A DNA stretch of 64,000 nt from Betaproteobacteria bacterium. Lineage in GTDB: Bacteria > Pseudomonadota > Gammaproteobacteria > Burkholderiales > SG8-41. This document shows positions 1 through 64,000 of this stretch, in pieces. The stretch spans positions 1-64,000 of the forward strand of contig JAQGMI010000009.1 of NCBI GenBank assembly GCA_028292435.1, read 5' to 3'. Numbering within the stretch: position 1 is the stretch's first letter; each line of letters starts with the position of its first letter. The notes beneath the pieces were generated by a model. The model ran no database searches, was not told where the DNA came from, and was given only the letters and a program-made list of their open reading frames with translations. The position numbers were made by a program, and so were the translations under genes.

Positions 1-49
1 GCACTATCGGCTTGCGCAGTTTCGGCAGTATTTCCAATGACGCTTTTTA

Positions 50-1648
50 TCAGCGTCCAGAGCATGGTTTTGCCATTTCCGAAAGATGTCGGGTGACATC
101 TGAAATCACTGGGTTCCATTCGCTCTGCCGCGCTTGGCGAAACAAACGCACGCTCGAATACCACGGCATCGACTCGCCATGCTGGCCGTAACGCCACTCG
201 CATGCCGCTTGCAGCATGACCCACGCCGGCGTCCCGAGCGCGCCAGCAAGATGCACAACTGCGGTCTGCACGCTGATCACGAGATCCAATGCCGCAACCA
301 GCGCCGCTGTCTCGTCATAATTGACGATTGCCTCTGGCCAATCGTGCAGCATCAACCCCGGATTCAACTGACGAAATGGCTGCAGATCCGCCCCGGCACT
401 CCCATATTGCAAGTTAATGAAGTGACATCCCTGCTGCTGCAAGATCGGCAGCCAGTCAACGACCCGGGTCGAGCGGTTGGCACCCCGAGTTGATGGCGCG
501 CCGCCTGTCCATGAGATTCCAACCTTCAAACCCTTACCCAGAGCATCCAACCGCGCTTTCCAAAAATCGGTTCGCGAAGCCTCAGCGCGCAGAAAACCAG
601 CCTGTGGTGGAAATTCTTCGGCGTTCCTGCGAACCTGCGCCGGCACGCTGCCGATGGCGACTTGATAGTTCATGCCCGCTGCTTCAGCCGTTCGCAAAAG
701 CTCCGCGTCACCGCTTTGCATCACCACCATCGCCGGCGCGAACGAGCGCGTGAACAAGGAAGCAAGCGGACGCGCGCATTCGATCAGACAACTATCTGCG
801 CGCTTCAGCAGATCAGGCAAACATGATGCAAACATAATCTGATCACCAAGTCCCTGCTCAGCATAAACGAGCAGCTTTTTCCTATGCAATGACTCGCCCT
901 GCCATTCGGGAAGCGTGATTGCACGAGATATATAGTTACCACCTGCAAGTTTGCGAGCTTCATAGTCCCGCCATCCTGTGTCGAAGCGCCCGAGCTTCAG
1001 CTTGGCGAGCGCACGGTTTAAGCGCGCTTCGTGCATGTCCGGATAGGCCTTTACAAGGCGTTCACAAAGTTTCAACGCCTCGTCGGCATTCCCCTCCTGC
1101 ACAAGAACGGCGCCGTAATTGCACAGCACGTCGGGGTCCGCTGGATCGAGGGAGAGCGCTGTTCGAATATGCGCCGCGCCCTGTGCAAAGTCGCCGGTCT
1201 GATGGGTAAGCATATAACCAAGGGTGTTATGGGCCGCGACGAAATCGGGCTTTATTTCGATCGCCTGCTCAAGATAACGCACTGATTCGTCCAGTGCGCC
1301 GACTGCACGCGTCGCCAACGCCATATTGTAGTAAGCCTGCGGGAAGCGCGGTCGAAAATGCGCAGAGAGCACGAACGCGTCAAGTGCATCCTCATACTGG
1401 TGCGCCGCTAAATAACTCAGCCCAAGATTATTGTGAGTGTCTGCATCGTCGTGCCGGATCGCGATCACGCGCTTGAACCGGGCGATTGCCGTCGTGTAAT
1501 CTCGCACCGAATAAGCTGCAAGTCCTGCTTCGAAGTCGGCGTGCGCAGCAAACTGATTTAACTTTTGCTGCTCGGCCTCAGTTGGTGCGATGGCGTCAGC
1601 ATTTCGCGATCGCGGCGTCAGCAACGAAAACCAATCGCGAATGCTCAT
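50..1648 (-). CDS. TPR protein with GT9-like glycosyltransferase domain
   Basis: Probably a cytoplasmic glycosyltransferase whose TPR half binds a protein or glycan partner; donor and acceptor are unknown. The N-terminal ~200 residues carry tandem TPR units (e.g. HNNLGLSYLAAHQYEDAL). The C-terminal ~300 residues have the heptosyltransferase-like signatures YAEQGLGDQIMFASC and DLVISVQTAVVHLAGALG, shared with three neighbouring paralogues. I start it at the ATG beginning MSIRDWF, which has a GAAAG-type ribosome site and lies 23 bp after the stop of the upstream gene; an upstream in-frame ATG at 1720 would overlap that gene. It is the last gene of a minus-strand run of eight. The family is clear; the exact sugar transferred is not. 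Confidence 0.85.
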   Translation of the reverse strand: MSIRDWFSLLTPRSRNADAIAPTEAEQQKLNQFAAHADFEAGLAAYSVRDYTTAIARFKRVIAIRHDDADTHNNLGLSYLAAHQYEDALDAFVLSAHFRPRFPQAYYNMALATRAVGALDESVRYLEQAIEIKPDFVAAHNTLGYMLTHQTGDFAQGAAHIRTALSLDPADPDVLCNYGAVLVQEGNADEALKLCERLVKAYPDMHEARLNRALAKLKLGRFDTGWRDYEARKLAGGNYISRAITLPEWQGESLHRKKLLVYAEQGLGDQIMFASCLPDLLKRADSCLIECARPLASLFTRSFAPAMVVMQSGDAELLRTAEAAGMNYQVAIGSVPAQVRRNAEEFPPQAGFLRAEASRTDFWKARLDALGKGLKVGISWTGGAPSTRGANRSTRVVDWLPILQQQGCHFINLQYGSAGADLQPFRQLNPGLMLHDWPEAIVNYDETAALVAALDLVISVQTAVVHLAGALGTPAWVMLQAACEWRYGQHGESMPWYSSVRLFRQARQSEWNPVISDVTRHLSEMAKPCSGR

Positions 1649-1670
1649 CGCAGGACTTTCGCCACGCGAG

Positions 1671-3380
1671 TCATGGTTGGTTCCGGCCACGCAATTTAAG
1701 TGCAAGCTCGCTTGCAACATGCGCCATCACCGGCTCCCAACTCTGTCCGGGCGCGCAGCGAAACAACCGCATCGATGGATACCAAGACATGGTCTCGCCG
1801 CTTCGCGGGTAGCGCCACTCAGGACTGCTCGGCAGCAAAGTCCACACGGGTATTCCCAAGGCGCCGGCGAGATGGGCGACGGTGTTATCGACAGTGATGA
1901 CCAAATCAAGCGCGCCGAGCACGGCGGCCAGCTCGTCGATGTCATGAATGGCCGTGTCAAGTTGAACCACGCTCACACCCGATTGCTCCTGCAGCTTTTC
2001 AAGCTCGACAGCCACCTCGCCATATTGCAATGAGTTAAACTGGGCGCCTGTAACACTCAATAACTGCGCCCATGCCTGTAAGGGAATGGAGCGCACGAAC
2101 TGTCGCGATCGCAACGTGCCGCCGCGCCATGCAATGCCAATCTGCAAATCGCCGTCCCGTTCGAACTGCTTCCGCCAATAAGTAACGCGATCGCGATCGG
2201 CGACGAGATAGCCGGCCGGCTTGGAGAAAGCAGATACCCCGGGACGAAAATACCGCGGCAGGGAACCGATGGAGACCTGACAATCGATGGGCGGCACCTT
2301 ATTCAACCAATCTGTTTTATCGCTCTTCACGCCGCCATGAACGTTCGCCTTTGGAAACGACCGCGCGAACAACGATGCAATCCTCGTATTGCACTCAATC
2401 ACGCAATCCCCGGCAATTGACAGCAGATCAGGTATGCACGATGCAAACATGATTTCATCGCCGAGCCCTTGCTCCGCGTAGACAAGCACCCGTTTACCAG
2501 CGATCGATTCGCCCTTCCATGGCGGGTACCTGAACGATCGTGCCGGCTGGCCGTCGTTGAACCGACGCTCGTACGCATCCCAGCCGGCGGCGTAATCGCC
2601 CTTCATCAGTAGTGCATAGCTGCGATTAATTACGGCATCTGCAAAATCGGGGTCTAGCGCGAGCACGTGATCGTAATTGGCGATAGCGTCATCGAACCGG
2701 CCAAGATCACGCAGCGCATGTGCGACGCATGCGTGAGTTTCGATGATGCCGGGATTGATCGCCAACGCGCGTTCGAAATGCGCGAGTGCGTCGCCGGGTT
2801 GCCCGGTTTCCAGCACCAACAATCCCAGATTGTGGTGGGCTTGAACCATATCAGGTCGAAGTGCAAGCGCGGCCGCAAGGCGTTCCCGTGCTTCGTCGTA
2901 ATGACCGGACTTATATAGCGCATAACCAAGGAGACAAAGGGCGTCTGCCGACGCCGGCTTCCCGCCCACCGCTTGCCGGTAACAATCGATCGCAGCATTC
3001 CAGTCGTCACTCGCCTTGAAAAGTCCGCCTAACCTGAGCCAGGCGGCGCCGTCGTGCGGTTCTACGACGGTCGCTTTACGATATGCAGCGATTGCCGCAT
3101 CTGTACGCCCTAGCCCGGACAATGCCGATCCCAATGCAAGCCACGCATCAAGCGAACGCGGCGCGAAATGCACCGCCAATTGAAAACTATCAGCGGCATC
3201 TTCAAGGCGTCCCTGGTCGAAATAAGTCGACCCGAGTTCAAGATGAGCAGGCGCGAAATCGTGCTCGAGTTCGAGCGCGCGCAGCAGGCAGCGCTCGGCT
3301 TCCTGGTATCGCAAGCTTTGCCGCAACTGCATCCCCTGATTTTGCAGTCCGGCAGCTGTCTCCTGGCTCGCATCAACCAT
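1671..3380 (-). CDS. TPR protein with GT9-like glycosyltransferase domain
   Basis: A paralogue of the neighbouring TPR-glycosyltransferases. About seven TPR units (e.g. AWLALGSALSGLGRTDAA, HHNLGLLVLETGQPGDAL) fill the N-terminal half. The GT9-like half contains VLVYAEQGLGDEIMFASC, IGIAWRGG and DLVITVDNTVAHLAGALG. I chose the ATG at 3380 (MVDASQE), overlapping the end of the upstream GT2-FkbM gene by 8 bp, which suggests translational coupling. An in-frame ATG at 3410 (MPLTISS) would add ten residues. Of the four paralogues this one has the longest TPR run before the catalytic half. The role in a glycan or protein-glycosylation pathway is inferred from domains and neighbours. Confidence 0.85.
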   Translation of the reverse strand: MVDASQETAAGLQNQGMQLRQSLRYQEAERCLLRALELEHDFAPAHLELGSTYFDQGRLEDAADSFQLAVHFAPRSLDAWLALGSALSGLGRTDAAIAAYRKATVVEPHDGAAWLRLGGLFKASDDWNAAIDCYRQAVGGKPASADALCLLGYALYKSGHYDEARERLAAALALRPDMVQAHHNLGLLVLETGQPGDALAHFERALAINPGIIETHACVAHALRDLGRFDDAIANYDHVLALDPDFADAVINRSYALLMKGDYAAGWDAYERRFNDGQPARSFRYPPWKGESIAGKRVLVYAEQGLGDEIMFASCIPDLLSIAGDCVIECNTRIASLFARSFPKANVHGGVKSDKTDWLNKVPPIDCQVSIGSLPRYFRPGVSAFSKPAGYLVADRDRVTYWRKQFERDGDLQIGIAWRGGTLRSRQFVRSIPLQAWAQLLSVTGAQFNSLQYGEVAVELEKLQEQSGVSVVQLDTAIHDIDELAAVLGALDLVITVDNTVAHLAGALGIPVWTLLPSSPEWRYPRSGETMSWYPSMRLFRCAPGQSWEPVMAHVASELALKLRGRNQP

Positions 3381-4713
3381 GCATGGGCTCGATGAGATAG
3401 TTAACGGCATGCACGTAATCGAATTGGTGTTTGACCGAGTATTGGTGCGTCTCCAGCCAAGCGTTAAACCACGGCATCTGCGACCGGAAAACTTCGATCA
3501 TGATTTTCGGCCGCGATTGAGCAATGACACGTTCAGCCCCCGCCAGCACTTCGAGCTCCATTCCCTCCACGTCGATTTTCATGAAATCGACTTTAGCTGA
3601 TATCAATTTATCGAGCGGCACGCATTTAATGGTGCCGTGTGCTGCGCGGACGAGCCGCGTGGCCCCGAGATTCGTGTTTGCTTCACACGCGAGTTCATAC
3701 GCACCGGCGGTCGCAGCAATGCCGATGCCGAGCTGACCAAGGTCGGCGTTACTCACTGCATTTTCGCTGAGGTTATGCCGCAACGATGTAATCGCACCAG
3801 GATTAGGCTCAAGCACGAGGATGCTTCGCGGCCGCATGAACCGCGCGTAATAAACAACGTGATTGCCTACGTAAGCACCGACCTCAACGATCGCGGCGCC
3901 GGTGCCGACCCAGCGTTCGATGTATTCAAGTTCGCGCAGTTCGAAAAAACCATGTGTTAAGAAACGCCTGTGAATCAGGTCAAACGGGTTGCGGACAAAG
4001 AATCGAAAATCTTCGCCTCGATACGTAAATTCGGCATGGAAATCGACTTCCTCGCATTTGACGGCGATTAAACGCTCGATTGCGGCACGGCGCTCACTTT
4101 TACTGCTCGCACGCGGGTCTACGCTGCGGTCGCCGGCGCGACTATAAAAGAAAGGGTTTTCTATTTTTATGCAGCGGTATTTTGACCAAAGACGCAGGTA
4201 GTAGTCGAATTCCGATGCTGCTCCCAGGTTGCGGTCGAATGGCGTTGCCTGCGCCACCGCTGTTTTAACGAAATGGCCGATTTGTAATGTATTGAAGGGA
4301 TCGTTGGACAACAACTCCTCCATGCGCGTCATTGTCCTAAGCTGGCTCGATCGTGGTAGGCCGCCCTCTTCGTCGGCGGCGAGATCATAAATCGCGCCCC
4401 AGATCGCGTCGTGTTTTTCCAATGCGCCGGCGACATTCCTGAACGCGTCTCTCGACAGCACGTCGTCCGCATCGAGGAAAAACACCCATTCGGCGCCACA
4501 CCTGCCCGCGAGCTCGACGCCGCGATTGCGTGCGCTTGCCGCGCCGAGGTTACCGAGACAGTCATCGACTGGAATGTGAACCACTTCAGCAAACGGGCCA
4601 CGCGTCGCGTCGCTCGCCTCTTTTACCGACTCGGCGGCATCGAGCGCGTATAACTCGTGACCTGGCCCGACCGGCGTAATAACGGCGCACTTCAATGGAA
4701 GAGCACGCAACAT
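3373..4713 (-). CDS. GT2-like glycosyltransferase fused to FkbM methyltransferase
   Basis: A two-domain protein. Residues ~8-200 resemble family 2 glycosyltransferases, with an opening VITPVGPGHE strand and the metal/nucleotide-sugar motif DADD at 81-84. Residues ~250-446 form an FkbM-type SAM-dependent methyltransferase: IVEVGAYVGNHVVYYA is the SAM-binding loop and MKIDVEGMELEVLAGAE the FkbM hallmark. It may both transfer a sugar and O-methylate a sugar hydroxyl. Gene 4803-6305 has the same architecture, so the fusion is not a local accident. It is transcribed ahead of the TPR-glycosyltransferase at 1671-3380, overlapping it by 8 bp. Confidence 0.82.
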   Translation of the reverse strand: MLRALPLKCAVITPVGPGHELYALDAAESVKEASDATRGPFAEVVHIPVDDCLGNLGAASARNRGVELAGRCGAEWVFFLDADDVLSRDAFRNVAGALEKHDAIWGAIYDLAADEEGGLPRSSQLRTMTRMEELLSNDPFNTLQIGHFVKTAVAQATPFDRNLGAASEFDYYLRLWSKYRCIKIENPFFYSRAGDRSVDPRASSKSERRAAIERLIAVKCEEVDFHAEFTYRGEDFRFFVRNPFDLIHRRFLTHGFFELRELEYIERWVGTGAAIVEVGAYVGNHVVYYARFMRPRSILVLEPNPGAITSLRHNLSENAVSNADLGQLGIGIAATAGAYELACEANTNLGATRLVRAAHGTIKCVPLDKLISAKVDFMKIDVEGMELEVLAGAERVIAQSRPKIMIEVFRSQMPWFNAWLETHQYSVKHQFDYVHAVNYLIEPMHG

Positions 4714-4802
4714 CGCAGTGTACGCATAAACAAATCATACTCGATGCGCTTGCGCGCCGCAGGCGGCTGACGGCGCAGACTTTTTCGTGCCCGATGATGC
4801 GG

Positions 4803-6305
4803 CTAGCTTCCCGGTTTGTCGCCGCTTTTGCAATATGCAGCCGCCACGATGTGGCCGACATCGTTGTCGGGCCGGGTCGTCGCCCACAGGTTGACGCTGC
4901 GGATGTCAGTAATTTCACCAAGACGATCGGCGAGCGCGACCGTTTCGTTATCGTCATCGATGGCATAAATGCGATACCCCGACTGCTTCAATCTGGCTTG
5001 AATCGCCGCGGACGACGCCGAATTGTCGGCGGCCACAACAATGTCCGGCGTCGCCCGGGCAACGATATCAGCGATTTCAGCAAAGACGTTTAACTGCAAC
5101 GCCGCGGGGCCGAGCCGGATTAAGCGCCGCGCTGGCGATTCTGCCGCCCATATCAAATCCTGCGTCTTATGAAACCCTTCGAACGCGGTCACGTTGCGCA
5201 CGCCATTCATAGCGAGATTCAATTCAAGTCGCAAAAAGTCGGCCTCGATTGATTCGAAGCAGCGGATTTCGGCCGCCGGCGCGGCACGCGCGGCAAGTAA
5301 TGCGTAATAACCTTTGCCGGCTCCGATATCTGCGACCAGCGGCGCGTCTGCCGCGAGCACCTGCCACAACCGGGTCGTGGCGGCCTGATAGTCGCCAATC
5401 CAGCCAAGACTTAAACAGACTGGATCGTCATTGTTGCTGAACAAAGCGAAATCGCCGCCCGCACAACCGCACACATCAACCAATCCCGAGTAAGGCAGCC
5501 GCGAGGCAAGCAGCTTGAGCTCATCGCCACGCATTTCACCTCGCGCCCGGCTGAAAGACTGCGCTTCTTCGCTGCAACGATTCAGCGCACTGGTCGAGCG
5601 GTTTGAATGCGGTTTCAGGCTTCGCGCCTGCGCGCCGGCTGCCAGTTGCGCGGTCGCCGATATGCGCCATTGATCGGAAGTTGCGGCCCGCGGTCCTGTC
5701 GAATGCCGGTCGGCACGATTCACCGACAGAACTTCAGGGAGTTTGATGCAACGGTAATCCTTCCATGCCTTGAGGTAGTAGTCGAAGTCTTCGCCGGCAT
5801 CCATCGCCTCGTCGAAAGGCAACGTGAGCGCAGCGCTAGTACGCACAAAATGCCCCATGTACAAAGTCATAAAAGGATCGAACAAGAGCAGCTCATCGAG
5901 CGATCGTAAGGTCATCGCCTGGGGAAAGCGGATATGGTGTTCACGCTCGTCAGGCGATTTGATCGCCATGAGCCCCCACACTGCATCGAACTGATCGGCA
6001 TGTTCCTCAAAAATGGAAAATGCTCGCGGCGTCATCAGGTCATCGGCATCGAGAAAAAATATCCAATCTGCCCCTGCTTGCTGCGCCTGCTGGGTGCCGT
6101 CATTACGGGCTTTGCTTCGCCCAAGCTTGCCGGCGCTGTCGTCCACGAAGTAAAACTCGAGTTCGGAAAACGGGCCCCGGCTCTCGCACCATGCCGCCTC
6201 GATCGAGGATTTGCATTCCCGTGCGCGTTCGACATGCCCCGGGCCGACCGGTGTGACGGCCGCACACTTCAGGCGCCGGCGTTTTGGCAGAAACCAGTTT
6301 CTCAT
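4803..6305 (-). CDS. GT2-like glycosyltransferase fused to FkbM-like methyltransferase
   Basis: The same layout as 3373-4713. The N-terminal GT2-like domain begins AAVTPVGPGH and has DADD at 86-89. The C-terminal Rossmann methyltransferase-like domain has the SAM loop VADIGAGKGYYALLA and then FESIEADFLRLELNL. The terminal FkbM motif is degenerate: KIDVEG is replaced by LIRLGPAALQLNVFAE, so its methyltransferase activity is less certain than that of its neighbour. An 89-bp gap separates it from the next gene and 74 bp from the TPR gene upstream. The pair looks like an old duplication with the C-terminal half diverging. Confidence 0.75.
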   Translation of the reverse strand: MRNWFLPKRRRLKCAAVTPVGPGHVERARECKSSIEAAWCESRGPFSELEFYFVDDSAGKLGRSKARNDGTQQAQQAGADWIFFLDADDLMTPRAFSIFEEHADQFDAVWGLMAIKSPDEREHHIRFPQAMTLRSLDELLLFDPFMTLYMGHFVRTSAALTLPFDEAMDAGEDFDYYLKAWKDYRCIKLPEVLSVNRADRHSTGPRAATSDQWRISATAQLAAGAQARSLKPHSNRSTSALNRCSEEAQSFSRARGEMRGDELKLLASRLPYSGLVDVCGCAGGDFALFSNNDDPVCLSLGWIGDYQAATTRLWQVLAADAPLVADIGAGKGYYALLAARAAPAAEIRCFESIEADFLRLELNLAMNGVRNVTAFEGFHKTQDLIWAAESPARRLIRLGPAALQLNVFAEIADIVARATPDIVVAADNSASSAAIQARLKQSGYRIYAIDDDNETVALADRLGEITDIRSVNLWATTRPDNDVGHIVAAAYCKSGDKPGS

Positions 6306-6379
6306 CCGGATACCATCGGATTAAATCGCGGCGAACTTGCAGTTCATAGGAGCAGTTCAAGCATAAATGAGCACTTTAA

Positions 6380-8251
6380 TTATTCGCGCTGCAGCGCGGC
6401 GGTGACCTGTGCGAGCGCGCTTTTCCAGTCGCCCGGTGTCTGCTGCCGGTGGAGACTCACCGCTGGATACCAGGGTGCGGCGGTTCCCCCGCGCGACCAG
6501 CGCCAATCTGCGCTGTGACAAAGCAGCAGATGTGTCGACACGCCAAGCGCGCCGGACAGATGGGCAACGGAGTTATCTACCGTGATTACCGCATTGAGCG
6601 CGCGCAGCAGCGCCGCCATTTTGTCAACGTCAGCCAGCGCCTCGTCGCAATTGATTACCGGAGCACCGAATGGAAGGGCGAATTCCGCCAGTTCAGGGCC
6701 GCCGTTTCGCTGCAAATTGATAAACGTTATACCTGGCATGCGAACAATGGCCGCGAGCTCGCCGAGCGGAATCGAGCGCAGGTCACCGCGCGTCCTGCGT
6801 GTGCCCCCACGCCACGCGATGCCGACATTTAAATTGCCGGCCTTATTCACTAAAGGCGTGCGCCAGCGGGCTACGCGTTGCGCGTCGGCAACGAGATAAC
6901 CCTGGTGTCGTGGAAAGTCGGCGAGCGATTTACGCAGCAGCCGCGGCAAGCTGCCGATGGCGCACTGTGCCTGGATATGCGGAAACTCGGCGAGCCAGCG
7001 ACGGTCGCCATCGCGCATAGCGCCATGCACTTTTGCCGCCGGAAACGAACGCGCGAACAACCCGGCAAGCCGCGGCTCGCACTCGATCAGACAATCGGGC
7101 TGGCGTACCAGCAAATCGGGTATGCACGACGCGAACATGACTTCGTCGCCCAAACCTTGCTCGCCATATATAAGCAACCCAGCGCCGGTCGCCAGTTTTT
7201 CTCCATTCCATTGAGGAAATGGAAAATTTCGTGGAGCGGCGCCCCGCCCCCTCGCATTGCGCATTTCATAATCCGGCCAACCACGCAAATAGTCGCCGCT
7301 AGCCAGCAGCGCGAGTCCGCGATTCCAGCGGTATTCATTCTCCCCCGGATAGGCAGCGATCAGCTTCTCATAGTGGGCAATCGCCGCACTTACCTGACCT
7401 TGCTCCTGAAGTGCGAGGCCGAGATTCGCTTGCGCCTCGACGCCGCCCGGGTCGAGTTTGATTGCGCGCTCAAAATACTGTTGAGCGCGACGGGGATCGC
7501 CTATTCGGCTTAAAAGCAGCAAACCGAAGTTTGCGCAAGCTGCCGCATCATCGGGACTGCATTCAAGCCCGCGCTCATAGGCTCCAACCGCACCCTCGAT
7601 TTCATCGCATTGTCCGTGTATCCGCGCTGACTCGAAGTGGATCCCGGCGTCGAGCGGTGCGAGGCGCGCAGCAGATCGAATGTGTTCAAGCGCGGCGTCC
7701 AATTCGCCCGCTTCTTGCATAAGGCGTGCAAGGCCGACGCGTGCTGCGACGAAGTCTGGTGCGAGTGCAAGCGCGAGATGGAAGCAATCGCGCGCGTCGG
7801 CGGCTTCGCCCAAGGCCAGATATGCCTGTGCCTGTTCGGCAAGCAACTCGGCATCCGTGGCAACAAAGCTCAATGCGCGCTCAAAATCGGCGACCGCTTC
7901 CTTGTGTTGGCCCATGGATTGCAATGCACGCCCGCGTATCCGATACGCGGCCGCAAAATCGCCTCGTAATGCAATCGCTGTTTCGGCATTTTTTATTGCG
8001 GCTTCGGCATCGCGGCCCAGCAAGGCGAGGCCCGCCTGCAGGACGGCCGCCTCCGCAGGGTCATTGGATTTAAGCATTGTTAATTCGCGCTCGAGGCCTG
8101 CACGATCGGCGGCGTCGATCATTTCCCAGCCTCGACAGAACAAGGCAGTCGGTCGATAGGTGTCCAGACGTGCCGGCGCTGCAACTACCGTCCGCGCCTC
8201 GACGCGGCTCGCCACAGACAACCACCAGTCACGCAGTGCGCGCGTCAGCAT
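6380..8251 (-). CDS. TPR protein with GT9-like glycosyltransferase domain
   Basis: The longest (623 aa) of the four paralogous TPR-glycosyltransferases. The TPR region (~residues 60-310) includes AAYRIRGRALQSMGQHKEAV and CANFGLLLLSRIGDPRRAQ. The GT9-like half carries LLIYGEQGLGDEVMFASC, NVGIAWRGGTRRTRG and NAVITVDNSVAHLSGALG. A basic stretch near the N terminus is not a convincing signal peptide, so a cytosolic location is likely. It lies 30 bp downstream of the DxD glycosyltransferase gene and shares its direction. The substrate cannot be read from the sequence. Confidence 0.85.
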   Translation of the reverse strand: MLTRALRDWWLSVASRVEARTVVAAPARLDTYRPTALFCRGWEMIDAADRAGLERELTMLKSNDPAEAAVLQAGLALLGRDAEAAIKNAETAIALRGDFAAAYRIRGRALQSMGQHKEAVADFERALSFVATDAELLAEQAQAYLALGEAADARDCFHLALALAPDFVAARVGLARLMQEAGELDAALEHIRSAARLAPLDAGIHFESARIHGQCDEIEGAVGAYERGLECSPDDAAACANFGLLLLSRIGDPRRAQQYFERAIKLDPGGVEAQANLGLALQEQGQVSAAIAHYEKLIAAYPGENEYRWNRGLALLASGDYLRGWPDYEMRNARGRGAAPRNFPFPQWNGEKLATGAGLLIYGEQGLGDEVMFASCIPDLLVRQPDCLIECEPRLAGLFARSFPAAKVHGAMRDGDRRWLAEFPHIQAQCAIGSLPRLLRKSLADFPRHQGYLVADAQRVARWRTPLVNKAGNLNVGIAWRGGTRRTRGDLRSIPLGELAAIVRMPGITFINLQRNGGPELAEFALPFGAPVINCDEALADVDKMAALLRALNAVITVDNSVAHLSGALGVSTHLLLCHSADWRWSRGGTAAPWYPAVSLHRQQTPGDWKSALAQVTAALQRE

Positions 8252-8281
8252 GCCGGTCGTTTGTTCGCATGCGCCCGTGCG

Positions 8282-8959
8282 TCATCGACGCTGCTCGACG
8301 TACAGCATGTCCTGCAATTCGCGTCGCCAGTCGTCTGCATATTCGCATTCGCGGAATTCGTCGAAATAGGGTCCACCCAGCGTGTAATGCACGAGTGCAG
8401 CGTCTTTGCTGCGCTCGTTATATCCGACCAGATGGTTCCAGCGCGCCGGGATCTGACCGATCGAGTTGTCGTCCTCAAGCCATTTGAACTGGTGCAATTC
8501 GAGTCCTGAAGCGCGGTTTACATACTCCGGCGACAGTGCGCGGCAGCGCGCATTGTTAAAAAGCATGACACTGGACCAGTTCTTCTTGTTGTATGCGGTC
8601 TGTGGCTGGTCGAGAAACTTTACCGACTCCTTTGGCACATGATTGTGCTTGGCCACCATTACTGCATAACGCTCATCACGCAGAGCATAGAGCTCGGCGA
8701 TATCCTCGAGCATCAGCATGTCGCAATCCATGAAGACCGACCAGCCGGAATAGCCTGACAAGAACGGCGTCAGAAACCGCGAAAACGAAAAATCCGTCGA
8801 CTGCAAAGGGTGGCGCTGCCGCGTCAATACGGATTTAAGCTCGCTCAGCCTGAGCGGCGCAATAGAGACCGGCATCGATGCGCGTTTATGTATGCTATGA
8901 GCAAGCACGCTGTATGCAACGGCCTCGCGCGGGTCGTAGCCGATAAAAACATTGATCAT
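8282..8959 (-). CDS. DxD glycosyltransferase-like protein (GT8-like fold)
   Basis: A 225-aa protein beginning INVFIGYDPREAVAYSVLA, the typical opening of small GT8-like bacterial transferases that act on a sugar nucleotide. The metal-binding DxD motif is DCD at residues 78-80, in the context WSVFMDCDMLMLEDI. The later NNKKNWSS-like region (YNKKNWSSVMLFNNARC) and HYTLGGPYF agree with the same family. It sits between two TPR-glycosyltransferase genes (30 and 15 bp gaps), supporting a role in building the same glycan. No signal peptide or membrane segment is evident. Confidence 0.7.
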   Translation of the reverse strand: MINVFIGYDPREAVAYSVLAHSIHKRASMPVSIAPLRLSELKSVLTRQRHPLQSTDFSFSRFLTPFLSGYSGWSVFMDCDMLMLEDIAELYALRDERYAVMVAKHNHVPKESVKFLDQPQTAYNKKNWSSVMLFNNARCRALSPEYVNRASGLELHQFKWLEDDNSIGQIPARWNHLVGYNERSKDAALVHYTLGGPYFDEFRECEYADDWRRELQDMLYVEQRR

Positions 8960-8974
8960 TGAATTAGCGCTTTT

Positions 8975-10792
8975 TCATTGAGTTGCCGTGACGTCTGTGC
9001 GCCTGCTTGATAGGGTCGCGCAATTTCTGGTCATCTCGTCCAGAGCGCGCCTTACATTGCCGATCACAGCACCCCATTCACCGAACGCAGGTTGCCGAAA
9101 TATGCGCAACGAAGGATACCAAGGCATTTCTTCGCCAGCAATTCCGTATCGCCACTCGCAGCCGTACGGCGCCATCACCCACACCGGCCTGCCAAGTGCG
9201 CCTGCAAGATGAACCACCGCTGTATCGACACTGATCACCAGATCGAGCGCCGCGATCACTGCCGCGGTATGTTCATAATCCGTACGCACTTCATTCCAGC
9301 TATGCACCGTTACTCCGCATTGCAGGTGCGCATCGGCGAGTTCGGCAGCGCACGCGGTATATTGCAGGTCGACGAAATGGGTTCCAGCGGTTTGCAAGAT
9401 CGGCAACCAGTCGACGAGCGGCATCGAGCGCATGCGCCGCTGCAGTGAATTCGGCTTGCCACCCTGCCATGAAATACCGATTTTGAGTCCGGCCCCCAAT
9501 TCCGCAAAGCGCGATCTCCAGCTGGCGGCGCGCTGGGCATCGGCAATCAGGTATCCCGCGTGCATCGGAAATTCGGCGCGCGATTTACGAAAAAAGACCG
9601 GCAAACTGCCAATTGCACATTCCAGTTCTACGCCGGCGGCCAGCACGCTCGCGGGAACTTCGCGAGCGTCGTTTGCGGCATATACGGTCGCCTGTGGAAA
9701 CGAGCGCTGGAACAACGTTTCGAGTTTGGGCGAACACTCGACCATGCATCGCGCGCCGGCCGCTGTTGCGTCTGCGATGCACGATGCAAACATGATTTCA
9801 TCGCCGAGCCCCTGCTCGGCATGCACCAGAAGCCTTTTGCCGTTGAGCGGCTCACCGCTCCATTGGGCTAACTCATTGCCGCGGCGCGGCCACTCGGAAT
9901 TCAACTTGCGCAATTCATAGTCAGGCCATGCTGAATAATCGCCTCGCGCGAGCCGTGTCAATGCCAGGTTAAAGCGGGCGTCGGTAAAATCCGGCTTAAG
10001 TTCAATCGCGCGCGTAAGTTCATGCGCTGCTTCGACCAGGTCGTAGCCATCAACGAACAACGCATTGCCCAGATGGAGATGGGTTTCCGCCAAATCCGGC
10101 CGCAGTTCTACCGCCCGACGGTAAGCGTCGATCGACTGCTGAGATCGCCCGAGGTCGCGCAGCGTATAGCCCAGTGCTACGTAAGCATCCACGGATACGG
10201 GTTGCAATTCGATCGCCCGCATACACGATTCGAGTGCCACCTCAAGCTCGCCAAGCTCGCGCAAAGCACCCGCCAGGCCGCTATGAAGTTCAGCCATATC
10301 GGGGCGCAATTCAAGTGCGCGCCGGAACGCAGTCGCCGCCGCTTGAAAATCGCCGTTTTTACGCAGGGCGTAAGCAAGACCAACTGCGGCGGAAGAAAGT
10401 TCGGCGTCGACTTTCACTGCGCGCCGATAATGCGCAACCGCAAAGGCTGAATTTCCCTGCGCGGCAAATGCGTCCGCCAAGTGACAAAGGAGCACCGCAT
10501 CGGAGGGCGCACGGGCGACCGCCCGTTGCAAAAGGTCGATTGCTTCAGCGACTTGACCGCGCGATCTCAGTGCATTGCCCAACAGATGCAACAGGTCCAC
10601 GTTTTCAGGAGCGTCCAGCAACAGCGCCCGATATATTTGCTCTGCGTCGGCAAACTTTCCCGCCCGTTCAAGCGTAAACGCCAGTTGTATGCGGTCGACG
10701 TCCGGCAGCGCGCTACTCGTTGCATTACCCGCTGGCTGTTTGGGCCGGCGACGGCTGCGTGCGAGTAAATTCGTGATCAGCTTGCCTATCAC
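8975..10792 (-). CDS. TPR protein with GT9-like glycosyltransferase domain
   Basis: A 605-aa paralogue with at least six TPR units (DLLHLLGNALRSRGQVAEAI, ELHSGLAGALRELGELEVAL, DAYVALGYTLRDLGRSQQSI) followed by the GT9-like half: LVHAEQGLGDEIMFASC, LKIGISWQGG and DLVISVDTAVVHLAGALG. The start is GTG. The first residues (MIGKLITNLLARSRRR) resemble a segment near the start of the next gene upstream (VILTNLIARLFARPP), which supports a shared N terminus. It ends close to the DxD glycosyltransferase gene and is part of the same minus-strand array. Confidence 0.85.
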   Translation of the reverse strand: MIGKLITNLLARSRRRPKQPAGNATSSALPDVDRIQLAFTLERAGKFADAEQIYRALLLDAPENVDLLHLLGNALRSRGQVAEAIDLLQRAVARAPSDAVLLCHLADAFAAQGNSAFAVAHYRRAVKVDAELSSAAVGLAYALRKNGDFQAAATAFRRALELRPDMAELHSGLAGALRELGELEVALESCMRAIELQPVSVDAYVALGYTLRDLGRSQQSIDAYRRAVELRPDLAETHLHLGNALFVDGYDLVEAAHELTRAIELKPDFTDARFNLALTRLARGDYSAWPDYELRKLNSEWPRRGNELAQWSGEPLNGKRLLVHAEQGLGDEIMFASCIADATAAGARCMVECSPKLETLFQRSFPQATVYAANDAREVPASVLAAGVELECAIGSLPVFFRKSRAEFPMHAGYLIADAQRAASWRSRFAELGAGLKIGISWQGGKPNSLQRRMRSMPLVDWLPILQTAGTHFVDLQYTACAAELADAHLQCGVTVHSWNEVRTDYEHTAAVIAALDLVISVDTAVVHLAGALGRPVWVMAPYGCEWRYGIAGEEMPWYPSLRIFRQPAFGEWGAVIGNVRRALDEMTRNCATLSSRRTDVTATQ

Positions 10793-10823
10793 TGATTTTC
10801 GGTCCGAATCATATTAATGTTTG

Positions 10824-12599
10824 TCAGAGAGCACGTTCACCGGCCCGGACTTGCTCCAACGAACTGGCGACTTGCGCGATCACCGCATCCCAGTGGCCAT
10901 ATTCCGGTTGCCGGAACACGCGTACGGATGGGTACCATGGCATCCCGGCGCTCGATGAGCCGTAGCGCCATTCGGGACTGTAAGGCGCCATGACCCACAC
11001 CGGCTTTCCCAGCGCCCCGCCGAGATGGATTACCGCGGTACAAACACTGATCACCAGATCGACCGCCGTCACCAGTGCCGCCGCTTCCTCGTAATCTGTG
11101 CGAATTTCTTCCCAACTATGTACGCGAATCCCTGTCTTCAGGTGCAGGTCGTCAAGCTGCGGGCCAAAGTCCACGTACTGCAGATCTATGAAGTGAGTGC
11201 TTTTCGCTTGCAGTATCGGTTGCCACCCCGCAAGCGGAATCGAGCGCACCGGGCGGCGTGAGCGGTGGGTGCCGCCTTGCCATGAAATGCCGACCTTAAG
11301 TCCGGAGCCCAATTGGTCAAGTCGTTCACGCCAGCGTGCGACGCGCCCTCCATCGACTTGCAGATAACCTCGGTGCGGCGGGAAATCCGCGCTTGTCCGC
11401 CGAAAATGCAATGGCAGGCTACCGATCGGAATCTGCAGATTAATGCCGCGCTCAAGAATTTCTGCAGGCAGCGATCGATCGCCGGTCATCGAATACACCT
11501 TAGCAGCGGGAAACGACCGCTGAAACAACGTTTCGAGCTTGGGCGAACTCTCGATTATGACATCCGCCCCGGCGGCTATGACGTCTGGAACGCAAGATGA
11601 AAACATGATTTCGTCACCAAGCCCCTGCTCTGCATAGATGAGCAATGTTTTACCGGCCAATGCATCGCCATCCCAGCGCGGAAATGCCGTCGGCCGCTGC
11701 GAGCGGTCGGCATTCAGGCCGCGCAGTTCATAATCGGGCCAACCGCGCGCAAAATCATGCTGCAATAGATACGCAAGCGAACGATGCCAGATAGCGAGCG
11801 GATAGTCCGGTTTCAACGCAATCGCCTCGCCGTATTTTTCGATGGCTTCGTCCAGACGCCCCAAGTCCTGCAACACAATGCCGAAATTGTTCAAGAACTC
11901 CTCGTCGGCGCCGATTTTTAGCGCTAGTTCGTAATAGCGCAGGGCCTCATCCGGACGGTGCGTTTTTTGCAGCACGAGTCCGAGGCATTTCAGCGCCTCG
12001 AAATGAAGCGGCGTGTTTTGCAGTATGCGCTCAAGCAATTCCTGCGCTTCCTCATAACGCTCAAAGTGAAGGTGTGAAAGCGTCAGATTTTTGAGCAAAT
12101 CCGGGATGTCAGGAGCGAGTTCATAAGCACGCTTAAAATGATGAAACGCGCTTTCATTCGAACCCGCGGCTTGCAGGAGCAGCCCGAGATTGCAATGCGC
12201 GACCGAGTTGGCTGGATTCAGGTCCAGTGCACGCTGATAGCTTGCCTGTGCCGCAGCCTTGTCCTCCCGCATCAGAAACACATTGCCGCGCGCCGCATGC
12301 GCTTCAGCGCTGGCAGGGTTCAATGCCAGCGCGCGATCGAGATGGTCAGCGGCATCGACGAGCCTGCCTTGTTCGCCAAGTAAGGCGCCCAGCAAGTAAT
12401 GCGCGTCGGCGCTGCGCGAATCGTTTTTAAGCGCGCTGCGATAGGTCGATTCCGCGTTATTCGGATCGCCTGCCTGTTGATAACGGTAACCTCGCTGCAG
12501 CAGTTCATCGGCAGCTATCGGCGGGCGCGCAAATAATCGCGCAATTAAATTCGTCAGGATCACTCTGTTTTGCCAGTGGCACGAGCTTTGCAGCAGCAT
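10824..12599 (-). CDS. TPR protein with GT9-like glycosyltransferase domain
   Basis: The first gene of the minus-strand array. TPR units include DAHYLLGALLGEQGRLVDAA, EAHAARGNVFLMREDKAAAQ and VAHCNLGLLLQAAGSNESAF. The catalytic half has LLIYAEQGLGDEIMFSSC, LKVGISWQGG and DLVISVCTAVIHLGGALG; a Cys replaces the Asp found in two of the paralogues (ISVDTAV), a point to check for activity. The start is uncertain: the ATG at 12599 has no clear ribosome site, and a GTG at 12563 (VILTNLIARLF) matches the start of the paralogue at 8975-10792. The 140-bp region to the divergent gene probably holds both promoters. Confidence 0.82.
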   Translation of the reverse strand: MLLQSSCHWQNRVILTNLIARLFARPPIAADELLQRGYRYQQAGDPNNAESTYRSALKNDSRSADAHYLLGALLGEQGRLVDAADHLDRALALNPASAEAHAARGNVFLMREDKAAAQASYQRALDLNPANSVAHCNLGLLLQAAGSNESAFHHFKRAYELAPDIPDLLKNLTLSHLHFERYEEAQELLERILQNTPLHFEALKCLGLVLQKTHRPDEALRYYELALKIGADEEFLNNFGIVLQDLGRLDEAIEKYGEAIALKPDYPLAIWHRSLAYLLQHDFARGWPDYELRGLNADRSQRPTAFPRWDGDALAGKTLLIYAEQGLGDEIMFSSCVPDVIAAGADVIIESSPKLETLFQRSFPAAKVYSMTGDRSLPAEILERGINLQIPIGSLPLHFRRTSADFPPHRGYLQVDGGRVARWRERLDQLGSGLKVGISWQGGTHRSRRPVRSIPLAGWQPILQAKSTHFIDLQYVDFGPQLDDLHLKTGIRVHSWEEIRTDYEEAAALVTAVDLVISVCTAVIHLGGALGKPVWVMAPYSPEWRYGSSSAGMPWYPSVRVFRQPEYGHWDAVIAQVASSLEQVRAGERAL

Positions 12600-12623
12600 G
12601 ATAATACATCAGACGCCGTGCTA

Positions 12624-12653
12624 TTGACGCAGCAATGGGTCGCACTCGATAAT
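12624..12653 (+). promoter_or_regulatory. candidate sigma-70 promoter for the fkbM gene
   Basis: TTGACG (12624-12629), an 18-bp spacer and GATAAT (12648-12653) lie about 90 bp upstream of the FkbM ATG in the divergent intergenic region. It is read by eye from consensus similarity only. Confidence 0.4.
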
Positions 12654-12739
12654 GCAACGCATTGTTCTACTAAGAAAATTCAGGGACGCCCGGCGGTTGC
12701 ATTAATACAGCGTGCGCCGTTAACGGTCACAAATTGACT

Positions 12740-13585
12740 ATGAATGTCTTCCGTATATTGTGGTGGCCGTGGCAAAACTACCGGCGCCGCACCACAGCCA
12801 AAGACAGTGCGTCGCCCAGCCAACAGCTGACGCTTGAAGCATACGAAAAACTGTCACCGCACAAGGTTGTTTCCGACGGCGCGACTGAAGTCGTTTATGC
12901 GACGCCCAACGTATTCACGAGATGGCGCGTCGATTCACTGTTCGCGAAAGAGCCTGATACGATTGAGTGGATCCGCGGATTTGAGCCGGACGCTGTCTTC
13001 GTCGACATTGGCGCCAACGTCGGCATGTACACGGTGTGGGCCGCAAAAACACGTCACGTTCGGACTTTTGCGTTCGAACCGGAATCGCAGAACTACGCAC
13101 TACTCTGCCGCAACATCGTCATGAACGGCCTTACCGACCGAGTCACCGCCTATTGCCTGGCGCTGAGCGATACCGCGAGCTATTCGTTGCTTCACTTGAG
13201 CGAGTTTCAGGCTGGCGGCTCCTGCCATTCGTTCGGCGAAAAAATCGACCACCGGCTCGAGCGTCGCGACACGGCATTGTCGCAGGGCTGCGTATCGGCG
13301 ACGCTCGATACACTGGTTGCCGAAGGGGTGGTGCCGATGCCCAATCATATCAAGCTCGACGTCGACGGCCTGGAGCACAAAGTCCTCGCCGGTTGTCGCA
13401 CGATCCTGCGCGACCCGCGCGTCCAATCAGTACTGGTTGAAATCAACACGAACCTCGAACTGCACCGCCAGATCATCGCCGACATGGATGCGCTCGGGTT
13501 CAAGTATTCCAATGAGCAAGTGGCTGCGGCACAGCGGACCGAAGGCCCATTTAAAGGCGTCGGAAATTATGTCTTCATCCGCTGA
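12740..13585 (+). CDS. FkbM family SAM-dependent methyltransferase
   Basis: A 281-aa single-domain FkbM methyltransferase, a family that O-methylates sugars in polysaccharides and natural products. The SAM loop is VFVDIGANVGMYTVWAAK, followed by FAFEPESQNYALL. The family hallmark appears as HIKLDVDGLEHKVLAG, and the protein ends in YVFIR. I use the ATG at 12740; a TTG six bases upstream is also in frame. It is divergent from the TPR-glycosyltransferase array, and its last 17 bp overlap the start of the next gene, so the two are probably translated together. Its acceptor is probably the glycan made by the neighbouring enzymes, which is inference. Confidence 0.85.
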   Translation: MNVFRILWWPWQNYRRRTTAKDSASPSQQLTLEAYEKLSPHKVVSDGATEVVYATPNVFTRWRVDSLFAKEPDTIEWIRGFEPDAVFVDIGANVGMYTVWAAKTRHVRTFAFEPESQNYALLCRNIVMNGLTDRVTAYCLALSDTASYSLLHLSEFQAGGSCHSFGEKIDHRLERRDTALSQGCVSATLDTLVAEGVVPMPNHIKLDVDGLEHKVLAGCRTILRDPRVQSVLVEINTNLELHRQIIADMDALGFKYSNEQVAAAQRTEGPFKGVGNYVFIR

Positions 13586-14363
13586 AGAGCATGTGCTGTA
13601 TCAGATTGCCAACGCGCGGATGCTCGAGTATCCGTATGCCCACATTTACGTTGAAGACGTCTTTCCGGCAGATTTTTACCAGGCGCTGCTTGAAAACTGG
13701 CCGCAGCAATCCTCTTTATTGCCTATTGATGAAACGGGACGCGTGCCAAAAAACGCCTACCGTGAGCGCTTCGTCATGCCATTCAATGCCGGCGAAATCG
13801 AAAAGCTCAACGCCGAACGCCGCCCTTTCTGGCAGAGTTTCGCAAGCTGGCTGCTCACGCAGCGATTCATGACGGCGATGATCGACAAATTCGAGCCTTA
13901 TGTGAAATCCCGCTTCGGCGACGACATTTACCAGTGCGGATTCGAAGCGGATTCACTCATCGTGCGCGACGTTACAAATTTCAACATCGGCCCGCACACC
14001 GATGGCCCGCATCGCCTGCTTTCAATGCTGTTTTATTGCCCGCCCGATGCCAGCCTGAGCCATCTCGGCACGTCGATTTATGTCCCGCGCGACCCTGCAT
14101 TCGTTTGCCCCGGTGGCCCACATTATTCCCACGCAAAATTCCATAAGGTCAAAACGATGGAGTACAGGCCGAACTCTTTGTTCGCATTCATCAAGAACGA
14201 CCGTTCGTTTCATGGCGTCGAACCGATTGGCGACCCCGACGTATTACGCGATATATTGCTATATGATGTTCGTGTATTCGCGCCGGGAAAAAAAGATCAT
14301 GCGGCGGGCGCGAATGCGGGCGTGGGATTCTTAAAACGCCTGCTTGGCGGAAATCGCAATTAA
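13569..14363 (+). CDS. 2OG-Fe(II) oxygenase-like protein
   Basis: A 264-aa protein overlapping the FkbM gene by 17 bp. The iron-binding triad of the cupin-type dioxygenases can be traced: GPHTDGPH gives His143 and Asp145, and SFHGVEPI gives His215, with Arg227 (VLRDILLYDVR) as a possible 2-oxoglutarate anchor. A proline hydroxylase-like role on a glycan or carrier peptide is possible but not shown. The reading frame is open far upstream, but that part lies inside the FkbM gene, so the ATG at 13569 is the right start. It was identified from motif order only. Confidence 0.65.
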   Translation: MSSSAEEHVLYQIANARMLEYPYAHIYVEDVFPADFYQALLENWPQQSSLLPIDETGRVPKNAYRERFVMPFNAGEIEKLNAERRPFWQSFASWLLTQRFMTAMIDKFEPYVKSRFGDDIYQCGFEADSLIVRDVTNFNIGPHTDGPHRLLSMLFYCPPDASLSHLGTSIYVPRDPAFVCPGGPHYSHAKFHKVKTMEYRPNSLFAFIKNDRSFHGVEPIGDPDVLRDILLYDVRVFAPGKKDHAAGANAGVGFLKRLLGGNRN

Positions 14364-14382
14364 CAAATTATCTTAGCGGAGC

Positions 14383-14703
14383 ATGCTCATGGCTTTATTC
14401 GGTTCAGTTTCGAGCAAGGATGTCGACGGCTTTGCCACCGGTCTCGCGCAGGAGCTTGCCAAGCGTTACCCGCCGGCGCTCGACAAAGGCAACGAACGCA
14501 AGATTTCGCAAAAGCGCCTTACGAGCATTCTCGAGGACACTTTTTCGCGCGCCATCGAGTTCAAGCGGGAACACAACCTGGGTGTTTACAAAAAAGCGCG
14601 GCTCGGCAATACATTTCGCTGGGAATTACAGGAAATGGGCTATAGCAAGAACTTCGTCGAAGTTGCGACTGAAGGCCTGATCGTTTACATCACCAGGAAG
14701 TAA
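14383..14703 (+). CDS. conserved-looking hypothetical protein, about 105 aa
   Basis: A small soluble protein that I do not recognise. It starts ATG at 14383, or more likely at the second ATG (14389, MALFGSVSSKD), which is better spaced from the GCGGAG ribosome site. It is rich in charged residues and has a regular helical look, with a middle section KRLTSILEDTFSRAIEFKRE and an ending EVATEGLIVYITRK. There is no signal peptide or membrane segment. It follows the oxygenase gene by 19 bp on the same strand and ends 36 bp before the convergent HD-GYP gene. No function is assigned. Confidence 0.65.
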   Translation: MLMALFGSVSSKDVDGFATGLAQELAKRYPPALDKGNERKISQKRLTSILEDTFSRAIEFKREHNLGVYKKARLGNTFRWELQEMGYSKNFVEVATEGLIVYITRK

Positions 14704-14739
14704 ATCGCGAGCAGCGTTGACCGCGCCCGCATGTAATCG

Positions 14740-16395
14740 TCACGCCGCCGGCGGCGATGCGTAACCCGGCACTTTGCTCAGGTCGATTTCGTCTATCTGA
14801 TGGCGATCCATGCATTGTTCGGCGTAGGTGAGATAGACCTTCTCCCACATGAATACGTCGAACAGATCCGGATCGATATGACCGTTCAGTTTGAATTTCC
14901 CGAGGATAAACAAGGACTCGGACAAGGTCTTCCCCTTCTTATATGGTCGGTCTTTGGCGGTCAGCGCTTCGAAGATATCCGCGATGCCCATGCAGCGGGC
15001 CTGCACTGACATCTGATCGCGCGTGAGGCCGCGAGGGTAGCCTTTGCCATCCATTCGTTCATGATGACCACCCGCGTATTCCGCGACATTTTTTAAATGC
15101 TTCGGCCACGGCAGCGCTTCGAGCATCTGGATCGTCACGTCGATGTGATGATTGATGATCTGGCGTTCCGCGCCGGTCAGGGTGCCCGCGCGTATCGTCA
15201 GGTTTTCCACCTCGTCGGCGGTCAGAAAATCGGTTTCATTGCCTGACACGTCGCGCCAGCGGTACCTGGAAGCTATCTGCTTGACGCGTGCGAGGTCCTC
15301 GTCCTTCATCGCTTCGCCGCCGATATTGCTGTTGCGCAGAAACTCGCGGTCTTCTTCAATGCCGCGCAGCTTCAGCTCAAGGTCGCGGGCTGCGTGCTGT
15401 GCTGCCTGCGAATTGTCCTTTCCTCCCGACTCCAGCGTCGCCTTCAGATACAAAATTTCAGCGTCGCGCTTGATGACCTCGAAGCGCGTGTCGACCAGGT
15501 GGATGCGGTCGTAGATGGTATGCAGTTTCGTCGCCTTATCGACGACGTGGACCGGCGTGGTTACTTTGCCGCAGTCGTGCAGCAGGCCCGCAATTTTCAG
15601 CTCGTAGCGGTCCTTATCATTCATGTTGAAGTTCTTCAGCGGTCCGATCGCGCATCGATTGACGGCTTCTGCCAGCATCATCGTGAGGGTTGGCACGCGC
15701 TCGCAATGACCGGCCGTATACGGTGACTTGTCGTCAATTGCGGCATTGATGAGATTGATGAACGACTCGAACAGGTTTTCCAGATGATTGATTAGTAGCC
15801 GGTTGGTCAGTGCGATCGCAGCCTGGGATGCAAGCGATTCCGCGAGTTGCTGATCTTCCGGAGAAAACGGACATACCTCGCCATTGGCGTCCTTCGCGTT
15901 CAATAACTGCAGTACACCGATGATCTCGTTTTCGTGATTTTTCATCGGCACGGTCAAAAACGACTGCGACCGATAGCCAGTCTTCTTGTCGAAGTTCTTG
16001 GTGCCGGAAAAATCGAACCCTTTCTCGATATAGGCGTCCGCAATATTGACCGACGTATCGTGGTGAAACGCGTAAGCGACGACCATTGTATTGACGGCCT
16101 GGCCATCCGTCTGAAAGAGATTAATCGGCGGAAACGGGATCGCTACACCGGTAGTTCCGCCCATCGCAATCTTGAGCGTGTCATTGCGCATGATCTCGAA
16201 CTTGAGTGTCCGCTCATCGGTTACGCGATACAGCGTTCCGCCATCGGCATTCGTGATTTTTTTTGCCGCAAGCAAAATCGCCTCGAGCAGGCGGTTAATG
16301 TCAGTTTGCTTGGAAAGCGCGACGCCAACCTGATTCAGCTGTTCGAGACGCTCGAACAGGTTCACAGAATCCGGCGGCCGGTGCATCTCGTTCAT
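14740..16395 (-). CDS. GAF domain HD-GYP phosphodiesterase (c-di-GMP)
   Basis: A predicted cytoplasmic cyclic-di-GMP phosphodiesterase controlled by a GAF sensor. The GAF domain spans ~residues 28-200 and includes KTGYRSQSFLTVPM, IGVLQLLNAKD and FSPEDQQ, close to the NKFDE-type pattern of cyclic-nucleotide-binding GAFs. The HD pair is His273-Asp274 (LLHDCGK), and the GYP signature HHERMDGKGYP is at 444-454. The spacing between them is about 170 residues, roughly 100 more than in a minimal HD-GYP domain, so there is an insertion at ~305-400. It starts 3 bp after the upstream ATPase gene stops, so the two are co-transcribed. It is last in the signalling operon. Confidence 0.88.
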   Translation of the reverse strand: MNEMHRPPDSVNLFERLEQLNQVGVALSKQTDINRLLEAILLAAKKITNADGGTLYRVTDERTLKFEIMRNDTLKIAMGGTTGVAIPFPPINLFQTDGQAVNTMVVAYAFHHDTSVNIADAYIEKGFDFSGTKNFDKKTGYRSQSFLTVPMKNHENEIIGVLQLLNAKDANGEVCPFSPEDQQLAESLASQAAIALTNRLLINHLENLFESFINLINAAIDDKSPYTAGHCERVPTLTMMLAEAVNRCAIGPLKNFNMNDKDRYELKIAGLLHDCGKVTTPVHVVDKATKLHTIYDRIHLVDTRFEVIKRDAEILYLKATLESGGKDNSQAAQHAARDLELKLRGIEEDREFLRNSNIGGEAMKDEDLARVKQIASRYRWRDVSGNETDFLTADEVENLTIRAGTLTGAERQIINHHIDVTIQMLEALPWPKHLKNVAEYAGGHHERMDGKGYPRGLTRDQMSVQARCMGIADIFEALTAKDRPYKKGKTLSESLFILGKFKLNGHIDPDLFDVFMWEKVYLTYAEQCMDRHQIDEIDLSKVPGYASPPAA

Positions 16396-16398
16396 CGC

Positions 16399-18792
16399 TT
16401 ACTTGATACAAACCGCGCGCACGCAAGCCATATCGGTTACTCCGGCCAGGACTTTTTCAATCCCGTCCTGCTTCAGAGTGCGCATGCCTTCCTCAAGCGC
16501 CGTCGCCAGCATTTCAGCCACGCGCGCATGCTCTTGAATATTTTTCTTAACCGCGTCCGTGCCGATCAACAGTTCGTGCAGGCCGACGCGCCCCTTATAG
16601 CCGCTGCCGCCGCAGGTATCACAGCCGGTGGGCGAATTGACCATGATTTCGCCCTTTTCATTGCCGTAGTCCTTAATCCAGCCTTGCATGACTTTTTCGC
16701 GCTCCGCCTTCAAATCCTTCTTCCACGACGCAGTATTTAACATTTCAGTCTGATATTCTTCCATCAGCAAATTCAATTCTTCCTGAGTTGCAGCATGGGG
16801 CTTTTTGCATTTGCCGCACAAGCGCTTAGCCAATCGCTGCGCCAGAATTCCGAGAAGTGCATCTGCGAAGTTGAACGGGTCCATGCCCATATCCAGCAAG
16901 CGAATAATGGATTCCGGCGCAGAATTCGTGTGCAACGTGGCGAACACCAAGTGGCCCGTCAGCGATGCCTCAATACCCGTGCCGACCGTTTCCTTATCAC
17001 GCATCTCGCCGACCATAATGATGTCAGGATCGGCCCGCAGAAACGCTTTCATCGCGATGGCGAACGTGAGGCCGGCCTTCGGGTTCATCTGTACCTGGCG
17101 CAGGCCACGCTGCGTAATCTCGACCGGGTCTTCGGCAGTCCAGATTTTCGTTTCAGGCGTGTTCAGATAACCAAGGACCGAGTGCAGCGTCGTCGTCTTG
17201 CCCGAACCTGTCGGACCGCACACGAAAAAGAGGCCATACGGTTTTTCTATCGCCGCTTTACACTGCTGCAGGTTGTAATTGGAAAGGCCCAGCTTATCGA
17301 GCGGGATGGGCTCGCCGGCGGCCAAAATACGCATCACGATATCTTCGACGCCGCCTTGGGAAGGAATGGTGGCGACACGCAGTTCGATGTCGAGCGGCCC
17401 AAATTTCTTGAACTTGATCTTACCGTCCTGCGGTTTGCGCCGCTCGGAGATATCAAGATCGCACATGATCTTCAGGCGCGCCGCGATCGCATTACGATAA
17501 GCCGCGGGCACTGAGATGTAATTATTGAGCGTTCCATCCTTGCGAAACCGGACCTCGGTTTTGCCCTTGCCGGGATAGGGCTCAATGTGTATGTCGGAAG
17601 CACCCTGCTTATACGCGTCGACAATGATCTTATTGACGAGTTTGACAACTTCGTTGTCGGATGCAGCCGACGCCACGTCCTCATTGTTGTCTTCGAGCGA
17701 TTCATCATCTTCAAGGCCTGACAGCAAATCGCCGATATCGGTGCCGTCGTCAACGTTGCCGACGCCTGCCGATCCACCATTTGCGCCGAAGAACAAGTCG
17801 AGTGTAGCGATAAATTCGCGACCGCAGCAGACGCGGTAAACGATTTTGCTCTTCGGGTATACGTTACTGACAACTCGCGAACCCCGGATTTTTTCCGGAT
17901 CCGTCGTCAGAATCATGATGCCGTCTTTCGATTCGTCGATTGGTATCCACAAGCTGCTCTCGACGAATTCTCGGCTCATGTTTTTCATGAGATCCATCGG
18001 CTTGACCCGGTCGGCTTTGTGCGCCTCGTAGGGCACTTCGAAATAAGCGGCCAGCGCTTCGCCGATGGCATTTAATTTGACCTGAAACTCATCGATCAAA
18101 ACGGTTTCAATGTCGAGGTTTTTGCGCCGCGCAGAGCGCGTCGCGAGTTCGAGTTCTTCCGCCGAGATCACCGCATTCGAGACCAGGTGATCATATTTGC
18201 CCTTGACGCCGGCCACGGGCTTTTGCCGCTGGCGCGCGGCAATTGCGAGGGTTTCGGCAACGTGGGTAGCGCCTTCTTCCATGACCGGCGGAAACGGTTG
18301 CCCGCTCTTCGAATTAATGAGCTGAAGCACGCCGATCAATTCCTTACTTTGCGCCTCGATCACCGGCACGACCAGCATCTGCTTGGTGCGATATCCCGTT
18401 TTTACGTCGACTTGCTTCAGAAAATTAAGCTGCGGACTGTAAGTTTTCAACTCCTTGTCGTCATAGACGTCGCGGATATTGATCATTTTCTTATGCACCG
18501 CAACAAAACCCGCAATGCTCTGCTCAGCGATTGGCAGCTTCAGGTCTTTGAACGAGTTCAGGCCTGTTTTGACCTTGGAAACGATTGAGGTCTTGTCTTC
18601 GCTGACGAGATAAATCGTGAGCCGGTCGGCATTGAACAGGCCGCAGATGTCCTGACTCAGCTCCAGCATGATTTCGTCGAGATTGCTGGTCGCGTGAATG
18701 CGGTTGGTGACGGCTTGCAGCGCCTTGGAGAAGTTTAATTTCTCGGCAAGATTGTCCGGCGCAACCGGCTTCGTTTCGAGTACGCTACTCAT
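16399..18792 (-). CDS. GAF-fused type II secretion/type IV pilus assembly ATPase
   Basis: A 797-aa AAA-type secretion ATPase of the GspE/PilB family carrying an N-terminal GAF sensor (~residues 28-190; KTGYRTKQMLVVPV, IGVLQLINSK). A GspE N-terminal-like domain follows (~200-335), then an acidic linker (~345-380). In the motor domain are Walker A GPTGSGKTT (526-534), the Asp-box region WTAEDPVE, Walker B DIIMVGEMRD (~590-599), the His box LTGHLVFATLHTN and a zinc tetracysteine (CGKC near 659, CDTCGG near the C terminus). It would power pilus extension or secretion. No pilin, inner-membrane platform or secretin gene is visible in the window, so it is an orphan motor within a signalling operon. 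Confidence 0.88.
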   Translation of the reverse strand: MSSVLETKPVAPDNLAEKLNFSKALQAVTNRIHATSNLDEIMLELSQDICGLFNADRLTIYLVSEDKTSIVSKVKTGLNSFKDLKLPIAEQSIAGFVAVHKKMINIRDVYDDKELKTYSPQLNFLKQVDVKTGYRTKQMLVVPVIEAQSKELIGVLQLINSKSGQPFPPVMEEGATHVAETLAIAARQRQKPVAGVKGKYDHLVSNAVISAEELELATRSARRKNLDIETVLIDEFQVKLNAIGEALAAYFEVPYEAHKADRVKPMDLMKNMSREFVESSLWIPIDESKDGIMILTTDPEKIRGSRVVSNVYPKSKIVYRVCCGREFIATLDLFFGANGGSAGVGNVDDGTDIGDLLSGLEDDESLEDNNEDVASAASDNEVVKLVNKIIVDAYKQGASDIHIEPYPGKGKTEVRFRKDGTLNNYISVPAAYRNAIAARLKIMCDLDISERRKPQDGKIKFKKFGPLDIELRVATIPSQGGVEDIVMRILAAGEPIPLDKLGLSNYNLQQCKAAIEKPYGLFFVCGPTGSGKTTTLHSVLGYLNTPETKIWTAEDPVEITQRGLRQVQMNPKAGLTFAIAMKAFLRADPDIIMVGEMRDKETVGTGIEASLTGHLVFATLHTNSAPESIIRLLDMGMDPFNFADALLGILAQRLAKRLCGKCKKPHAATQEELNLLMEEYQTEMLNTASWKKDLKAEREKVMQGWIKDYGNEKGEIMVNSPTGCDTCGGSGYKGRVGLHELLIGTDAVKKNIQEHARVAEMLATALEEGMRTLKQDGIEKVLAGVTDMACVRAVCIK

Positions 18793-18857
18793 GGCGGCTT
18801 GATCCTTGGTCTAGCACTCACACCAATGCAGAGCCATACGGCAGACCGGCCCCGCGC

Positions 18858-19622
18858 TCATAATTCGAATATCTGATTGTTTTCGAGCATGTGCGGGCGG
18901 AAGTCGCCAGCGCATTCCATGATTTCCTGCATCGTTACTTCAGACTCGCCCGGCTTCAAGTGCGTGATGTAAATTTCCGCCTTGCGCTTAAGTTTTCGCA
19001 ATTCTTCCGCGAGCATGCTCGGGCACAAGTGCTTAGATGCAACCGCCAGTTCGCGCTCGCGGTTGCAAAATGCGGTCTCGATAATCAAGTAGCGAAGATT
19101 TTCGATCTTATTCACTTCATTCCATAACGGGTCATGCTCAGTGGTGTCGCCCGTGAACACGAGGCTCGCGCGGCCGGAATCAAGCCGATAGCCAACTGCC
19201 GGCACCACATGATTCGCTGGCAGCGGTGTTAGTTTTCGACCCTTCACTTCGACGGTTTTACCGAGCGCGACAGCTTCATAGCGCAGGAACGGTTTCTTTG
19301 CGTCGGGAATCTGGGTGAAGTCCGGCCACAGCTTCCAGTTAAAGAGGTGCTGGCGCAAAATTTCAAGCGTCGGCTCGATTGCATGCACGGTAATCGGCGT
19401 GTCTCGCATCCAGCCAACCGAATCGACCATGAACGGGATCGAGGTAACGTGGTCGAGGTGCGAATGCGTCAGAAACACGTGGTCGATGCGCGACAACTCT
19501 TCGATCGTGAGATCGCCTACACCGGTCCCGGCATCGATCAGCACATCGTCGTCGAGCAGCATCGAGGTCGTGCGCAAGTTACCGCCGATGCCGCCGCTGC
19601 AACCAAGTATCCGAAGTTTCAT
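18858..19622 (-). CDS. metallo-beta-lactamase-fold hydrolase, likely cyclic-nucleotide phosphodiesterase
   Basis: A 254-aa MBL-fold enzyme with the two-metal motif HSHLDH at 53-58, preceded by LIDAGTGVGDLT. Later ligand motifs are NHVVPAVGYRL, LVFTGDTTEHD and IYITHLKPGE. Overall order and length fit the class II cAMP phosphodiesterase-like branch of the fold. Neighbours support this: it begins 9 bp after the adenylate cyclase gene, and the next gene encodes a GAF protein. Hydrolysis of cAMP is therefore likely but inferred; other MBL hydrolase roles are possible. Confidence 0.75.
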   Translation of the reverse strand: MKLRILGCSGGIGGNLRTTSMLLDDDVLIDAGTGVGDLTIEELSRIDHVFLTHSHLDHVTSIPFMVDSVGWMRDTPITVHAIEPTLEILRQHLFNWKLWPDFTQIPDAKKPFLRYEAVALGKTVEVKGRKLTPLPANHVVPAVGYRLDSGRASLVFTGDTTEHDPLWNEVNKIENLRYLIIETAFCNRERELAVASKHLCPSMLAEELRKLKRKAEIYITHLKPGESEVTMQEIMECAGDFRPHMLENNQIFEL

Positions 19623-19631
19623 CGATGCTAT

Positions 19632-21869
19632 TTATTTCGTCTTGAACGTAAACGCACCATCCCAGCCTTTGCCGGGCGGATTTGCGCGCAAGTAGGAAAT
19701 CCTTTCCACGAATGTCTGACTATAGAGCAGATTGCCCGGCATCTGTTTTTGGAGATTAAACAACTGAAGTTCTGCCTGGTCCCAGTCCTGCGCGCGATAG
19801 AGGCGTAAAAACTGAGTGTACAGCTTGATTTCCTCGAGTCGCGCCTTGTCGACCTTCCCCTGCATGCCAAACGGCTCGAATATGGCCACCGCTTCGTCTT
19901 TGCCTTTCACACGGACGCGGTCAAGCTCCCGAAATACGACCTCCGGGACGGCGTCCCTGGTCCCTTCGCCGACTATGACATCAGCGCCGTATTCTTTGGT
20001 GATACCCTCGAGACGAGATGCCAGATTGACCGCATCGCCCATGACAGTGTATGCGGTGCGCAGTTTCGATCCCATGTTGCCCACGCTCATGCGGCCAGTG
20101 TTCAGACCGACGCCGATGCGGATTTCCGGCCAGCCGCGGGCCCGGAATTCAGGCTTGAGCTTATTTAGGATTTCGTGCATTTCAAGACCGGCCATAATGC
20201 CGTTACGCGCATGGGCCGGATCAGCGAGCGGCGCGCCCCAGAATGCCATGATGCAGTCGCCCATGAATTTGTCGACCGTGCCGCGGTGCTTGTAGATTAC
20301 CTCCGTCAGCGGAGTTAGGAATTCGTTCATCAGCTGTGATAGCTGTTTTGGGTCGAGTCCCTCGGAGATGGTGGTAAATCCGCGCACGTCGGTGAAAAGC
20401 ACCGTCATTTCGCGGGATTCGCCTTCCATCGAAAAACTTTCCGGATTGCGCGCCATTTCATCAACGAGCTCGGGGGGCACGTATTGGCCGAAAAGCCCGG
20501 TAATCTGCCGTTTGCCGCGCGTCTCGACGAAGTAGCCGTATGTCATATTGAGCGCAAACAAGAGTGATATCAGCATCAATCCCGATGCTAACGGCAGCAC
20601 CAGATTGCCGACGTGGAATACCAGCACATTGATTGCCAACACGCCCAGCATTACCACGATCGTCACCAGCAGCGATCGCAGCGGATTAAGCAGCGGCAAC
20701 AAAAACGCCATCGCGAGACCCGCAATCACCAGCGACACGAATTCGGCGCCAATCACGTAAGGCGGCTTTTGTTTAATGTTGCGGTCGAGCATGCCGGAAA
20801 TCATATTGGCATGCACTTCGACGCCGGGATACACCTCCTCGACGGGGGTTGCTCGCAAGTCGAGCAATCCAGGGGCAGATGTGCCGACGAGCACTATCTT
20901 CCCCTCTAACGATTTGGGATCGGCCCGCTCGTTCAAAACATCGACTGCTGATATATAGTTAAAACTGCCATGCTTGCCGCGATAGGGAATCAGCGCCGTG
21001 ACCAGTTCGTCAACAGGAATGCGCAACGGGCCCAACTCAAGCCATTCCAATCCAGAATAATTCTTCGACCAGATCTTGTCCGCCGGATAGCCGGGGATGA
21101 TGTTTTGCCCGCCGATAATCATACGAACCATCGCGAGCGACAGCGGCTCATAGTAACCGCCGTCAAATTCAGCCAGCATGGGCACTCGCCTGATAATGCC
21201 GTCGGGATCGGGATCAAGACTGAAGTGGCCTGCGCTGGCGGCGCTCTTCTGCAGCTCATTCAGGTTTGAGGTGTATCCAGGAAAAACCGCGAAATTAATC
21301 GTTTTTCCCGCGAAAGTCCCTGCCGGCAACACAGCAGGGGGCAATGCGCCCTTTTTCGCGTTTTCTCCATCAAAGCGCGTAAATGCATAGCCGAGGACGA
21401 CGGGGCGGTTACGCATATGAGCAGCAAAAATTTCATCGTATTCGAGCTGCGGCTGCAATTGCTTTAACGTCGCCTGAAATCCGGTCACATCCTTTAATTC
21501 TTTTTGCGCGAGCTGTTGCAACACCTTCAGGCCGGAGCTCTCGTCGCGTTCTGCAAACACAATATCGAAGCCGACGATAGCGATTTTGTAATGGTCAAAG
21601 AGCTTGTCCAGCAAAACCGCGAGACGGTCGCGCGGCCATGGCCACCGGCCCTCGCCGCCTTTTTCCTTCTCGGCGAGACTTTTTTCATCGATGTCGAGAA
21701 TGACGATGCGCGGATCGATCGTGCGGGGCATCGTGAGCGCCAACCGCGTGTCGTAGACGACGGCCTCAAGACGCTCGACCAGCGGCAAGTGATAATATTT
21801 TGCCGCGTTGCCGAGAAAAACCAGCACGAGCAGCAAGCCGAGACCGATACGAACGAAATGTTTCTTCAA
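19632..21869 (-). CDS. CHASE2 domain class III adenylate cyclase
   Basis: A membrane-bound cyclase making cAMP from ATP in response to an extracytoplasmic signal. After an N-terminal membrane anchor (~7-22) comes a periplasmic CHASE2 sensor (~35-365, ILDIDEKSL, RWPWPRDRLA). Three membrane segments follow (~370-445), then the class III catalytic domain (~485-670). Metal-binding aspartates are Asp494 (LFTDVRGF) and Asp538 (VDKFMGDC). Lys534 and Asp612 (TVMGDAVN) are the ATP-selecting pair, and Asn615/Arg619 the transition-state residues, so an adenylate rather than guanylate cyclase is expected. The start is a TTG behind a strong AGGAGG site. A 197-bp gap separates it from the FHA gene. Confidence 0.9.
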   Translation of the reverse strand: MKKHFVRIGLGLLLVLVFLGNAAKYYHLPLVERLEAVVYDTRLALTMPRTIDPRIVILDIDEKSLAEKEKGGEGRWPWPRDRLAVLLDKLFDHYKIAIVGFDIVFAERDESSGLKVLQQLAQKELKDVTGFQATLKQLQPQLEYDEIFAAHMRNRPVVLGYAFTRFDGENAKKGALPPAVLPAGTFAGKTINFAVFPGYTSNLNELQKSAASAGHFSLDPDPDGIIRRVPMLAEFDGGYYEPLSLAMVRMIIGGQNIIPGYPADKIWSKNYSGLEWLELGPLRIPVDELVTALIPYRGKHGSFNYISAVDVLNERADPKSLEGKIVLVGTSAPGLLDLRATPVEEVYPGVEVHANMISGMLDRNIKQKPPYVIGAEFVSLVIAGLAMAFLLPLLNPLRSLLVTIVVMLGVLAINVLVFHVGNLVLPLASGLMLISLLFALNMTYGYFVETRGKRQITGLFGQYVPPELVDEMARNPESFSMEGESREMTVLFTDVRGFTTISEGLDPKQLSQLMNEFLTPLTEVIYKHRGTVDKFMGDCIMAFWGAPLADPAHARNGIMAGLEMHEILNKLKPEFRARGWPEIRIGVGLNTGRMSVGNMGSKLRTAYTVMGDAVNLASRLEGITKEYGADVIVGEGTRDAVPEVVFRELDRVRVKGKDEAVAIFEPFGMQGKVDKARLEEIKLYTQFLRLYRAQDWDQAELQLFNLQKQMPGNLLYSQTFVERISYLRANPPGKGWDGAFTFKTK

Positions 21870-21964
21870 ACCGCCTCCTGTGCCGCCATTCGCCGCGAGC
21901 CGCGAGCAACGGCGCCGTTTCCGATCGAAAACAAGCTATTCAAGCAAGGCCTAAGCTGCCATTA

Positions 21965-21994
21965 CGCTGGCGCGGTCGCCGAGACGCGCCAGCG
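21965..21994. repeat. GC-rich inverted repeat between cyclase and FHA genes
   Basis: A perfect 10-bp stem (CGCTGGCGCG / CGCGCCAGCG) with a 10-nt loop. It lacks a T-run on the minus strand, so it is not a classical terminator. It lies in the only sizeable gap of the operon and might act as an mRNA processing or stability element. Confidence 0.5.
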
Positions 21995-22066
21995 ACCCGC
22001 TCATCATTTTCGAGAATCTGATTGGAAACACATTGCGGCACGCGGGCGGGGATTCCACGCCAATCG

Positions 22067-22810
22067 CTAGCCGTTCTTGAAAAAGAACTCCATTTTCACC
22101 CCGGCCAACTCAATCACATCATGATCGTTCAGTTGATGCGCCTGTGCGTCGAGGGCTTTGCCGTTGATCACCGGGAAGTTCGCGCCTTCGACGTGCGTGA
22201 TGAAATAACCGTGGGGACGCCGCGTTATTACTGCGACCTGCACGCCAGGCTTGCCAAGAGTCGTCAGGTTTTTCGTGAGTTCAAGTTCTTTGCCGGCCGA
22301 TGGACCCGTCAGAATCTGCACCGCTGCCAGTTTTTCAGGTGGTTTGGGCGCTGCCGTAACGGTTGCCTGTGGCCGGCTTTGTTGAGTCGTGGTTTGCGTC
22401 GCAGTTGCGCTGACCTGGGTGTCGCCGAATCCGCCGCCTCCAGGACCGGGCGACATTTTGCCGAGCGGCGCACGCAACACCATGGTTTTTTCGAAATCGG
22501 CAACTGAGGCAGCGCCGGTTGGCGCTTCGCTAACGAATTTCAGCTTGTATTTGCCGATTTCGATGACGTCATTGGTCTGCAAAATATGTTTTTTGACGGG
22601 ATTGCCGTTTACCAGCGTACCGTTGGTGCTCCCCAGATCCTCGAGAAACGAATCATTAAGAATCGTCACGATCAGAGCGTGCTCGCCGCTGACGGCAAGA
22701 TTATCGATCTGAATATCGTTATGCGCTTTTCGGCCGATAGTGAAGCGTTCCTTATCAAGAGGAACCTCCCGAATCACCGCGTTATCCAAACTCATGATCA
22801 ACTTCGCCAT
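22067..22810 (-). CDS. FHA domain protein (phosphothreonine reader)
   Basis: A 247-aa cytoplasmic protein. FHA domain 1 (~residues 20-95) is canonical: RFTIGRKAHNDI, SGEH and LGSTNGTLVNG, with the Arg, Ser and Asn that contact phosphothreonine. A Gln/Thr/Pro-rich linker (~125-165) joins it to a second, degenerate FHA-like domain (~175-247) with VINGKALDAQAHQLNDHDVIEL. It lies between genes for a PP2C phosphatase and a cyclase and downstream of a Ser/Thr kinase, so it is the likely reader of that kinase's marks. The start codon is ATG, 21 bp after the phosphatase gene. Confidence 0.88.
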   Translation of the reverse strand: MAKLIMSLDNAVIREVPLDKERFTIGRKAHNDIQIDNLAVSGEHALIVTILNDSFLEDLGSTNGTLVNGNPVKKHILQTNDVIEIGKYKLKFVSEAPTGAASVADFEKTMVLRAPLGKMSPGPGGGGFGDTQVSATATQTTTQQSRPQATVTAAPKPPEKLAAVQILTGPSAGKELELTKNLTTLGKPGVQVAVITRRPHGYFITHVEGANFPVINGKALDAQAHQLNDHDVIELAGVKMEFFFKNG

Positions 22811-22831
22811 GGCAATATCCCTGTAACCTTA

Positions 22832-23659
22832 TTATCTAAACCAAGCCTTCAATTTGGCAAACCACCCGGTGGGTACTGCAAAATCACCGAGTATCCGCAC
22901 CAGTATCACTGAAATGTTATCGCGTCCGCCGCTATCGTTTGCCAGTTGCACAAGCTGCTTCGCGGCCAGCGGCAAATTCGACTGCAGCGTACCCAGGGTC
23001 GAATGAATGTCTTCATCCTGGACCATGTCGCTCAGACCATCGGAGCACAGCAAGTAAATATCGCCCGTTTCGACAGTATAAGTATGAATCTCGGTCTCGA
23101 CTTCAGGGTCGATACCGACTGCCCGGGTGACCAGGTTCTTGTTTTGCGAATAGCGCGCTTGTTCTTTGGTGATCATGCCGCTGTCGATCTGCTCCTGCAG
23201 CAGCGAATGATCGCGCGTCACCTGTTCAAAAACGTCCTTACGCAGCCGATAGAGGCGCGAGTCTCCGATGTGACCGACCGTCATCCGGTTATCGAAAAAA
23301 AGCGCCACGACCAGCGTCGTGCCCATGCCCGCATATTGCGGCTGGCTTTTTGCGGTCTGGAATATCGCCGCATTTGCCTTGGCGGAGTTCTCACGCACGA
23401 ATTTTTCGGCGAGGGTTTCACCCGTACTGTCGAGGGCGTGCGGGTCGCTGTTTTCAAGCGCCTGCTTCATTTCGGTCGTCAGCATGGCGACCGCGATCCC
23501 GCTCGCGACTTCGCCGGCGTTGTAGCCGCCCATGCCGTCGGCCAGCACGGCCAGCCCGATTTCAGCATCGGTGCCCATGCTGTCCTCGTTATGCGAGCGC
23601 ACCATGCCCGGATCGGTGGCGGTTACGACTTCGAGTGCTGTGCCGAGATTAGCGATCAT
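22832..23659 (-). CDS. PP2C family protein serine/threonine phosphatase
   Basis: A 275-aa PP2C (Stp/PrpC-like) phosphatase that would reverse the partner kinase. The metal motifs are all present: RSHNEDS near residue 21, VLADGMGGYNAGEVASG near 38, VGHIGDSRLYRL, LLCSDGLSDMV and GGRDNISVILV. It is soluble, without a membrane segment. It starts 4 bp after the kinase gene stops, the usual kinase-phosphatase pairing. Activity should need Mn or Mg. Confidence 0.92.
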   Translation of the reverse strand: MIANLGTALEVVTATDPGMVRSHNEDSMGTDAEIGLAVLADGMGGYNAGEVASGIAVAMLTTEMKQALENSDPHALDSTGETLAEKFVRENSAKANAAIFQTAKSQPQYAGMGTTLVVALFFDNRMTVGHIGDSRLYRLRKDVFEQVTRDHSLLQEQIDSGMITKEQARYSQNKNLVTRAVGIDPEVETEIHTYTVETGDIYLLCSDGLSDMVQDEDIHSTLGTLQSNLPLAAKQLVQLANDSGGRDNISVILVRILGDFAVPTGWFAKLKAWFR

Positions 23660-23663
23660 GTCT

Positions 23664-26228
23664 CTAAATTCCGATATCGACTATGTCAGACTTACCGGCC
23701 AGGCCTGCCCCGCCTTCGGCCATGCACGCCCTGATTGCCTGCGAGAGTTCATCGCCGGTCTGGAAACGATCTTCTGGCTGTTTCGAAAGCGCCTTGTTGA
23801 CGATCTCGACCAGGCATTGCGGCAAAGTCGGCGCGTGGGTGAGGATGTCGACATGCGGTTCATTGGCGATTTTGAACATGAGTTGCGCCATCGAATCGCC
23901 CTGGAACGGGAGGCGCCCGCAGCTCATCTGGTAGAGCGTGACGCCGAGCGAGAACAAGTCGGAACTGCCTTGGATTTTTTTACCCGACAGTTGCTCGGGC
24001 GACATGTAGCTCGGCGTGCCCAGCACCATGCCGGTTTTGGTCTTAGACGAATCGGTGATGCGCGCGATACCGAAGTCAGTCACTTTCACCGTGTCGCTTT
24101 CCATTTCATACATGATGTTGGCCGGCTTGATGTCACGGTGCACGACGCTATTGGTATGCGCGTATGACAGCGCTTCGGCTACGCGCGCGACGATGCTCAT
24201 GACTTTCGGCAGCGGCAGTAAGTTGTCGGGCTTGATGTAAGGCGCCAAGTCCTTCCCTTTCAGGAACTCCATCGCGATATAGGCAAGATCGTGCTCTTCG
24301 CCGGCATCAAATATCGTCACGATATTCGGATGGTTCAAACGCCCGGCGGTTTCAGCTTCGCGGAAGAACCGGTCTTTAACGTCCTGCAATTCATCGGCGT
24401 CGAACTCCTGCGACAGCGCCATCGTTTTAATTGCGACGACGCGGCCGATCTTGGGATCCTTACCGAGGTACACGACGCCCATCGCGCCTTTGCCGAGCTC
24501 TTTCTCGACCTGATAGCGGCCGAGCATCGGCTTCTCAACGCCGCCGCCCGGCAGAATGACGGTGCCGCCGGGATGGCCACCGGTGCCGCCGAGAATGACA
24601 GTCTCGGACATCGCTTTAGCTCGGCCGACGCGTTCAGCGATATCCTTGAACTTCGGATTTTTCTCGGCAATATATTTGAACGCGTTTTCCGCCTTGTTGA
24701 ATTGGCGCTTGCGCTCGTAGTCGAGGGCGAGGTTATAAATGAGGTCGAGCACCGAATCGTCCGGGGGCAATTTCCGGAAATAATCAAATGCAGTGTCAAG
24801 CTGTCCCTGCCCTTGATAACCCAGGCCCAGCATGCGGTGGCTCTGGGCGAGGTCAACGTCCGAGCGCGCCTTGCTGCGTTCCGTAATGAGGAAGCGCTTC
24901 GTGGTCAACGCGAGGTGGCCGACGACAAGCAATGTCACCGCCGCCATCAGCTGAATCCATACCAATTGCGTGCCCATCAGGACGAAATGCGCGACCAAGA
25001 GCGTGACGAATAGCGACGCGGTGCAGATAGCGGCCATGCCCGCCTTAAGCCGCGGCAGCAAGCCAATCAGATAGGCAGCGATGAGGACAAATATGAGCTT
25101 CTCGACCCATGCACCCCAAGAAGGCACAACAAAAAAATCTTCCTTCATGATGCTCGATACCGAATGCGCCAGCGTTTCCACCGGCGCCATCCGCGGCGAA
25201 ATTGGCGTCACTTGCGAAATGCCGAGGCCGGTGGCTGTCGCGCCAATCAAAACGATTTTGTCCTGATACTTCGAAGCGGGAATCTTGCCGGTATAGACGT
25301 CAAAAAATGAGTCGATGGGAAACGCCCGCTTGTCGCCGGAATCGCCGTAAAAGAACGTATACATGCGCAATTCAGGATCGGTGCGTACGCGTAGCTTGCC
25401 GATGCGCACATCCTCGCCTGGCTTGGCCTGGATGTCCGCAACTTGCAGATTCAGGTATTTCGCAACCAGCATCAAAGACAGCGACGGAAAAAAGCGGTCG
25501 TAGTAGCGCACGATCAACGGCTCGGCACGCGTCGCACCGTCAACGTCCTGCTGGGCATTCAGGTGACCGATGCCTACCGCAGTCGTCGCGAGTTCGGGTA
25601 TCGGGTAAGCCGGATTGATCCCGGGAGGCGGCAGGACCTCGGCGTTCTTGTCCTTCATCAGCATGCCGTTGGCGAGTATGCTTTCCGGCAGCGGCTTATC
25701 GGGATTGCCTTGCGGCTCAAACGGAAACTGCTGGAACACCATTGGCAACAGCACATTGCCGGATTTTTTAAAGCTGTCGGCCAGCCGCTGATCCGTGTTT
25801 AGCGCGCCGGACGCTTCCGCGAGCAGAGCCTCCAGCTTCTCCGCATCCGGGTCATGCGAACCTTTGAATTTTGAAGCGGCGTATGCCTCGTTCAGCTTGT
25901 TGATATAGGCGAGGCCGGCGTCAACCTGCGGCTCAAAAAAGAAAGCGGTGTATCCGATCGTCTTTGCTTTGGCGTTCGCCAAAATGTCTGTCATCTTCGC
26001 GTGTACATCACGCGGCCACGGCCAACGGCCGATGTTGGCGATGCTTTGATCGTCGATGGCAATGACGGCGATCCGGTCCGAAGGCGTGCGCGACGCCGAC
26101 CGTACGCCGAGATCGTACGCCTTCCGCTCAAGACTCTGGATGAGATCGCCGCCCGCCGCGATCGCGAGTACGAGTGTAACGACGAGCCCCAAAAACCAAT
26201 CCGACTTCCAGAAAGTCAAATTTTTCAT
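23664..26228 (-). CDS. CHASE2 domain serine/threonine protein kinase
   Basis: An 854-aa membrane sensor kinase and the first gene of the signalling operon. An N-terminal anchor (~11-30) leads into a periplasmic CHASE2 sensor (~35-365; VIAIDDQSIANIGRWPWPRD). Then come membrane segments (~375-440) and a TPR-like helical segment (~462-540, LGLGYQGQGQLDTAFDYF). A Gly-rich linker leads to a complete Hanks-type kinase (570-~835): glycine loop GKGAMG (579-584), Lys601 (VAIK), catalytic HRDIKPAN (697-704) and DFG (718-720). The kinase lies at the C terminus after the sensor, the reverse of the PknB order. The CHASE2 domain is shared with the cyclase two genes further on, suggesting related input signals. 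Confidence 0.92.
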   Translation of the reverse strand: MKNLTFWKSDWFLGLVVTLVLAIAAGGDLIQSLERKAYDLGVRSASRTPSDRIAVIAIDDQSIANIGRWPWPRDVHAKMTDILANAKAKTIGYTAFFFEPQVDAGLAYINKLNEAYAASKFKGSHDPDAEKLEALLAEASGALNTDQRLADSFKKSGNVLLPMVFQQFPFEPQGNPDKPLPESILANGMLMKDKNAEVLPPPGINPAYPIPELATTAVGIGHLNAQQDVDGATRAEPLIVRYYDRFFPSLSLMLVAKYLNLQVADIQAKPGEDVRIGKLRVRTDPELRMYTFFYGDSGDKRAFPIDSFFDVYTGKIPASKYQDKIVLIGATATGLGISQVTPISPRMAPVETLAHSVSSIMKEDFFVVPSWGAWVEKLIFVLIAAYLIGLLPRLKAGMAAICTASLFVTLLVAHFVLMGTQLVWIQLMAAVTLLVVGHLALTTKRFLITERSKARSDVDLAQSHRMLGLGYQGQGQLDTAFDYFRKLPPDDSVLDLIYNLALDYERKRQFNKAENAFKYIAEKNPKFKDIAERVGRAKAMSETVILGGTGGHPGGTVILPGGGVEKPMLGRYQVEKELGKGAMGVVYLGKDPKIGRVVAIKTMALSQEFDADELQDVKDRFFREAETAGRLNHPNIVTIFDAGEEHDLAYIAMEFLKGKDLAPYIKPDNLLPLPKVMSIVARVAEALSYAHTNSVVHRDIKPANIMYEMESDTVKVTDFGIARITDSSKTKTGMVLGTPSYMSPEQLSGKKIQGSSDLFSLGVTLYQMSCGRLPFQGDSMAQLMFKIANEPHVDILTHAPTLPQCLVEIVNKALSKQPEDRFQTGDELSQAIRACMAEGGAGLAGKSDIVDIGI

Positions 26229-26279
26229 CCCTGTACCTAGCTTTTATATTTTTATTCTAATGAGTTATCGCGGAAGACT

Positions 26280-26306
26280 GAATTATTTTACGGCATTTGC
26301 TGTCAA
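26280..26306 (-). promoter_or_regulatory. weak candidate promoter of the kinase operon
   Basis: On the minus strand TTGACA (26306-26301) is followed after 15 bp by TAATTC (26285-26280). The -35 is perfect, but the spacing and -10 are poor. Confidence 0.3.
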
Positions 26307-26491
26307 GTGTATGATTTTTTTCATAAGTGCATCGAAATCCAGTTGCGTTTTGTAAAAATGCGCTTCACCGAATCAGCATTCTCTCTGCTTGACCGCGGTT
26401 GCACAAGCAATGGTCGTACCGGCGATTTTTTCGTTCGCAAGTCAGCAGGTTAGTAAGCGCTTGCGGAAAATAAAACGACGCGCTCAACAAT

Positions 26492-26521
26492 AAAAAAGCC
26501 GCCCCTTGGGACGGCTTTTTT
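26492..26521 (-). terminator. rho-independent terminator after the formyltransferase gene
   Basis: A GCCG...CGGC stem with a CC/GG continuation is flanked by an A-run on one side and a T-run on the other, 22 bp past the stop of the minus-strand formyltransferase gene. The flanking runs make it potentially bidirectional. Confidence 0.75.
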
Positions 26522-26542
26522 GACTGTGGCGAAAATGCCGCG

Positions 26543-27475
26543 TCAGGTGCCGAGCACGGTGCCGGCGATCAAACCACCGCCCTGCGCCACCTCACCACCT
26601 GCGAGCTTTTTGCCGTCCTCGAACCGGGCCTTCAACACTTCGATGACGCCGCCCTGCGCCGTGACCTTGAAACTCTGTGCCGTAACGTCGGTGACCTCGC
26701 CAATCTTGCCGGCGACATCGGCAAAGCGCCGGAACAGAACCTTCCGCGCGTCAAATATTTGCAACTTTTTGCCGTTGTGCGTCGTCCACGCGGCCGGCGC
26801 GGGATTGCAACCGCGAATTAAATTAAATACGTGATCAACCGGTTTGGCCCAATCAATCTTCGCTTCCGCCGAACGGCACCAGCCTTCATAACTTGCCTGC
26901 GATTCGTCCTGGACGATTTCATGATGTTTCCCGGCGACAATCAGATCCGCTGCTTCGACCATCGCAGCGACGCCCATCGGAAACAATCGATCGAAATAAA
27001 CCGATCCCAAAGTGTCGTCGGGGCTGATCGGTGTTTTCTTCTGTAGCACCACTGCTCCCTCATCGAGGCCGTCGGACGGACGAAAAATGGTCAATCCCGT
27101 CTCAGTTTCGCCTTTAATGATCGGCCAGTTGATCGAACTCGGACCGCGAAATTTCGGCAGCAGCGAAGGATGGTATTGGATCGTGCCATGACGCGGAATC
27201 TTGACGAGTTCCTGCGGCGCAAACTGTAAAACGAAGGCCATGATGCCGATGTCGGCGTCGGCCTCCTTCATCGCCTGAATTGCTTCGGGCGCTCGCAATG
27301 ACTTGAACTGATGCACCTTGACGCCTTTTTCCTGCGCTGCGGCGCGTAAGGCATCCGCGCGTGCGCCCTCCTTTTCCGGGGCGCAAAACACCGCCGCGAC
27401 TTTGTCGCCGCGCGCGAGGAACGCCTCTAATACCGCTTTACCAAAATCCTGCTGGCCGATAATTACGATTTTCAT
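26543..27475 (-). CDS. formyltransferase family protein, 10-formyl-THF hydrolase-like
   Basis: A 310-aa protein of the formyltransferase family. It resembles the N-terminal 10-formyltetrahydrofolate hydrolase domain of ALDH1L-type enzymes more than methionyl-tRNA formyltransferase: VIIGQQDFGK, RHGTIQYHPSLLPKFRG, SINWPIIKG and DGLDEGAVVLQ. Catalytic His102 (HPSLLP) and Asp138 are present. A C-terminal FMT-C-like domain (~205-300) follows, and there is no acyl-carrier or aldehyde dehydrogenase part. It is third in the oxc-frc operon (11 bp after frc), so it probably moves or releases formyl groups between folate and formate during oxalate use. The start is ATG. Exact substrate unproven. Confidence 0.75.
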   Translation of the reverse strand: MKIVIIGQQDFGKAVLEAFLARGDKVAAVFCAPEKEGARADALRAAAQEKGVKVHQFKSLRAPEAIQAMKEADADIGIMAFVLQFAPQELVKIPRHGTIQYHPSLLPKFRGPSSINWPIIKGETETGLTIFRPSDGLDEGAVVLQKKTPISPDDTLGSVYFDRLFPMGVAAMVEAADLIVAGKHHEIVQDESQASYEGWCRSAEAKIDWAKPVDHVFNLIRGCNPAPAAWTTHNGKKLQIFDARKVLFRRFADVAGKIGEVTDVTAQSFKVTAQGGVIEVLKARFEDGKKLAGGEVAQGGGLIAGTVLGT

Positions 27476-27485
27476 TGCGCCTCCA

Positions 27486-28751
27486 TCACTTGGTTTTCGG
27501 TGGCAACGAAAAGGCGCCGGCCTGCTTCTTGGCTGCGATCTGCCCGTCGTTCCAACCTAACACTTCCTTGAGCACTTCGTCGGTGTGCTCGCCGAGCGTC
27601 GGCGAACGGACGATTTTGGCCGGCGATGCCGACAATTTGATCGGCATGCCAACGTTGTACCACTTGCCGCGCTGCGGATGATCGAGTTCAACATACATAT
27701 CGCGACCTCGTACATGCACGTCGTCTGCAAGATCCGCAGTCGACATGATCGGCCCGCAGGGCACATCCAGCGGGTTCAGGATTGCCATGAATTCGCGCTT
27801 GGTGTAATTAGCGGCGAATTTCTCGATCAACTTCCACATGTCGGTCTGGTTTTTGCGGCGATCGCCGATCTTGGCGAAACGCGCGTCAGTCGCGAGATCG
27901 GGACTGCCAACGTCCGGACCGATGCGTTTTGCAAGTCCATCCCACACCGCTTCCTGCACGACCACGTAGATGTAATCGTCGGGGCCGCCGGGCTTGCATT
28001 TGATCGCATTGCCGAGCTGACCACCGCCCGAATCGTTACCGGCACGCGGCGTCGCGTGCAGACCGGCTGTGGGCCGCGAGTATTCGGACAATTCCTGCCG
28101 AGTAAGGCGCTGATGATCGCGCCATTTCACGCGGCACAGGTTCATCACGCCGTCCATCATCGCGACTTCGACGTATTGCCCCTGACCGGTCTGGTCGCGC
28201 TGACGCAGCGCGGCCAACAGGCCGATTGCAAGGTGAAGGCCGGTCCCGGTATCGCCGATCTGCGCGCCCGTTACGAACGGCGGGCCTTCGGGCACGCCGG
28301 TCGTGCTCATGGCGCCGCCCATTGCCTGCGCCACATTTTCATACGCCTTGAATTCGGCATATGGCCCGCTCGAGCCGAAACCCTTGATCGAGCCCATTAC
28401 GATGCGCGGATTCACTTCATGGATTTTTTCCCAGGTGAAGCCGAAACGGTCGAGCACGCCGGGACCGAAATTTTCCATGATGATGTCGCATTTCTTGAGC
28501 AACTCGACGAATACTGCCTTGCCGTCGGGATTCTTCATGTTCACGGTGATCGAACGTTTGTTGCAGTTCAACATCGTGAAATAAAGACTGTCCGCATTGG
28601 GCACGTCCCGCAACTGGCCGCGCGTTGCGTCGCCATTTGGCGGCTCGAACTTGATGACATCCGCGCCCATCCACGCGAGCAACTGCGAGCACGTGGGTCC
28701 CGCCTGCACGTGCGTCATATCAAGAATGCGCACGCCTTTTAATGCTTCCAT
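27486..28751 (-). CDS. frc: formyl-CoA transferase (formyl-CoA:oxalate CoA-transferase)
   Basis: A class III CoA-transferase that moves CoA from formyl-CoA to oxalate, giving oxalyl-CoA for Oxc and releasing formate. At 421 aa it has the usual Frc length. Family segments are easily recognised: THVQAGPTCSQLLAWMGADV, NCNKRSI, MENFGPGVLDRFGFTWE, catalytic Asp167 in GAQIGDTGTGLHL, the glycine loop SGGGQLG and LGEHTDEVLKEVLGW. The ATG at 28751 follows a GGAGA site; an in-frame TTG lies 12 bp earlier. It lies between oxc (54 bp upstream) and the formyltransferase gene. The oxc neighbour makes other CoA-transferase roles unlikely. Confidence 0.93.
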   Translation of the reverse strand: MEALKGVRILDMTHVQAGPTCSQLLAWMGADVIKFEPPNGDATRGQLRDVPNADSLYFTMLNCNKRSITVNMKNPDGKAVFVELLKKCDIIMENFGPGVLDRFGFTWEKIHEVNPRIVMGSIKGFGSSGPYAEFKAYENVAQAMGGAMSTTGVPEGPPFVTGAQIGDTGTGLHLAIGLLAALRQRDQTGQGQYVEVAMMDGVMNLCRVKWRDHQRLTRQELSEYSRPTAGLHATPRAGNDSGGGQLGNAIKCKPGGPDDYIYVVVQEAVWDGLAKRIGPDVGSPDLATDARFAKIGDRRKNQTDMWKLIEKFAANYTKREFMAILNPLDVPCGPIMSTADLADDVHVRGRDMYVELDHPQRGKWYNVGMPIKLSASPAKIVRSPTLGEHTDEVLKEVLGWNDGQIAAKKQAGAFSLPPKTK

Positions 28752-28805
28752 GCTGTTCTCCAAAATTCTGCGGCAGGAAAGATCAGCCGCCGTTCTCTCG
28801 TGATG

Positions 28806-30533
28806 TTATTTCTTTTTAGCGCTTTGCGGGTTCAGGCTCGTGATGCGGCCGCTCTCAGTACCTGCAGTTTCATCAATGGCGGCATTGATAAGCGTCGGCT
28901 TGCGTGAGCGAAGCGCTTCTTCCATCGCTTTGCGCAATTCCGCCGGATTGGTTGCATACACGCCAACGCCGCCGAAGGCCTCCATCAATTTTTCGTAGCG
29001 CGCATTTTTGACGAACACGGTGGGCGCTACATCGGGGCCGCCCGTCGGATTGACGTCGGTACCGCGGTAAACGCCGTTGTTGTTAAATATTACGACGCAG
29101 ACCGGCAGGTTGTAACGGCAAATGGTCTCGACTTCCATGCCGGAAAAACCGAATGCGCTGTCACCTTCGATTGCGATGACCGATTCGCCGGTAACAACCG
29201 CGGCGGCAACGGCGAATCCCATGCCGATGCCCATCACGCCCCAGGTGCCGACATCGAGCCGCTTGCGTGGCTTGTACATGTCGACGATGCTGCGCGTGAA
29301 GTCGAGTGCGTTGGCGCCTTCGTTGACGAGGATTGCGTCCGGATTGGCCTTGATGATGTCGCGCATGACGTTGAGCGCACTGTGAAAATTCATCGGCGTC
29401 GGATTCTTCGTCAAGGTCTCGGCCATCTTGGCGAGGTTCTTGTCCTTACGTTCCGAGATTGCACCGAGCCAATCGGCTGAAGGCCGCGCCCAGCCCGAGC
29501 CGATGCCGCCGAGCAGCGCCGACACACAAGAATCGATATCGCCAACGATCGGCGCATCGATCGCCACGTTGCTATCCATTTCCTGCGGCGAAATGTCGAT
29601 CTGAATAAACTTCTGGCCGCCCCAATCCTTGGGCCCCTTGCCGCCCCAGGTCTTGCCTTTGCCGTGCGACAACAACCAGTTCAAGCGCGCCCCGATCAGC
29701 AGCACGACGTCGGCGCCGGGCAGCACGAACGAGCGCGCTGCAGCCGCCGATTGTTCGTGCGTATCGGGCAGGATGCCTTTCGCCATCGACATCGGCAGAT
29801 AGGGAATGCCCGTCTTTTCGATGAGCGCGCGGATGTTGGCGTCGGCTTGCGCATAGGCGGCACCCTTGCCGAGCAATATCAGCGGGCGCTTGGCGGCTTT
29901 CAGCAAATCGAGCGCGCGCTGAATAGCGGTCTGGTCCGGAATCTGGCGCGGTGCCGGATCGACGACTTTGATCAGCGATTTTTTGCCCGCCTCGGCGTCG
30001 AGGGTTTGCCCAAACAGCTTGGCCGGCAAATCAAGATAGACGCCGCCCGGGCGGCCGGACACCGCGGCACGAATCGCGCGCGCGATGCCAACGCCGATAT
30101 CTTCTGCGTGTAGAACGCGAAACGCGGCTTTGCACAACGGCTTCGCGATCGCAAGCTGGTCCATCTCTTCATAGTCACCCTGTTGCAGGTCGACGATCTC
30201 GCGCTCGCTGGAACCGCTGATGAGTATCATCGGAAAGCAGTTGGTCGTCGCGTTGGCAAGCGCAGTCAGGCCATTCAAGAAACCGGGTGCGGACACCGTC
30301 AGGCAGATGCCGGGCTTTTGCGTCAGGAACCCCGCGATCGCGGCGGCGTTACCCGCGTTCTGTTCGTGCCGAAACGAAATGACGCGGATGCCTTCGGCCT
30401 GTGCTTTGCGCGTAAAGTCAGTGATCGGGATACCGGGCAGGCCGAAAATGGTATCGATGCCATTCAATTTCAGCGCCTCGATAACGAGATGAAAGCCGTC
30501 GGTCGTTTCTTTTGATTGTGCGTCGGTTGTCAT
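28806..30533 (-). CDS. oxc: oxalyl-CoA decarboxylase
   Basis: A thiamine-diphosphate enzyme converting oxalyl-CoA to formyl-CoA and CO2. It is 575 aa from the ATG at 30533, which has a GAGG site; the frame is open to a GTG at 30614. Oxc-specific stretches include [16 protein letters not shown] (Glu57 activates the cofactor), [60 protein letters not shown] and [12 protein letters not shown]. The ThDP/Mg motif is [19 protein letters not shown]. It is the first gene of the oxc-frc-formyltransferase operon and is preceded by a -10 element and an FNR-type box. Confidence 0.95.
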
Positions 30534-30644
30534 GCTGATATGCCTCGCGTTCTTGCCTTCATTAACAGGTATTTTGCACTGGAGATCCACCACGGAGGGC
30601 AGACCGGTCGCCACTTGATCGGGGCTTATGATTTACTCGCGTCT

Positions 30645-30687
30645 ATCATAGGCGATTGCCCCTGAAATCACGCTTGACCGGGATCAA
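30645..30687 (-). promoter_or_regulatory. oxc promoter with FNR-type operator
   Basis: TTGACCGGGATCAA at 30674-30687 matches the FNR consensus TTGAT-N4-ATCAA except for one base. On the minus strand a -10 element TATGAT lies at 30650-30645, its centre 33 bp from the box centre. This is the geometry of a class II activator at about -41.5. The box also lies 117 bp from the start of the divergent regulator gene, so it could serve both. Confidence 0.75.
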
Positions 30688-30797
30688 GATTCGCCAGTGC
30701 TTGCGCGACCCGCTTCCGTTTCCCCGGGGGCGCTCCACCGGGTCAGGGCTGGAATTCGCTATACTCCCCGCTCGCCGCGTCAGCTGCGACCGCCCTT

Positions 30798-31406
30798 ATG
30801 CCTTTGCTCGCCCACCATCCCGAAGCCAAAATCGTACGCCTCCAATTGCGCCAAAACCTGGTGCTGCGTGCAATGACGCCCGCGCAGTGGGATGAGTTCG
30901 AACCGCTGCTCGATATCACCGATTATGCGAAGGGCGCACTGCTCGAAAATCAGGGCGACTCGTCGATGCAGCAGTATTTTATTCTCGACGGCATCTTAAA
31001 GCGCGTCGTATCGACGCCGGCCGGCAAGGAAATGATTCTGAGGTTCGCCGCCGAGACGGAAATCGACACCAGCTATGCGGCGTGGCGGCTTAAGACGCCG
31101 ATCCCGTATTCAATCCGCGCGGTCACGCGGGTGCGGACCGCACGCCTGTCGATGGAGGACTGGAGCGCGTTCATGGAGCGGCATTCATCCATGAAAAGCG
31201 GATTTGAATTCGAAGTCATGAAGCTCATGAGCGAAGTCATGGCCCACACCATTACGCTCCACCTCCTTGATGCGCCGGGCCGCGTCGCGCGCTTCATGCG
31301 TAAACACGCCGCGCTGGTCGAGCGCCTGCCTAAAAAAGAACTCGCCGCGTATTTGAATCTGTCGCCGGAAACCCTGTCGCGCCTCAAAAAACGCGGCAAA
31401 ATCTGA
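30798..31406 (+). CDS. Crp/FNR family transcriptional regulator
   Basis: A 202-aa protein with a cyclic-nucleotide-binding-like beta-roll (~residues 25-120, ILDGILKRVVSTPAGKEMIL), a dimer helix (~125-160) and a short Crp-type winged-helix HTH (~160-202). The recognition helix SPETLSRLKKR has Glu191, Ser194 and Arg195 where FNR has its three DNA-reading residues, predicting TTGAT-like half-sites. Such sites lie upstream of oxc, fhs and sucC in this window. There is no cysteine, so it cannot bind the FNR iron-sulfur cluster; its ligand is unknown. It is divergent from oxc. The chain stops just after the recognition helix. Confidence 0.85.
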   Translation: MPLLAHHPEAKIVRLQLRQNLVLRAMTPAQWDEFEPLLDITDYAKGALLENQGDSSMQQYFILDGILKRVVSTPAGKEMILRFAAETEIDTSYAAWRLKTPIPYSIRAVTRVRTARLSMEDWSAFMERHSSMKSGFEFEVMKLMSEVMAHTITLHLLDAPGRVARFMRKHAALVERLPKKELAAYLNLSPETLSRLKKRGKI

Positions 31407-31635
31407 ACCGCGCACCGGCTAGGCCCTAGGGCATAGGCCGCTCCAAGCCGGCGGGCGCACGTCGGCGCATTAGACTTCAGCGCTAACTCCCTGTTTTGCT
31501 GTTGTATCCGGCTTCCCTCCAGCCGCCAATGCCTCGTCCGGCATAGAACTTCCATCGTATTTTGCTTCCGGTCCCGTGCATCGAGAATGGTCTCAAGCAA
31601 AACATTTTCGTCGCAACGCATAACGGGAGGCAGCC

Positions 31636-31830
31636 ATGGAACAAGTCGCTCAACAGGTAGTGCTCGAATCACATCTGTTCACCAAAGCCGCTGCGTTCGG
31701 GGACGCGCTCTGGCACATCGCGCAACGAGTGGCCGGAATTATGGCGCTGCTGACCTTCACTTACGGGCTACTTGCTGCTGAAGTCGAACTCGCGAAAATC
31801 GAGGCGATCAACGCAACGGCGTCACGTTAG
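31636..31830 (+). CDS. small putative membrane protein (64 aa)
   Basis: The ATG follows a good GGGAGG ribosome site. The middle of the protein (~residues 32-50, AGIMALLTFTYGLLAAEV) could form one membrane helix, flanked by charged ends. I do not recognise the family. It points toward the OxlT-like gene and ends 15 bp before that gene's end. It could be a small partner of the transporter or an independent gene; nothing in the sequence decides. Confidence 0.5.
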   Translation: MEQVAQQVVLESHLFTKAAAFGDALWHIAQRVAGIMALLTFTYGLLAAEVELAKIEAINATASR

Positions 31831-31845
31831 CCGGAGAAAACCGGT

Positions 31846-33114
31846 TCAGGCTGCCGGCACCAGTTGCCGCGCGCGCAACGGCATCAAGACCCATATCGCC
31901 ATAACAGCGGCCAACGCATTCATCCCCGCCGCGCAATAAAAAGTCAGCCGCCAGTCGATACTCGGCAACAAGGTTGCGCTGAACAGCATCGCCACCAACG
32001 CCGCCGTGCCTTTTGCGGTAAACAGTAGCCCGGCGTGAGTCGACGCGTAGCGCGCGCCGAACGTATCGGCGCAAGTTGCCGGAAACAAGCTATACATTGC
32101 ACCCCAGCCGAAAAAAATCAGGCCGGTCATCAGGACGAACCCGACAGGCTCATGCCCCAATTGCCCAAGCCCGACGATTGCGAGCGCTTCGATGCTGAAT
32201 GCAATGCACAGTGTGTGCTCACGGCCGAGACGATCGGACAGCGAACCGAGAATAGGCCGCGTAAGTCCGCTGAAGATGCGATCGAGTACCAGCGCAAACG
32301 TGAGCGCGGGCAGGGTGAGCTCAAGTATTGATACCGGCAGGTTCGCGACTTTGTAATCCTTGGCGATCGGCGCAAGTTGAGAAATCGCCATCAAGCCCGC
32401 AAGCACCGCGAGAAAGAACATTAAGTACATTACCCAGAATACCGGGACGCGCAGGATTTCGAGGGCGCCGTAGTTGCGCATTGCCTGAGGGTCAACCGGG
32501 ACAGATGTAAAGTTGGCATCACGCGGCGATGCGATGAACGCGGCCGCAATGACGACTATCGCGCCTTGGCCAAGTCCAAAACAAATGAACGCACTCTCAA
32601 AGCCATGCGCCTGGATGAACGCATGAACCGGCAAGACGGTCGCCGCTGACACCGTGCCAAAACCAGCCGCCGTCAAGCCCACCGCGAGGCCGCGTTGCGA
32701 TGGAAACCATTTGAGCGCGTTGCCGATGCAGGCGCCATAAACGGCAGACACACCCATGCCGCCGATGACGGCATTCGCATAAAGCACCGTCAGCGAATCG
32801 GCAAATGCGTTCGAGGTCCATGCGATGGCGGCGAAACATCCGCCAGCCGTCGTGACGACACGTGCACCGTAACGGTCGGCAAGATAACCCGCGACCGGCA
32901 TGAGCCATGTCGAGCACAGAATGAAAAGCGTGAACGCGAACTGGATGTCGGCGCGTCCCCACTGAAATTTGGCATCGAGGGGATTGACGAACAGCGACCA
33001 ACCGTATTGAAGGTTGGCCACCATGACCATGCAAACGATACCGAGCGCAATCTGCAACCAGCGGTCTGTGGTGCTGCCGATGCCGTCTGCTCGAGTAGGT
33101 CCCATGACCGGCAC
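31846..33114 (-). CDS. MFS transporter, OxlT-like oxalate/formate antiporter
   Basis: A twelve-helix MFS carrier of 422 aa that probably exchanges oxalate for formate across the inner membrane. It follows the OxlT family pattern: NLQYGWSLFVNP near residue 34, the loop GYLADRYGAR, KWFPSQRGLAVGLTAAGFG, and the two charged residues OxlT uses for oxalate, Arg286 (GLTRPILG) and Lys368 (LFTAKGTAAL). FGWGAMYSLFPATCADTFG also fits. The start is a GTG at 33114, with an ATG nine bases later as alternative. It begins 15 bp after tctA, so it should be co-transcribed with tctCBA. Confidence 0.82.
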   Translation of the reverse strand: MPVMGPTRADGIGSTTDRWLQIALGIVCMVMVANLQYGWSLFVNPLDAKFQWGRADIQFAFTLFILCSTWLMPVAGYLADRYGARVVTTAGGCFAAIAWTSNAFADSLTVLYANAVIGGMGVSAVYGACIGNALKWFPSQRGLAVGLTAAGFGTVSAATVLPVHAFIQAHGFESAFICFGLGQGAIVVIAAAFIASPRDANFTSVPVDPQAMRNYGALEILRVPVFWVMYLMFFLAVLAGLMAISQLAPIAKDYKVANLPVSILELTLPALTFALVLDRIFSGLTRPILGSLSDRLGREHTLCIAFSIEALAIVGLGQLGHEPVGFVLMTGLIFFGWGAMYSLFPATCADTFGARYASTHAGLLFTAKGTAALVAMLFSATLLPSIDWRLTFYCAAGMNALAAVMAIWVLMPLRARQLVPAA

Positions 33115-33129
33115 CGGATGATTAAGCGG

Positions 33130-34623
33130 CTAGTCGCCGCGCAAGCGGGTCAGGATTTTTGACAGCAACGGCCAGAACAACATGACAAGCGACAGGGTGG
33201 TAATGCCGCCGACCAGCCAGTTAGAAAAGAACACGCCAACTTCGCCCTGCGATATCAACATCGATTGGCGGAACGAATCTTCCGCGCGGTCGCCCAGTAC
33301 CAGCGCGAGCACGAGCGGTGCCAGCGGATAATCGAGCTTTTTGAAGACGTAGCCGATCACGCCGAACAGCAGCATGAACCAGATATCCAGCATCGCGTTG
33401 TGCACGGTATAGGCGCCGATCGCGCAAATCACGATGATGATCGGCGCAATGATCGAAAACGGGATGCGCAGTATGGCGGCGAACAATGGCACGCAAGTCA
33501 GCACGACGATCAGGCCGGCCAGATTGCCGAGATACATGCTGGCGATCAGACCCCATACAAAGTCTTTTTGCTCCACAAACAGCAAGGGGCCGGGTTGCAG
33601 GCCCCAGATCAAGAGTCCGCCGAGCAATACCGCGGCGGTGGGCGAACCCGGTATGCCCAGCGCCAGCATCGGCAGCAGCGCACTCGTGCCCGCCGCATGC
33701 GCAGCAGTCTCGGGCGCGATAACGCCTTCGATCTGGCCGGTCCCGAATTTTTCGCCGTCTTTCGACACGCGCTTGGCGACGCCATAGCTCATGAACGAAG
33801 CCGGCGTGGCGCCGCCGGGCGTGATGCCCATCCAGCAGCCGATCAAGCAGCTTCTGAGTGAAGTGAGCCAGTAGCGGGGCAGCTTCTTCCACGTCTCGAG
33901 CACAACTTTCGGATTGATCTTGGCGGTTTTGCCCGTAAACGACAGGCCCTCTTCCATCGACAACAGAATTTCGCCGATGCCGAACAGCCCGATCACCGCG
34001 ATCAGAAAATCGAAACCGCGCATGAGATCGGTGAAGCCGAATATCAACCGCAACTGGCCGGTCACCGTATCCATGCCGACCGCGGCAAGCCCGAAACCGA
34101 GCGTCATTGCGGCAAGCGTCTTGAACGGCGAACCCTTGCCCATGCCAATGAAACTGCAGAACGTCAGCAGATACACCGAGAAAAATTCAGGCGGTCCGAA
34201 CTGCAGCGCGAACTGTGCGACGAGCGGCGCCAGAAAAGTGATCATGATGACGGCAACCAGCGCGCCGATAAACGACGACGTGAACGCGGCGGTCAGCGCT
34301 TCGCCCGCGCGGCCTTGTTGCGCCATTGGGTAGCCGTCGAAAGTAGTCGCGACCGACCATGGCTCGCCGGGAATATTGAACAGGATCGAGGTGATCGCGC
34401 CGCCGAACAATGCGCCCCAGTAGATGCACGACAGCATGATGATCGCGGAGGTTGGCGGCATCGTAAACGTGAGCGGCAGCAAGATCGCCACGCCATTGGC
34501 GCCGCCGAGCCCGGGCAGCACGCCGATGATGACGCCGAGCACGATGCCGATCATCATCAGAAGCAGATTGAAAGGCGTCAGCACGACCGAGAAGCCGTGG
34601 AACAGTGCGCTGATTTCTACCAC
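33130..34623 (-). CDS. tctA: tripartite tricarboxylate transporter large permease TctA
   Basis: The large, roughly twelve-helix inner-membrane subunit of a TTT-family secondary carrier (497 aa, usual length). Family motifs are GVLPGLGGANGVAILLPLTF near the N terminus, SCIYWGALFGGAITSILFNIPGEP, GITPGGATPASFMSYGVAK, LLPMLALGIPGSPTAAVLLG and LGNLAGLIVVL. It starts at GTG with a G-rich site. It works with TctB and the periplasmic receptor TctC encoded just upstream. The substrate is a carboxylate; the oxalate island suggests a di- or tricarboxylate linked to C1 or oxalate metabolism, but this is inference. Confidence 0.95.
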   Translation of the reverse strand: MVEISALFHGFSVVLTPFNLLLMMIGIVLGVIIGVLPGLGGANGVAILLPLTFTMPPTSAIIMLSCIYWGALFGGAITSILFNIPGEPWSVATTFDGYPMAQQGRAGEALTAAFTSSFIGALVAVIMITFLAPLVAQFALQFGPPEFFSVYLLTFCSFIGMGKGSPFKTLAAMTLGFGLAAVGMDTVTGQLRLIFGFTDLMRGFDFLIAVIGLFGIGEILLSMEEGLSFTGKTAKINPKVVLETWKKLPRYWLTSLRSCLIGCWMGITPGGATPASFMSYGVAKRVSKDGEKFGTGQIEGVIAPETAAHAAGTSALLPMLALGIPGSPTAAVLLGGLLIWGLQPGPLLFVEQKDFVWGLIASMYLGNLAGLIVVLTCVPLFAAILRIPFSIIAPIIIVICAIGAYTVHNAMLDIWFMLLFGVIGYVFKKLDYPLAPLVLALVLGDRAEDSFRQSMLISQGEVGVFFSNWLVGGITTLSLVMLFWPLLSKILTRLRGD

Positions 34624-34665
34624 CGTGCCCCCGCTTGCCGCGATGGGCGTTGTATCAATCGCATG

Positions 34666-35181
34666 TCAATAGCCCAGGAATTGCAGCGGATCGAAATCGC
34701 CCTTGAAAAGCGGGACCTTGAACCAGACTTCGAACATCAGAAAGAAACTCACATTGACGGCGATGCCGACGACGATACTGCGCAGCCACGAGTACTTGCC
34801 CAACCACGCCATGAAGATCGCGATGTAAACGGCGGAAGCCACATAGATACCCAGATACTTGACGCCGAGCACATAGATGCCCGCCGGTATCAAGACAGTC
34901 AACACGAGCTTGAGCGGGCCCCAACTGACAAAGATCCCGGAATCAGCCGGCTTGACGAGTATTGCCTGCACGAAATTCACCACGCTCGAGATGCAGATCA
35001 GGATGCCGATGTAAAAAGGGAAGTAGCCTGATTGCGGCCCGTCGCTGCCCCACTTGGACCCGAGCCGGTAACTGTCATAGATGACAATCGCGCCAACGGT
35101 AAACAACAGCACGGCGACAACGAGTTCGACGCTGCGCATCGAAATGCCCGGCTCGGCGGCCGGATCTTTATCTTTTGTCAT
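34666..35181 (-). CDS. tctB: tripartite tricarboxylate transporter small permease TctB
   Basis: A 171-aa protein with four predicted membrane helices (~residues 20-40, 57-75, 90-115, 130-150), the usual TctB layout. The motif GPQSGYFPFYIGILICISS is typical of the family. It lies between tctC and tctA on the same strand, 42 bp before tctA. It forms the membrane complex with TctA. Confidence 0.92.
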   Translation of the reverse strand: MTKDKDPAAEPGISMRSVELVVAVLLFTVGAIVIYDSYRLGSKWGSDGPQSGYFPFYIGILICISSVVNFVQAILVKPADSGIFVSWGPLKLVLTVLIPAGIYVLGVKYLGIYVASAVYIAIFMAWLGKYSWLRSIVVGIAVNVSFFLMFEVWFKVPLFKGDFDPLQFLGY

Positions 35182-35267
35182 TGCGAGGGCCAGTTTTTGT
35201 ACGCCGCACGCTTTGCGCGAGCCGTCTACTCCGACGCCTCGCGCAATTCATGATGAAGAAAATCAAA

Positions 35268-36284
35268 CTAGGGTTTCGCGAGGAATCCCGCTTCGCGCAT
35301 CAGTTCTCGATGTGCAGCTTCGGCCTTCTCGACCCATTTCGCGTAGTCAGCGCCGCTCATGAACGTAGTATTGAATGCACCGTCTTCCATGAATTTTTTC
35401 CAGTCGGCGGTTTCGCGCACTCGCTTAAAGAGATCGACGTAATAATCGACTTGCTCCTTGCTGGCACCGGCCGGCATGAAGATGCCGCGCAGCATCACGT
35501 AATCGGTCGGCACGCCGGCTTCTTTGCACGTCGGAATGTCGTACCACGACATGGTGTCCGTGACCTTAGTCTTGTACGGCATGCGCGTGTCATCGAACAC
35601 GCATAGCGGGCGCAATTTGCCGGCGCGCCACTGGGCGACCGCCTCGATCGGATTGTTGACGCTCGAGTCGATGTGCTTGCCGACCAATTGCACCGCGACG
35701 TCGCCGCCGCCCTTGAACGGGATATAAGTGAATTTGACGCCGGTTGCTTTTTCGATCGCCACCGTGATGATTTGATCTTCCTGTTTGGAACCGGTGCCGC
35801 CCATCTTGAACTTGTTCGGCCCGCCTGCTTTCACCGCGTCGAGATATTCCTTGGCGGTCTTGTACGGCGTCTCGGCATTGACCCACAGCACGAACTGGTC
35901 GAGCGCGAGCATGGCGACGGGTGTCATGTCTTTCCAGCTGAACGGCACGCCGGTCGCGAGCGGCGTCGTGAACAGGTTAGACAGCGTAATGATGATCTTG
36001 TTGGGGTCGCCCTTCGCTTCCTTGACGGCGAGAAATCCTTCCGCGCCGGCGCCGCCGGATTTATTGACGACGATCAGCGGCTGCTTCATCAAATTGTTCT
36101 TGGTGATGACGCCTTGCAGCAATCGCGCCATCTGGTCGGCGCCGCCTCCAGTGCCCGCCGGCACGACGAATTCGACAGGCTTGGTGGGCTCCCATCCGGC
36201 GCCGAACGCCGGCGCCATGACCGCAATTGCACTCAGCGCAAAGATCGGTAGCACGGCGAGTCGAGTAACCATCGCTTTTTTCAT
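35268..36284 (-). CDS. tctC: tripartite tricarboxylate transporter receptor TctC (Bug family)
   Basis: A periplasmic receptor of 338 aa for the TctAB carrier. It has an N-terminal signal peptide (residues ~1-28, MAPAFGAG) and then the Bug signature PVEFVVPAGTGGGADQMARLLQ, with substrate-contacting loops such as KSGGAGAEGFLAV. The ribosome site GGAGGAAGT is strong. Being upstream of tctB and tctA makes it the cognate receptor, unlike the orphan Bug proteins elsewhere in this window. It has more Lys in the middle part than the orphan Bugs. Confidence 0.93.
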   Translation of the reverse strand: MKKAMVTRLAVLPIFALSAIAVMAPAFGAGWEPTKPVEFVVPAGTGGGADQMARLLQGVITKNNLMKQPLIVVNKSGGAGAEGFLAVKEAKGDPNKIIITLSNLFTTPLATGVPFSWKDMTPVAMLALDQFVLWVNAETPYKTAKEYLDAVKAGGPNKFKMGGTGSKQEDQIITVAIEKATGVKFTYIPFKGGGDVAVQLVGKHIDSSVNNPIEAVAQWRAGKLRPLCVFDDTRMPYKTKVTDTMSWYDIPTCKEAGVPTDYVMLRGIFMPAGASKEQVDYYVDLFKRVRETADWKKFMEDGAFNTTFMSGADYAKWVEKAEAAHRELMREAGFLAKP

Positions 36285-36417
36285 ACTTCCTCCATGGCGT
36301 TAAATGAAACGGCTCCCGTTTTCAATTTTTTTTATTCTGCTTCCAGACTACGACCGGCGGAACCGCCTTAGATTCAATTCGCGCATGACGCATCGACAAG
36401 CACTTGGGAGGTTCGCC

Positions 36418-37596
36418 TCATTTCACCAGCACCAGCGGAACCTCGATCAGTTGGAGCACTCTGGAGGCGACCGACCCCATCAGCATATTGGCCGCAGCGC
36501 TCATGCCGCGAGTGCACATCAAAACCTCGTTGACCTGTTCTTCCTTGGCGAAACTGGCAACATACTCGGCAGTCTCGCCAACGCCGACGTGATACGAGTA
36601 TTTAAGACCTGCCTGATCGAGCATGGCACGCGCCGCCGTCAGCGCCTTCATGCCCTCTTCCTGGTGAAGCTGTTCCGCCTGTCCGTGCACGCCGCGCACG
36701 GTCCCGGGAAATGGGCGTTGCACATTGAGAAGTTTAATGTCGAGGGGTTCCTTGAAGAGCGCCGCCTGCCGGATTGCCAGTTCGACGGCGCGCAGACAGT
36801 TGCTCGACCCATCGACCGGCACCAGGACTTTCAGATTCCTGCCTTCGCCGGTTGCGGCCGCGCCGCCAGCAGGCGTGATTTCCGTTTTGCTATGTCCCGC
36901 GCGCGCAGTCATGATTTTGCCTATGAGTATCACGAAGGCCGCGCCGGCGATCTGCGCCCAGCTGAGGTCGCCGACGACCGGCAGATGAATATGCATCCAC
37001 GACATATTGACGTCGATCCAGTCCTTGAGCGCCGGATCGGTGATGAGCATCTCACCCGCGACCCAACCTAACAGCGCCGCGCCGCCGGTGATGATGACCG
37101 GATAACGGTCCATCAATTTAAGGATGATCGTGCTGCCGAAAATGATCAGCGGAATGCTGATGGCAAGACCCAGCATCAACAGGATGTTGTCGCCCTTTGC
37201 AGCCGCCGCAACGCCGATGACATTGTCCAGGCTCATGACGAGATCGGCGATCAAAATCGTGCGGATCGCCGCCCACAGATTGCCGCTCGACTTGATTCCG
37301 TCTTCGTCCCCTTCTTCCGGCACCAGCAGTTGTATTGCAATCCAGAACAACAACAAGGCGCCGACCAGCTTGAGATAAGGAAATTTGAGCATCTCGACGG
37401 CGACGATTGTCAAAATCACGCGCATGACAATTGCGGCGACCGAACCCCAGATGATGGCTTGCTTCTGCTGGTGCGCGGGCAGCGAGCGCGCGGCGAGCGC
37501 GATCACGACGGCGTTGTCGCCCGACAGTACGATGTTGACGATAATGATCTGGCCAAGCCCGACCCAGAATGCGGGATTGGATAAATATTCAATCAT
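36418..37596 (-). CDS. TerC family membrane protein fused to universal stress domain
   Basis: A 392-aa fusion. Residues ~1-225 form a TerC (YjbE-like) membrane module with about seven helices and the acidic metal-transport motifs LSGDNAVVIALAAR and MSLDNVIGVAAAAKGDN, so manganese or other metal export is plausible. A short loop joins residues ~250-392, a UspA-like nucleotide-binding domain (KVLVPVDGSSNCLRAVELA, LMCTRGMSAAANMLMGSVASRVLQ). The fusion would place a stress/nucleotide sensor on a metal transporter. It sits between tctC and fhs, with 132-135 bp gaps on both sides. Confidence 0.85.
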   Translation of the reverse strand: MIEYLSNPAFWVGLGQIIIVNIVLSGDNAVVIALAARSLPAHQQKQAIIWGSVAAIVMRVILTIVAVEMLKFPYLKLVGALLLFWIAIQLLVPEEGDEDGIKSSGNLWAAIRTILIADLVMSLDNVIGVAAAAKGDNILLMLGLAISIPLIIFGSTIILKLMDRYPVIITGGAALLGWVAGEMLITDPALKDWIDVNMSWMHIHLPVVGDLSWAQIAGAAFVILIGKIMTARAGHSKTEITPAGGAAATGEGRNLKVLVPVDGSSNCLRAVELAIRQAALFKEPLDIKLLNVQRPFPGTVRGVHGQAEQLHQEEGMKALTAARAMLDQAGLKYSYHVGVGETAEYVASFAKEEQVNEVLMCTRGMSAAANMLMGSVASRVLQLIEVPLVLVK

Positions 37597-37731
37597 GCTG
37601 ACTCCTCGGCTCCGACTGAGTTATTTTTGGTTTGCTTCCTGCGAGAGGTCGCAACTATACACGGGGCAAGCGGACGCGTCACGAGCGGGGGGTTCCTCGA
37701 AAAACGCCGCACCTGCCCCTCCGAAAATGCG

Positions 37732-39408
37732 TTAAAACAATCCGACGACTTTGCCATCATCCGTGAGGTCGATTTTCTCGGCCGACGGAACTTTCGGCAG
37801 GCCCGGCATGGTCATGATATCGCCGCATACCATGACAACCAATTCGGCGCCGGCAGCAAGCCGCACGTCCCGCACATTGATGATGTGGCCGGACGGCGCG
37901 CCGCGTACTTTCGCATCGGTCGAGAACGACGACTGCGTTTTGGCCACGCATACCGGGTAATGCCCGTAACCGTCTTCCTGCAGCTTCGCGATCTGGCCGC
38001 GCACTTTGGCATCGGCGGTCACTTCTTTCGCGCCGTAAATTTTGGTCGCAATCTTGTTGACCTTTTCCCACAGTGTGTCTTTGTCTTCGTACACGTATTT
38101 CATCGGCGTCGGCTTGGTTTCGATCAGTTCGACCACTTTGCGCGCGACGTCCGCCGCACCTGCTCCGCCTTCAGCCCAATGGCGGGCGACCAAAACCGTT
38201 GCGCCGAGCGCTTCGACTTTTTTCTTGAGCAGATCGACTTCGGCATCGGTATCGAACGTAAAGTGGTTGATCGATACGACGCAGGGCAATCCGTAGTTCA
38301 CCGTCACGTTGTGCACATGGCGTTCGAGATTGGCAATGCCTTTTTCGAGCGCCGGCAGGTTTTCCTTGTTGAGTTCCTTGAGATCGGCGCCGCCATGATA
38401 TTTAAGCGCGCGGACCGTCGCGACCAGCACGACTGCCGACGGCCGCAGGCCGGATTTTCGGCATTTGATGTCGATGAATTTCTCAGCGCCCAGGTCGGCA
38501 CCGAAACCGGCTTCGGTTACGACGTAGTCCGCCAGCTTCAACGCGGTCTTGGTCGCTATCACGGAATTGCAGCCGTGCGCGATGTTGGCGAATGGTCCGC
38601 CGTGCACGAACGCGGGATTGTTTTCGAGCGTCTGCACGAGGTTCGGCTGCAGTGCGTCCTTCAAAAGCACCGTCATTGCGCCGTGCACGTTCAGGTCGCG
38701 CGCATGCACGGGTTTCAGATCGCGGGTGTAAGCAACCACGATGTTGCCAAGCCGCGTCTTAAGATCCTTGAGCGAATTCGCGAGACAGAAGATCGCCATC
38801 ACTTCGGATGCAACGACGATGTCAAAGCCGTCCTGGCGCGGATAGCCGTTGCCCGGGCCGCCGAGACCAACCGTGATGTCGCGCAGCGCGCGGTCGTTCA
38901 TGTCCATCACGCGCCGCCATGCAATGCGCCGCACATCGATGCCGAGTGCATTGCCATGGTGAATATGGTTATCAAGCGTCGCGGCGAGCAGATTGTTCGC
39001 CAGCGCGATTGCATTGAAGTCGCCGGTGAAATGCAGATTGATGTCTTCCATCGGCACGATTTGCGCGTAGCCGCCGCCGGCTGCGCCGCCCTTCACGCCG
39101 AACACGGGACCCAACGACGGTTCGCGCAGGCAGATCAGCGCTTTCTTGCCGATTTTGTTCAGCGCATCGCCGAGCCCTACCGTGGTGGTCGTCTTGCCTT
39201 CGCCGGCCGGCGTCGGGCTGATCGCCGTCACCAGGATCAGCTTGCCGTCTTTTTTCTTCGCCAGGCTGTCGACGTATTCGAGCGATATCTTCGCCTTGTA
39301 ATGACCGTATGGCACCAGCTGGTCGTCGGGAATGCCCAGCTTTTCGGCGATCTTGGTGATGCGTTGCATTTTCGCCGCTTGCGCGATTTCGATGTCAGAC
39401 AAAGCCAT
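37732..39408 (-). CDS. fhs: formate-tetrahydrofolate ligase
   Basis: Converts formate, ATP and tetrahydrofolate to 10-formyl-THF, the entry of formate into C1 assimilation. At 558 aa it has the normal length. The nucleotide-binding P-loop is [13 protein letters not shown] (66-78), and family stretches [56 protein letters not shown] and [11 protein letters not shown]-like [12 protein letters not shown] are present. The ATG follows a GGTGGAG site. The FNR-type box 95 bp upstream suggests control by the regulator beside oxc. Confidence 0.96.
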
Positions 39409-39474
39409 GGTGCTCCACCTTTTGCAGAATGTATGAGATGCGTTTTTTTAGTCGCCGGTCGGCGTGGACTCGGG

Positions 39475-39516
39475 AATATAGGCTGCAGCCGCTGCTTCGG
39501 CCTTGACCGCAGTCAA
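39475..39516 (-). promoter_or_regulatory. fhs promoter with FNR-type operator
   Basis: TTGACCGCAGTCAA (39503-39516) is a perfect TTGAC-N4-GTCAA palindrome. On the minus strand TATATT (39480-39475) lies with its centre 32 bp away, the class II activator geometry. The same 14-mer occurs upstream of sucC, within a longer identical stretch GGCCTTGACCGCAGTCAAT. Confidence 0.78.
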
Positions 39517-39531
39517 TTTTCTGCCTTCAGC

Positions 39532-40500
39532 TTACTCTGGTTTCACGTGGGCATCCCGCACGACCTTGCCCCATTTGACCCGCTCGGCACCGAGATAACG
39601 CGCAAATTCGGCGGGCGCGTCGGCGACCGGCTCGAACGCGTTTTTGAGCAGCGCCTCCCGCATTGCCGGCGCGTCGACGATCGCCTTGATTTCGCGTTGC
39701 AGGCGCTCCACGAGCGCACGCGGCGTGCCGGCGGGCGCAACCAGCCCGTTCCAGTTATTCGCTTCGTAGCCGGGCAGTCCCGATGCGGCTACCGTCGGCA
39801 ATTCCGGCACGACGAGCGAGCGCTGCGCCGTGCCGATCGCAAGTGCGCGCACGCGGCCGGCTTTAATATGGCCTTGGACCGTGGTCAGGTTGGCAAACAT
39901 GAGCATGAGGCGGCCGCCGATTAAATCCGTGACTGCCAGCGAACCGCCCTTGTACGGCACATGCACGAGTTCGATGCCCGCCATGCTGCGAAAAAGCTCG
40001 ACCGCGAGGTGACTGGCGCCGCCGACGCCGCTCGAGCCGAAAGTGTAAACGCCCGGCTGCGCTTTAGCCGCTGCGACGAGTTCCTTCACGTTCTGCGCCG
40101 CTACGGCCGGATGCACGACGAGCACATTGCTCGTCGCCGCAATATTGGTGATCGGCGCAAAGTCACGCTCGACATCGAACGGCAGCTTGGCGTACAACGC
40201 GGGCGCCACGGTCAGCGGCGGCGTTGCCATCAGCAGCGTGTAGCCGTCGGGCGCTGCGCGCGCGACGATCTCGGTTGCTATCAAGGTCCCGGCGCCGGTG
40301 CGATTATCGATGACCACGGCTTGACCGAGCGTCGCCGTCATCTGCTGACCGATCATGCGGGCAAGCACGTCGGTCGAGCCACCGGCCGCGTATGGCACGA
40401 CGATGCGCAATGGCCGCGACGGATACGTTTGTGCCGAGACGACGCCCGCAGCGGCGAGCGTGAGTGCCATGCAAATTAGCCGCGTGAACTGCTCAGGCAC
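39532..40500 (-). CDS. Bug family periplasmic solute receptor
   Basis: A 322-aa orphan receptor of the TctC/Bug family. It has a signal peptide (ALTLAAAGVVSAQ) and the signature LRIVVPYAAGGSTDVLARM, then IDNRTGAGTLIATEIVARAAPDGYTLLM. The start is GTG at 40500, with an ATG at 40470 as a shorter alternative. No permease gene is next to it. It is the last gene after fdh1B-fdh1A-hydrolase (17 bp after the hydrolase), so its ligand may be the hydrolase product or substrate, a tentative link. Confidence 0.9.
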   Translation of the reverse strand: MPEQFTRLICMALTLAAAGVVSAQTYPSRPLRIVVPYAAGGSTDVLARMIGQQMTATLGQAVVIDNRTGAGTLIATEIVARAAPDGYTLLMATPPLTVAPALYAKLPFDVERDFAPITNIAATSNVLVVHPAVAAQNVKELVAAAKAQPGVYTFGSSGVGGASHLAVELFRSMAGIELVHVPYKGGSLAVTDLIGGRLMLMFANLTTVQGHIKAGRVRALAIGTAQRSLVVPELPTVAASGLPGYEANNWNGLVAPAGTPRALVERLQREIKAIVDAPAMREALLKNAFEPVADAPAEFARYLGAERVKWGKVVRDAHVKPE

Positions 40501-40517
40501 GAGACAGTGTGCCGCCG

Positions 40518-41429
40518 TCAGGCGCGATAAATCGGCGCCGGCTGTGTAAGGTACGACAGCAGGATGTGATAGGCGATCGCGTAGTTGACGGCTTTGGTGC
40601 TGTTGTGCGCGATGCCCGGCATCACCGCAAACTGCTTGTCCGGATTCGGCAGCAGGTTGAAGAATGCGAGCAGGTCATCCATTGACGCGATGCCATCAAA
40701 CTCGCCGCGCATGATCAGCGTGGGTGCGGTAATTTTGCGCGGATCGACGAGCGGCAGGTTGGCGCACATGTCGACATACGTGCCGGTCGGCACCGAATCG
40801 TCGAGCGCCAGTATCTGCGCCGCGTACGCGTCAATCACTGCCTGGTCGGCGCCGCCATCGTGATCGCGCGTAAACATGGTTTGCACGAATGCACGGTCGA
40901 TCTTGCGGCGATTGTTTGCGCGATACTCGGCGAGCTTTTTGGTGCGCTCGGCGAGCGTCGGGCTGCCTTTGCCCGTCCACACGAATGCGCTCAGCACCAG
41001 TCGTGCGACACGCTCGGGATGCCGCTCGGCGTAGAGCGCCGCGCGCAATGCACCCGATGAGCTGCCGTAGAAATGAAATTGCTGAGTGCCTCGCGTCTTG
41101 ACGATGTAATCGACCGCCGCTTCGAGATCGTCCGCGCCGTTGGCGACGTCGCAATTGATATCGCGATGCTTGGACGAACGACCGTAGCCTTCCATGTCGA
41201 TGCACCAGGTGTCGAAACCGCGACGCGCGAACCAGTCCATCATCGATGCGTCAGGTTTGCCCGGCATTTGAAAATCAAAACCAGGCGTCGATGCCATCGA
41301 CGAGCCATGCACGAATATCAGCGTGCCCCTGCTCGGTTCGACCGCCCTCTTCTCCCATAGGAAAAGCTTGACGTCGCGTTTATGCGTCCAATGCTCTTTA
41401 CCGACTATCGGTGCGGCTGTCTGATCCAT
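40518..41429 (-). CDS. alpha/beta hydrolase
   Basis: A 303-aa soluble alpha/beta-fold hydrolase. The oxyanion region is LIFVHGSSMAS (HG at 41-42), the nucleophile elbow is YGSSSGAL with Ser124, and a catalytic His is likely in MPGIAHNSTKAV. The substrate is unknown; an ester, lactone or C-C bond hydrolase are all possible. It begins 3 bp after the formate dehydrogenase alpha gene and is co-transcribed with it and the downstream Bug receptor, which suggests carboxylate chemistry but does not prove it. Confidence 0.82.
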   Translation of the reverse strand: MDQTAAPIVGKEHWTHKRDVKLFLWEKRAVEPSRGTLIFVHGSSMASTPGFDFQMPGKPDASMMDWFARRGFDTWCIDMEGYGRSSKHRDINCDVANGADDLEAAVDYIVKTRGTQQFHFYGSSSGALRAALYAERHPERVARLVLSAFVWTGKGSPTLAERTKKLAEYRANNRRKIDRAFVQTMFTRDHDGGADQAVIDAYAAQILALDDSVPTGTYVDMCANLPLVDPRKITAPTLIMRGEFDGIASMDDLLAFFNLLPNPDKQFAVMPGIAHNSTKAVNYAIAYHILLSYLTQPAPIYRA

Positions 41430-41432
41430 GCG

Positions 41433-44255
41433 CTACGCCGTTAGCGGAGTTTTGAGCAACTGTCCGCCGCCGTAGCTCGACGATGGCGTCAACTCGCCGC
41501 CGCGCATGAGCTTGACTGCGCAGTACTTGAACTCCGGAATCTTGCCGAATGGATCGAGCGCCGGATTGGTCAGCAGATTCGCGGCCGCTTCGTAGTAGCA
41601 AAATGGCACGAACACCGCGCCCCTCGGCGTGCCGTCGTCGGCACGCGCATACAGCGAAATAATGCCGCGCCGCGACTCGACCGTGATCACGTCGCCGGGC
41701 TTCGCGCCCAGCGCATCGAGATCAAGCGGATGCACCGAAGCGACGGGCACCGGCTCAATCGCATCGAGCACGGCGGCACGACGCGTAATCGCGCCGGTAT
41801 GCCAGTGCTCGAGTTGACGACCCGTGATCAGCACGAACGGGAATTCGGTGTCGGGTTTTTCAGCAGCCGGAATGATGTCCGCCGGCACCAGTTTCGCGCG
41901 GCCGGTGGCCGTCGGGAACTTATCGACAAACACGACCGGCTGACCGGGGTCGCCTTCGTTCTCGCACGGATACGTGACGCACGATTCGGCTTCGAGCCGC
42001 TCCCACGTAATGCCGGCGATGGAATTCATCGCTTTGCGCATTTCATTGAATACGTCGCGCGCACCGCCGTAGTTCCAGTCGAGCCCCAGGCGCCGCGCAA
42101 TTTCCTGAATGATCCACAAATCTTCTTTAGCGTCGCCGGGCGGTGTCAGCGCGGGACGGCCCATTTGCACCATGCGATCGGTATTCGTGACCGTGCCCGT
42201 TTTTTCAGGCCATGCCGTCGCCGGCAGAATCACGTCGGCTTGATAACAGGTTTCAGTCATGAAAATTTCCTGCACGACGAGGCAGTCGAGTTTGGCGAGC
42301 GCCGCGCGCGCATGATGCGCGTCGGGATCCGACATGGCGGGGTTCTCGCCCATGATGTACATGCCGCGGATGTTTCCCTCATGCACTGCATCCATGATTT
42401 CGACGACCGTAAGCCCGGGCTTCGGATCGAGTTTGGCGCCCCACAGTTTCTCGAACCGCGCCAAGGCGTCGGGATTGTCGACGCGCTGGTAATCCGGAAA
42501 TACCATCGGGATGAGTCCGGAATCGGAAGCGCCCTGCACATTGTTTTGGCCGCGCAGCGGATGCAATCCAGTGCCGGGCCGGCCGATCTGGCCTGTCATC
42601 ATGCACAGCGCAATCAGGCAACGCGCGTTGTCGGTGCCGTGAATGTGCTGCGAGATGCCCATGCCCCACAAAATCATCGAGCCTTTGGATTTTGCATAGA
42701 CGCGCGCCACGGTTTTGATCGTCTCCGCGGGAATGCCGCATACCGGCGCCATGGCTTCAGGGCTGTAGTTGGCGACATTGCGCTTCAATTCCTCGTAGCC
42801 GATGGTGCGGCTGCGGATGAAGTCTTCGTTGACGAGACCTTCGTGCACGATGGTGTGCATCATGGCGTTTAAAAGTGCGACGTCGGTGTCGGCCTTGAAC
42901 TGCAGATAATGCTTCGCATGGCGTCCAAGATCGCCGCGCCGGGGATCCGCATAGATCAGGGTCGCGCCGTTTTTTACCGCATTCTTGATCCATGTCGCGG
43001 CAACCGGATGGTTGGACGTTGGATTGGCGCCGATCACGAAAATCACTTCGGCGTTCGCGACGTCATTGACCTGGTTTGATACCGCGCCCGAATTAACGCC
43101 TTCCATCAACGCGGCAACGCTCGATGCGTGGCACAGACGCGTGCAGTGGTCGACGTTATTGCTGCTGAAGCCGGTGCGCACGAGTTTTTGGAACAGGTAC
43201 GCTTCTTCGTTGCTGCCCTTCGCCGAGCCGAAGCCGCACAATGCGTTGCGCCCGGCGCGCTCGCCACCCCGATCGCGGATCGCTTTGAGTTTCGAAACGG
43301 CAAAGTCGAGCGCCTCGTCCCAGCTGACTTCGCGAAAATATTTCAGCGGATGGGCGGGATCCATCTCCATATCGGCCGATTTTCCAACGCCTTCCTTGCG
43401 GATCAGCGGTTTGGTGAGCCGCTGCTTGTGACCGACGTAATCAAAACCATAGCGGCCTTTCACGCACAGGCGATTATGGTTCGATGGGCCATCGCGGCCG
43501 TCGACCGACAGAATTTTGTTGTCCTTGACATTGAACGTAAGCTGGCAGCCGACGCCGCAGTACGGACAGACTGAATGCACCTGTTTTTCGGGCTTGACCA
43601 TGCCGACTTCGCGCGCCGGCATCAAGGCGCCGGTCGGGCACGCTTGCACGCATTCGCCGCATGCGACGCACGTGGAATTGCCCATCGGGTCGTCGAGATC
43701 GAACACGATCTTCGAGTGCTCGCCGCGGAACGCATAGCCGATCACGTCGTTTACCTGCTCTTCGCGGCAGGCGCGCACGCAGCGCGTGCACTGGATGCAC
43801 GAATCAAGATGCACCGCCATGCCGAAATGCGAAAGGTCGGCGACCGGCTGGTGACGCGGCGCGAACCGCGGCTTGCCGACTTTCAGTTTGCCGGCCCACT
43901 GATCGAGTTCGGAATTGAGCGTGTGGCGCTCCTTCGGCATGTCCGACAACAGCAATTCCAGCACCATTTTCTGCGACGCTACGGCGCGCGTGCTATTGCT
44001 CGTCACTTCCATGGCGGGCGCCGGTTTGCGGCAGCACGACGGCGCCAACACGCGCTCGCCTTTGATCTCGACCATGCATGCTCGGCAATTGCCGTCCGGA
44101 CGCATGCCTTCCTTGTAGCACAGGCGCGGAATGTCGACGCCGAGACGCTGCGCGGCCTGGATGATCGTTTCGTGACCGAACGCGACGACGTCCTTGCCGT
44201 TCAATTTAAATTCGACCGGCATCGCTTCGTATTCCTGTTTGCTCATCGCAGTCAT
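41433..44255 (-). CDS. NAD-dependent formate dehydrogenase, catalytic alpha subunit
   Basis: Oxidises formate to CO2 at a bis-MGD molybdenum or tungsten site; cytoplasmic, 940 aa. The N terminus carries a 2Fe-2S domain (Cys46, Cys57, Cys60, Cys75 region), then two 4Fe-4S sites (Cys153/156/159/163 and Cys196/199/202/206). The catalytic domain has a third 4Fe-4S motif (Cys230/233/237/264, CPYCGVGC), and the metal ligand is probably Cys371 in NNVDHCTRLCHASSV. The set resembles the two-subunit FDH1 of methylotrophs. The beta gene lies 8 bp upstream. No maturation gene (fdsC/fdhD) is present in the window. Confidence 0.93.
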   Translation of the reverse strand: MTAMSKQEYEAMPVEFKLNGKDVVAFGHETIIQAAQRLGVDIPRLCYKEGMRPDGNCRACMVEIKGERVLAPSCCRKPAPAMEVTSNSTRAVASQKMVLELLLSDMPKERHTLNSELDQWAGKLKVGKPRFAPRHQPVADLSHFGMAVHLDSCIQCTRCVRACREEQVNDVIGYAFRGEHSKIVFDLDDPMGNSTCVACGECVQACPTGALMPAREVGMVKPEKQVHSVCPYCGVGCQLTFNVKDNKILSVDGRDGPSNHNRLCVKGRYGFDYVGHKQRLTKPLIRKEGVGKSADMEMDPAHPLKYFREVSWDEALDFAVSKLKAIRDRGGERAGRNALCGFGSAKGSNEEAYLFQKLVRTGFSSNNVDHCTRLCHASSVAALMEGVNSGAVSNQVNDVANAEVIFVIGANPTSNHPVAATWIKNAVKNGATLIYADPRRGDLGRHAKHYLQFKADTDVALLNAMMHTIVHEGLVNEDFIRSRTIGYEELKRNVANYSPEAMAPVCGIPAETIKTVARVYAKSKGSMILWGMGISQHIHGTDNARCLIALCMMTGQIGRPGTGLHPLRGQNNVQGASDSGLIPMVFPDYQRVDNPDALARFEKLWGAKLDPKPGLTVVEIMDAVHEGNIRGMYIMGENPAMSDPDAHHARAALAKLDCLVVQEIFMTETCYQADVILPATAWPEKTGTVTNTDRMVQMGRPALTPPGDAKEDLWIIQEIARRLGLDWNYGGARDVFNEMRKAMNSIAGITWERLEAESCVTYPCENEGDPGQPVVFVDKFPTATGRAKLVPADIIPAAEKPDTEFPFVLITGRQLEHWHTGAITRRAAVLDAIEPVPVASVHPLDLDALGAKPGDVITVESRRGIISLYARADDGTPRGAVFVPFCYYEAAANLLTNPALDPFGKIPEFKYCAVKLMRGGELTPSSSYGGGQLLKTPLTA

Positions 44256-44263
44256 GGCTTACC

Positions 44264-45934
44264 TCATTCAATCTCGTGCGCAAAATGCTTGACGACACAG
44301 CGGATAGGATTGGGTGCTGCCTGGCCCAAGCCGCATATGGATGCGTCCGCCATCGCGCTGGAAAGTTCCTCAAGCAGCGGCTTATCCCAGCCCGGCGACT
44401 TCATCAGCTGCAGCGCCTTGGCCGTGCCGACGCGGCACGGCGTGCATTGGCCGCACGATTCGTGCGCGAAAAAACTCATCAGGTTGCGCGCGGCCGCGCT
44501 TGCGCTGTCCTTGTCCGACAAAATAATGACCGCCGCTGAACCGATAAAGCAGCCATAAGGTTGCAGCGTATCGAAGTCGAGCGGGATATCGCCCATGCTT
44601 GAGGGCAGAATTCCGCCGGACGCGCCGCCGGGCAGGTAGGCATAAAACTCGTGCCCCGCCAGCATGCCGCCGCAGTATTCGGCAATCAATTCATTGACCG
44701 TGATGCCGGCCGGGGCGAGATGCACCCCGGGTTTGTTGACGCGGCCCGAGACCGAAAATGAACGCAGGCCTTTGCGGCCGTGACGGCCATGTCCCGCAAA
44801 CCAGTCGGCGCCTTTTTCAATGATGTCGCGTATCCAGAACAGGGTTTCCATGTTGTGCTCGAGCGTCGGCAGTCCGAACAAGCCGACCTGGGCGACATAG
44901 GGCGGCCGCAGGCGCGGCATGCCGCGCTTGCCTTCGATCGATTCGATCATCGCGGACTCCTCGCCGCAGATATACGCACCGGCGCCGCGGCGCAGATGGA
45001 TCGGCGGCAACGGGCACGGCGGATTCTTTTGCAGCGCTGCGATTTCTTTTTCAAGAATGACGCGGCAGCCGGCGTATTCGTCGCGCAGGTAAATGTAGAT
45101 TTCCGAAACCTGCGCAGCCCAGGCCGCAATCATCATGCCGTCCAGAAAACGATGCGGGTCGCGTTCGAGGTAGTAGCGGTCCTTGAAAGTGCCGGGCTCG
45201 CCTTCATCGATGTTGACCGCCAGCAGGCGCGGCGCCGGTTCGCTCCGCAGAATTCTCCATTTGCGCCCCGTCGGAAAACCGGCGCCGCCGAGGCCGCGCA
45301 GCGCCGAAGCTTCCATCGTCTTCAATATCTGTTCGGCGTCGCGTTTCCCGGCGAGGCATTCAGCGGCAATCTTGTAGCCGCCCTGTTTGCGATATTCGTC
45401 GTAACCAATGTACTTCGCGACGGCGCACTTGCTGCGGCCGGCTTTCACTTCGGCCGCGACCGTTTCAACCGTCGCGCGCGCAACCGGGTTCTGGCCGACC
45501 ACCACCGCGGGCGCCTGTTCGCAGCGGCCGATACAGGGCGCGGCAATCACACGCACCTTAGCGCCAAGCGCCGAGCGCAAACGTTCAAGTAATGGCTGCG
45601 CGCCGCCAAGTTCGCATGACAGGGAATCGCAGACTCGCACGGTCAGCGGCGCGGGCTTCACGTCGCCTTCCTTAACCACGTCGAAATGGTGATAAAACGT
45701 CGCGACTTCGTAAACTTCAGCGTAAGCGAGGTTCATTTCGCGCGCGAGCGCGACGACGTGCGCCGCTGAAATGCAGCCGTAAGCGTCCTGAATCTTATGC
45801 AGGTGCTCGATCAACAAATCGCGCCGCCGGGGCTCCGTGCCGAGCAAGGCGCAAACTTCCGCCAGCGCCGCTGCGTCGACCGGCCGGCCCTTCGGCTTAC
45901 CGCGTTTGTTCTTGCTCTGATTCGTAGCTTCCAA
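44264..45934 (-). CDS. formate dehydrogenase beta subunit (fused NuoE-NuoF type)
   Basis: The diaphorase part of formate dehydrogenase, passing electrons to NAD+. Residues ~20-165 match the 24-kDa/NuoE thioredoxin-like 2Fe-2S module (VRVCDSLSCELGG, APCIGRCEQAP). Residues ~170-556 match the 51-kDa/NuoF module: GLGGAGFPTGRKW binds FMN/NAD, NIDEGEPGTFKDR follows, and SCGQCTPCRVG binds the 4Fe-4S cluster. The start is TTG after AAGGAG. FdsG and FdsB are separate proteins in many bacteria; here they are one chain, as in FDH1-type enzymes. The next gene on the same strand is the alpha subunit. Confidence 0.92.
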   Translation of the reverse strand: MEATNQSKNKRGKPKGRPVDAAALAEVCALLGTEPRRRDLLIEHLHKIQDAYGCISAAHVVALAREMNLAYAEVYEVATFYHHFDVVKEGDVKPAPLTVRVCDSLSCELGGAQPLLERLRSALGAKVRVIAAPCIGRCEQAPAVVVGQNPVARATVETVAAEVKAGRSKCAVAKYIGYDEYRKQGGYKIAAECLAGKRDAEQILKTMEASALRGLGGAGFPTGRKWRILRSEPAPRLLAVNIDEGEPGTFKDRYYLERDPHRFLDGMMIAAWAAQVSEIYIYLRDEYAGCRVILEKEIAALQKNPPCPLPPIHLRRGAGAYICGEESAMIESIEGKRGMPRLRPPYVAQVGLFGLPTLEHNMETLFWIRDIIEKGADWFAGHGRHGRKGLRSFSVSGRVNKPGVHLAPAGITVNELIAEYCGGMLAGHEFYAYLPGGASGGILPSSMGDIPLDFDTLQPYGCFIGSAAVIILSDKDSASAAARNLMSFFAHESCGQCTPCRVGTAKALQLMKSPGWDKPLLEELSSAMADASICGLGQAAPNPIRCVVKHFAHEIE

Positions 45935-45982
45935 CTCGACTCCTTCGCGCGCCGCGCCATGTTGGCAGTGCGCCGTTGAAAC

Positions 45983-46009
45983 AAAATGCGCCCGTAGCTA
46001 CAGGCGCAT
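45983..46009 (-). terminator. rho-independent terminator after sucD-like gene
   Basis: On the minus strand ATGCGCC...GGCGCAT forms a 7-bp stem enclosing the palindrome GTAGCTAC, followed by TTTTGTTT. It lies about 30 bp past the sucD stop and separates sucCD from the formate dehydrogenase genes. Confidence 0.75.
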
Positions 46010-46038
46010 ATCGGGACCTGCTATGGAACAAGCTGCAA

Positions 46039-46917
46039 TTACTTCAACACCGTTTTTAAGAGCTTGCCCATGTGCGCCGGATTGCGCGTGACCTTGATTC
46101 CGCATGCTTCCATCACCGCCAGCTTCTCGTCGGCCGTGCCTTTGCCGCCGGAGATGATTGCGCCGGCGTGACCCATGCGCTTGCCCGGCGGCGCCGTAAT
46201 ACCCGCGATGAAGCCGACGACGGGCTTGCGCATATGCGCTTTGATCCAGCGCGCGCAATCCTCTTCGTCCGAGCCGCCGATTTCGCCGACCATGATGACC
46301 GCCTCAGTGTCGGGGTCGTCATTGAACATTTTCATGATGTCGATGTGCTTTAAACCATTGACCGGGTCGCCGCCGATCCCGACGCACGATGACTGGCCAA
46401 GTCCCAATTCGCGCAACTGCCCAACCGCTTCGTAGGTCAGCGTGCCTGAACGCGAGACGACGCCAACCGGGCCTTTCTTGTGGATATGTCCGGGCATGAT
46501 GCCGATCTTGATTTCGTCGGGCGTAATCACGCCCGGGCAGTTCGGGCCGATCAGCTTCGTGCGCTTGCCCTGCATTTTGTACTTGGTGCTTATCATGTCG
46601 CGCACCGGTATGCCTTCGGTGATGCAGATCACGAGATCGAGGTCGGCTTCTACCGCTTCATCAATCGCGGCAGCGGCGAAAGGCGGCGGCACGTAGATGA
46701 CCGAAACATTTGCACCCGTCTGTTCTTTCGCTTCCTTGACGGTCGCGAAAATGGGGATACCTTCGTATGACTCACCCGGCTTTTTGGGGTTCACCCCGGC
46801 GACGTAACAATTCGCGCCATTGGCGTATTCCTTGCCCATTTTGGTGTGGAACTGACCGGTCTTGCCGGTGATGCCCTGCGTCATCACGCGCGTGTTTTTG
46901 TCGATCAGAATGCTCAT
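46039..46917 (-). CDS. sucD: succinate/malate-CoA ligase alpha subunit
   Basis: A 292-aa alpha subunit of the succinyl-CoA synthetase family. The CoA-binding Rossmann part has [18 protein letters not shown], followed by AGVNPKKPG. The active-site phospho-histidine is His250 ([18 protein letters not shown]). EVGS-like [10 protein letters not shown] is present. It overlaps the beta gene by 4 bp (ATGA), so the two are translationally coupled. Malate thiokinase has the same fold, so malate is an alternative substrate, especially beside C1 genes. Succinyl-CoA could also supply the CoA for starting oxalate activation by Frc. The choice between these is open. Confidence 0.88.
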
Positions 46918-48365
46918 TTGCGTTTTCCTTTGCGCGCGGCCTTGCGCGATGCCGCGCGTTGCGGACGTTTCTTGGCAACCTTCTTCTTACCCGTCGGTTT
47001 GCGTTGTTTGGTCTTGGCGGTTGGCGAACGTTTCGCCGCGGCCTTTTTCGCGGGTCGCGATTTTGATTTGACCGCCGCGCGCGTCTTCGTTTTCGGTTTT
47101 GCTTTCGGTTTTGCTTTTGCCTTCGGCTTGGGCTTAAATTTGGCAGCCGGTTTCACTTTAGCCGCAGGCTTTGCACTACTCTTCGCGGCGCGCACCTTTC
47201 CGCTGCCGCCTGTCGCCTTCACGACTTTCTCCGCGGCGTCCGCCATGTTATTGCCTGAAATAATCGGCAATCCCGAGTCGGCCAGAATTTTTTTGCCCAG
47301 ATCGACGTTGGTTCCTTCTAGCCTGACCACCAAAGGCACGGTAAGTTTTACCTGCCGCGCCGCGGTGACAATGCCTTCCGCGATCACATCGCATTTCATG
47401 ATGCCGCCGAAAATGTTCACGAGGATTGCTTTGACGTGCGGATTCTTCAACATGATCTTGAATGCTTCGGTGACTTTCTCGGCCGAGGCACCGCCGCCTA
47501 CGTCCAGGAAATTTGCCGGGCTGCCGCCGTACAGCTTGGTAATGTCCATCGTCGCCATCGCGAGGCCGGCGCCGTTCACTAGGCAGCCGATGTTGCCGTC
47601 GAGCGAGATGTACGAGAGGTCGAACTTCGATGCTTCGATTTCAGCCGGATCCTCTTCGTCGAGATCGCGCATCGCCACGATGTCGGGATGGCGAAACAGC
47701 GCGTTGTCGTCGAAATTCATTTTGGCGTCGAGCGCGATCACGTCGCCACTGCCGGTCAAAATCAGCGGGTTGATTTCCGCCAGCGAGGCATCGGTGGCAT
47801 CGAAGGCCTTATAGAGCCCCTGCAGCGCAGGCCGCGCTTTGGCGACCGACGCGTCCGGAATTCCGATTTTGCGGGCGACTTCATCGCATTCACTGTTCTT
47901 CAATCCCGTGGCCGGATCGATGAATACCTTATGAATTTTTTGCGGCGTCTTGGCGGCGACCTCTTCGATGTCCATGCCGCCTTCGCTGCTTGCCATCAGG
48001 CACACGCGCTGGGTGACGCGATCTACAACCATGCCGAGATACAGTTCTTTTTTGATGTCGGCGCCTTCTTCGACCAGCAGCCGGCGCACCTTTTGCCCTT
48101 GGGGGCCGGTCTGATGCGTTTTGAGCATCATGCCGAGAATCTGGCCCGCGTACTGTTTGACTTCGATCGGCGATTTCGCGAGCTTGACGCCGCCGCCTTT
48201 GCCGCGGCCACCGGCATGTATCTGCGCCTTTACCACCCACATGCTGCCGCCGAGCTCCGCGGCCGCCCTGATTGCTTCGTCAACGGTAAAGCATGGAATG
48301 CCGCGTGGCGTGATCACGCCAAACTTGCGCAAAATTTCTTTGGCCTGGTATTCGTGGATCTTCAT
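46914..48365 (-). CDS. sucC: succinate/malate-CoA ligase beta subunit with basic C-terminal tail
   Basis: The core (~residues 1-386) is a normal SucC: ATP-grasp start [53 protein letters not shown] and [13 protein letters not shown]. The usual protein ends near residue 388; here a further ~97 residues follow, made almost only of Lys, Ala, Pro, Arg and Ser/Thr with no acidic residue (about 32 Lys and 10 Arg by my count). The repeats (KAKPKAKPK) resemble histone H1/AlgP-like DNA-binding tails. The tail stays in frame to the stop that overlaps sucD, so it is not an assembly artefact at a boundary. An FNR-type box lies about 90 bp upstream. Confidence 0.88.
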
Positions 48366-48420
48366 TTCCCGCCTTTTCGTTGCGTGCGTGCCGCGAATGC
48401 AACAGCGCGCCGGGGTTCGT

Positions 48421-48462
48421 AACTTAACTGCGGATGTGCCGACTGGCCTTGACCGCAGTCAA
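48421..48462 (-). promoter_or_regulatory. sucC promoter region with FNR-type operator
   Basis: TTGACCGCAGTCAA (48449-48462) is identical to the fhs box. On the minus strand the only hexamer in the expected -10 place is TAAGTT (48426-48421), matching consensus weakly; its centre is 32 bp from the box centre, as at oxc and fhs. Confidence 0.65.
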
Positions 48463-48776
48463 TATTGCCGTTTGGGTAACTACAGATGCGCGCGGCCCGT
48501 GATGCCCGCTCGCTTGCTTGGTTTGCCCGCCCTTGTCGCGCCTCTCCTGCTCTCGCCAAAATCCCGCTTCGACAGTGTGAATGCGCGGGCGCAAGTATAG
48601 CTGATTCGTCTATGCGCTTCCGCCGCTGGGCCTCCCGCTCGCCGGGCTCGGGGAGTGGCATTCGCCGTCCGGCCGGGTGTCACTGCGGTAGCCGTGCGAT
48701 TTTGCGACGCAGCAAGGGCTTTTGACAGCGTTCAATCTAGGGAATGCCGAGGGTGGCGCCGGGTCGGGAAACGTAC

Positions 48777-48807
48777 AAAAAAAAGCGCAACCCCTTGGGG
48801 CTGCGCT
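48777..48807 (-). terminator. rho-independent terminator
   Basis: On the minus strand AGCGCA(G)CCCC / GGGG(T)TGCGCT forms a long stem followed by eight T residues. The only upstream minus-strand gene is the universal stress gene ending at 49029, so it ends that transcript after a ~220-nt 3' region. Confidence 0.85.
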
Positions 48808-48921
48808 GAGGTTCCACCAAAGGAGGAGGTTTTGGAGGATGTGCGCCGACACCTGAAAAGATGTCCAACGCGAAGCAAGTATGCCCGACAGACGACTTAT
48901 TTGCAAGCGTTTTCTGCTGCT

Positions 48922-48971
48922 GTGCAATATATTTGCACTTATCTTTCTCTAACAAGGTTTAAACGTTTAAA
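48922..48971. repeat. AT-rich palindromes downstream of the usp gene
   Basis: GTGCAATATATTTGCAC (48922-48938, imperfect) and TTTAAACGTTTAAA (48958-48971, perfect 14 bp) occur close together in a window that is otherwise GC-rich. They might be protein-binding sites or RNA structures in the usp 3' region. Confidence 0.4.
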
Positions 48972-49028
48972 TATCAATGATTTGGATGAACTCGATGGAA
49001 TTCGAGCTGCTGGCCGCCAGTGCCAGAA

Positions 49029-49469
49029 TCAGCGCACAACCATGACCGGAATCTGTGAATACGTCAGGACTTTGCGCGTCTCGCTGCCGAGCAAAACCGC
49101 CGCCAATCCTTTGCGCCCATGCGAATGCAGAAGGATCAAATCGCAGCCGCGCGTTTGCGCCGTCTTGAGTATGGCGTCGTATGGATGGTCGCTCGTCTCG
49201 CACACCGTTTCGCAGGGTACGCCAGCCGCCGCGCAGACCTTGGAGATGTGGTCGAGGAAACCATCGGCGCGCGAACGCGCTTCTTTTTCGATCCGCTCTT
49301 CGGTTGCGGGATCGAATGCGCCCTCATAGGCAATCATCAAATGGTAGTCGGGTACCGCGTGCACGCCGGTCACGCGCGCGCCGTGAAATTTGGCGAGCTC
49401 AACGCCGATGCTGATTGCTTTCTGCGACAGCTCGGAACCATCAGTAGGGATCAGGATATGCTTGAACAT
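49029..49469 (-). CDS. universal stress protein (UspA family)
   Basis: A 146-aa single USP domain. It begins FKHILIPTDGSELSQKAISIG, and the nucleotide-binding end is SHGRKGLAAVLLGSETRKVL, in which the first Gly of the ATP-binding type motif is replaced by His-Ser, so ATP binding is plausible but not certain. The ATG at 49469 follows a GGAGGGT ribosome site. It is a monocistronic unit with its own terminator. It resembles the USP half of the TerC fusion elsewhere in the island. Confidence 0.92.
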   Translation of the reverse strand: MFKHILIPTDGSELSQKAISIGVELAKFHGARVTGVHAVPDYHLMIAYEGAFDPATEERIEKEARSRADGFLDHISKVCAAAGVPCETVCETSDHPYDAILKTAQTRGCDLILLHSHGRKGLAAVLLGSETRKVLTYSQIPVMVVR

Positions 49470-49561
49470 ACGACCCTCCTCGCGCTGCTTGGGTATCAGT
49501 TAAAACACATTATCAAACCGCACCGGCGAGGGCAAACGGATGCTTCGCCCGGCGCCTTTGG

Positions 49562-50536
49562 CTATTCCGGCGCAATGCCGGCCTGGGCCGCGACTTTGAT
49601 CCACTTCGCTATTTCCGCGCGGTTGAACTGGTCGTATTCTTCGGGCGAACTCGCGACGACCTCAGCACCCTGCTTCGCGAGATTATCCTTGACGCGCGGA
49701 TCACCGAGCGCTTTGACGAGCGCAGCCTGCAACTGATCGACGATTGCGCGCGGCGTATTGGCCGGTGCCATCAGGCCAAAACCGCTCGACACGACGAAGC
49801 CGGGCAGCCCTGCCTCCTCCATGGTCGGCGTGTCAGGCGCCGCGGCCGAACGCTTCTTGCCGGTCTGACCGATCATGCGCAGGCGGCCCGTCTGCACATA
49901 CTGGATCGCCGCCGGCATGCTCGGGAACTGCATTTGCACCTGGCCGGCGACCAGATCGACCATCGCCTGCCCGGTTCCTTTGTACGGCACATGCACGAGT
50001 TTGATTTTTGCCATCGAACTCAAAAGCTCGGCCGACAAATGCCCGACCGTACCGACGCCGGCCGTCGAGTAATTAATCTGACCGGGCCGCGCGCGGGCAA
50101 TCGCGATAAATTCTTTGACCGTCTTCACGGGCAGCGACGGGTGAACGACAAACGCGGTCGGCACGTCGGCAATGATTGAAATCGGCGTAAAATCTTTGAC
50201 CGAATCGTACGGCAGCTTCTTGACCATCGCCGGGTTGATCGTGTGGCCCGACGAAACCATCAGGAACACGTAACCGACCGGCGCCGCGCGCGCGACCGCT
50301 TAGGTGCCGATTACGCCGCCGGCGCCGCCGCGGTTTTCGACCACGATCTGCTGGCCGAGCGCTTCGGACATGAACGGCGAAAATGCGCGCGCGATGATGT
50401 CGGTGTTGCCGCCCGGCACGAACGGCACAATCATGCGTACCGGCTTCACCGGATAACTCTGTGCATGCGCGGCGCCGGCGACCAGTGCCAGCGCCATCGC
50501 GCAAACCCGGATGCAAACAACACGTTTGACCGCCAT
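49562..50536 (-). pseudogene. Bug family receptor gene broken by in-frame TAA
   Basis: The reading frame 50536-49562 would encode a normal ~324-aa Bug receptor. It has a ribosome site (GAGGAG), a signal peptide ([10 protein letters not shown]) and [20 protein letters not shown] up to [11 protein letters not shown]. There a TAA (minus strand, 50302-50300) replaces one codon. It resumes in the same frame as AVARAAPVGYVFLM, through a normal C terminus. The residue expected there is acidic or polar (GT-x-AVARA in intact relatives), so a single-base change can explain it. An alternative start at 50269 would give a 235-aa C-terminal piece without export signal. Sequencing error or recoding are alternatives. 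Confidence 0.82.
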
Positions 50537-50699
50537 TCGATTCTCCTCGTCAGACCAGCGCAATCCCGGCGCGAACGGCCGTGTTATTCTTGCTGGCGGC
50601 TCATTATAAAGAGCCGCCGCATGCCGTCCAGCGTGCTTCGCAATGTCTGCGGTTCCAGTTTTCGCAAATCTTTCCACTCTTACGTAATCGGACTTATTT

Positions 50700-51743
50700 A
50701 TGGCACTCAGCATGATTTTGACGGGCGATCTCAACCTGATGAACGTCACCGACCCCGATGTTCCCTTCAAGCGCGTGGTCGAAGAGTTTCGTTCGACCGA
50801 CGTCGTGCTCAGTAATTTCGAATGTTGTCTTTACACGCCGCCCGGCGCGCATTCGGTCGACACGTCGGAAGGTTTTTTTGCCGATCCCAAAAACGGCGGC
50901 GAGTCCTTAAAGCGCGCAGGCATCCATGCGGTCGGCATCGCGAACAACGTCAATTACGGCGACGCGGCGATCGTGTCATCGATCGCGCGGCTCGACGAAC
51001 TCAAGATTCCACACACCGGCGCGGGCGCCAACCGTTCGGCGGCACGCGCGCCGGTCATACTCGAGCGCGGCGGCTTGCGCATCGGATTTCTCCAGCGCAC
51101 GTCCGTTTACTGGCCGACAAATCATGAAGCGGGTGATCATGCGGCGGGGGTTGCCGTCATTCGCGGCCATACCGCGTACCAATTGCCGCTGCACAAGACG
51201 CGCCCCGAGATTCCGCCCTGCAACCGGCCCGGCCTGCCGCCGATCATCAAAACGTGGGCCGACCCCACTTACCTCAAGCACTACCTCGAAGACCTCGCTG
51301 CATTGCGCGCGAAATGCGACATCCTCGTCGCGTCGTGCCATTGGGGATTGCATCAGGACGTGCTCGAATACATGCCCGAGATTGCGCATGCGGCGATCGA
51401 CGCCGGCGCCGACGTCGTGTTCGGCCACGGGCCGCACTATTCGCTGCCGGTCGAAATGTATAAAGGCAAACCCGTCTATTACGGCCTTGGCAGTTTTTCG
51501 TTTCACACCGGTCACGGCGGTAAGAAACACGGCGACTGGGTGGGCATGATGGCGCGGCTCAAGTTCGACGGCAAATCAGTCAAAGACGCGACGTTCCAGT
51601 TCGTGCGCCATAACGACGCTAACGAATCAGTCTTATGCGCGCTCGCGCAGGAGCAGGCGACGCTCGAAGACATTCGGCAGCGCAGCGCCGCCTTCGGCAC
51701 CAAACTCACGCCGCGCGGCGATCAAGTGGCATTTTCAGCTTAG
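50700..51743 (+). CDS. CapA family metallophosphatase-like protein
   Basis: A 347-aa protein of the CapA/PgsA (calcineurin-like, poly-gamma-glutamate capsule) family. Motifs are [11 protein letters not shown] at the start, [59 protein letters not shown] and YYGLGSFSF. No signal peptide or membrane anchor is seen, so a cytosolic or metabolic role is possible rather than capsule export. It is divergent from the broken Bug gene and faces the enolase-superfamily gene, with 25 bp between their ends. Confidence 0.85.
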
Positions 51744-51768
51744 CGCACGGCGCTCGCGCCGCGAAGTA

Positions 51769-52920
51769 TTACGGACCTTCGTCGGCCGGATGGCGCAATT
51801 TGCGCGTGGGATAGATTTTGGCCGGATGCTGCTTGACCACTTCTTCGTCGATGTCGATGCCGAGTCCCGGCGCGGTCGGCAGTTCGATGTAGCCGTTCTT
51901 CGGTTTCAACTGGTTCGGCGAAATCTTGTCGCAGAACTCGACGAACGGCAGGAAATACTCGGTGATGATGAAGTTCGGCATCACCGCCGACGCGTGCACC
52001 GTCGATGACAATCCAAGCGTCGTCGAATTGTAGTTGTGCGGGGACATCGCGACCATGAACGGCTCGGCCATCGCAGCGATCTCTTTCAATTCGAGAATGC
52101 CGCCGCAGCATGCGACGTCCGGATTCAGAATATCGGCCGACCGCGCTTCGAGCAGCGGACGGAATCCCTGCTTTAGATAAGTTGCTTCGCCGATGACGAT
52201 CGGCAAACCGGTCTCACGGCGGATTTCAGCGAGCCCTTCCGGGTTTTCTGCGATGCAGGGCTCTTCCATCCAGTACAGACCGAATTCCGCGAGCTTCTTG
52301 TTGAGCGGAATCGCGTGCATCGGCGCGAGGCGCCGGTGCTGGTCGATCAGGATGTCGACATCCGGACCGACAGCGTCGCGCACCGCCTTGATCACGGCGA
52401 CCGCGCGCTTTTCATGTTCTTTCGGAATCCAGCTGCGCCACGGCGAGGGCAGCGGATCGAGCTTCAACGCCGTAAACCCCTGCGCAACGACCTTCTCCGC
52501 GGCGCGCGCGTAATCGGCCGGCTCTTTCATCTGATAACTCCAGCCGTTCGCGTAAACGCGGATCTTGTCGCGGCAACGTCCGCCGAGCAGATTGTAAACG
52601 GGCTGCTTGCATGCCTTGCCGGCGATGTCCCACATCGCCTGCTCGATGCCGCTGATCGCGCAGAATAACTCGAGCGAGCCGCGGCGAGCCGCGTAATCGT
52701 CGAATGCCATTTGCGTAAACTGCTTGATGTCGAACGGATTGCGGCCGACCGCATAGCGCCCGAGCGCGACCAACTGCGCCATGACAGCGGTATCGCGATC
52801 GTATTGCGAATACGCTTCGCCCCAGCCATGAATGCCCTCGTCGGTTTCGACCTTGACGAGGATCAGATTCTTGCGCCAACCGGGATGAACGGTGTACGGC
52901 TTTACCGCGGTAATTTTCAC
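51769..52920 (-). CDS. enolase superfamily (mandelate racemase/muconate lactonizing) enzyme
   Basis: A 383-aa acid-sugar dehydratase/racemase-like enzyme. The capping domain is at the N terminus (ITAVKPYTVHPG). Barrel metal ligands are Asp193 (ILIDQHRRL), Glu219/220 (YWMEEP) and Glu245 (IVIGEATYL), with His295 (MSPHNYNS) as likely base and KLDPLPSP (153-160) the second catalytic strand. The start is GTG after AGGAG. Substrate unknown, perhaps a sugar acid; the divergent Bug gene nearby may deliver it. Confidence 0.88.
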   Translation of the reverse strand: MKITAVKPYTVHPGWRKNLILVKVETDEGIHGWGEAYSQYDRDTAVMAQLVALGRYAVGRNPFDIKQFTQMAFDDYAARRGSLELFCAISGIEQAMWDIAGKACKQPVYNLLGGRCRDKIRVYANGWSYQMKEPADYARAAEKVVAQGFTALKLDPLPSPWRSWIPKEHEKRAVAVIKAVRDAVGPDVDILIDQHRRLAPMHAIPLNKKLAEFGLYWMEEPCIAENPEGLAEIRRETGLPIVIGEATYLKQGFRPLLEARSADILNPDVACCGGILELKEIAAMAEPFMVAMSPHNYNSTTLGLSSTVHASAVMPNFIITEYFLPFVEFCDKISPNQLKPKNGYIELPTAPGLGIDIDEEVVKQHPAKIYPTRKLRHPADEGP

Positions 52921-53070
52921 TGGTTACTCCTGAACGGGTTTTTTTGAGCGGCCGCGGATGTTTTCGCGTAATGCCTGCGGCTTGCGCGCATCGGACCAAG
53001 CTTCCATACTATGTTCGCACATTTAGCATAATAATTCTTACCGCCACGGGCGGCCTCGCGAGGAGGCAAC

Positions 53071-54030
53071 ATGAATGGAAGACTTCCGATCGGCTGTTGC
53101 CTGATGATTGCGGCCGCGTCTGCAGCGGCCCAAACTTTTCCCGCCAAAGCAGTACGCATCATCGTTCCCTATCCGGCCGGCGGCACCTCCGATATCCTGT
53201 CGCGGCTTTTGAGCCCGAAGCTCAACGAAGTTTTCGGCCAGCCGGTCGTGGTCGACAACCGCCCTGGTGCCAACGGCAATATTGGCGCCGACCTCGTCGC
53301 GAAATCGCCGCCTGACGGTTATCTGTTGATGCTGGCGGACCTGGGCGCGCTGTCGATCAGCCCCAGCATTTACAAGCTTCCGTTTGACGTGATGCGCGAT
53401 CTGGCACCGGTGACCATGGTCGCTTATTCACCGCACCTGCTCGCGGTCCATCCGTCGGTGCCGGTTAAAACGACGCAGGAACTCATCGCGCTCGCGAAGT
53501 CGAAACCGGGCCGCATGAATTTCGCGGTGTCCTCGATCGGCGGCGCGCCGCATCTGGCGGGCGTCGCATTCGAAGCGCAGACCGGCATCAAATGGACTTA
53601 CATTCCCTACAAAGGCGGGTCCGATGCAATTATCGGTCTCGCCTCTGGACAGGCCGACGCGATTTTCAATGGCATGCTCGCGACTTATCCGCATTGCAAA
53701 TCGGGCAAGCTCAAATTGCTCGCGGTATCGAGCGCAAAACGGCTGACGTCGATTCCGGAAGTGCCGACGGTCGCCGAAGGCGGGTTAAAGGACTTTGAAA
53801 CCGGCAGCTGGCAAGGCGTGGTCGCCGCGGCCGGTACGCCGAAAGACATCGTCGCGCGGCTCAACGGCGAAATCATCAAGGCATTCAGCACCGCCGAGAT
53901 GAAGGAAAACCTGACGAAGCAGGGCGCCGAGGTTTACCCGATGACGCCCGAGCAACTGGGCGGCTGGCTCAAAAAAGAAATCGACAAGTGGGCGAAGGTT
54001 GTGAAGGCCGCCAACCTGAAGCTCGAGTAA
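53071..54030 (+). CDS. Bug family periplasmic solute receptor
   Basis: A 319-aa exported receptor. Signal peptide (~1-20, CLMIAAASAAAQ), then the family signature VRIIVPYPAGGTSDILSRLL and VVDNRPGANGNIGADLVAKSPPDGYLLM. The ribosome site is GAGGAGG. It is divergent from the enolase-superfamily gene (150 bp), so a shared promoter region and a sugar-acid ligand are possible. No permease gene is adjacent; Bug proteins often use shared carriers. Confidence 0.93.
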   Translation: MNGRLPIGCCLMIAAASAAAQTFPAKAVRIIVPYPAGGTSDILSRLLSPKLNEVFGQPVVVDNRPGANGNIGADLVAKSPPDGYLLMLADLGALSISPSIYKLPFDVMRDLAPVTMVAYSPHLLAVHPSVPVKTTQELIALAKSKPGRMNFAVSSIGGAPHLAGVAFEAQTGIKWTYIPYKGGSDAIIGLASGQADAIFNGMLATYPHCKSGKLKLLAVSSAKRLTSIPEVPTVAEGGLKDFETGSWQGVVAAAGTPKDIVARLNGEIIKAFSTAEMKENLTKQGAEVYPMTPEQLGGWLKKEIDKWAKVVKAANLKLE

Positions 54031-54049
54031 TCGCAGCGCCGGTAAATTG

Positions 54050-54826
54050 TTACGGCGCGCTCACCGTGCGGATGTACCAAGGGAACGAGTCCCAGCTCAC
54101 GACTTTTTCCGTCCCATCGAACAAGGTTGCGATTTTTCCGCCGCCCGCCTTGTACGAAAACTTCTTGATGTGATCCGGCGGCGTGGTCGTCGGGTTGCGC
54201 ATGATGTCGATCGCCTGATCGGTTTTGAATATCTGGAATTTCGCCGGATCATTCGGATAGTAAAACTTCACCTCGGCACCGCCTTTGGTCGCGGGTCCGC
54301 GCTCATATTCGACGTGCAGTTCCATGCGCTCGCCGCTCGCCGCCGCAAATTCCCAATCTTCGGCCCCGGTCATCGCGCCGCCTGACGCTGCCACGCTGCG
54401 CGACATTTTCGCGACGTTCGCATGCTGATACACGCCGAATGCGCCCGGCGCGTCGGCCGCATGCTCGGTCAGTCCATGGATAATTATCTGTCCCACCGCG
54501 CCGCCCGCCGTTTGTTTTACGGGAATCGCGAGATAGACCAGTCGCGCCGTTGGCCGCGCCGCCGGTTTGCCGTCGCCGCCCATGATCGCCATGCGATCGA
54601 TGAAAATCATGCGCAGGTTGGCGTCCTTGGCGGGGCCTTGCGTCGCGATCACGGCTTCCCAGCCCGCCGGCAGCATTTTCGCGAGCACTGCATCGTTCAC
54701 GTGAAAGTCGAGCTGATAGCGATGCTCGGCAGCCTGTTCGAGCACCGTCTGCGCGTTTGCAGCCGTTAGTTGCATTGCGAAATTTGCGACAGCGAACGCA
54801 GCCGCGACGATCGTGGATTTACGCAT
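54050..54826 (-). CDS. exported hypothetical protein
   Basis: A 258-aa protein with a clear signal peptide (residues ~1-25, AAFAVANFAMQLTAANAQ) and a mature part rich in beta-strand-like stretches. I do not recognise it firmly; the order HVNDAVLAKMLPAGWEAV, LRMIFIDRMAIMGGDGK and LVYLAIPVKQ recalls acetoacetate-decarboxylase-like folds, which is weak evidence. It ends 20 bp from the convergent Bug gene and is 100 bp away from the threonine synthase-like gene, on the same strand as the catabolic genes. Confidence 0.75.
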   Translation of the reverse strand: MRKSTIVAAAFAVANFAMQLTAANAQTVLEQAAEHRYQLDFHVNDAVLAKMLPAGWEAVIATQGPAKDANLRMIFIDRMAIMGGDGKPAARPTARLVYLAIPVKQTAGGAVGQIIIHGLTEHAADAPGAFGVYQHANVAKMSRSVAASGGAMTGAEDWEFAAASGERMELHVEYERGPATKGGAEVKFYYPNDPAKFQIFKTDQAIDIMRNPTTTPPDHIKKFSYKAGGGKIATLFDGTEKVVSWDSFPWYIRTVSAP

Positions 54827-54926
54827 GGGCCTCCCCTTTTATGCACATTGCGGAACCGGCATCCTACCGCGCCTGACGTTAAACGCAATGTGCCGGCAAA
54901 CACCGGGGCAAATCGCGGTGCGGTGG

Positions 54927-56063
54927 TTACTCGCTGCGCGCGCCGACGTTCAGCAACTGGCCGATTTTTTCCGATGCTTTCAGTCCGGACCCTGTCAGGA
55001 CGAGCACGGTCGATTCTGCTGACGTGATCGCACCTGACTTCAGTAACTGGCGCAAGCCGGCTGCCCCGGCGGCACTCGTCGGCTCGACGTACAGGCCCTG
55101 ATGCGCGAGCACGCCGAGTGCGGAGACAATTTCTTCTTCAGTCACCGCGATGATCCGGCCGCCGGACTCGCGCGCCGCCCGCAACACTTCGCGCACGCGC
55201 GTCGGCTTGGACGAAGCGATGCCTTCAGCGATCGTGGTCGAAATCGTCGTCGGTACAAGTTCTTCGCTGCCGGCTTCATATGCATTGAAATAGGGCGCGC
55301 AATTGGCCGCCTGCACGCCGAACAAGCGCGGCACCCGATCGATTTCACCGGCGCGTTTCAATTCGGCGAACCCGCGCTCGCAGCCACACACGTTGCTGCC
55401 ATAGCCGACCGGGAAGACGATGTTGTCGGGAATGCTGAAGCCGAGTTGCTCCCACAGTTCGTACGCGAGCGTTTTGGTGCCTTCGAGAAAGAACGGCTGC
55501 CAGTTGTGGCTCGCGTAAAAAATCTCGGTCGAATAGCGCAGCGCCGCGTCAGCGACATCCTGGCGCGAACCTTTGATTGTGACGACGTCGGCACCGGTCG
55601 CCGCCATCTGCGCGATTTTCGGATACGACGCCGTTTCCGGCACGAGAATGCGGCTTTTCATGCCGGCAGCCGCCGAATAGGCGGCGAGTGACGCGCCTGC
55701 GTTGCCCGATGAATCTTCGAGCACGCTCGTGATGCCGCAGCTTTTCAGGTAAGTGATGAGCGTCGTCATGCCGCGGTCTTTGAACGAACCGGTCGGCATC
55801 ATGAATTCGAGTTTCATCGTCACGGGCACGCCATCGAGCTTGCCGCTGACGATTGGCGTCCAGCCCTCGCCGAGCGTCACGGCATTTTGCGCGTCGACGA
55901 GCATCGCTTTGGCATAACGCCAGACCGAGCGTCGCGAAGTATCGATCTCGCTGCGCGTGAGCCCCGGCGCATCGCCAAGGTTCAGGTAAGCGCCGCCATC
56001 GCCGCACCAGCGCGGTTTGTCGAGCGGGTAGGTCGCGCCGGTCGCGGAATCGACGTAATTCAT
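54927..56063 (-). CDS. threonine synthase-like PLP-dependent lyase
   Basis: A 378-aa fold type II PLP enzyme. The cofactor lysine is Lys95 (TGSFKDRGMT), followed by SSGNAGASLAAYSAAAGM, the phosphate loop VGYGSNVCGCERG and the terminal VLTGSGLKA. It shares these with threonine synthase, but the context (aminotransferase, D-glutamate cyclase-like, hydantoinase) suggests a catabolic beta-eliminating or epimerising role. It overlaps the aminotransferase gene by 4 bp (ATGA). Confidence 0.87.
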   Translation of the reverse strand: MNYVDSATGATYPLDKPRWCGDGGAYLNLGDAPGLTRSEIDTSRRSVWRYAKAMLVDAQNAVTLGEGWTPIVSGKLDGVPVTMKLEFMMPTGSFKDRGMTTLITYLKSCGITSVLEDSSGNAGASLAAYSAAAGMKSRILVPETASYPKIAQMAATGADVVTIKGSRQDVADAALRYSTEIFYASHNWQPFFLEGTKTLAYELWEQLGFSIPDNIVFPVGYGSNVCGCERGFAELKRAGEIDRVPRLFGVQAANCAPYFNAYEAGSEELVPTTISTTIAEGIASSKPTRVREVLRAARESGGRIIAVTEEEIVSALGVLAHQGLYVEPTSAAGAAGLRQLLKSGAITSAESTVLVLTGSGLKASEKIGQLLNVGARSE

Positions 56064-57256
56064 TGTTTCAGAAATGCGCGAGTCAATTCGTGCACGCGAG
56101 CGACGTCATCCATATTGTTGTAGAGATGCAGCGAAAACCGCAGCACCCCGCGCCGGATCGACAACTTGACGCGATTTTCACCGAGCCATGCATAGAGGCG
56201 GTTGAATTTGTCGTCGTTGCTGCCGTAATGATTGTCGTCCATCGTCCCCACGGTCACGATGTGCGCGAGATGCGCGCCGGGTTTGCCGCCGGACACCGGC
56301 AGGCCGAGATCGAGGAAACCCTGGGCGAGCGCATGGCCGAGCTGCGTGACATAGCGCTCAACCTCAGGCGTGCCATGAGTCAAAATTTCGGACATTGCCG
56401 CATCGACGGCGGCGGCGCCGACGAAATTATAGTTGCCCAGATCGAAGCGGCGCGCGCCGGGCATCAGCTTGAACGCTTCATTGCCCATCGACGCTTCGTG
56501 CGCTTCGCCGAGATCGACGCCGAAGCGCGCCAGGTACGCCGGCTTCAATTTTTCCGCCCACTCGCGGCGGCAATAAAGGAAACCCATGCCGTAGAGCCCG
56601 AGCAGGCCTTTCTGCGTCGACACGGCCAGCGCGTCGATGTTCGATTTTTTGACGTCGGTATGCAGCACGCCAACCGATTGCGCGCCGTCCACGAGAAACA
56701 GAACGCCGCGCTCGCGACAGGCGCGGCCGAGCTTGTCGATGTCGGTGCGAAAGCCGGGCGCAAAAGTGACCGTCGACACCGTGACGACGCGCGTGCGCGA
56801 ATCGATGCGCGCGATAATTTCGTCGGCCGGGATATGCCCTGCGACGGGTTTGACCGCGCGCACTTCAAGTCCGCGCGAACGCAGATTGAGCCACACGTAC
56901 ACGTTGTTCGGATGCTCCAAGTCAGGACATACGATCACGTTGTCGCCCGCCTGCCACTCAAGCGCGGTCGCGATCATATTGAGACCTTCGGAAATGTTCT
57001 TGGTGAAAGCGATTTCGTCCGGCTCGGCGTTGATGAGTTGCGCAAACTTGCCGCGCGCGCGCTCGATCAACTCGAAAAATTTCACCTTGTCGCCGCCATT
57101 CATCATGCGCTCGTCCAGCTGCGCGTCGGCCGCGGCGCGCACGTTGCGCGAGAGGACGCCGCGGCCGGCGAGATCCATATAGGTCCAGCGTTCGAGCGCG
57201 GGATAATTGTTGCGCGCGGCGGCAATGGTGCTGAATTCGGTCGCTGGCTGATTCAT
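56060..57256 (-). CDS. aminotransferase class V-fold PLP enzyme
   Basis: A 398-aa enzyme of the class V (cysteine desulfurase/kynureninase-like) fold. PLP contacts are Asp190 (LFLVDGAQSVGVL) and Lys216 (STQKGLLGLYG), with FTKNISEGLNM near residue 84. The catalytic Cys loop of NifS-type desulfurases is not evident, so an aminotransferase, epimerase or lyase is more likely than a desulfurase. It overlaps the downstream lyase gene by 4 bp and ends 18 bp from the DUF4392 gene. It is part of the same co-transcribed group. Confidence 0.85.
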   Translation of the reverse strand: MNQPATEFSTIAAARNNYPALERWTYMDLAGRGVLSRNVRAAADAQLDERMMNGGDKVKFFELIERARGKFAQLINAEPDEIAFTKNISEGLNMIATALEWQAGDNVIVCPDLEHPNNVYVWLNLRSRGLEVRAVKPVAGHIPADEIIARIDSRTRVVTVSTVTFAPGFRTDIDKLGRACRERGVLFLVDGAQSVGVLHTDVKKSNIDALAVSTQKGLLGLYGMGFLYCRREWAEKLKPAYLARFGVDLGEAHEASMGNEAFKLMPGARRFDLGNYNFVGAAAVDAAMSEILTHGTPEVERYVTQLGHALAQGFLDLGLPVSGGKPGAHLAHIVTVGTMDDNHYGSNDDKFNRLYAWLGENRVKLSIRRGVLRFSLHLYNNMDDVARVHELTRAFLKQ

Positions 57257-57274
57257 TCTTGAGTTCCTTATTCG

Positions 57275-58312
57275 CTAATGGTCGGTCAGTTCGTCTCGTG
57301 CGGCCAAGATCATATATTGTAACAACTCTGAGATTTGCACATGGATGGATGCGGGCACGCGATCTACAGTGCCTGACGAGTAACCTTCCTTCGCGGAAAT
57401 GCCGCCGGCGCGGCCGCATGCCTGCAACACTTCGGCCGCAAGTTCCGGCGTATGCAATAACGCTGGCTGATCACGCATAAATGCGAGCGTCGCTGCAATC
57501 GCGTAAGCGCCCCAATTGCTCACGAACGTGGGGAATACATGCGTCACGACCGAAGTCGCGACGTTGCCGCCGCCGCAGGGGCACGCGCAGAGTTTGCCAT
57601 TCGGCATGTTGCGCGCAACGGCCGCAATCGCACCCGCCCCAACCTCGTTGCCGAGATCGAGCAGGGAGATCGCTGGAATACCCCGGCGCGCCGCTTGCTC
57701 TAGATATGGCTCGATCTTTCCACAGAGGTGCGAAATGTCGCGACCCGCGGAGTTGTGATACACGCCGGAGTCATTTGCGCCCGGCTTTTCTACCGCGATT
57801 ACTGCGGCGATGCGGAATTTATCGAACAAACCAGCTGCCGCAATGCGCGCCTCGTCCATGTCCAAGGACAGATCAACCATGGAGAAACGGCGTGGATGCG
57901 ACGCCGCTTCCTCCGGCTTGTATTCGCGCAAGCCGGCTGCACGCACCGTCGCGGCCACCAGATCGCGATGCGCTTGCTCAGTCAACAGCAGCGGCTTCAC
58001 GTCGAACGCGCGCTCGAGCGTGCGCGCGAGTACGGCGATGCCCGGCGGACCATCTGCCTCGCCCTGCATCCACAGGTCGAGCGTGAAACCGGTCGTGAGA
58101 AGCACGTGCATGCCCGGGAGGCATGCTCGCATGAGCGTTTTCGCGATCTCGTATGAAAGGGGCGCGCCGCCGCTTTGCACGCGCGCGGCATCGTAAAGTT
58201 CGCGGATGATGGGCCGGGTGGTGACGGTCCTGAACTTGCCGCCAATCTCCGTGGTGACGAGGCGGTCGACCTGCTCCGCTACCGCCATTGCGTTGGCGTC
58301 GGAAAAACTCAT
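57275..58312 (-). CDS. D-glutamate cyclase-like (DUF4392) protein
   Basis: A 345-aa protein matching the C-terminal domain of D-glutamate cyclases, which turn D-glutamate into 5-oxo-D-proline. Shared elements in order are IAVEKPGANDSGVYHN, DISHL, ISLLDLGNEVGAGAI, VSNWGAYAIAATL and YSSGTVDRVPASIHVQISE. Upstream of the true start the frame is open but lies inside the PrpF gene, so I use the ATG at 58312 (MSFSDANAM), 26 bp after the PrpF stop. The neighbouring hydantoinase/5-oxoprolinase genes would be a matching next step. Substrate is inferred. Confidence 0.8.
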   Translation of the reverse strand: MSFSDANAMAVAEQVDRLVTTEIGGKFRTVTTRPIIRELYDAARVQSGGAPLSYEIAKTLMRACLPGMHVLLTTGFTLDLWMQGEADGPPGIAVLARTLERAFDVKPLLLTEQAHRDLVAATVRAAGLREYKPEEAASHPRRFSMVDLSLDMDEARIAAAGLFDKFRIAAVIAVEKPGANDSGVYHNSAGRDISHLCGKIEPYLEQAARRGIPAISLLDLGNEVGAGAIAAVARNMPNGKLCACPCGGGNVATSVVTHVFPTFVSNWGAYAIAATLAFMRDQPALLHTPELAAEVLQACGRAGGISAKEGYSSGTVDRVPASIHVQISELLQYMILAARDELTDH

Positions 58313-58337
58313 GCGACCCAGGGCCGGCGCGTGCCGA

Positions 58338-59465
58338 TCATGCTGCAAACGCCAGCTGCGCGGCGTCGCGCGCCTTGTTGTGACCGTCCCAAATGCGCGC
58401 CGGGATACAAATACGGCCCTCGAACAGCTTGCGGCAAGTGCGCAGCAGCGTCGCCTCTTCCAGGGAAAAGGTGGCGCCGATCTGGCGCCCATACGACTCG
58501 ACCTCGATCGCGCCGCCGGGATGCTCAATGGCGATCACCTGCCTGCCTGTACCGCTAAGCTTGGCCAACCGGTGCGCGACAGTACCGGGAAATATGCAGG
58601 CGGTCGACAGCGCCATGGAGCCGGTCACCGAATAAGTCGCGTGGCAGTTGAAAGGCACAAAATCGCGTGAGGCGATTGAGCCGCCGGCGCGCGGCGGCGC
58701 GACCAGCACCGGCTTCGGAATTACGAGCTTGCTGCAATCGCCCAAACCCATGCGATGACCTGCTTCGACACGGATTTTTTGCAGTCGCGCAATGAGCCCG
58801 GCGTCCAGATCGAGTTCGGCCTTGCTCTCGTAACCGGTCTTGCCGACTCCGGCGGCCGGCACGATCACCATCGGCACGGCCACGTCGATGCAGGTGACTT
58901 CTATGCCGTCAATCAATTCGGTCGGTTTGCCGGTTGGGAGCAGCTTGCCCGTCTTGCTGCCGACCGTGCCCGCAAAATTCTGCTTCACCGGCGCCGCCGT
59001 GCCCGGCACGCCGTCGATCGCGACATCGCCCTCGTACGTCACTTCGCCTCCCGGCGTTTGTATCAGCACATCGATTTTCGAATTCGTGTTGATGTTGAAT
59101 ATGCTGATGCGGGTCTCGGGATCCTGCGCCTGGACTATACCCATCTCCAGCGCAAACGGGCCGACTGCTGACAGCATGTTCCCGCAGTTGGACGAGTAAT
59201 CGACGATGTCCGATTCCGGATTCACTTGCACGAACAGGTAATCGACGTCAATTGCCTGCCGCGCGGATTTTGACACCACCGCAATCTTGCTCGTCAACGT
59301 TTCCGCGCCGCCAATGCCGTCCACCTGACGCCTGTGCGGCGAGCCCATCGCCGTAAGCAGAACCCGATCGAGCGTGACCCGATCGCCCGGCAACTCGCTC
59401 GCAAGTATGAGCGGCCCTTTCGAGGTGCCGCCGCGGTACAAATACGCGGGAATTTTGGTCATCAT
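58338..59465 (-). CDS. PrpF/GalD family isomerase (2-methylaconitate or oxalomesaconate type)
   Basis: A 375-aa PrpF-family enzyme that isomerises substituted aconitates or 4-oxalomesaconate. It has RGGTSKG near the N terminus, IGGAETLTSKIAVVS with Lys60, and Cys94 in VDYSSNCGNML; Lys and Cys are the catalytic pair of the family. Overall length is normal. It is adjacent to a Bug receptor (41 bp) and DUF4392, so a carboxylate catabolic function is likely. Aconitate versus aromatic ring-cleavage substrate cannot be told here. Confidence 0.87.
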   Translation of the reverse strand: MMTKIPAYLYRGGTSKGPLILASELPGDRVTLDRVLLTAMGSPHRRQVDGIGGAETLTSKIAVVSKSARQAIDVDYLFVQVNPESDIVDYSSNCGNMLSAVGPFALEMGIVQAQDPETRISIFNINTNSKIDVLIQTPGGEVTYEGDVAIDGVPGTAAPVKQNFAGTVGSKTGKLLPTGKPTELIDGIEVTCIDVAVPMVIVPAAGVGKTGYESKAELDLDAGLIARLQKIRVEAGHRMGLGDCSKLVIPKPVLVAPPRAGGSIASRDFVPFNCHATYSVTGSMALSTACIFPGTVAHRLAKLSGTGRQVIAIEHPGGAIEVESYGRQIGATFSLEEATLLRTCRKLFEGRICIPARIWDGHNKARDAAQLAFAA

Positions 59466-59507
59466 GAGTGGCCGGCCTTGATCAGGCCGCGGATTATATC
59501 GCCGTCG

Positions 59508-60470
59508 CTACTCGAGCCGGATGCCCGCGTCCTTGGCGACGCGGCCCCAACGCGCCACTTCCGCCGCAATCATCACACCAAGTTCCTGCGGATTCGCGCT
59601 AGGCGTCGCTTCGATAATTGCTGCCGAAAAACGATCGACCACCTCGTGCTGCGCAAGTATCTGCGTAAAAGCGCGATGCAATTTCGCCAACACCGGGGCG
59701 GGGGTGTTGGCGGCGCCGACCAGTATGTACCAGTTGCCGACGACGTAATTTTTCACGCCTGCTTCCTGCATGGTCGGCACCTCGGGCGCGAGCGTTGAAC
59801 GTTTCGCCGAGGTCACGGCCAGCACCCGCAGCTTGCCGCTCTTGATGAGCGGCATCACGCTTGGCGCCGTCGCGACGATGCCTTGGACCTGCCCGCCCAT
59901 GACCTCGGTCAGCGCGGGGCCCGTGCCCTTGTAAGGCACCGTGGTCACTGCAATTCCGCTGGTGAACGCGAACAATGTGCCAGCCAGGTGCGTAATGCTG
60001 CCGCTGCCCGAATTTGCCATTGCAAGCCTGCCTGGTTGCGCTTTCGCAAGCGCGATAAATTCCTGCACCGTCGCAGCGGCCATGCCCGTGTGCACCACAA
60101 ACATGAGCGGCGTCGTCGCCACTTGCGTCACGGGCGAAAAACTCGTTATCGGATCGTAGCCGGGTTTGCTGTAAATCGAATTGTTGACCGCAAACGGCGT
60201 ATCGGCCAGCAACAGCGTGTAACCGTCGTTGGGAGAATTGGCAACGAGCTGGGTGCCGACTAATGACGCGGCGCCCGGGCGGTTGTCGACGACGCCGTTC
60301 TGCCCGGTAACCTCCGGAAGACGCGATGCGAGCACGCGAGCGACGAAGTCTGAACCACCGCCCGGCGCGAACGGAACGACGAGGCGTATTGGCCGCTCGG
60401 GAAACACAGGCGCCGCTGCAAACGACGCGCCGGCCCAGCAAGCTGCCATCAACACTAATATGCGTTGCAT
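59508..60470 (-). CDS. Bug family periplasmic solute receptor
   Basis: A 320-aa exported receptor with a signal peptide (LMAACWAGASFAAA) and then IRLVVPFAPGGGSDFVARVL and VVDNRPGAASLVGTQLVANSPNDGYTLLL. It is upstream of the PrpF gene on the same strand, and so probably supplies that pathway. No permease gene is nearby. An ATG at 60470 gives the start. Confidence 0.93.
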   Translation of the reverse strand: MQRILVLMAACWAGASFAAAPVFPERPIRLVVPFAPGGGSDFVARVLASRLPEVTGQNGVVDNRPGAASLVGTQLVANSPNDGYTLLLADTPFAVNNSIYSKPGYDPITSFSPVTQVATTPLMFVVHTGMAAATVQEFIALAKAQPGRLAMANSGSGSITHLAGTLFAFTSGIAVTTVPYKGTGPALTEVMGGQVQGIVATAPSVMPLIKSGKLRVLAVTSAKRSTLAPEVPTMQEAGVKNYVVGNWYILVGAANTPAPVLAKLHRAFTQILAQHEVVDRFSAAIIEATPSANPQELGVMIAAEVARWGRVAKDAGIRLE

Positions 60471-60661
60471 AAATGTCTTCCGTTAAAGATGCCAGCCGGC
60501 GCACCGGTCGCTTAGTTCAAACGAGACAGCCCCCGTACCGCAGATCGTCGATTCAATCCTGTGAGGCGTCTCGGTGAAGCCCATGCTCACTTCCACTGTC
60601 TCAGGTGCAAGTGGCCCGATTAACCGCCGCCCCCCGCGTTTCCCTATCATATGAAAATCAT

Positions 60662-62350
60662 CTACCTGCCCAGCCGCTCTTCTCGAACGTCGCGCTCGTT
60701 TGCGGCAGTTGCACGTTTGCCGGACTCGCCGAACCCGCCGCCCGCCGGCGTCGTAATCCGCAGCACGCTGTCGCGCGGCAACGTTAGTTCACCCGCGGCT
60801 GCAGGGAGTCTGCGTTCACCGGCGGTGCCGGGGTTCAGTATGAATGCGCCGCGCGCGCCTTCGCCGCCGCCTTTCAAACCGCGCGCCGGCACGTTCTGCC
60901 GCTCGGACGACAAGCTGACCACGATGTCATCGCCGAGCACACGGTAATCGCGCACGACGCCCATGCCGCCGCGAAATTCGCCGGCGCCGGCCGAACCTTC
61001 CCACAGCGCATAACGCTCGACGCGGAATGGATACGCATGCTCGAGCGCTTCGACCGGCAGATTCGACGAGCCCGATGCATGCACGCGCACGCCGTCGACG
61101 CCGTCGCGATTCGACCGCGCGCCCATGCCGCCGGCGAGCGTTTCGTAGTTGACGAAATAATTGCCGGTTTTCGGATCGGTGCCAGCAAGCACATACAGAT
61201 GATGCGGCCCGCTGCCGGCAAGCGCCTTCGCCGGCATTGCCTGCGACAGCGCATTTGCGATCACGTCGCCCAATACGCTGGCTGAAATCGAACGGCAGCC
61301 GATCGCCGCAGGCGGCACCGGCCCGACGACGCAGCCGGCGGGCGCCGCAATTTTGAGCGTGCGGTAGTAGCCGGCGTTGGCCGGGACTTCGGAATCGAGC
61401 AAGCTCTTGGCAACGGTATAAACAGTCGCGAGCAGCGCGCGATACGGAATATTGCGCGCGCTTTCGAGCTGCTTGTCCGAGCCCGTGAAATCGAAATCGA
61501 TGCGGCCGCGGCCGACGGTCATCGCGAGCTTGATGCGGCAGCGCTCGGTTTCGGTGTTGCCGTCGAGAAAATCTTCAGCCTCATAGCGGCCCGCCGGCAG
61601 GCGATTAATCGCCGCGCGGAAACGCTTTTCGGTGAAATCGAGATAGGCGGCTATCGTCGCAGCCGTGTCGTTGATGCCGTAGCGCTCGAACAACTGCAGC
61701 ACGCTCTTCATGCCGACGTTATTAGCGGCGAACTGCGCTTTCAGGTCGCCGATACGCTCGTCCGGCGTGCGCGAATTCAGCAAAATGATATCGATGACAT
61801 CGCGATTGAGTTCTCCGGCGCGCATGATGCGCACCGGCGGCACGCGCAGGCCTTCCTGGTAAATGCTCTTGCACACGGCCGCTTCCGAACCCGGGACCAT
61901 GCCGCCGACGTCGGCGTGATGCGCGATGTTGGCCACGAACGCGACGATTTTCCTGCCGATGAAAACCGGCGCGATGATGTTGATGTCGGGCAGATGCGTG
62001 CCGCCGCCGTTGTACGGGTCGTTGGCGACGAACTGGTCGCCCGCCACGATTTCATCGAGCGGATAGCGTTTGAGGATTTCATCGACCGCGCCGACCATCG
62101 AGCCCAGATGAATCGGTACGCGCTGGGCGAGCGCGATGACCTGGCCTTGCGCATCGAAGATGGCAGTCGAGCAATCGGCGCGTTCCTTGATGTTCGGCGA
62201 GAACGCCGTGCGCATCAGGGTCGCGCCCATTTCTTCGGAGGTCGCCAGCAGATAGCGCGCGACGACTTCGGCTTTGATCGGATCGACTGCCTTCGCAGTT
62301 CTTCCACCATTCGTTTTCCTGCGCTGCTTTTTACTTTTCGCGGCCGCCAT
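60662..62350 (-). CDS. hyuB: hydantoinase B/oxoprolinase family protein (HyuB)
   Basis: A 562-aa HyuB-type subunit: VARYLLATSEEMGATLMRTAFSPN, NDPYNGGGTHLPDI, FVANIAHHADVGGMVPGS, YETLAGGMGARSNRDG and GGEGARGAFILNPG are typical. It acts with HyuA in ATP-dependent opening of hydantoins or 5-oxoproline. The start is ATG at 62350; a GTG at 62356 would overlap the A gene by 4 bp, a coupling often seen for hyuA-hyuB pairs. The first residues are Lys-rich (KSKKQRRK). Confidence 0.93.
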   Translation of the reverse strand: MAAAKSKKQRRKTNGGRTAKAVDPIKAEVVARYLLATSEEMGATLMRTAFSPNIKERADCSTAIFDAQGQVIALAQRVPIHLGSMVGAVDEILKRYPLDEIVAGDQFVANDPYNGGGTHLPDINIIAPVFIGRKIVAFVANIAHHADVGGMVPGSEAAVCKSIYQEGLRVPPVRIMRAGELNRDVIDIILLNSRTPDERIGDLKAQFAANNVGMKSVLQLFERYGINDTAATIAAYLDFTEKRFRAAINRLPAGRYEAEDFLDGNTETERCRIKLAMTVGRGRIDFDFTGSDKQLESARNIPYRALLATVYTVAKSLLDSEVPANAGYYRTLKIAAPAGCVVGPVPPAAIGCRSISASVLGDVIANALSQAMPAKALAGSGPHHLYVLAGTDPKTGNYFVNYETLAGGMGARSNRDGVDGVRVHASGSSNLPVEALEHAYPFRVERYALWEGSAGAGEFRGGMGVVRDYRVLGDDIVVSLSSERQNVPARGLKGGGEGARGAFILNPGTAGERRLPAAAGELTLPRDSVLRITTPAGGGFGESGKRATAANERDVREERLGR

Positions 62351-62352
62351 GA

Positions 62353-64000
62353 TCACGACGCTCCTTTGATGTGGAGAGGTTCGACTTCCATATGCAGGTA
62401 GCCCAGCTTGTCATTGCGCATTTTGGCGCGCGGCGGGACCACCGTCGTCGTGTCCATCTGTTCGACGATCGCCGGCCCTTCAATCCGCGCGTTAACCGGT
62501 AGCTTGTCGCGGTCATACACAGGCGTCGTGACGAAGCCGGTTTCCGGAAACCACACTTTGCGCTTCTCGATCACCGCTTCTTTTACTGTCGTGCGCGCGG
62601 CCTTGTGCTTCTCATGCGTCGGCGCGTGCCGCTCGACCGTCACCACGAGCCGCAAATTGACCACTTCGACCGGCTGCGCCGGCATGTCATAGCCGTAGAT
62701 CGCCTTGTGCCGGCGGTGGTATTGAACGATCAGCCGTTTAAGCGATTTCCCGTCGAGCTTGCCGTTTTTCACTTCGAGCGACAGCTCGTAATTCTGGCCG
62801 AGATAGCGCATGTCCATGAGCCATATGTACTTGGCCTTCGCATTTTTGCCGGCTTCGCCATGCAGCCAGGCATCGCCGCGCTCGCGCAATTCAGCGAAGC
62901 CATAATTGAGCGCTTTGATATTCAGGTCGACCGCGACGAGCAGGCGCGTCAGGCTGAAGTCGCCGCGAACGTCGGCGTGCAGCAGACCGAGCGCCGACAG
63001 CAAACCCGGTCGCGGCGGCACGAGCACGTTACGGATGCCCATGTTGCGGGCGACGTCCGCCGCGTGCAGCGGTCCAGCGCCGCCAAACGCGACCAGCGTG
63101 AAGTCGCGCGGATCCACACCCTGCTCGACCGAGATCACGCGCACTGCACCCATCATGTTGACGTTGATGATCTCGATGACGCCCGCCGCGGCGCGAACCA
63201 GATCGACTTTAAGCGTCGGCACCAGCTCATCCTCGAGGACTTTGCGCGCACGATCGGCATGCATTGCCATGCGGCCGCCGAGCAAGGATTTAGGATTCAG
63301 GCGGCCGAGCACGACGTTCGCATCGGTGACGGTGGGTTTCGTGCCGCCGCGTCCATAGGCCGCAGGTCCCGGCACCGCACCCGCGCTTTGCGGTCCGACT
63401 TTCAAGAGCCCGCCGGCATCGACCCACGCAATGCTGCCGCCGCCCGCGCCGATGGTATGAATATCGATCGTGCGCGTGCGCACGGGAAAGCCGCCCATCT
63501 CGCGCAGGTCTTTCTTCGCCGGCTCGCCGTCGCGAATCAGGCACACATCGGTCGACGTGCCGCCCATGTCGAACGTGATCAGGTTGCCGATGCCGAGTTC
63601 AGCACCGAGGCCGACCGAACCGACGACGCCGCCTGCCGGTCCGGAAAAGAACGTGTTGACCGGCAATCTGCGCACCGCGCCCGGCGTCACGGCGCCGCCG
63701 TTCGATTGCATGACGCGCGGCGCGATCTTGATGCCGAGATCGGCGACGCCGCGCTCGAAGCGCTCGAGGTAGCGGTCCATGATCGGCATCAGGCTCGCGT
63801 TTACCACGGTCGTCGCGAAGCGCTCGAATTCGCGGAATTCCGGCAGCACGTCGGACGACGTGCACAAATAAGCTTCCGGCCAGAGCTCTTTCACCAGTTC
63901 GCGCGCGCGCCGCTCATGCGCGGGGTTCGCGTATGAATGCAGCATGCACACCGCGATCGCCTCGACCTTTTTATCGCGCAGCACGGCAACTGCCTTGCGC
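62353..64000 (-). CDS. hyuA: hydantoinase A/5-oxoprolinase family protein (HyuA), partial
   Basis: This is the C-terminal ~549 residues of a HyuA-type ATP-dependent subunit; the gene continues past the right edge, and the N-terminal nucleotide-binding part is outside. Recognisable segments are VMQSNGGAVTPG, NTFFSGPAGGVVGSVGLGAELG, LITFDMGGTSTDVCLI, TIGAGGGSIAWVDAGG, AYGRGGTKPTVTDANVVLGR and FGGAGPLHAADVARNMG. It forms a two-gene unit with hyuB. Relation to 5-oxoproline is suggested by the D-glutamate cyclase-like gene further on. Confidence 0.92.
   Translation of the reverse strand, partial: RKAVAVLRDKKVEAIAVCMLHSYANPAHERRARELVKELWPEAYLCTSSDVLPEFREFERFATTVVNASLMPIMDRYLERFERGVADLGIKIAPRVMQSNGGAVTPGAVRRLPVNTFFSGPAGGVVGSVGLGAELGIGNLITFDMGGTSTDVCLIRDGEPAKKDLREMGGFPVRTRTIDIHTIGAGGGSIAWVDAGGLLKVGPQSAGAVPGPAAYGRGGTKPTVTDANVVLGRLNPKSLLGGRMAMHADRARKVLEDELVPTLKVDLVRAAAGVIEIINVNMMGAVRVISVEQGVDPRDFTLVAFGGAGPLHAADVARNMGIRNVLVPPRPGLLSALGLLHADVRGDFSLTRLLVAVDLNIKALNYGFAELRERGDAWLHGEAGKNAKAKYIWLMDMRYLGQNYELSLEVKNGKLDGKSLKRLIVQYHRRHKAIYGYDMPAQPVEVVNLRLVVTVERHAPTHEKHKAARTTVKEAVIEKRKVWFPETGFVTTPVYDRDKLPVNARIEGPAIVEQMDTTTVVPPRAKMRNDKLGYLHMEVEPLHIKGAS

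Follow-up and report, generated by a model that had tools for sequence, protein, structure and literature searches.

The window analysed here comprises 64,000 nt (positions 1–64,000 of the forward strand of contig JAQGMI010000009.1, assembly GCA_028292435.1, Betaproteobacteria bacterium). Seven intact open reading frames on its minus strand encode a CHASE2 kinase, a PP2C phosphatase, an FHA protein, a CHASE2 cyclase, an MBL-fold protein, a GAF-ATPase and a GAF-HD-GYP protein. An earlier note on this DNA had placed these genes at 14740–26228 and every reading frame was recovered there. Pfam matches to the domains it had named exceeded their cut-offs, and an MshEN-like domain beyond its list was found in the ATPase. 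Intergenic gaps, read from the kinase to the HD-GYP gene, measured 4, 21, 197, 9, 65 and 3 bp; the earlier description of mostly 3–65 bp holds for five of them and fails for the gap between the FHA and cyclase genes. Catalytic motifs were intact, and conservation held across alignments of 49 to 107 rows per gene, which include the window and the copy from the window's own genome. This extends to the cyclase and the HD-GYP protein, whose possible catalytic death had been raised.

The kinase gene (23664–26228, minus strand, 854 aa) was defined by its ORF and by Pfam matches to CHASE2 (residues 18–384) and a Ser/Thr protein kinase domain (572–824); a TPR_2 match at residues 497–526 scored 23.8 bits, under the cut-off of 27. 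K601, D699 and D718 were invariant in 49/49 rows, window included. The adjoining phosphatase (22832–23659, minus strand, 275 aa) was assigned to the Stp1/IreP family of PP2C Ser/Thr phosphatases by NCBIfam NF033484 (254.3 bits, above the cut-off of 230), and its D41, D207 and D247 were invariant in all 61 rows. One intact FHA domain (Pfam FHA, 79.8 bits) was found in the 247-aa FHA protein (22067–22810, minus strand), with R27, S41 and N63 invariant in 62/62 rows. The C-terminal half of this protein is also conserved, including a TLGKPG..VEG stretch.

The 197-bp gap between the FHA and cyclase genes occupies 21870–22066, and the corresponding gap in relatives had a median of 100 bp (n=49). Read by eye, it contains a GC-rich inverted repeat. 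The gap is a possible second transcription start or attenuator. Promoter-like sites were not enriched relative to shuffles (6 vs a mean of 7.4) and neither were terminator-like sites (17 vs 17.0).

Behind an AGGAGG and a TTG start lies the class III cyclase with a CHASE2 domain (19632–21869, minus strand, 745 aa; ORF and Pfam), in which D494, K534, D538, T608, N615 and R619 were invariant in 65/65 rows. The two Asp serve the metal and the Lys and Thr the adenine; with the Asn and Arg also in place, the protein has the residue set of an adenylate cyclase. The CHASE2 regions of the kinase and the cyclase were 24% identical. Among 33 columns near-invariant in both sets, 27 carried the same residue, which may be a generic feature of CHASE2. 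The MBL-fold metallohydrolase (18858–19622, minus strand, 254 aa) kept HxHxDH in 91/91 rows and is, from sequence and a structure model, a probable phosphodiesterase. The model (pLDDT 93.6) gave near-tied fold matches to YhfI (Z 26.1), yeast PDE1 (Z 25.8) and E. coli RNase Z (ZipD, Z 25.3), and the cyclic-nucleotide hydrolase named in the earlier note is a candidate assignment. Pfam PDEase_II matched at 48.5 bits over residues 44–105 only, and the class II cNMP phosphodiesterase model NF041851 scored 39.6 bits, below its cut-off of 400. The last gene (14740–16395, minus strand, 551 aa; Pfam) encodes a predicted GAF-HD-GYP c-di-GMP phosphodiesterase, in which the HD residues are present and HHExxDGxGYP is near-invariant in 95 rows (P454 0.99, other motif letters 1.00).

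Among the matches listed, the full seven-gene set was found collinear on a single strand in 40 of the 56 related loci with enough flank, and the order is for that reason not one of chance; the conserved synteny on which the earlier note had made its case depend was thereby found. Another 15 stretches, taken from additional genomes, held all seven genes in 4 cases and two to six of them in the others. In the group f16, the MBL gene was the sole cluster gene beside the ATPase in three genomes. A class III cyclase match lay elsewhere in the genome in 7/7 f16 genomes, with an intact cyclase by motif pattern in only 3/7.

The 797-aa ATPase (16399–18792, minus strand; ORF, Pfam and tree) carries a T2SSE motor domain at residues 377–789 (16426–17664, minus strand; Pfam 375.3 bits). 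Walker A and B, the Asp and His boxes and the tetracysteine are present in this domain and conserved in 107 aligned rows. Extension of type IVa pili is commonly ascribed to PilB, which the ATPase resembles in all of these elements and in co-occurring with PilC and pilins. The ATPase differs in its extra GAF domain and in having signalling genes for neighbours instead of pilC. Identity with canonical PilB was rejected on account of its score against TIGR02538 (486.8 bits, below the cut-off of 675.65), its separate clade and its location, pilC lying on contig C48 and the ATPase on C126. Canonical PilB had no above-cut-off TIGR02538 match anywhere in the window's own genome. In the motor-domain tree 20 PilB rows formed one clade (100/99) apart from a GAF clade that includes the hybrids described below (100/100), with long-branch warnings applying to joins between groups. 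Identity with TfpB was also rejected, the NF053534 model scoring 388.2 bits vs a cut-off of 850; its 584 positions match the ATPase only from residue 235, outside the GAF domain. The RLG...Q motif of MshEN c-di-GMP receptors, as printed in the excerpted text of PMC10333796, is missing from the MshEN-like domain, which in a visual alignment reads NLD in the window, and position 225 is N or G in 91/107 rows.

A sample of 300 genomes was utilized in order to relate the ATPase to the pilus machinery. PilC was present in 120 of the 121 genomes that carry the GAF-ATPase; the exception, G159, is 78% complete. Among 224 PilC genomes, 62 carried the GAF-ATPase only, 99 canonical PilB only, 58 both and 5 neither, these and the other co-occurrence counts being raw numbers that ignore kinship between genomes. 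Absence of pilB was accordingly seen in 62/120 PilC genomes with the GAF-ATPase vs 5/104 without it, and 62 of the 67 pilB-less PilC genomes carried the GAF-ATPase. Six GAF-only genomes are single-contig assemblies. At canonical loci pilB preceded pilC in 10/10 cases. A CNNM gene, often the upstream neighbour of pilB, directly precedes pilC in most PilB-less genomes checked: 27 of 29 loci in relatives showed CNNM-pilC without pilB (1 other, 1 pilB relic), as did 16 of 20 GAF-only genomes from 10 families (1 relic, 3 other, 0 intact pilB). Two PilB-less genomes thus keep pilB relics. In 4 of the 62 GAF-only genomes, from two families, a hybrid ATPase sits at the pilB locus, and these four are therefore not free of a PilB-type gene. 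Residues 1–160 of the hybrid are canonical and the remainder is of the GAF-ATPase type, nested in the GAF clade; the hybrids are the only GAF-clade motors occupying the place of pilB. Replacement of PilB by the GAF-ATPase is, on these comparisons, well supported. The ATPase may have a distinct role in the 58 genomes since these keep both motors.

A same-strand pilin gene lay within 3 kb downstream of the cluster in 37 of the 56 loci with that much DNA, in 29 of these within 650 bp, among the matches listed. In the window, a run of TPR-protein and FkbM methyltransferase/glycosyltransferase genes (50–12599, minus strand) intervenes between the operon and the pilin genes expected beyond base 1. 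Contig C117 of the same genome opens on a truncated TPR gene, after which come two pilin genes, and it is collinear with the region downstream of the operon in G006, the link in the window's own genome thus spanning a contig end. Short pilins are known from Azoarcus pilAB and from the split PilA-N/PilA-C pilins of Geobacter. Comparably, in six loci pilins of about 60 aa beside the cluster precede a short protein that is probably secreted; the excerpted text on Azoarcus pilAB (PMC3262810) makes no mention of a signalling cluster. Judged on these data the GAF-ATPase is a PilB-like motor with a clade of its own, confined to PilC genomes in all but one of 121 cases, often beside pilins and present where pilB was lost in many families. 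It is most likely a type IVa pilus extension ATPase standing in for canonical PilB and not, as the earlier note had it, a secretion motor, in view of the PilC co-occurrence, the tree, the hybrids and the PilB-less pilC loci. The integrated switch proposed in that note consequently stands as a conserved cluster of Ser/Thr phosphorylation, cyclase, HD-GYP and motor genes tied to surface pili and falls as regards secretion. Its account did not contain the pilin link, the replacement of PilB, the cNMP-type GAF domains or the cNMP-binding/rhodanese gene described next.

The GAF domain of the ATPase (Pfam residues 37–185; 18238–18684, minus strand) matched the tandem GAF of CyaB2 (1ykd) best among solved structures (E 8.1e-31, the next at 3.5e-11). 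R57, T59, D129 and T132 were present in 107/107 rows. Set against the CyaB2 GAFb contacts R291, T293, I308, D356 and N359 in an alignment read by eye, R57, T59 and D129 are identical, with V74 for I308 and T132 for N359. The GAF domain of the HD-GYP protein matched PDE5A (2.3e-19) and CyaB2 (1.7e-15) and lacks the contact Arg of CyaB2 GAFb. Both domains are by homology of the cNMP-binding type, and the residues do not discriminate between cAMP and cGMP as ligand. Between the MBL and ATPase genes, 23 of the 80 loci that scored best in a longer list of related loci hold a further gene, whose cNMP-binding and rhodanese domains were read from two scanned copies.

In our view the cluster is probably a module for the control of type IVa pili, organised around an extension motor of a second kind. 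This motor would take the place of PilB and be gated by a cyclic nucleotide, cAMP being the probable one, while Ser/Thr phosphorylation and HD-GYP activity operate alongside. The ATPase and PilC would add pilin subunits, and the N-terminal GAF domain would bind a cyclic nucleotide, most likely cAMP from the CHASE2 cyclase of the operon, which the MBL enzyme would remove if cAMP is its substrate. We infer cAMP gating of the motor, by which a periplasmic cue sensed by the cyclase would gate pilus extension directly. The GAF domain of the HD-GYP protein would read the same nucleotide, c-di-GMP being lowered in step, and the CHASE2 kinase and PP2C would set the phosphorylation of a partner docked by the FHA protein, for which the motor is one candidate. 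A bolder version is offered tentatively and rated a little short of even: PilB was replaced several times over in many betaproteobacterial families by a cAMP-sensing GAF motor, the CHASE2 cyclase gates pilus growth by allostery and not transcription, the same nucleotide drives c-di-GMP removal through the GAF-HD-GYP enzyme, and the kinase/phosphatase/FHA arm sets the gain.

The ATPase might instead replace PilB with a GAF domain that senses cGMP or another small molecule or only dimerises, in which case the cyclase would act via CRP-like regulators or via the protein with cNMP-binding and rhodanese domains, and the cluster would be a regulon neighbourhood with no direct gate. GAF domains bind many ligands, the cGMP-binding GAFs of PDE2/5/6 also match, the separate cNMP-binding gene is at hand in the loci noted above, and the ATPase lacks a clustered cyclase in the three f16 genomes and in Nitrosomonas rows L079 and L084, these two rows keeping the contact residues. 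We regard this as somewhat unlikely given that cAMP-binding CyaB2 leads the GAF matches by so wide a gap in E value and that two cluster proteins with a cNMP-type GAF accompany a cyclase with adenylate-type residues. A reading along the lines of the earlier note, a three-chemistry surface switch on one transcript in which the two CHASE2 sensors respond to a common cue and the motor is a target of c-di-GMP, draws on enzymes that are all intact and conserved together. It appears distinctly unlikely in the light of the missing RLG, the 197-bp gap and the low identity of the CHASE2 regions, the promoter and terminator signals being uninformative either way.

Two further readings concern the motor itself. 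The ATPase could be a second extension motor with an accessory or conditional role, comparable to TfpB of Acinetobacter baylyi, with an orphan ATPase of about 620 aa as the real motor in PilB-less genomes, as the coexistence of PilB and the GAF-ATPase in 58/224 PilC genomes would allow. This orphan is encoded on contig C64 of the window's own genome (G000), and ATPases of its size occur in many relatives. In the set of 60 relatives G010, G012 and G015 lack PilB, the GAF-ATPase and FHA; G012 and G015 have PilC and an orphan-sized ATPase, and the orphan hence stays a candidate extension motor. This reading is nonetheless very unlikely, as pilB is missing far more often in PilC genomes with the GAF-ATPase than in those lacking it, orphan-sized ATPases also occur where pilB is kept (for example G041, G042 and G044), and the motor domain at the pilB locus of the four hybrid genomes is of the GAF type and not the orphan's. 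A role for the ATPase in driving some other filament, be it a type II secretion pseudopilus or a dedicated adhesion pilus, with PilC co-occurrence as a lineage effect, is highly improbable. The cluster itself has no PilC, PilD or PilQ gene, and the genome also has MSHA-like, T2SS-like and other filament clusters, but those on C15, C52, C60, C116 and C144 have their own ATPase adjoining their own platform gene, the one C117 pilin that was scanned belongs to the T4aP type (PF00114), and nearly all pilB-less PilC genomes carry the GAF motor.

The pilus motor control module that we favour shares features with known systems, described here from excerpts of the papers cited. TfpB is likewise a second, phylogenetically distinct T4aP extension motor, and one species has TfpB only (PMC8213720); the GAF-ATPase differs in the model score and coverage given above. 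ATPases of the MshEN type such as MshE, which c-di-GMP gates (Wang 2016, as cited in PMC10333796), also have a regulatory domain at the N-terminus of a PilB/GspE motor, whereas the GAF-ATPase lacks RLG in its detectable MshEN-like domain and has a cNMP-type GAF as its added regulatory module. Second messengers control T4P extension in Xanthomonas, where c-di-GMP acts through FimX in the PilB-PilZ-FimX system, and in the Chp-CyaB-Vfr route of Pseudomonas, where cAMP acts on transcription through Vfr (PMC11656802, PMC10333796); the GAF-ATPase by comparison carries its sensor domain within the motor. CyaB2 of Anabaena, a cAMP-binding tandem-GAF adenylate cyclase (1ykd; PMC4411481), shares GAF homology and most cAMP-contact residues with the GAF-ATPase, in which a single GAF is joined to a pilus-motor output instead of a cyclase.

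In many soil and water bacteria, a motor with a cyclic-AMP-type sensor thus appears to have taken over from the standard type IV pilus motor; the gene block that encodes it also supplies the kinase, phosphatase, cyclase and c-di-GMP enzymes by which it is probably controlled. Of the 224 sampled PilC genomes, 67 lack canonical PilB and the alternative motor is present in 62 of these 67, which suggests that annotation by the PilB model only can overlook the extension ATPase in PilB-less genomes. If the motor reads cAMP, this would be a second-messenger-to-pilus route distinct from the transcriptional Vfr and c-di-GMP/FimX routes, and one cluster would join cAMP, c-di-GMP and Ser/Thr phosphorylation for testing on one machine.

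Analysis of the minus-strand cluster at 14740–26228 confirmed that the seven genes claimed in the earlier note, encoding a CHASE2 kinase, a PP2C phosphatase, an FHA protein, a CHASE2 cyclase, an MBL enzyme, a GAF-containing PilB-like ATPase (GAF-ATPase) and a GAF-HD-GYP enzyme, were all present and intact in the order claimed, with intergenic gaps of 4, 21, 197, 9, 65 and 3 bp. The functional motifs of the kinase, phosphatase, FHA protein, cyclase, HD-GYP enzyme and ATPase were kept in alignments that held 49 to 107 rows for each gene, the window counted. The objection that the cyclase or the HD-GYP protein might be catalytically dead accordingly finds no support, as the motifs needed are conserved in these rows. 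In a scan for promoters and terminators, sites were no commoner than in shuffled sequences. The opposite strand encodes, at 14383–14703, a 106-aa protein that has no Pfam match. By eye it shares its family with a small gene in 6 of the best 80 of at least 592 loci, and this gene lies directly past the HD-GYP gene in the copies viewed.

Conservation of gene order, the check proposed in the earlier note, was evaluated by scanning named genomes with the ATPase. This returned at least 592 related stretches, from which the best 80 were retained by score, a selection that leans toward close relatives. Flanks sufficient for reading gene order were available in 56 of these 80, and 40 of the 56 had all seven genes collinear on a single strand, with one to six cluster genes absent from the remaining 16. 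Of these 16, MBL and ATPase alone were kept in two Nitrosomonas loci, the ATPase alone was kept in one Methylotenera and one Methylophilaceae locus, and parts of the cluster lay on the opposite strand in two Noviherbaspirillum loci. An extra gene stood between MBL and ATPase in 23 of the best 80 of at least 592 loci, at the position of the 65-bp gap in the window. Two scanned copies of this extra gene encode cNMP-binding and rhodanese domains. Fifteen stretches from further genomes held all seven genes in four cases (L260, L266, L269 and L272) and two to six in 11, some of which end at a stretch or contig edge. One locus (L267) has the FHA gene immediately next to that of the ATPase. In all three loci read from one family, labelled f16, which groups with Nitrosomonas in the motor-domain tree described below, the cluster was down to MBL and ATPase. 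Further carriers of the ATPase that are in culture, among the loci listed by the scan of named genomes, are Azospira sp. I13, Chitinimonas viridis and Sulfurisoma sediminicola.

The GAF-ATPase itself is a 797-aa motor encoded at 16399–18792, and a comparison of gene content across genomes showed its apparent replacement of PilB. The source genome of the window contains pilC and pilD and has no ATPase above the PilB cut-off. In a set of 60 genomes, 11 had a canonical PilB above the cut-off, and the 36 genomes of the window's own family (source genome counted) contributed none of these; the platform protein PilC was found in 57. The GAF-ATPase was absent from seven of the 36 family members (G005, G008, G010, G011, G012, G015 and G018), four of which possess the FHA gene, and incomplete assembly is therefore likely to account for the absence in these four. 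Among 300 genomes sampled from the order, with genome draws taken as identical across searches since handles agree, PilC (E ≤1e-110) occurred in 224. These split into 62 with the GAF-ATPase only, 99 with PilB only, 58 with both and 5 with neither; at a completeness of at least 95% the corresponding numbers were 52, 92, 39 and 3. PilB was scored positive at E ≤1e-185 (172 genomes, 165 above the curated cut-off), and 8 of the 129 genomes matched by the GAF-ATPase (G072, G092, G149, G201, G247, G273, G293 and G306) were dropped before counting, as paralogues that matched more weakly and mainly over the motor half. A pilB gene was absent from 62 of the 120 PilC genomes with the GAF-ATPase as opposed to 5 of the 104 without it (Fisher p = 7e-16, phylogeny ignored), and PilC was present in 120 of 121 GAF-ATPase genomes. 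Since six of the GAF-only genomes are single contigs, fragmented assemblies do not explain the absence of pilB in general.

Traces of this exchange were sought at the pilB locus. Canonical loci had the order pilB-pilC in 10 of 10 cases, and in six of these pilB was preceded by a CNNM transporter gene. At 29 pilC loci in relatives, which take in genomes without a detected GAF-ATPase, CNNM-pilC was found in 27, neither in one, and only the last quarter of pilB in one (G037). The pilC neighbourhood was viewed in 20 of the 62 GAF-only genomes, plus further ones among the 29 loci; these 20 represent 10 families and showed CNNM-pilC in 16, other genes in three (family f16), and in G099 a pilB disrupted by an internal gap and a change of frame. 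Four genomes (G164, G071, G115 and G156), all belonging to the 62 and each with a full GAF-ATPase elsewhere, carry a hybrid gene between CNNM and pilC. Its first ~160 residues are of the canonical PilB type, and its motor domain is 60 to 96% identical to GAF-ATPases versus 30 to 61% to canonical PilB (best match per segment). A tree built from 68 motor domains placed the four hybrids within the GAF-ATPase clade (95/85), a group distinct from canonical PilB; as the program flagged long branches at the joins between groups and weakness of the inner forks, the tree was used solely for the separation of the two clades and the placement of the hybrids. The same motor domain is therefore present at the pilB locus beside pilC.

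A role of the GAF-ATPase as a stand-in for PilB must nevertheless be set against its failure in both the PilB model test and the PilB clade test, and against the 58 genomes retaining both motors and eight PilC genomes with neither. The latter come from two overlapping samples (G082, G191, G193, G242 and G271 in the 300-genome sample; G010, G012 and G015 in the 60-genome set), and in some of them an orphan ATPase of ~620 aa could serve. The GspE/PilB-like orphan of the source genome (G000:C64:29152-30852) has neither platform nor pilin genes as neighbours. ATPases of its size are listed in many relatives. Two pilC copies at the ends of contigs C5 and C48 of the source assembly (L183, L184) are 82.7% identical at the DNA level; the assembly therefore holds DNA of a related strain, in keeping with its 8% contamination.

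Both the conservation of the cluster and its link to the pilus emerged from sequence comparison. Among the loci listed, a type IV pilin gene followed on the same strand within 3 kb in 37 of 56 loci whose sequence extends 3 kb or more past the cluster (a different 56 from those of the gene-order count), and within 650 bp in 29 of those 37, distances being taken from the ATPase gene end where no HD-GYP gene was called. A motif search for pilins in the 64-kb window found none. The contig stops at base 1 within a run of TPR-protein genes, accompanied by FkbM methyltransferase and glycosyltransferase genes (50–12599), which perhaps, as a guess, serve pilin glycosylation. Similar TPR genes stand between the cluster and the pilins in relatives. 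In G006, a genome of the same genus, two pilins lie ~17 kb past the cluster. At the start of contig C117 of the source genome stands a truncated TPR gene, then two pilins, one of which was scanned and scored above the cut-off for PF00114; past this point the contig is collinear with G006. Because of this collinearity, rather than from a joined assembly, C117 is likely the continuation of the window contig (C126), with likely pilins. Six loci (L062, L066, L068, L074, L080 and L083) encode a ~60-aa pilin and then a short, probably secreted protein of ~107–140 aa, split pilins which we take to resemble Azoarcus pilAB and Geobacter PilA-N/PilA-C. A further gene for a Ser/Thr kinase occurs a few kb past the pilins at L156:10491-11792 and likewise past pilins in L006 and G040.

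By comparison, the GAF domain of the ATPase is of the cNMP-binding type. Its closest match among all solved structures was CyaB2, a cyclase with a cAMP-binding tandem GAF (E 8.1e-31), and 20 other matches comprised 18 named cyclic-nucleotide phosphodiesterases, one HD-GYP protein and one chemotaxis protein. The cAMP-contact residues of CyaB2, as given in PMC4411481, correspond by eye to R57, T59, V74, D129 and T132 of the ATPase, and R57, T59, D129 and T132 were kept in 107 of 107 rows. The HD-GYP GAF matched solved structures of PDE5A and CyaB2 and keeps the contact Thr and Asp, with the Arg absent. We infer cAMP as the ligand. Binding of c-di-GMP by the MshEN-like domain of the motor was rejected, as the motif described in PMC10333796 is absent. 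The full-length ATPase model had a mean pLDDT of 60.5 and stayed below 50 over most of the motor domain; its fold matches were therefore set aside as evidence on mechanism.

Genomes whose clusters lack their own cyclase had a class III cyclase match in 12 of 12 cases, as did the source genome, a weak test in that such cyclases are common and 5 of 14 control genomes also match. Against gating of the motor by cAMP stand the reduced f16 clusters and the recognition by pattern of intact class III motifs in only 3 of 7 f16 genomes. G057 and G088 encode, elsewhere in the genome, CHASE2 cyclases with 47% and 44% identity to that of the window. A further cyclase of the source genome (L308, contig C162; open frame ~800 aa) adjoins a GAF domain resembling the GAFs of the ATPase and the HD-GYP protein, or is fused to it. 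The predicted fold of the MBL enzyme comes about equally close to yeast PDE1, YhfI and RNase Z, which singles out no substrate, and families off the match lists could fit too.

A second extension motor, TfpB, is known from Acinetobacter (PMC8213720); unlike it, the GAF-ATPase fails the TfpB model. The word GAF appears nowhere in the main text of a review of PilB control (PMC11656802), and the available portion of an Azoarcus Tn-Seq paper names pilB2C and pilAB with no mention of the signalling cluster. Within the terms searched, the open-access texts, as partly retrieved, nowhere described a GAF-PilB motor or its cluster. Because of this and the failed TfpB model, we regard the regulatory head and operon on a PilB-like motor as new.

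In the mechanism that we consider most likely, a periplasmic cue would act on the CHASE2 cyclase, whose nucleotide product would bind the motor GAF and change motor activity on PilC. The same nucleotide would bind the GAF of the HD-GYP enzyme and lower c-di-GMP, and the MBL enzyme may terminate the signal. The kinase, phosphatase and FHA protein would form a phosphorylation arm, whose role, like the direction of the cAMP effect, we infer.
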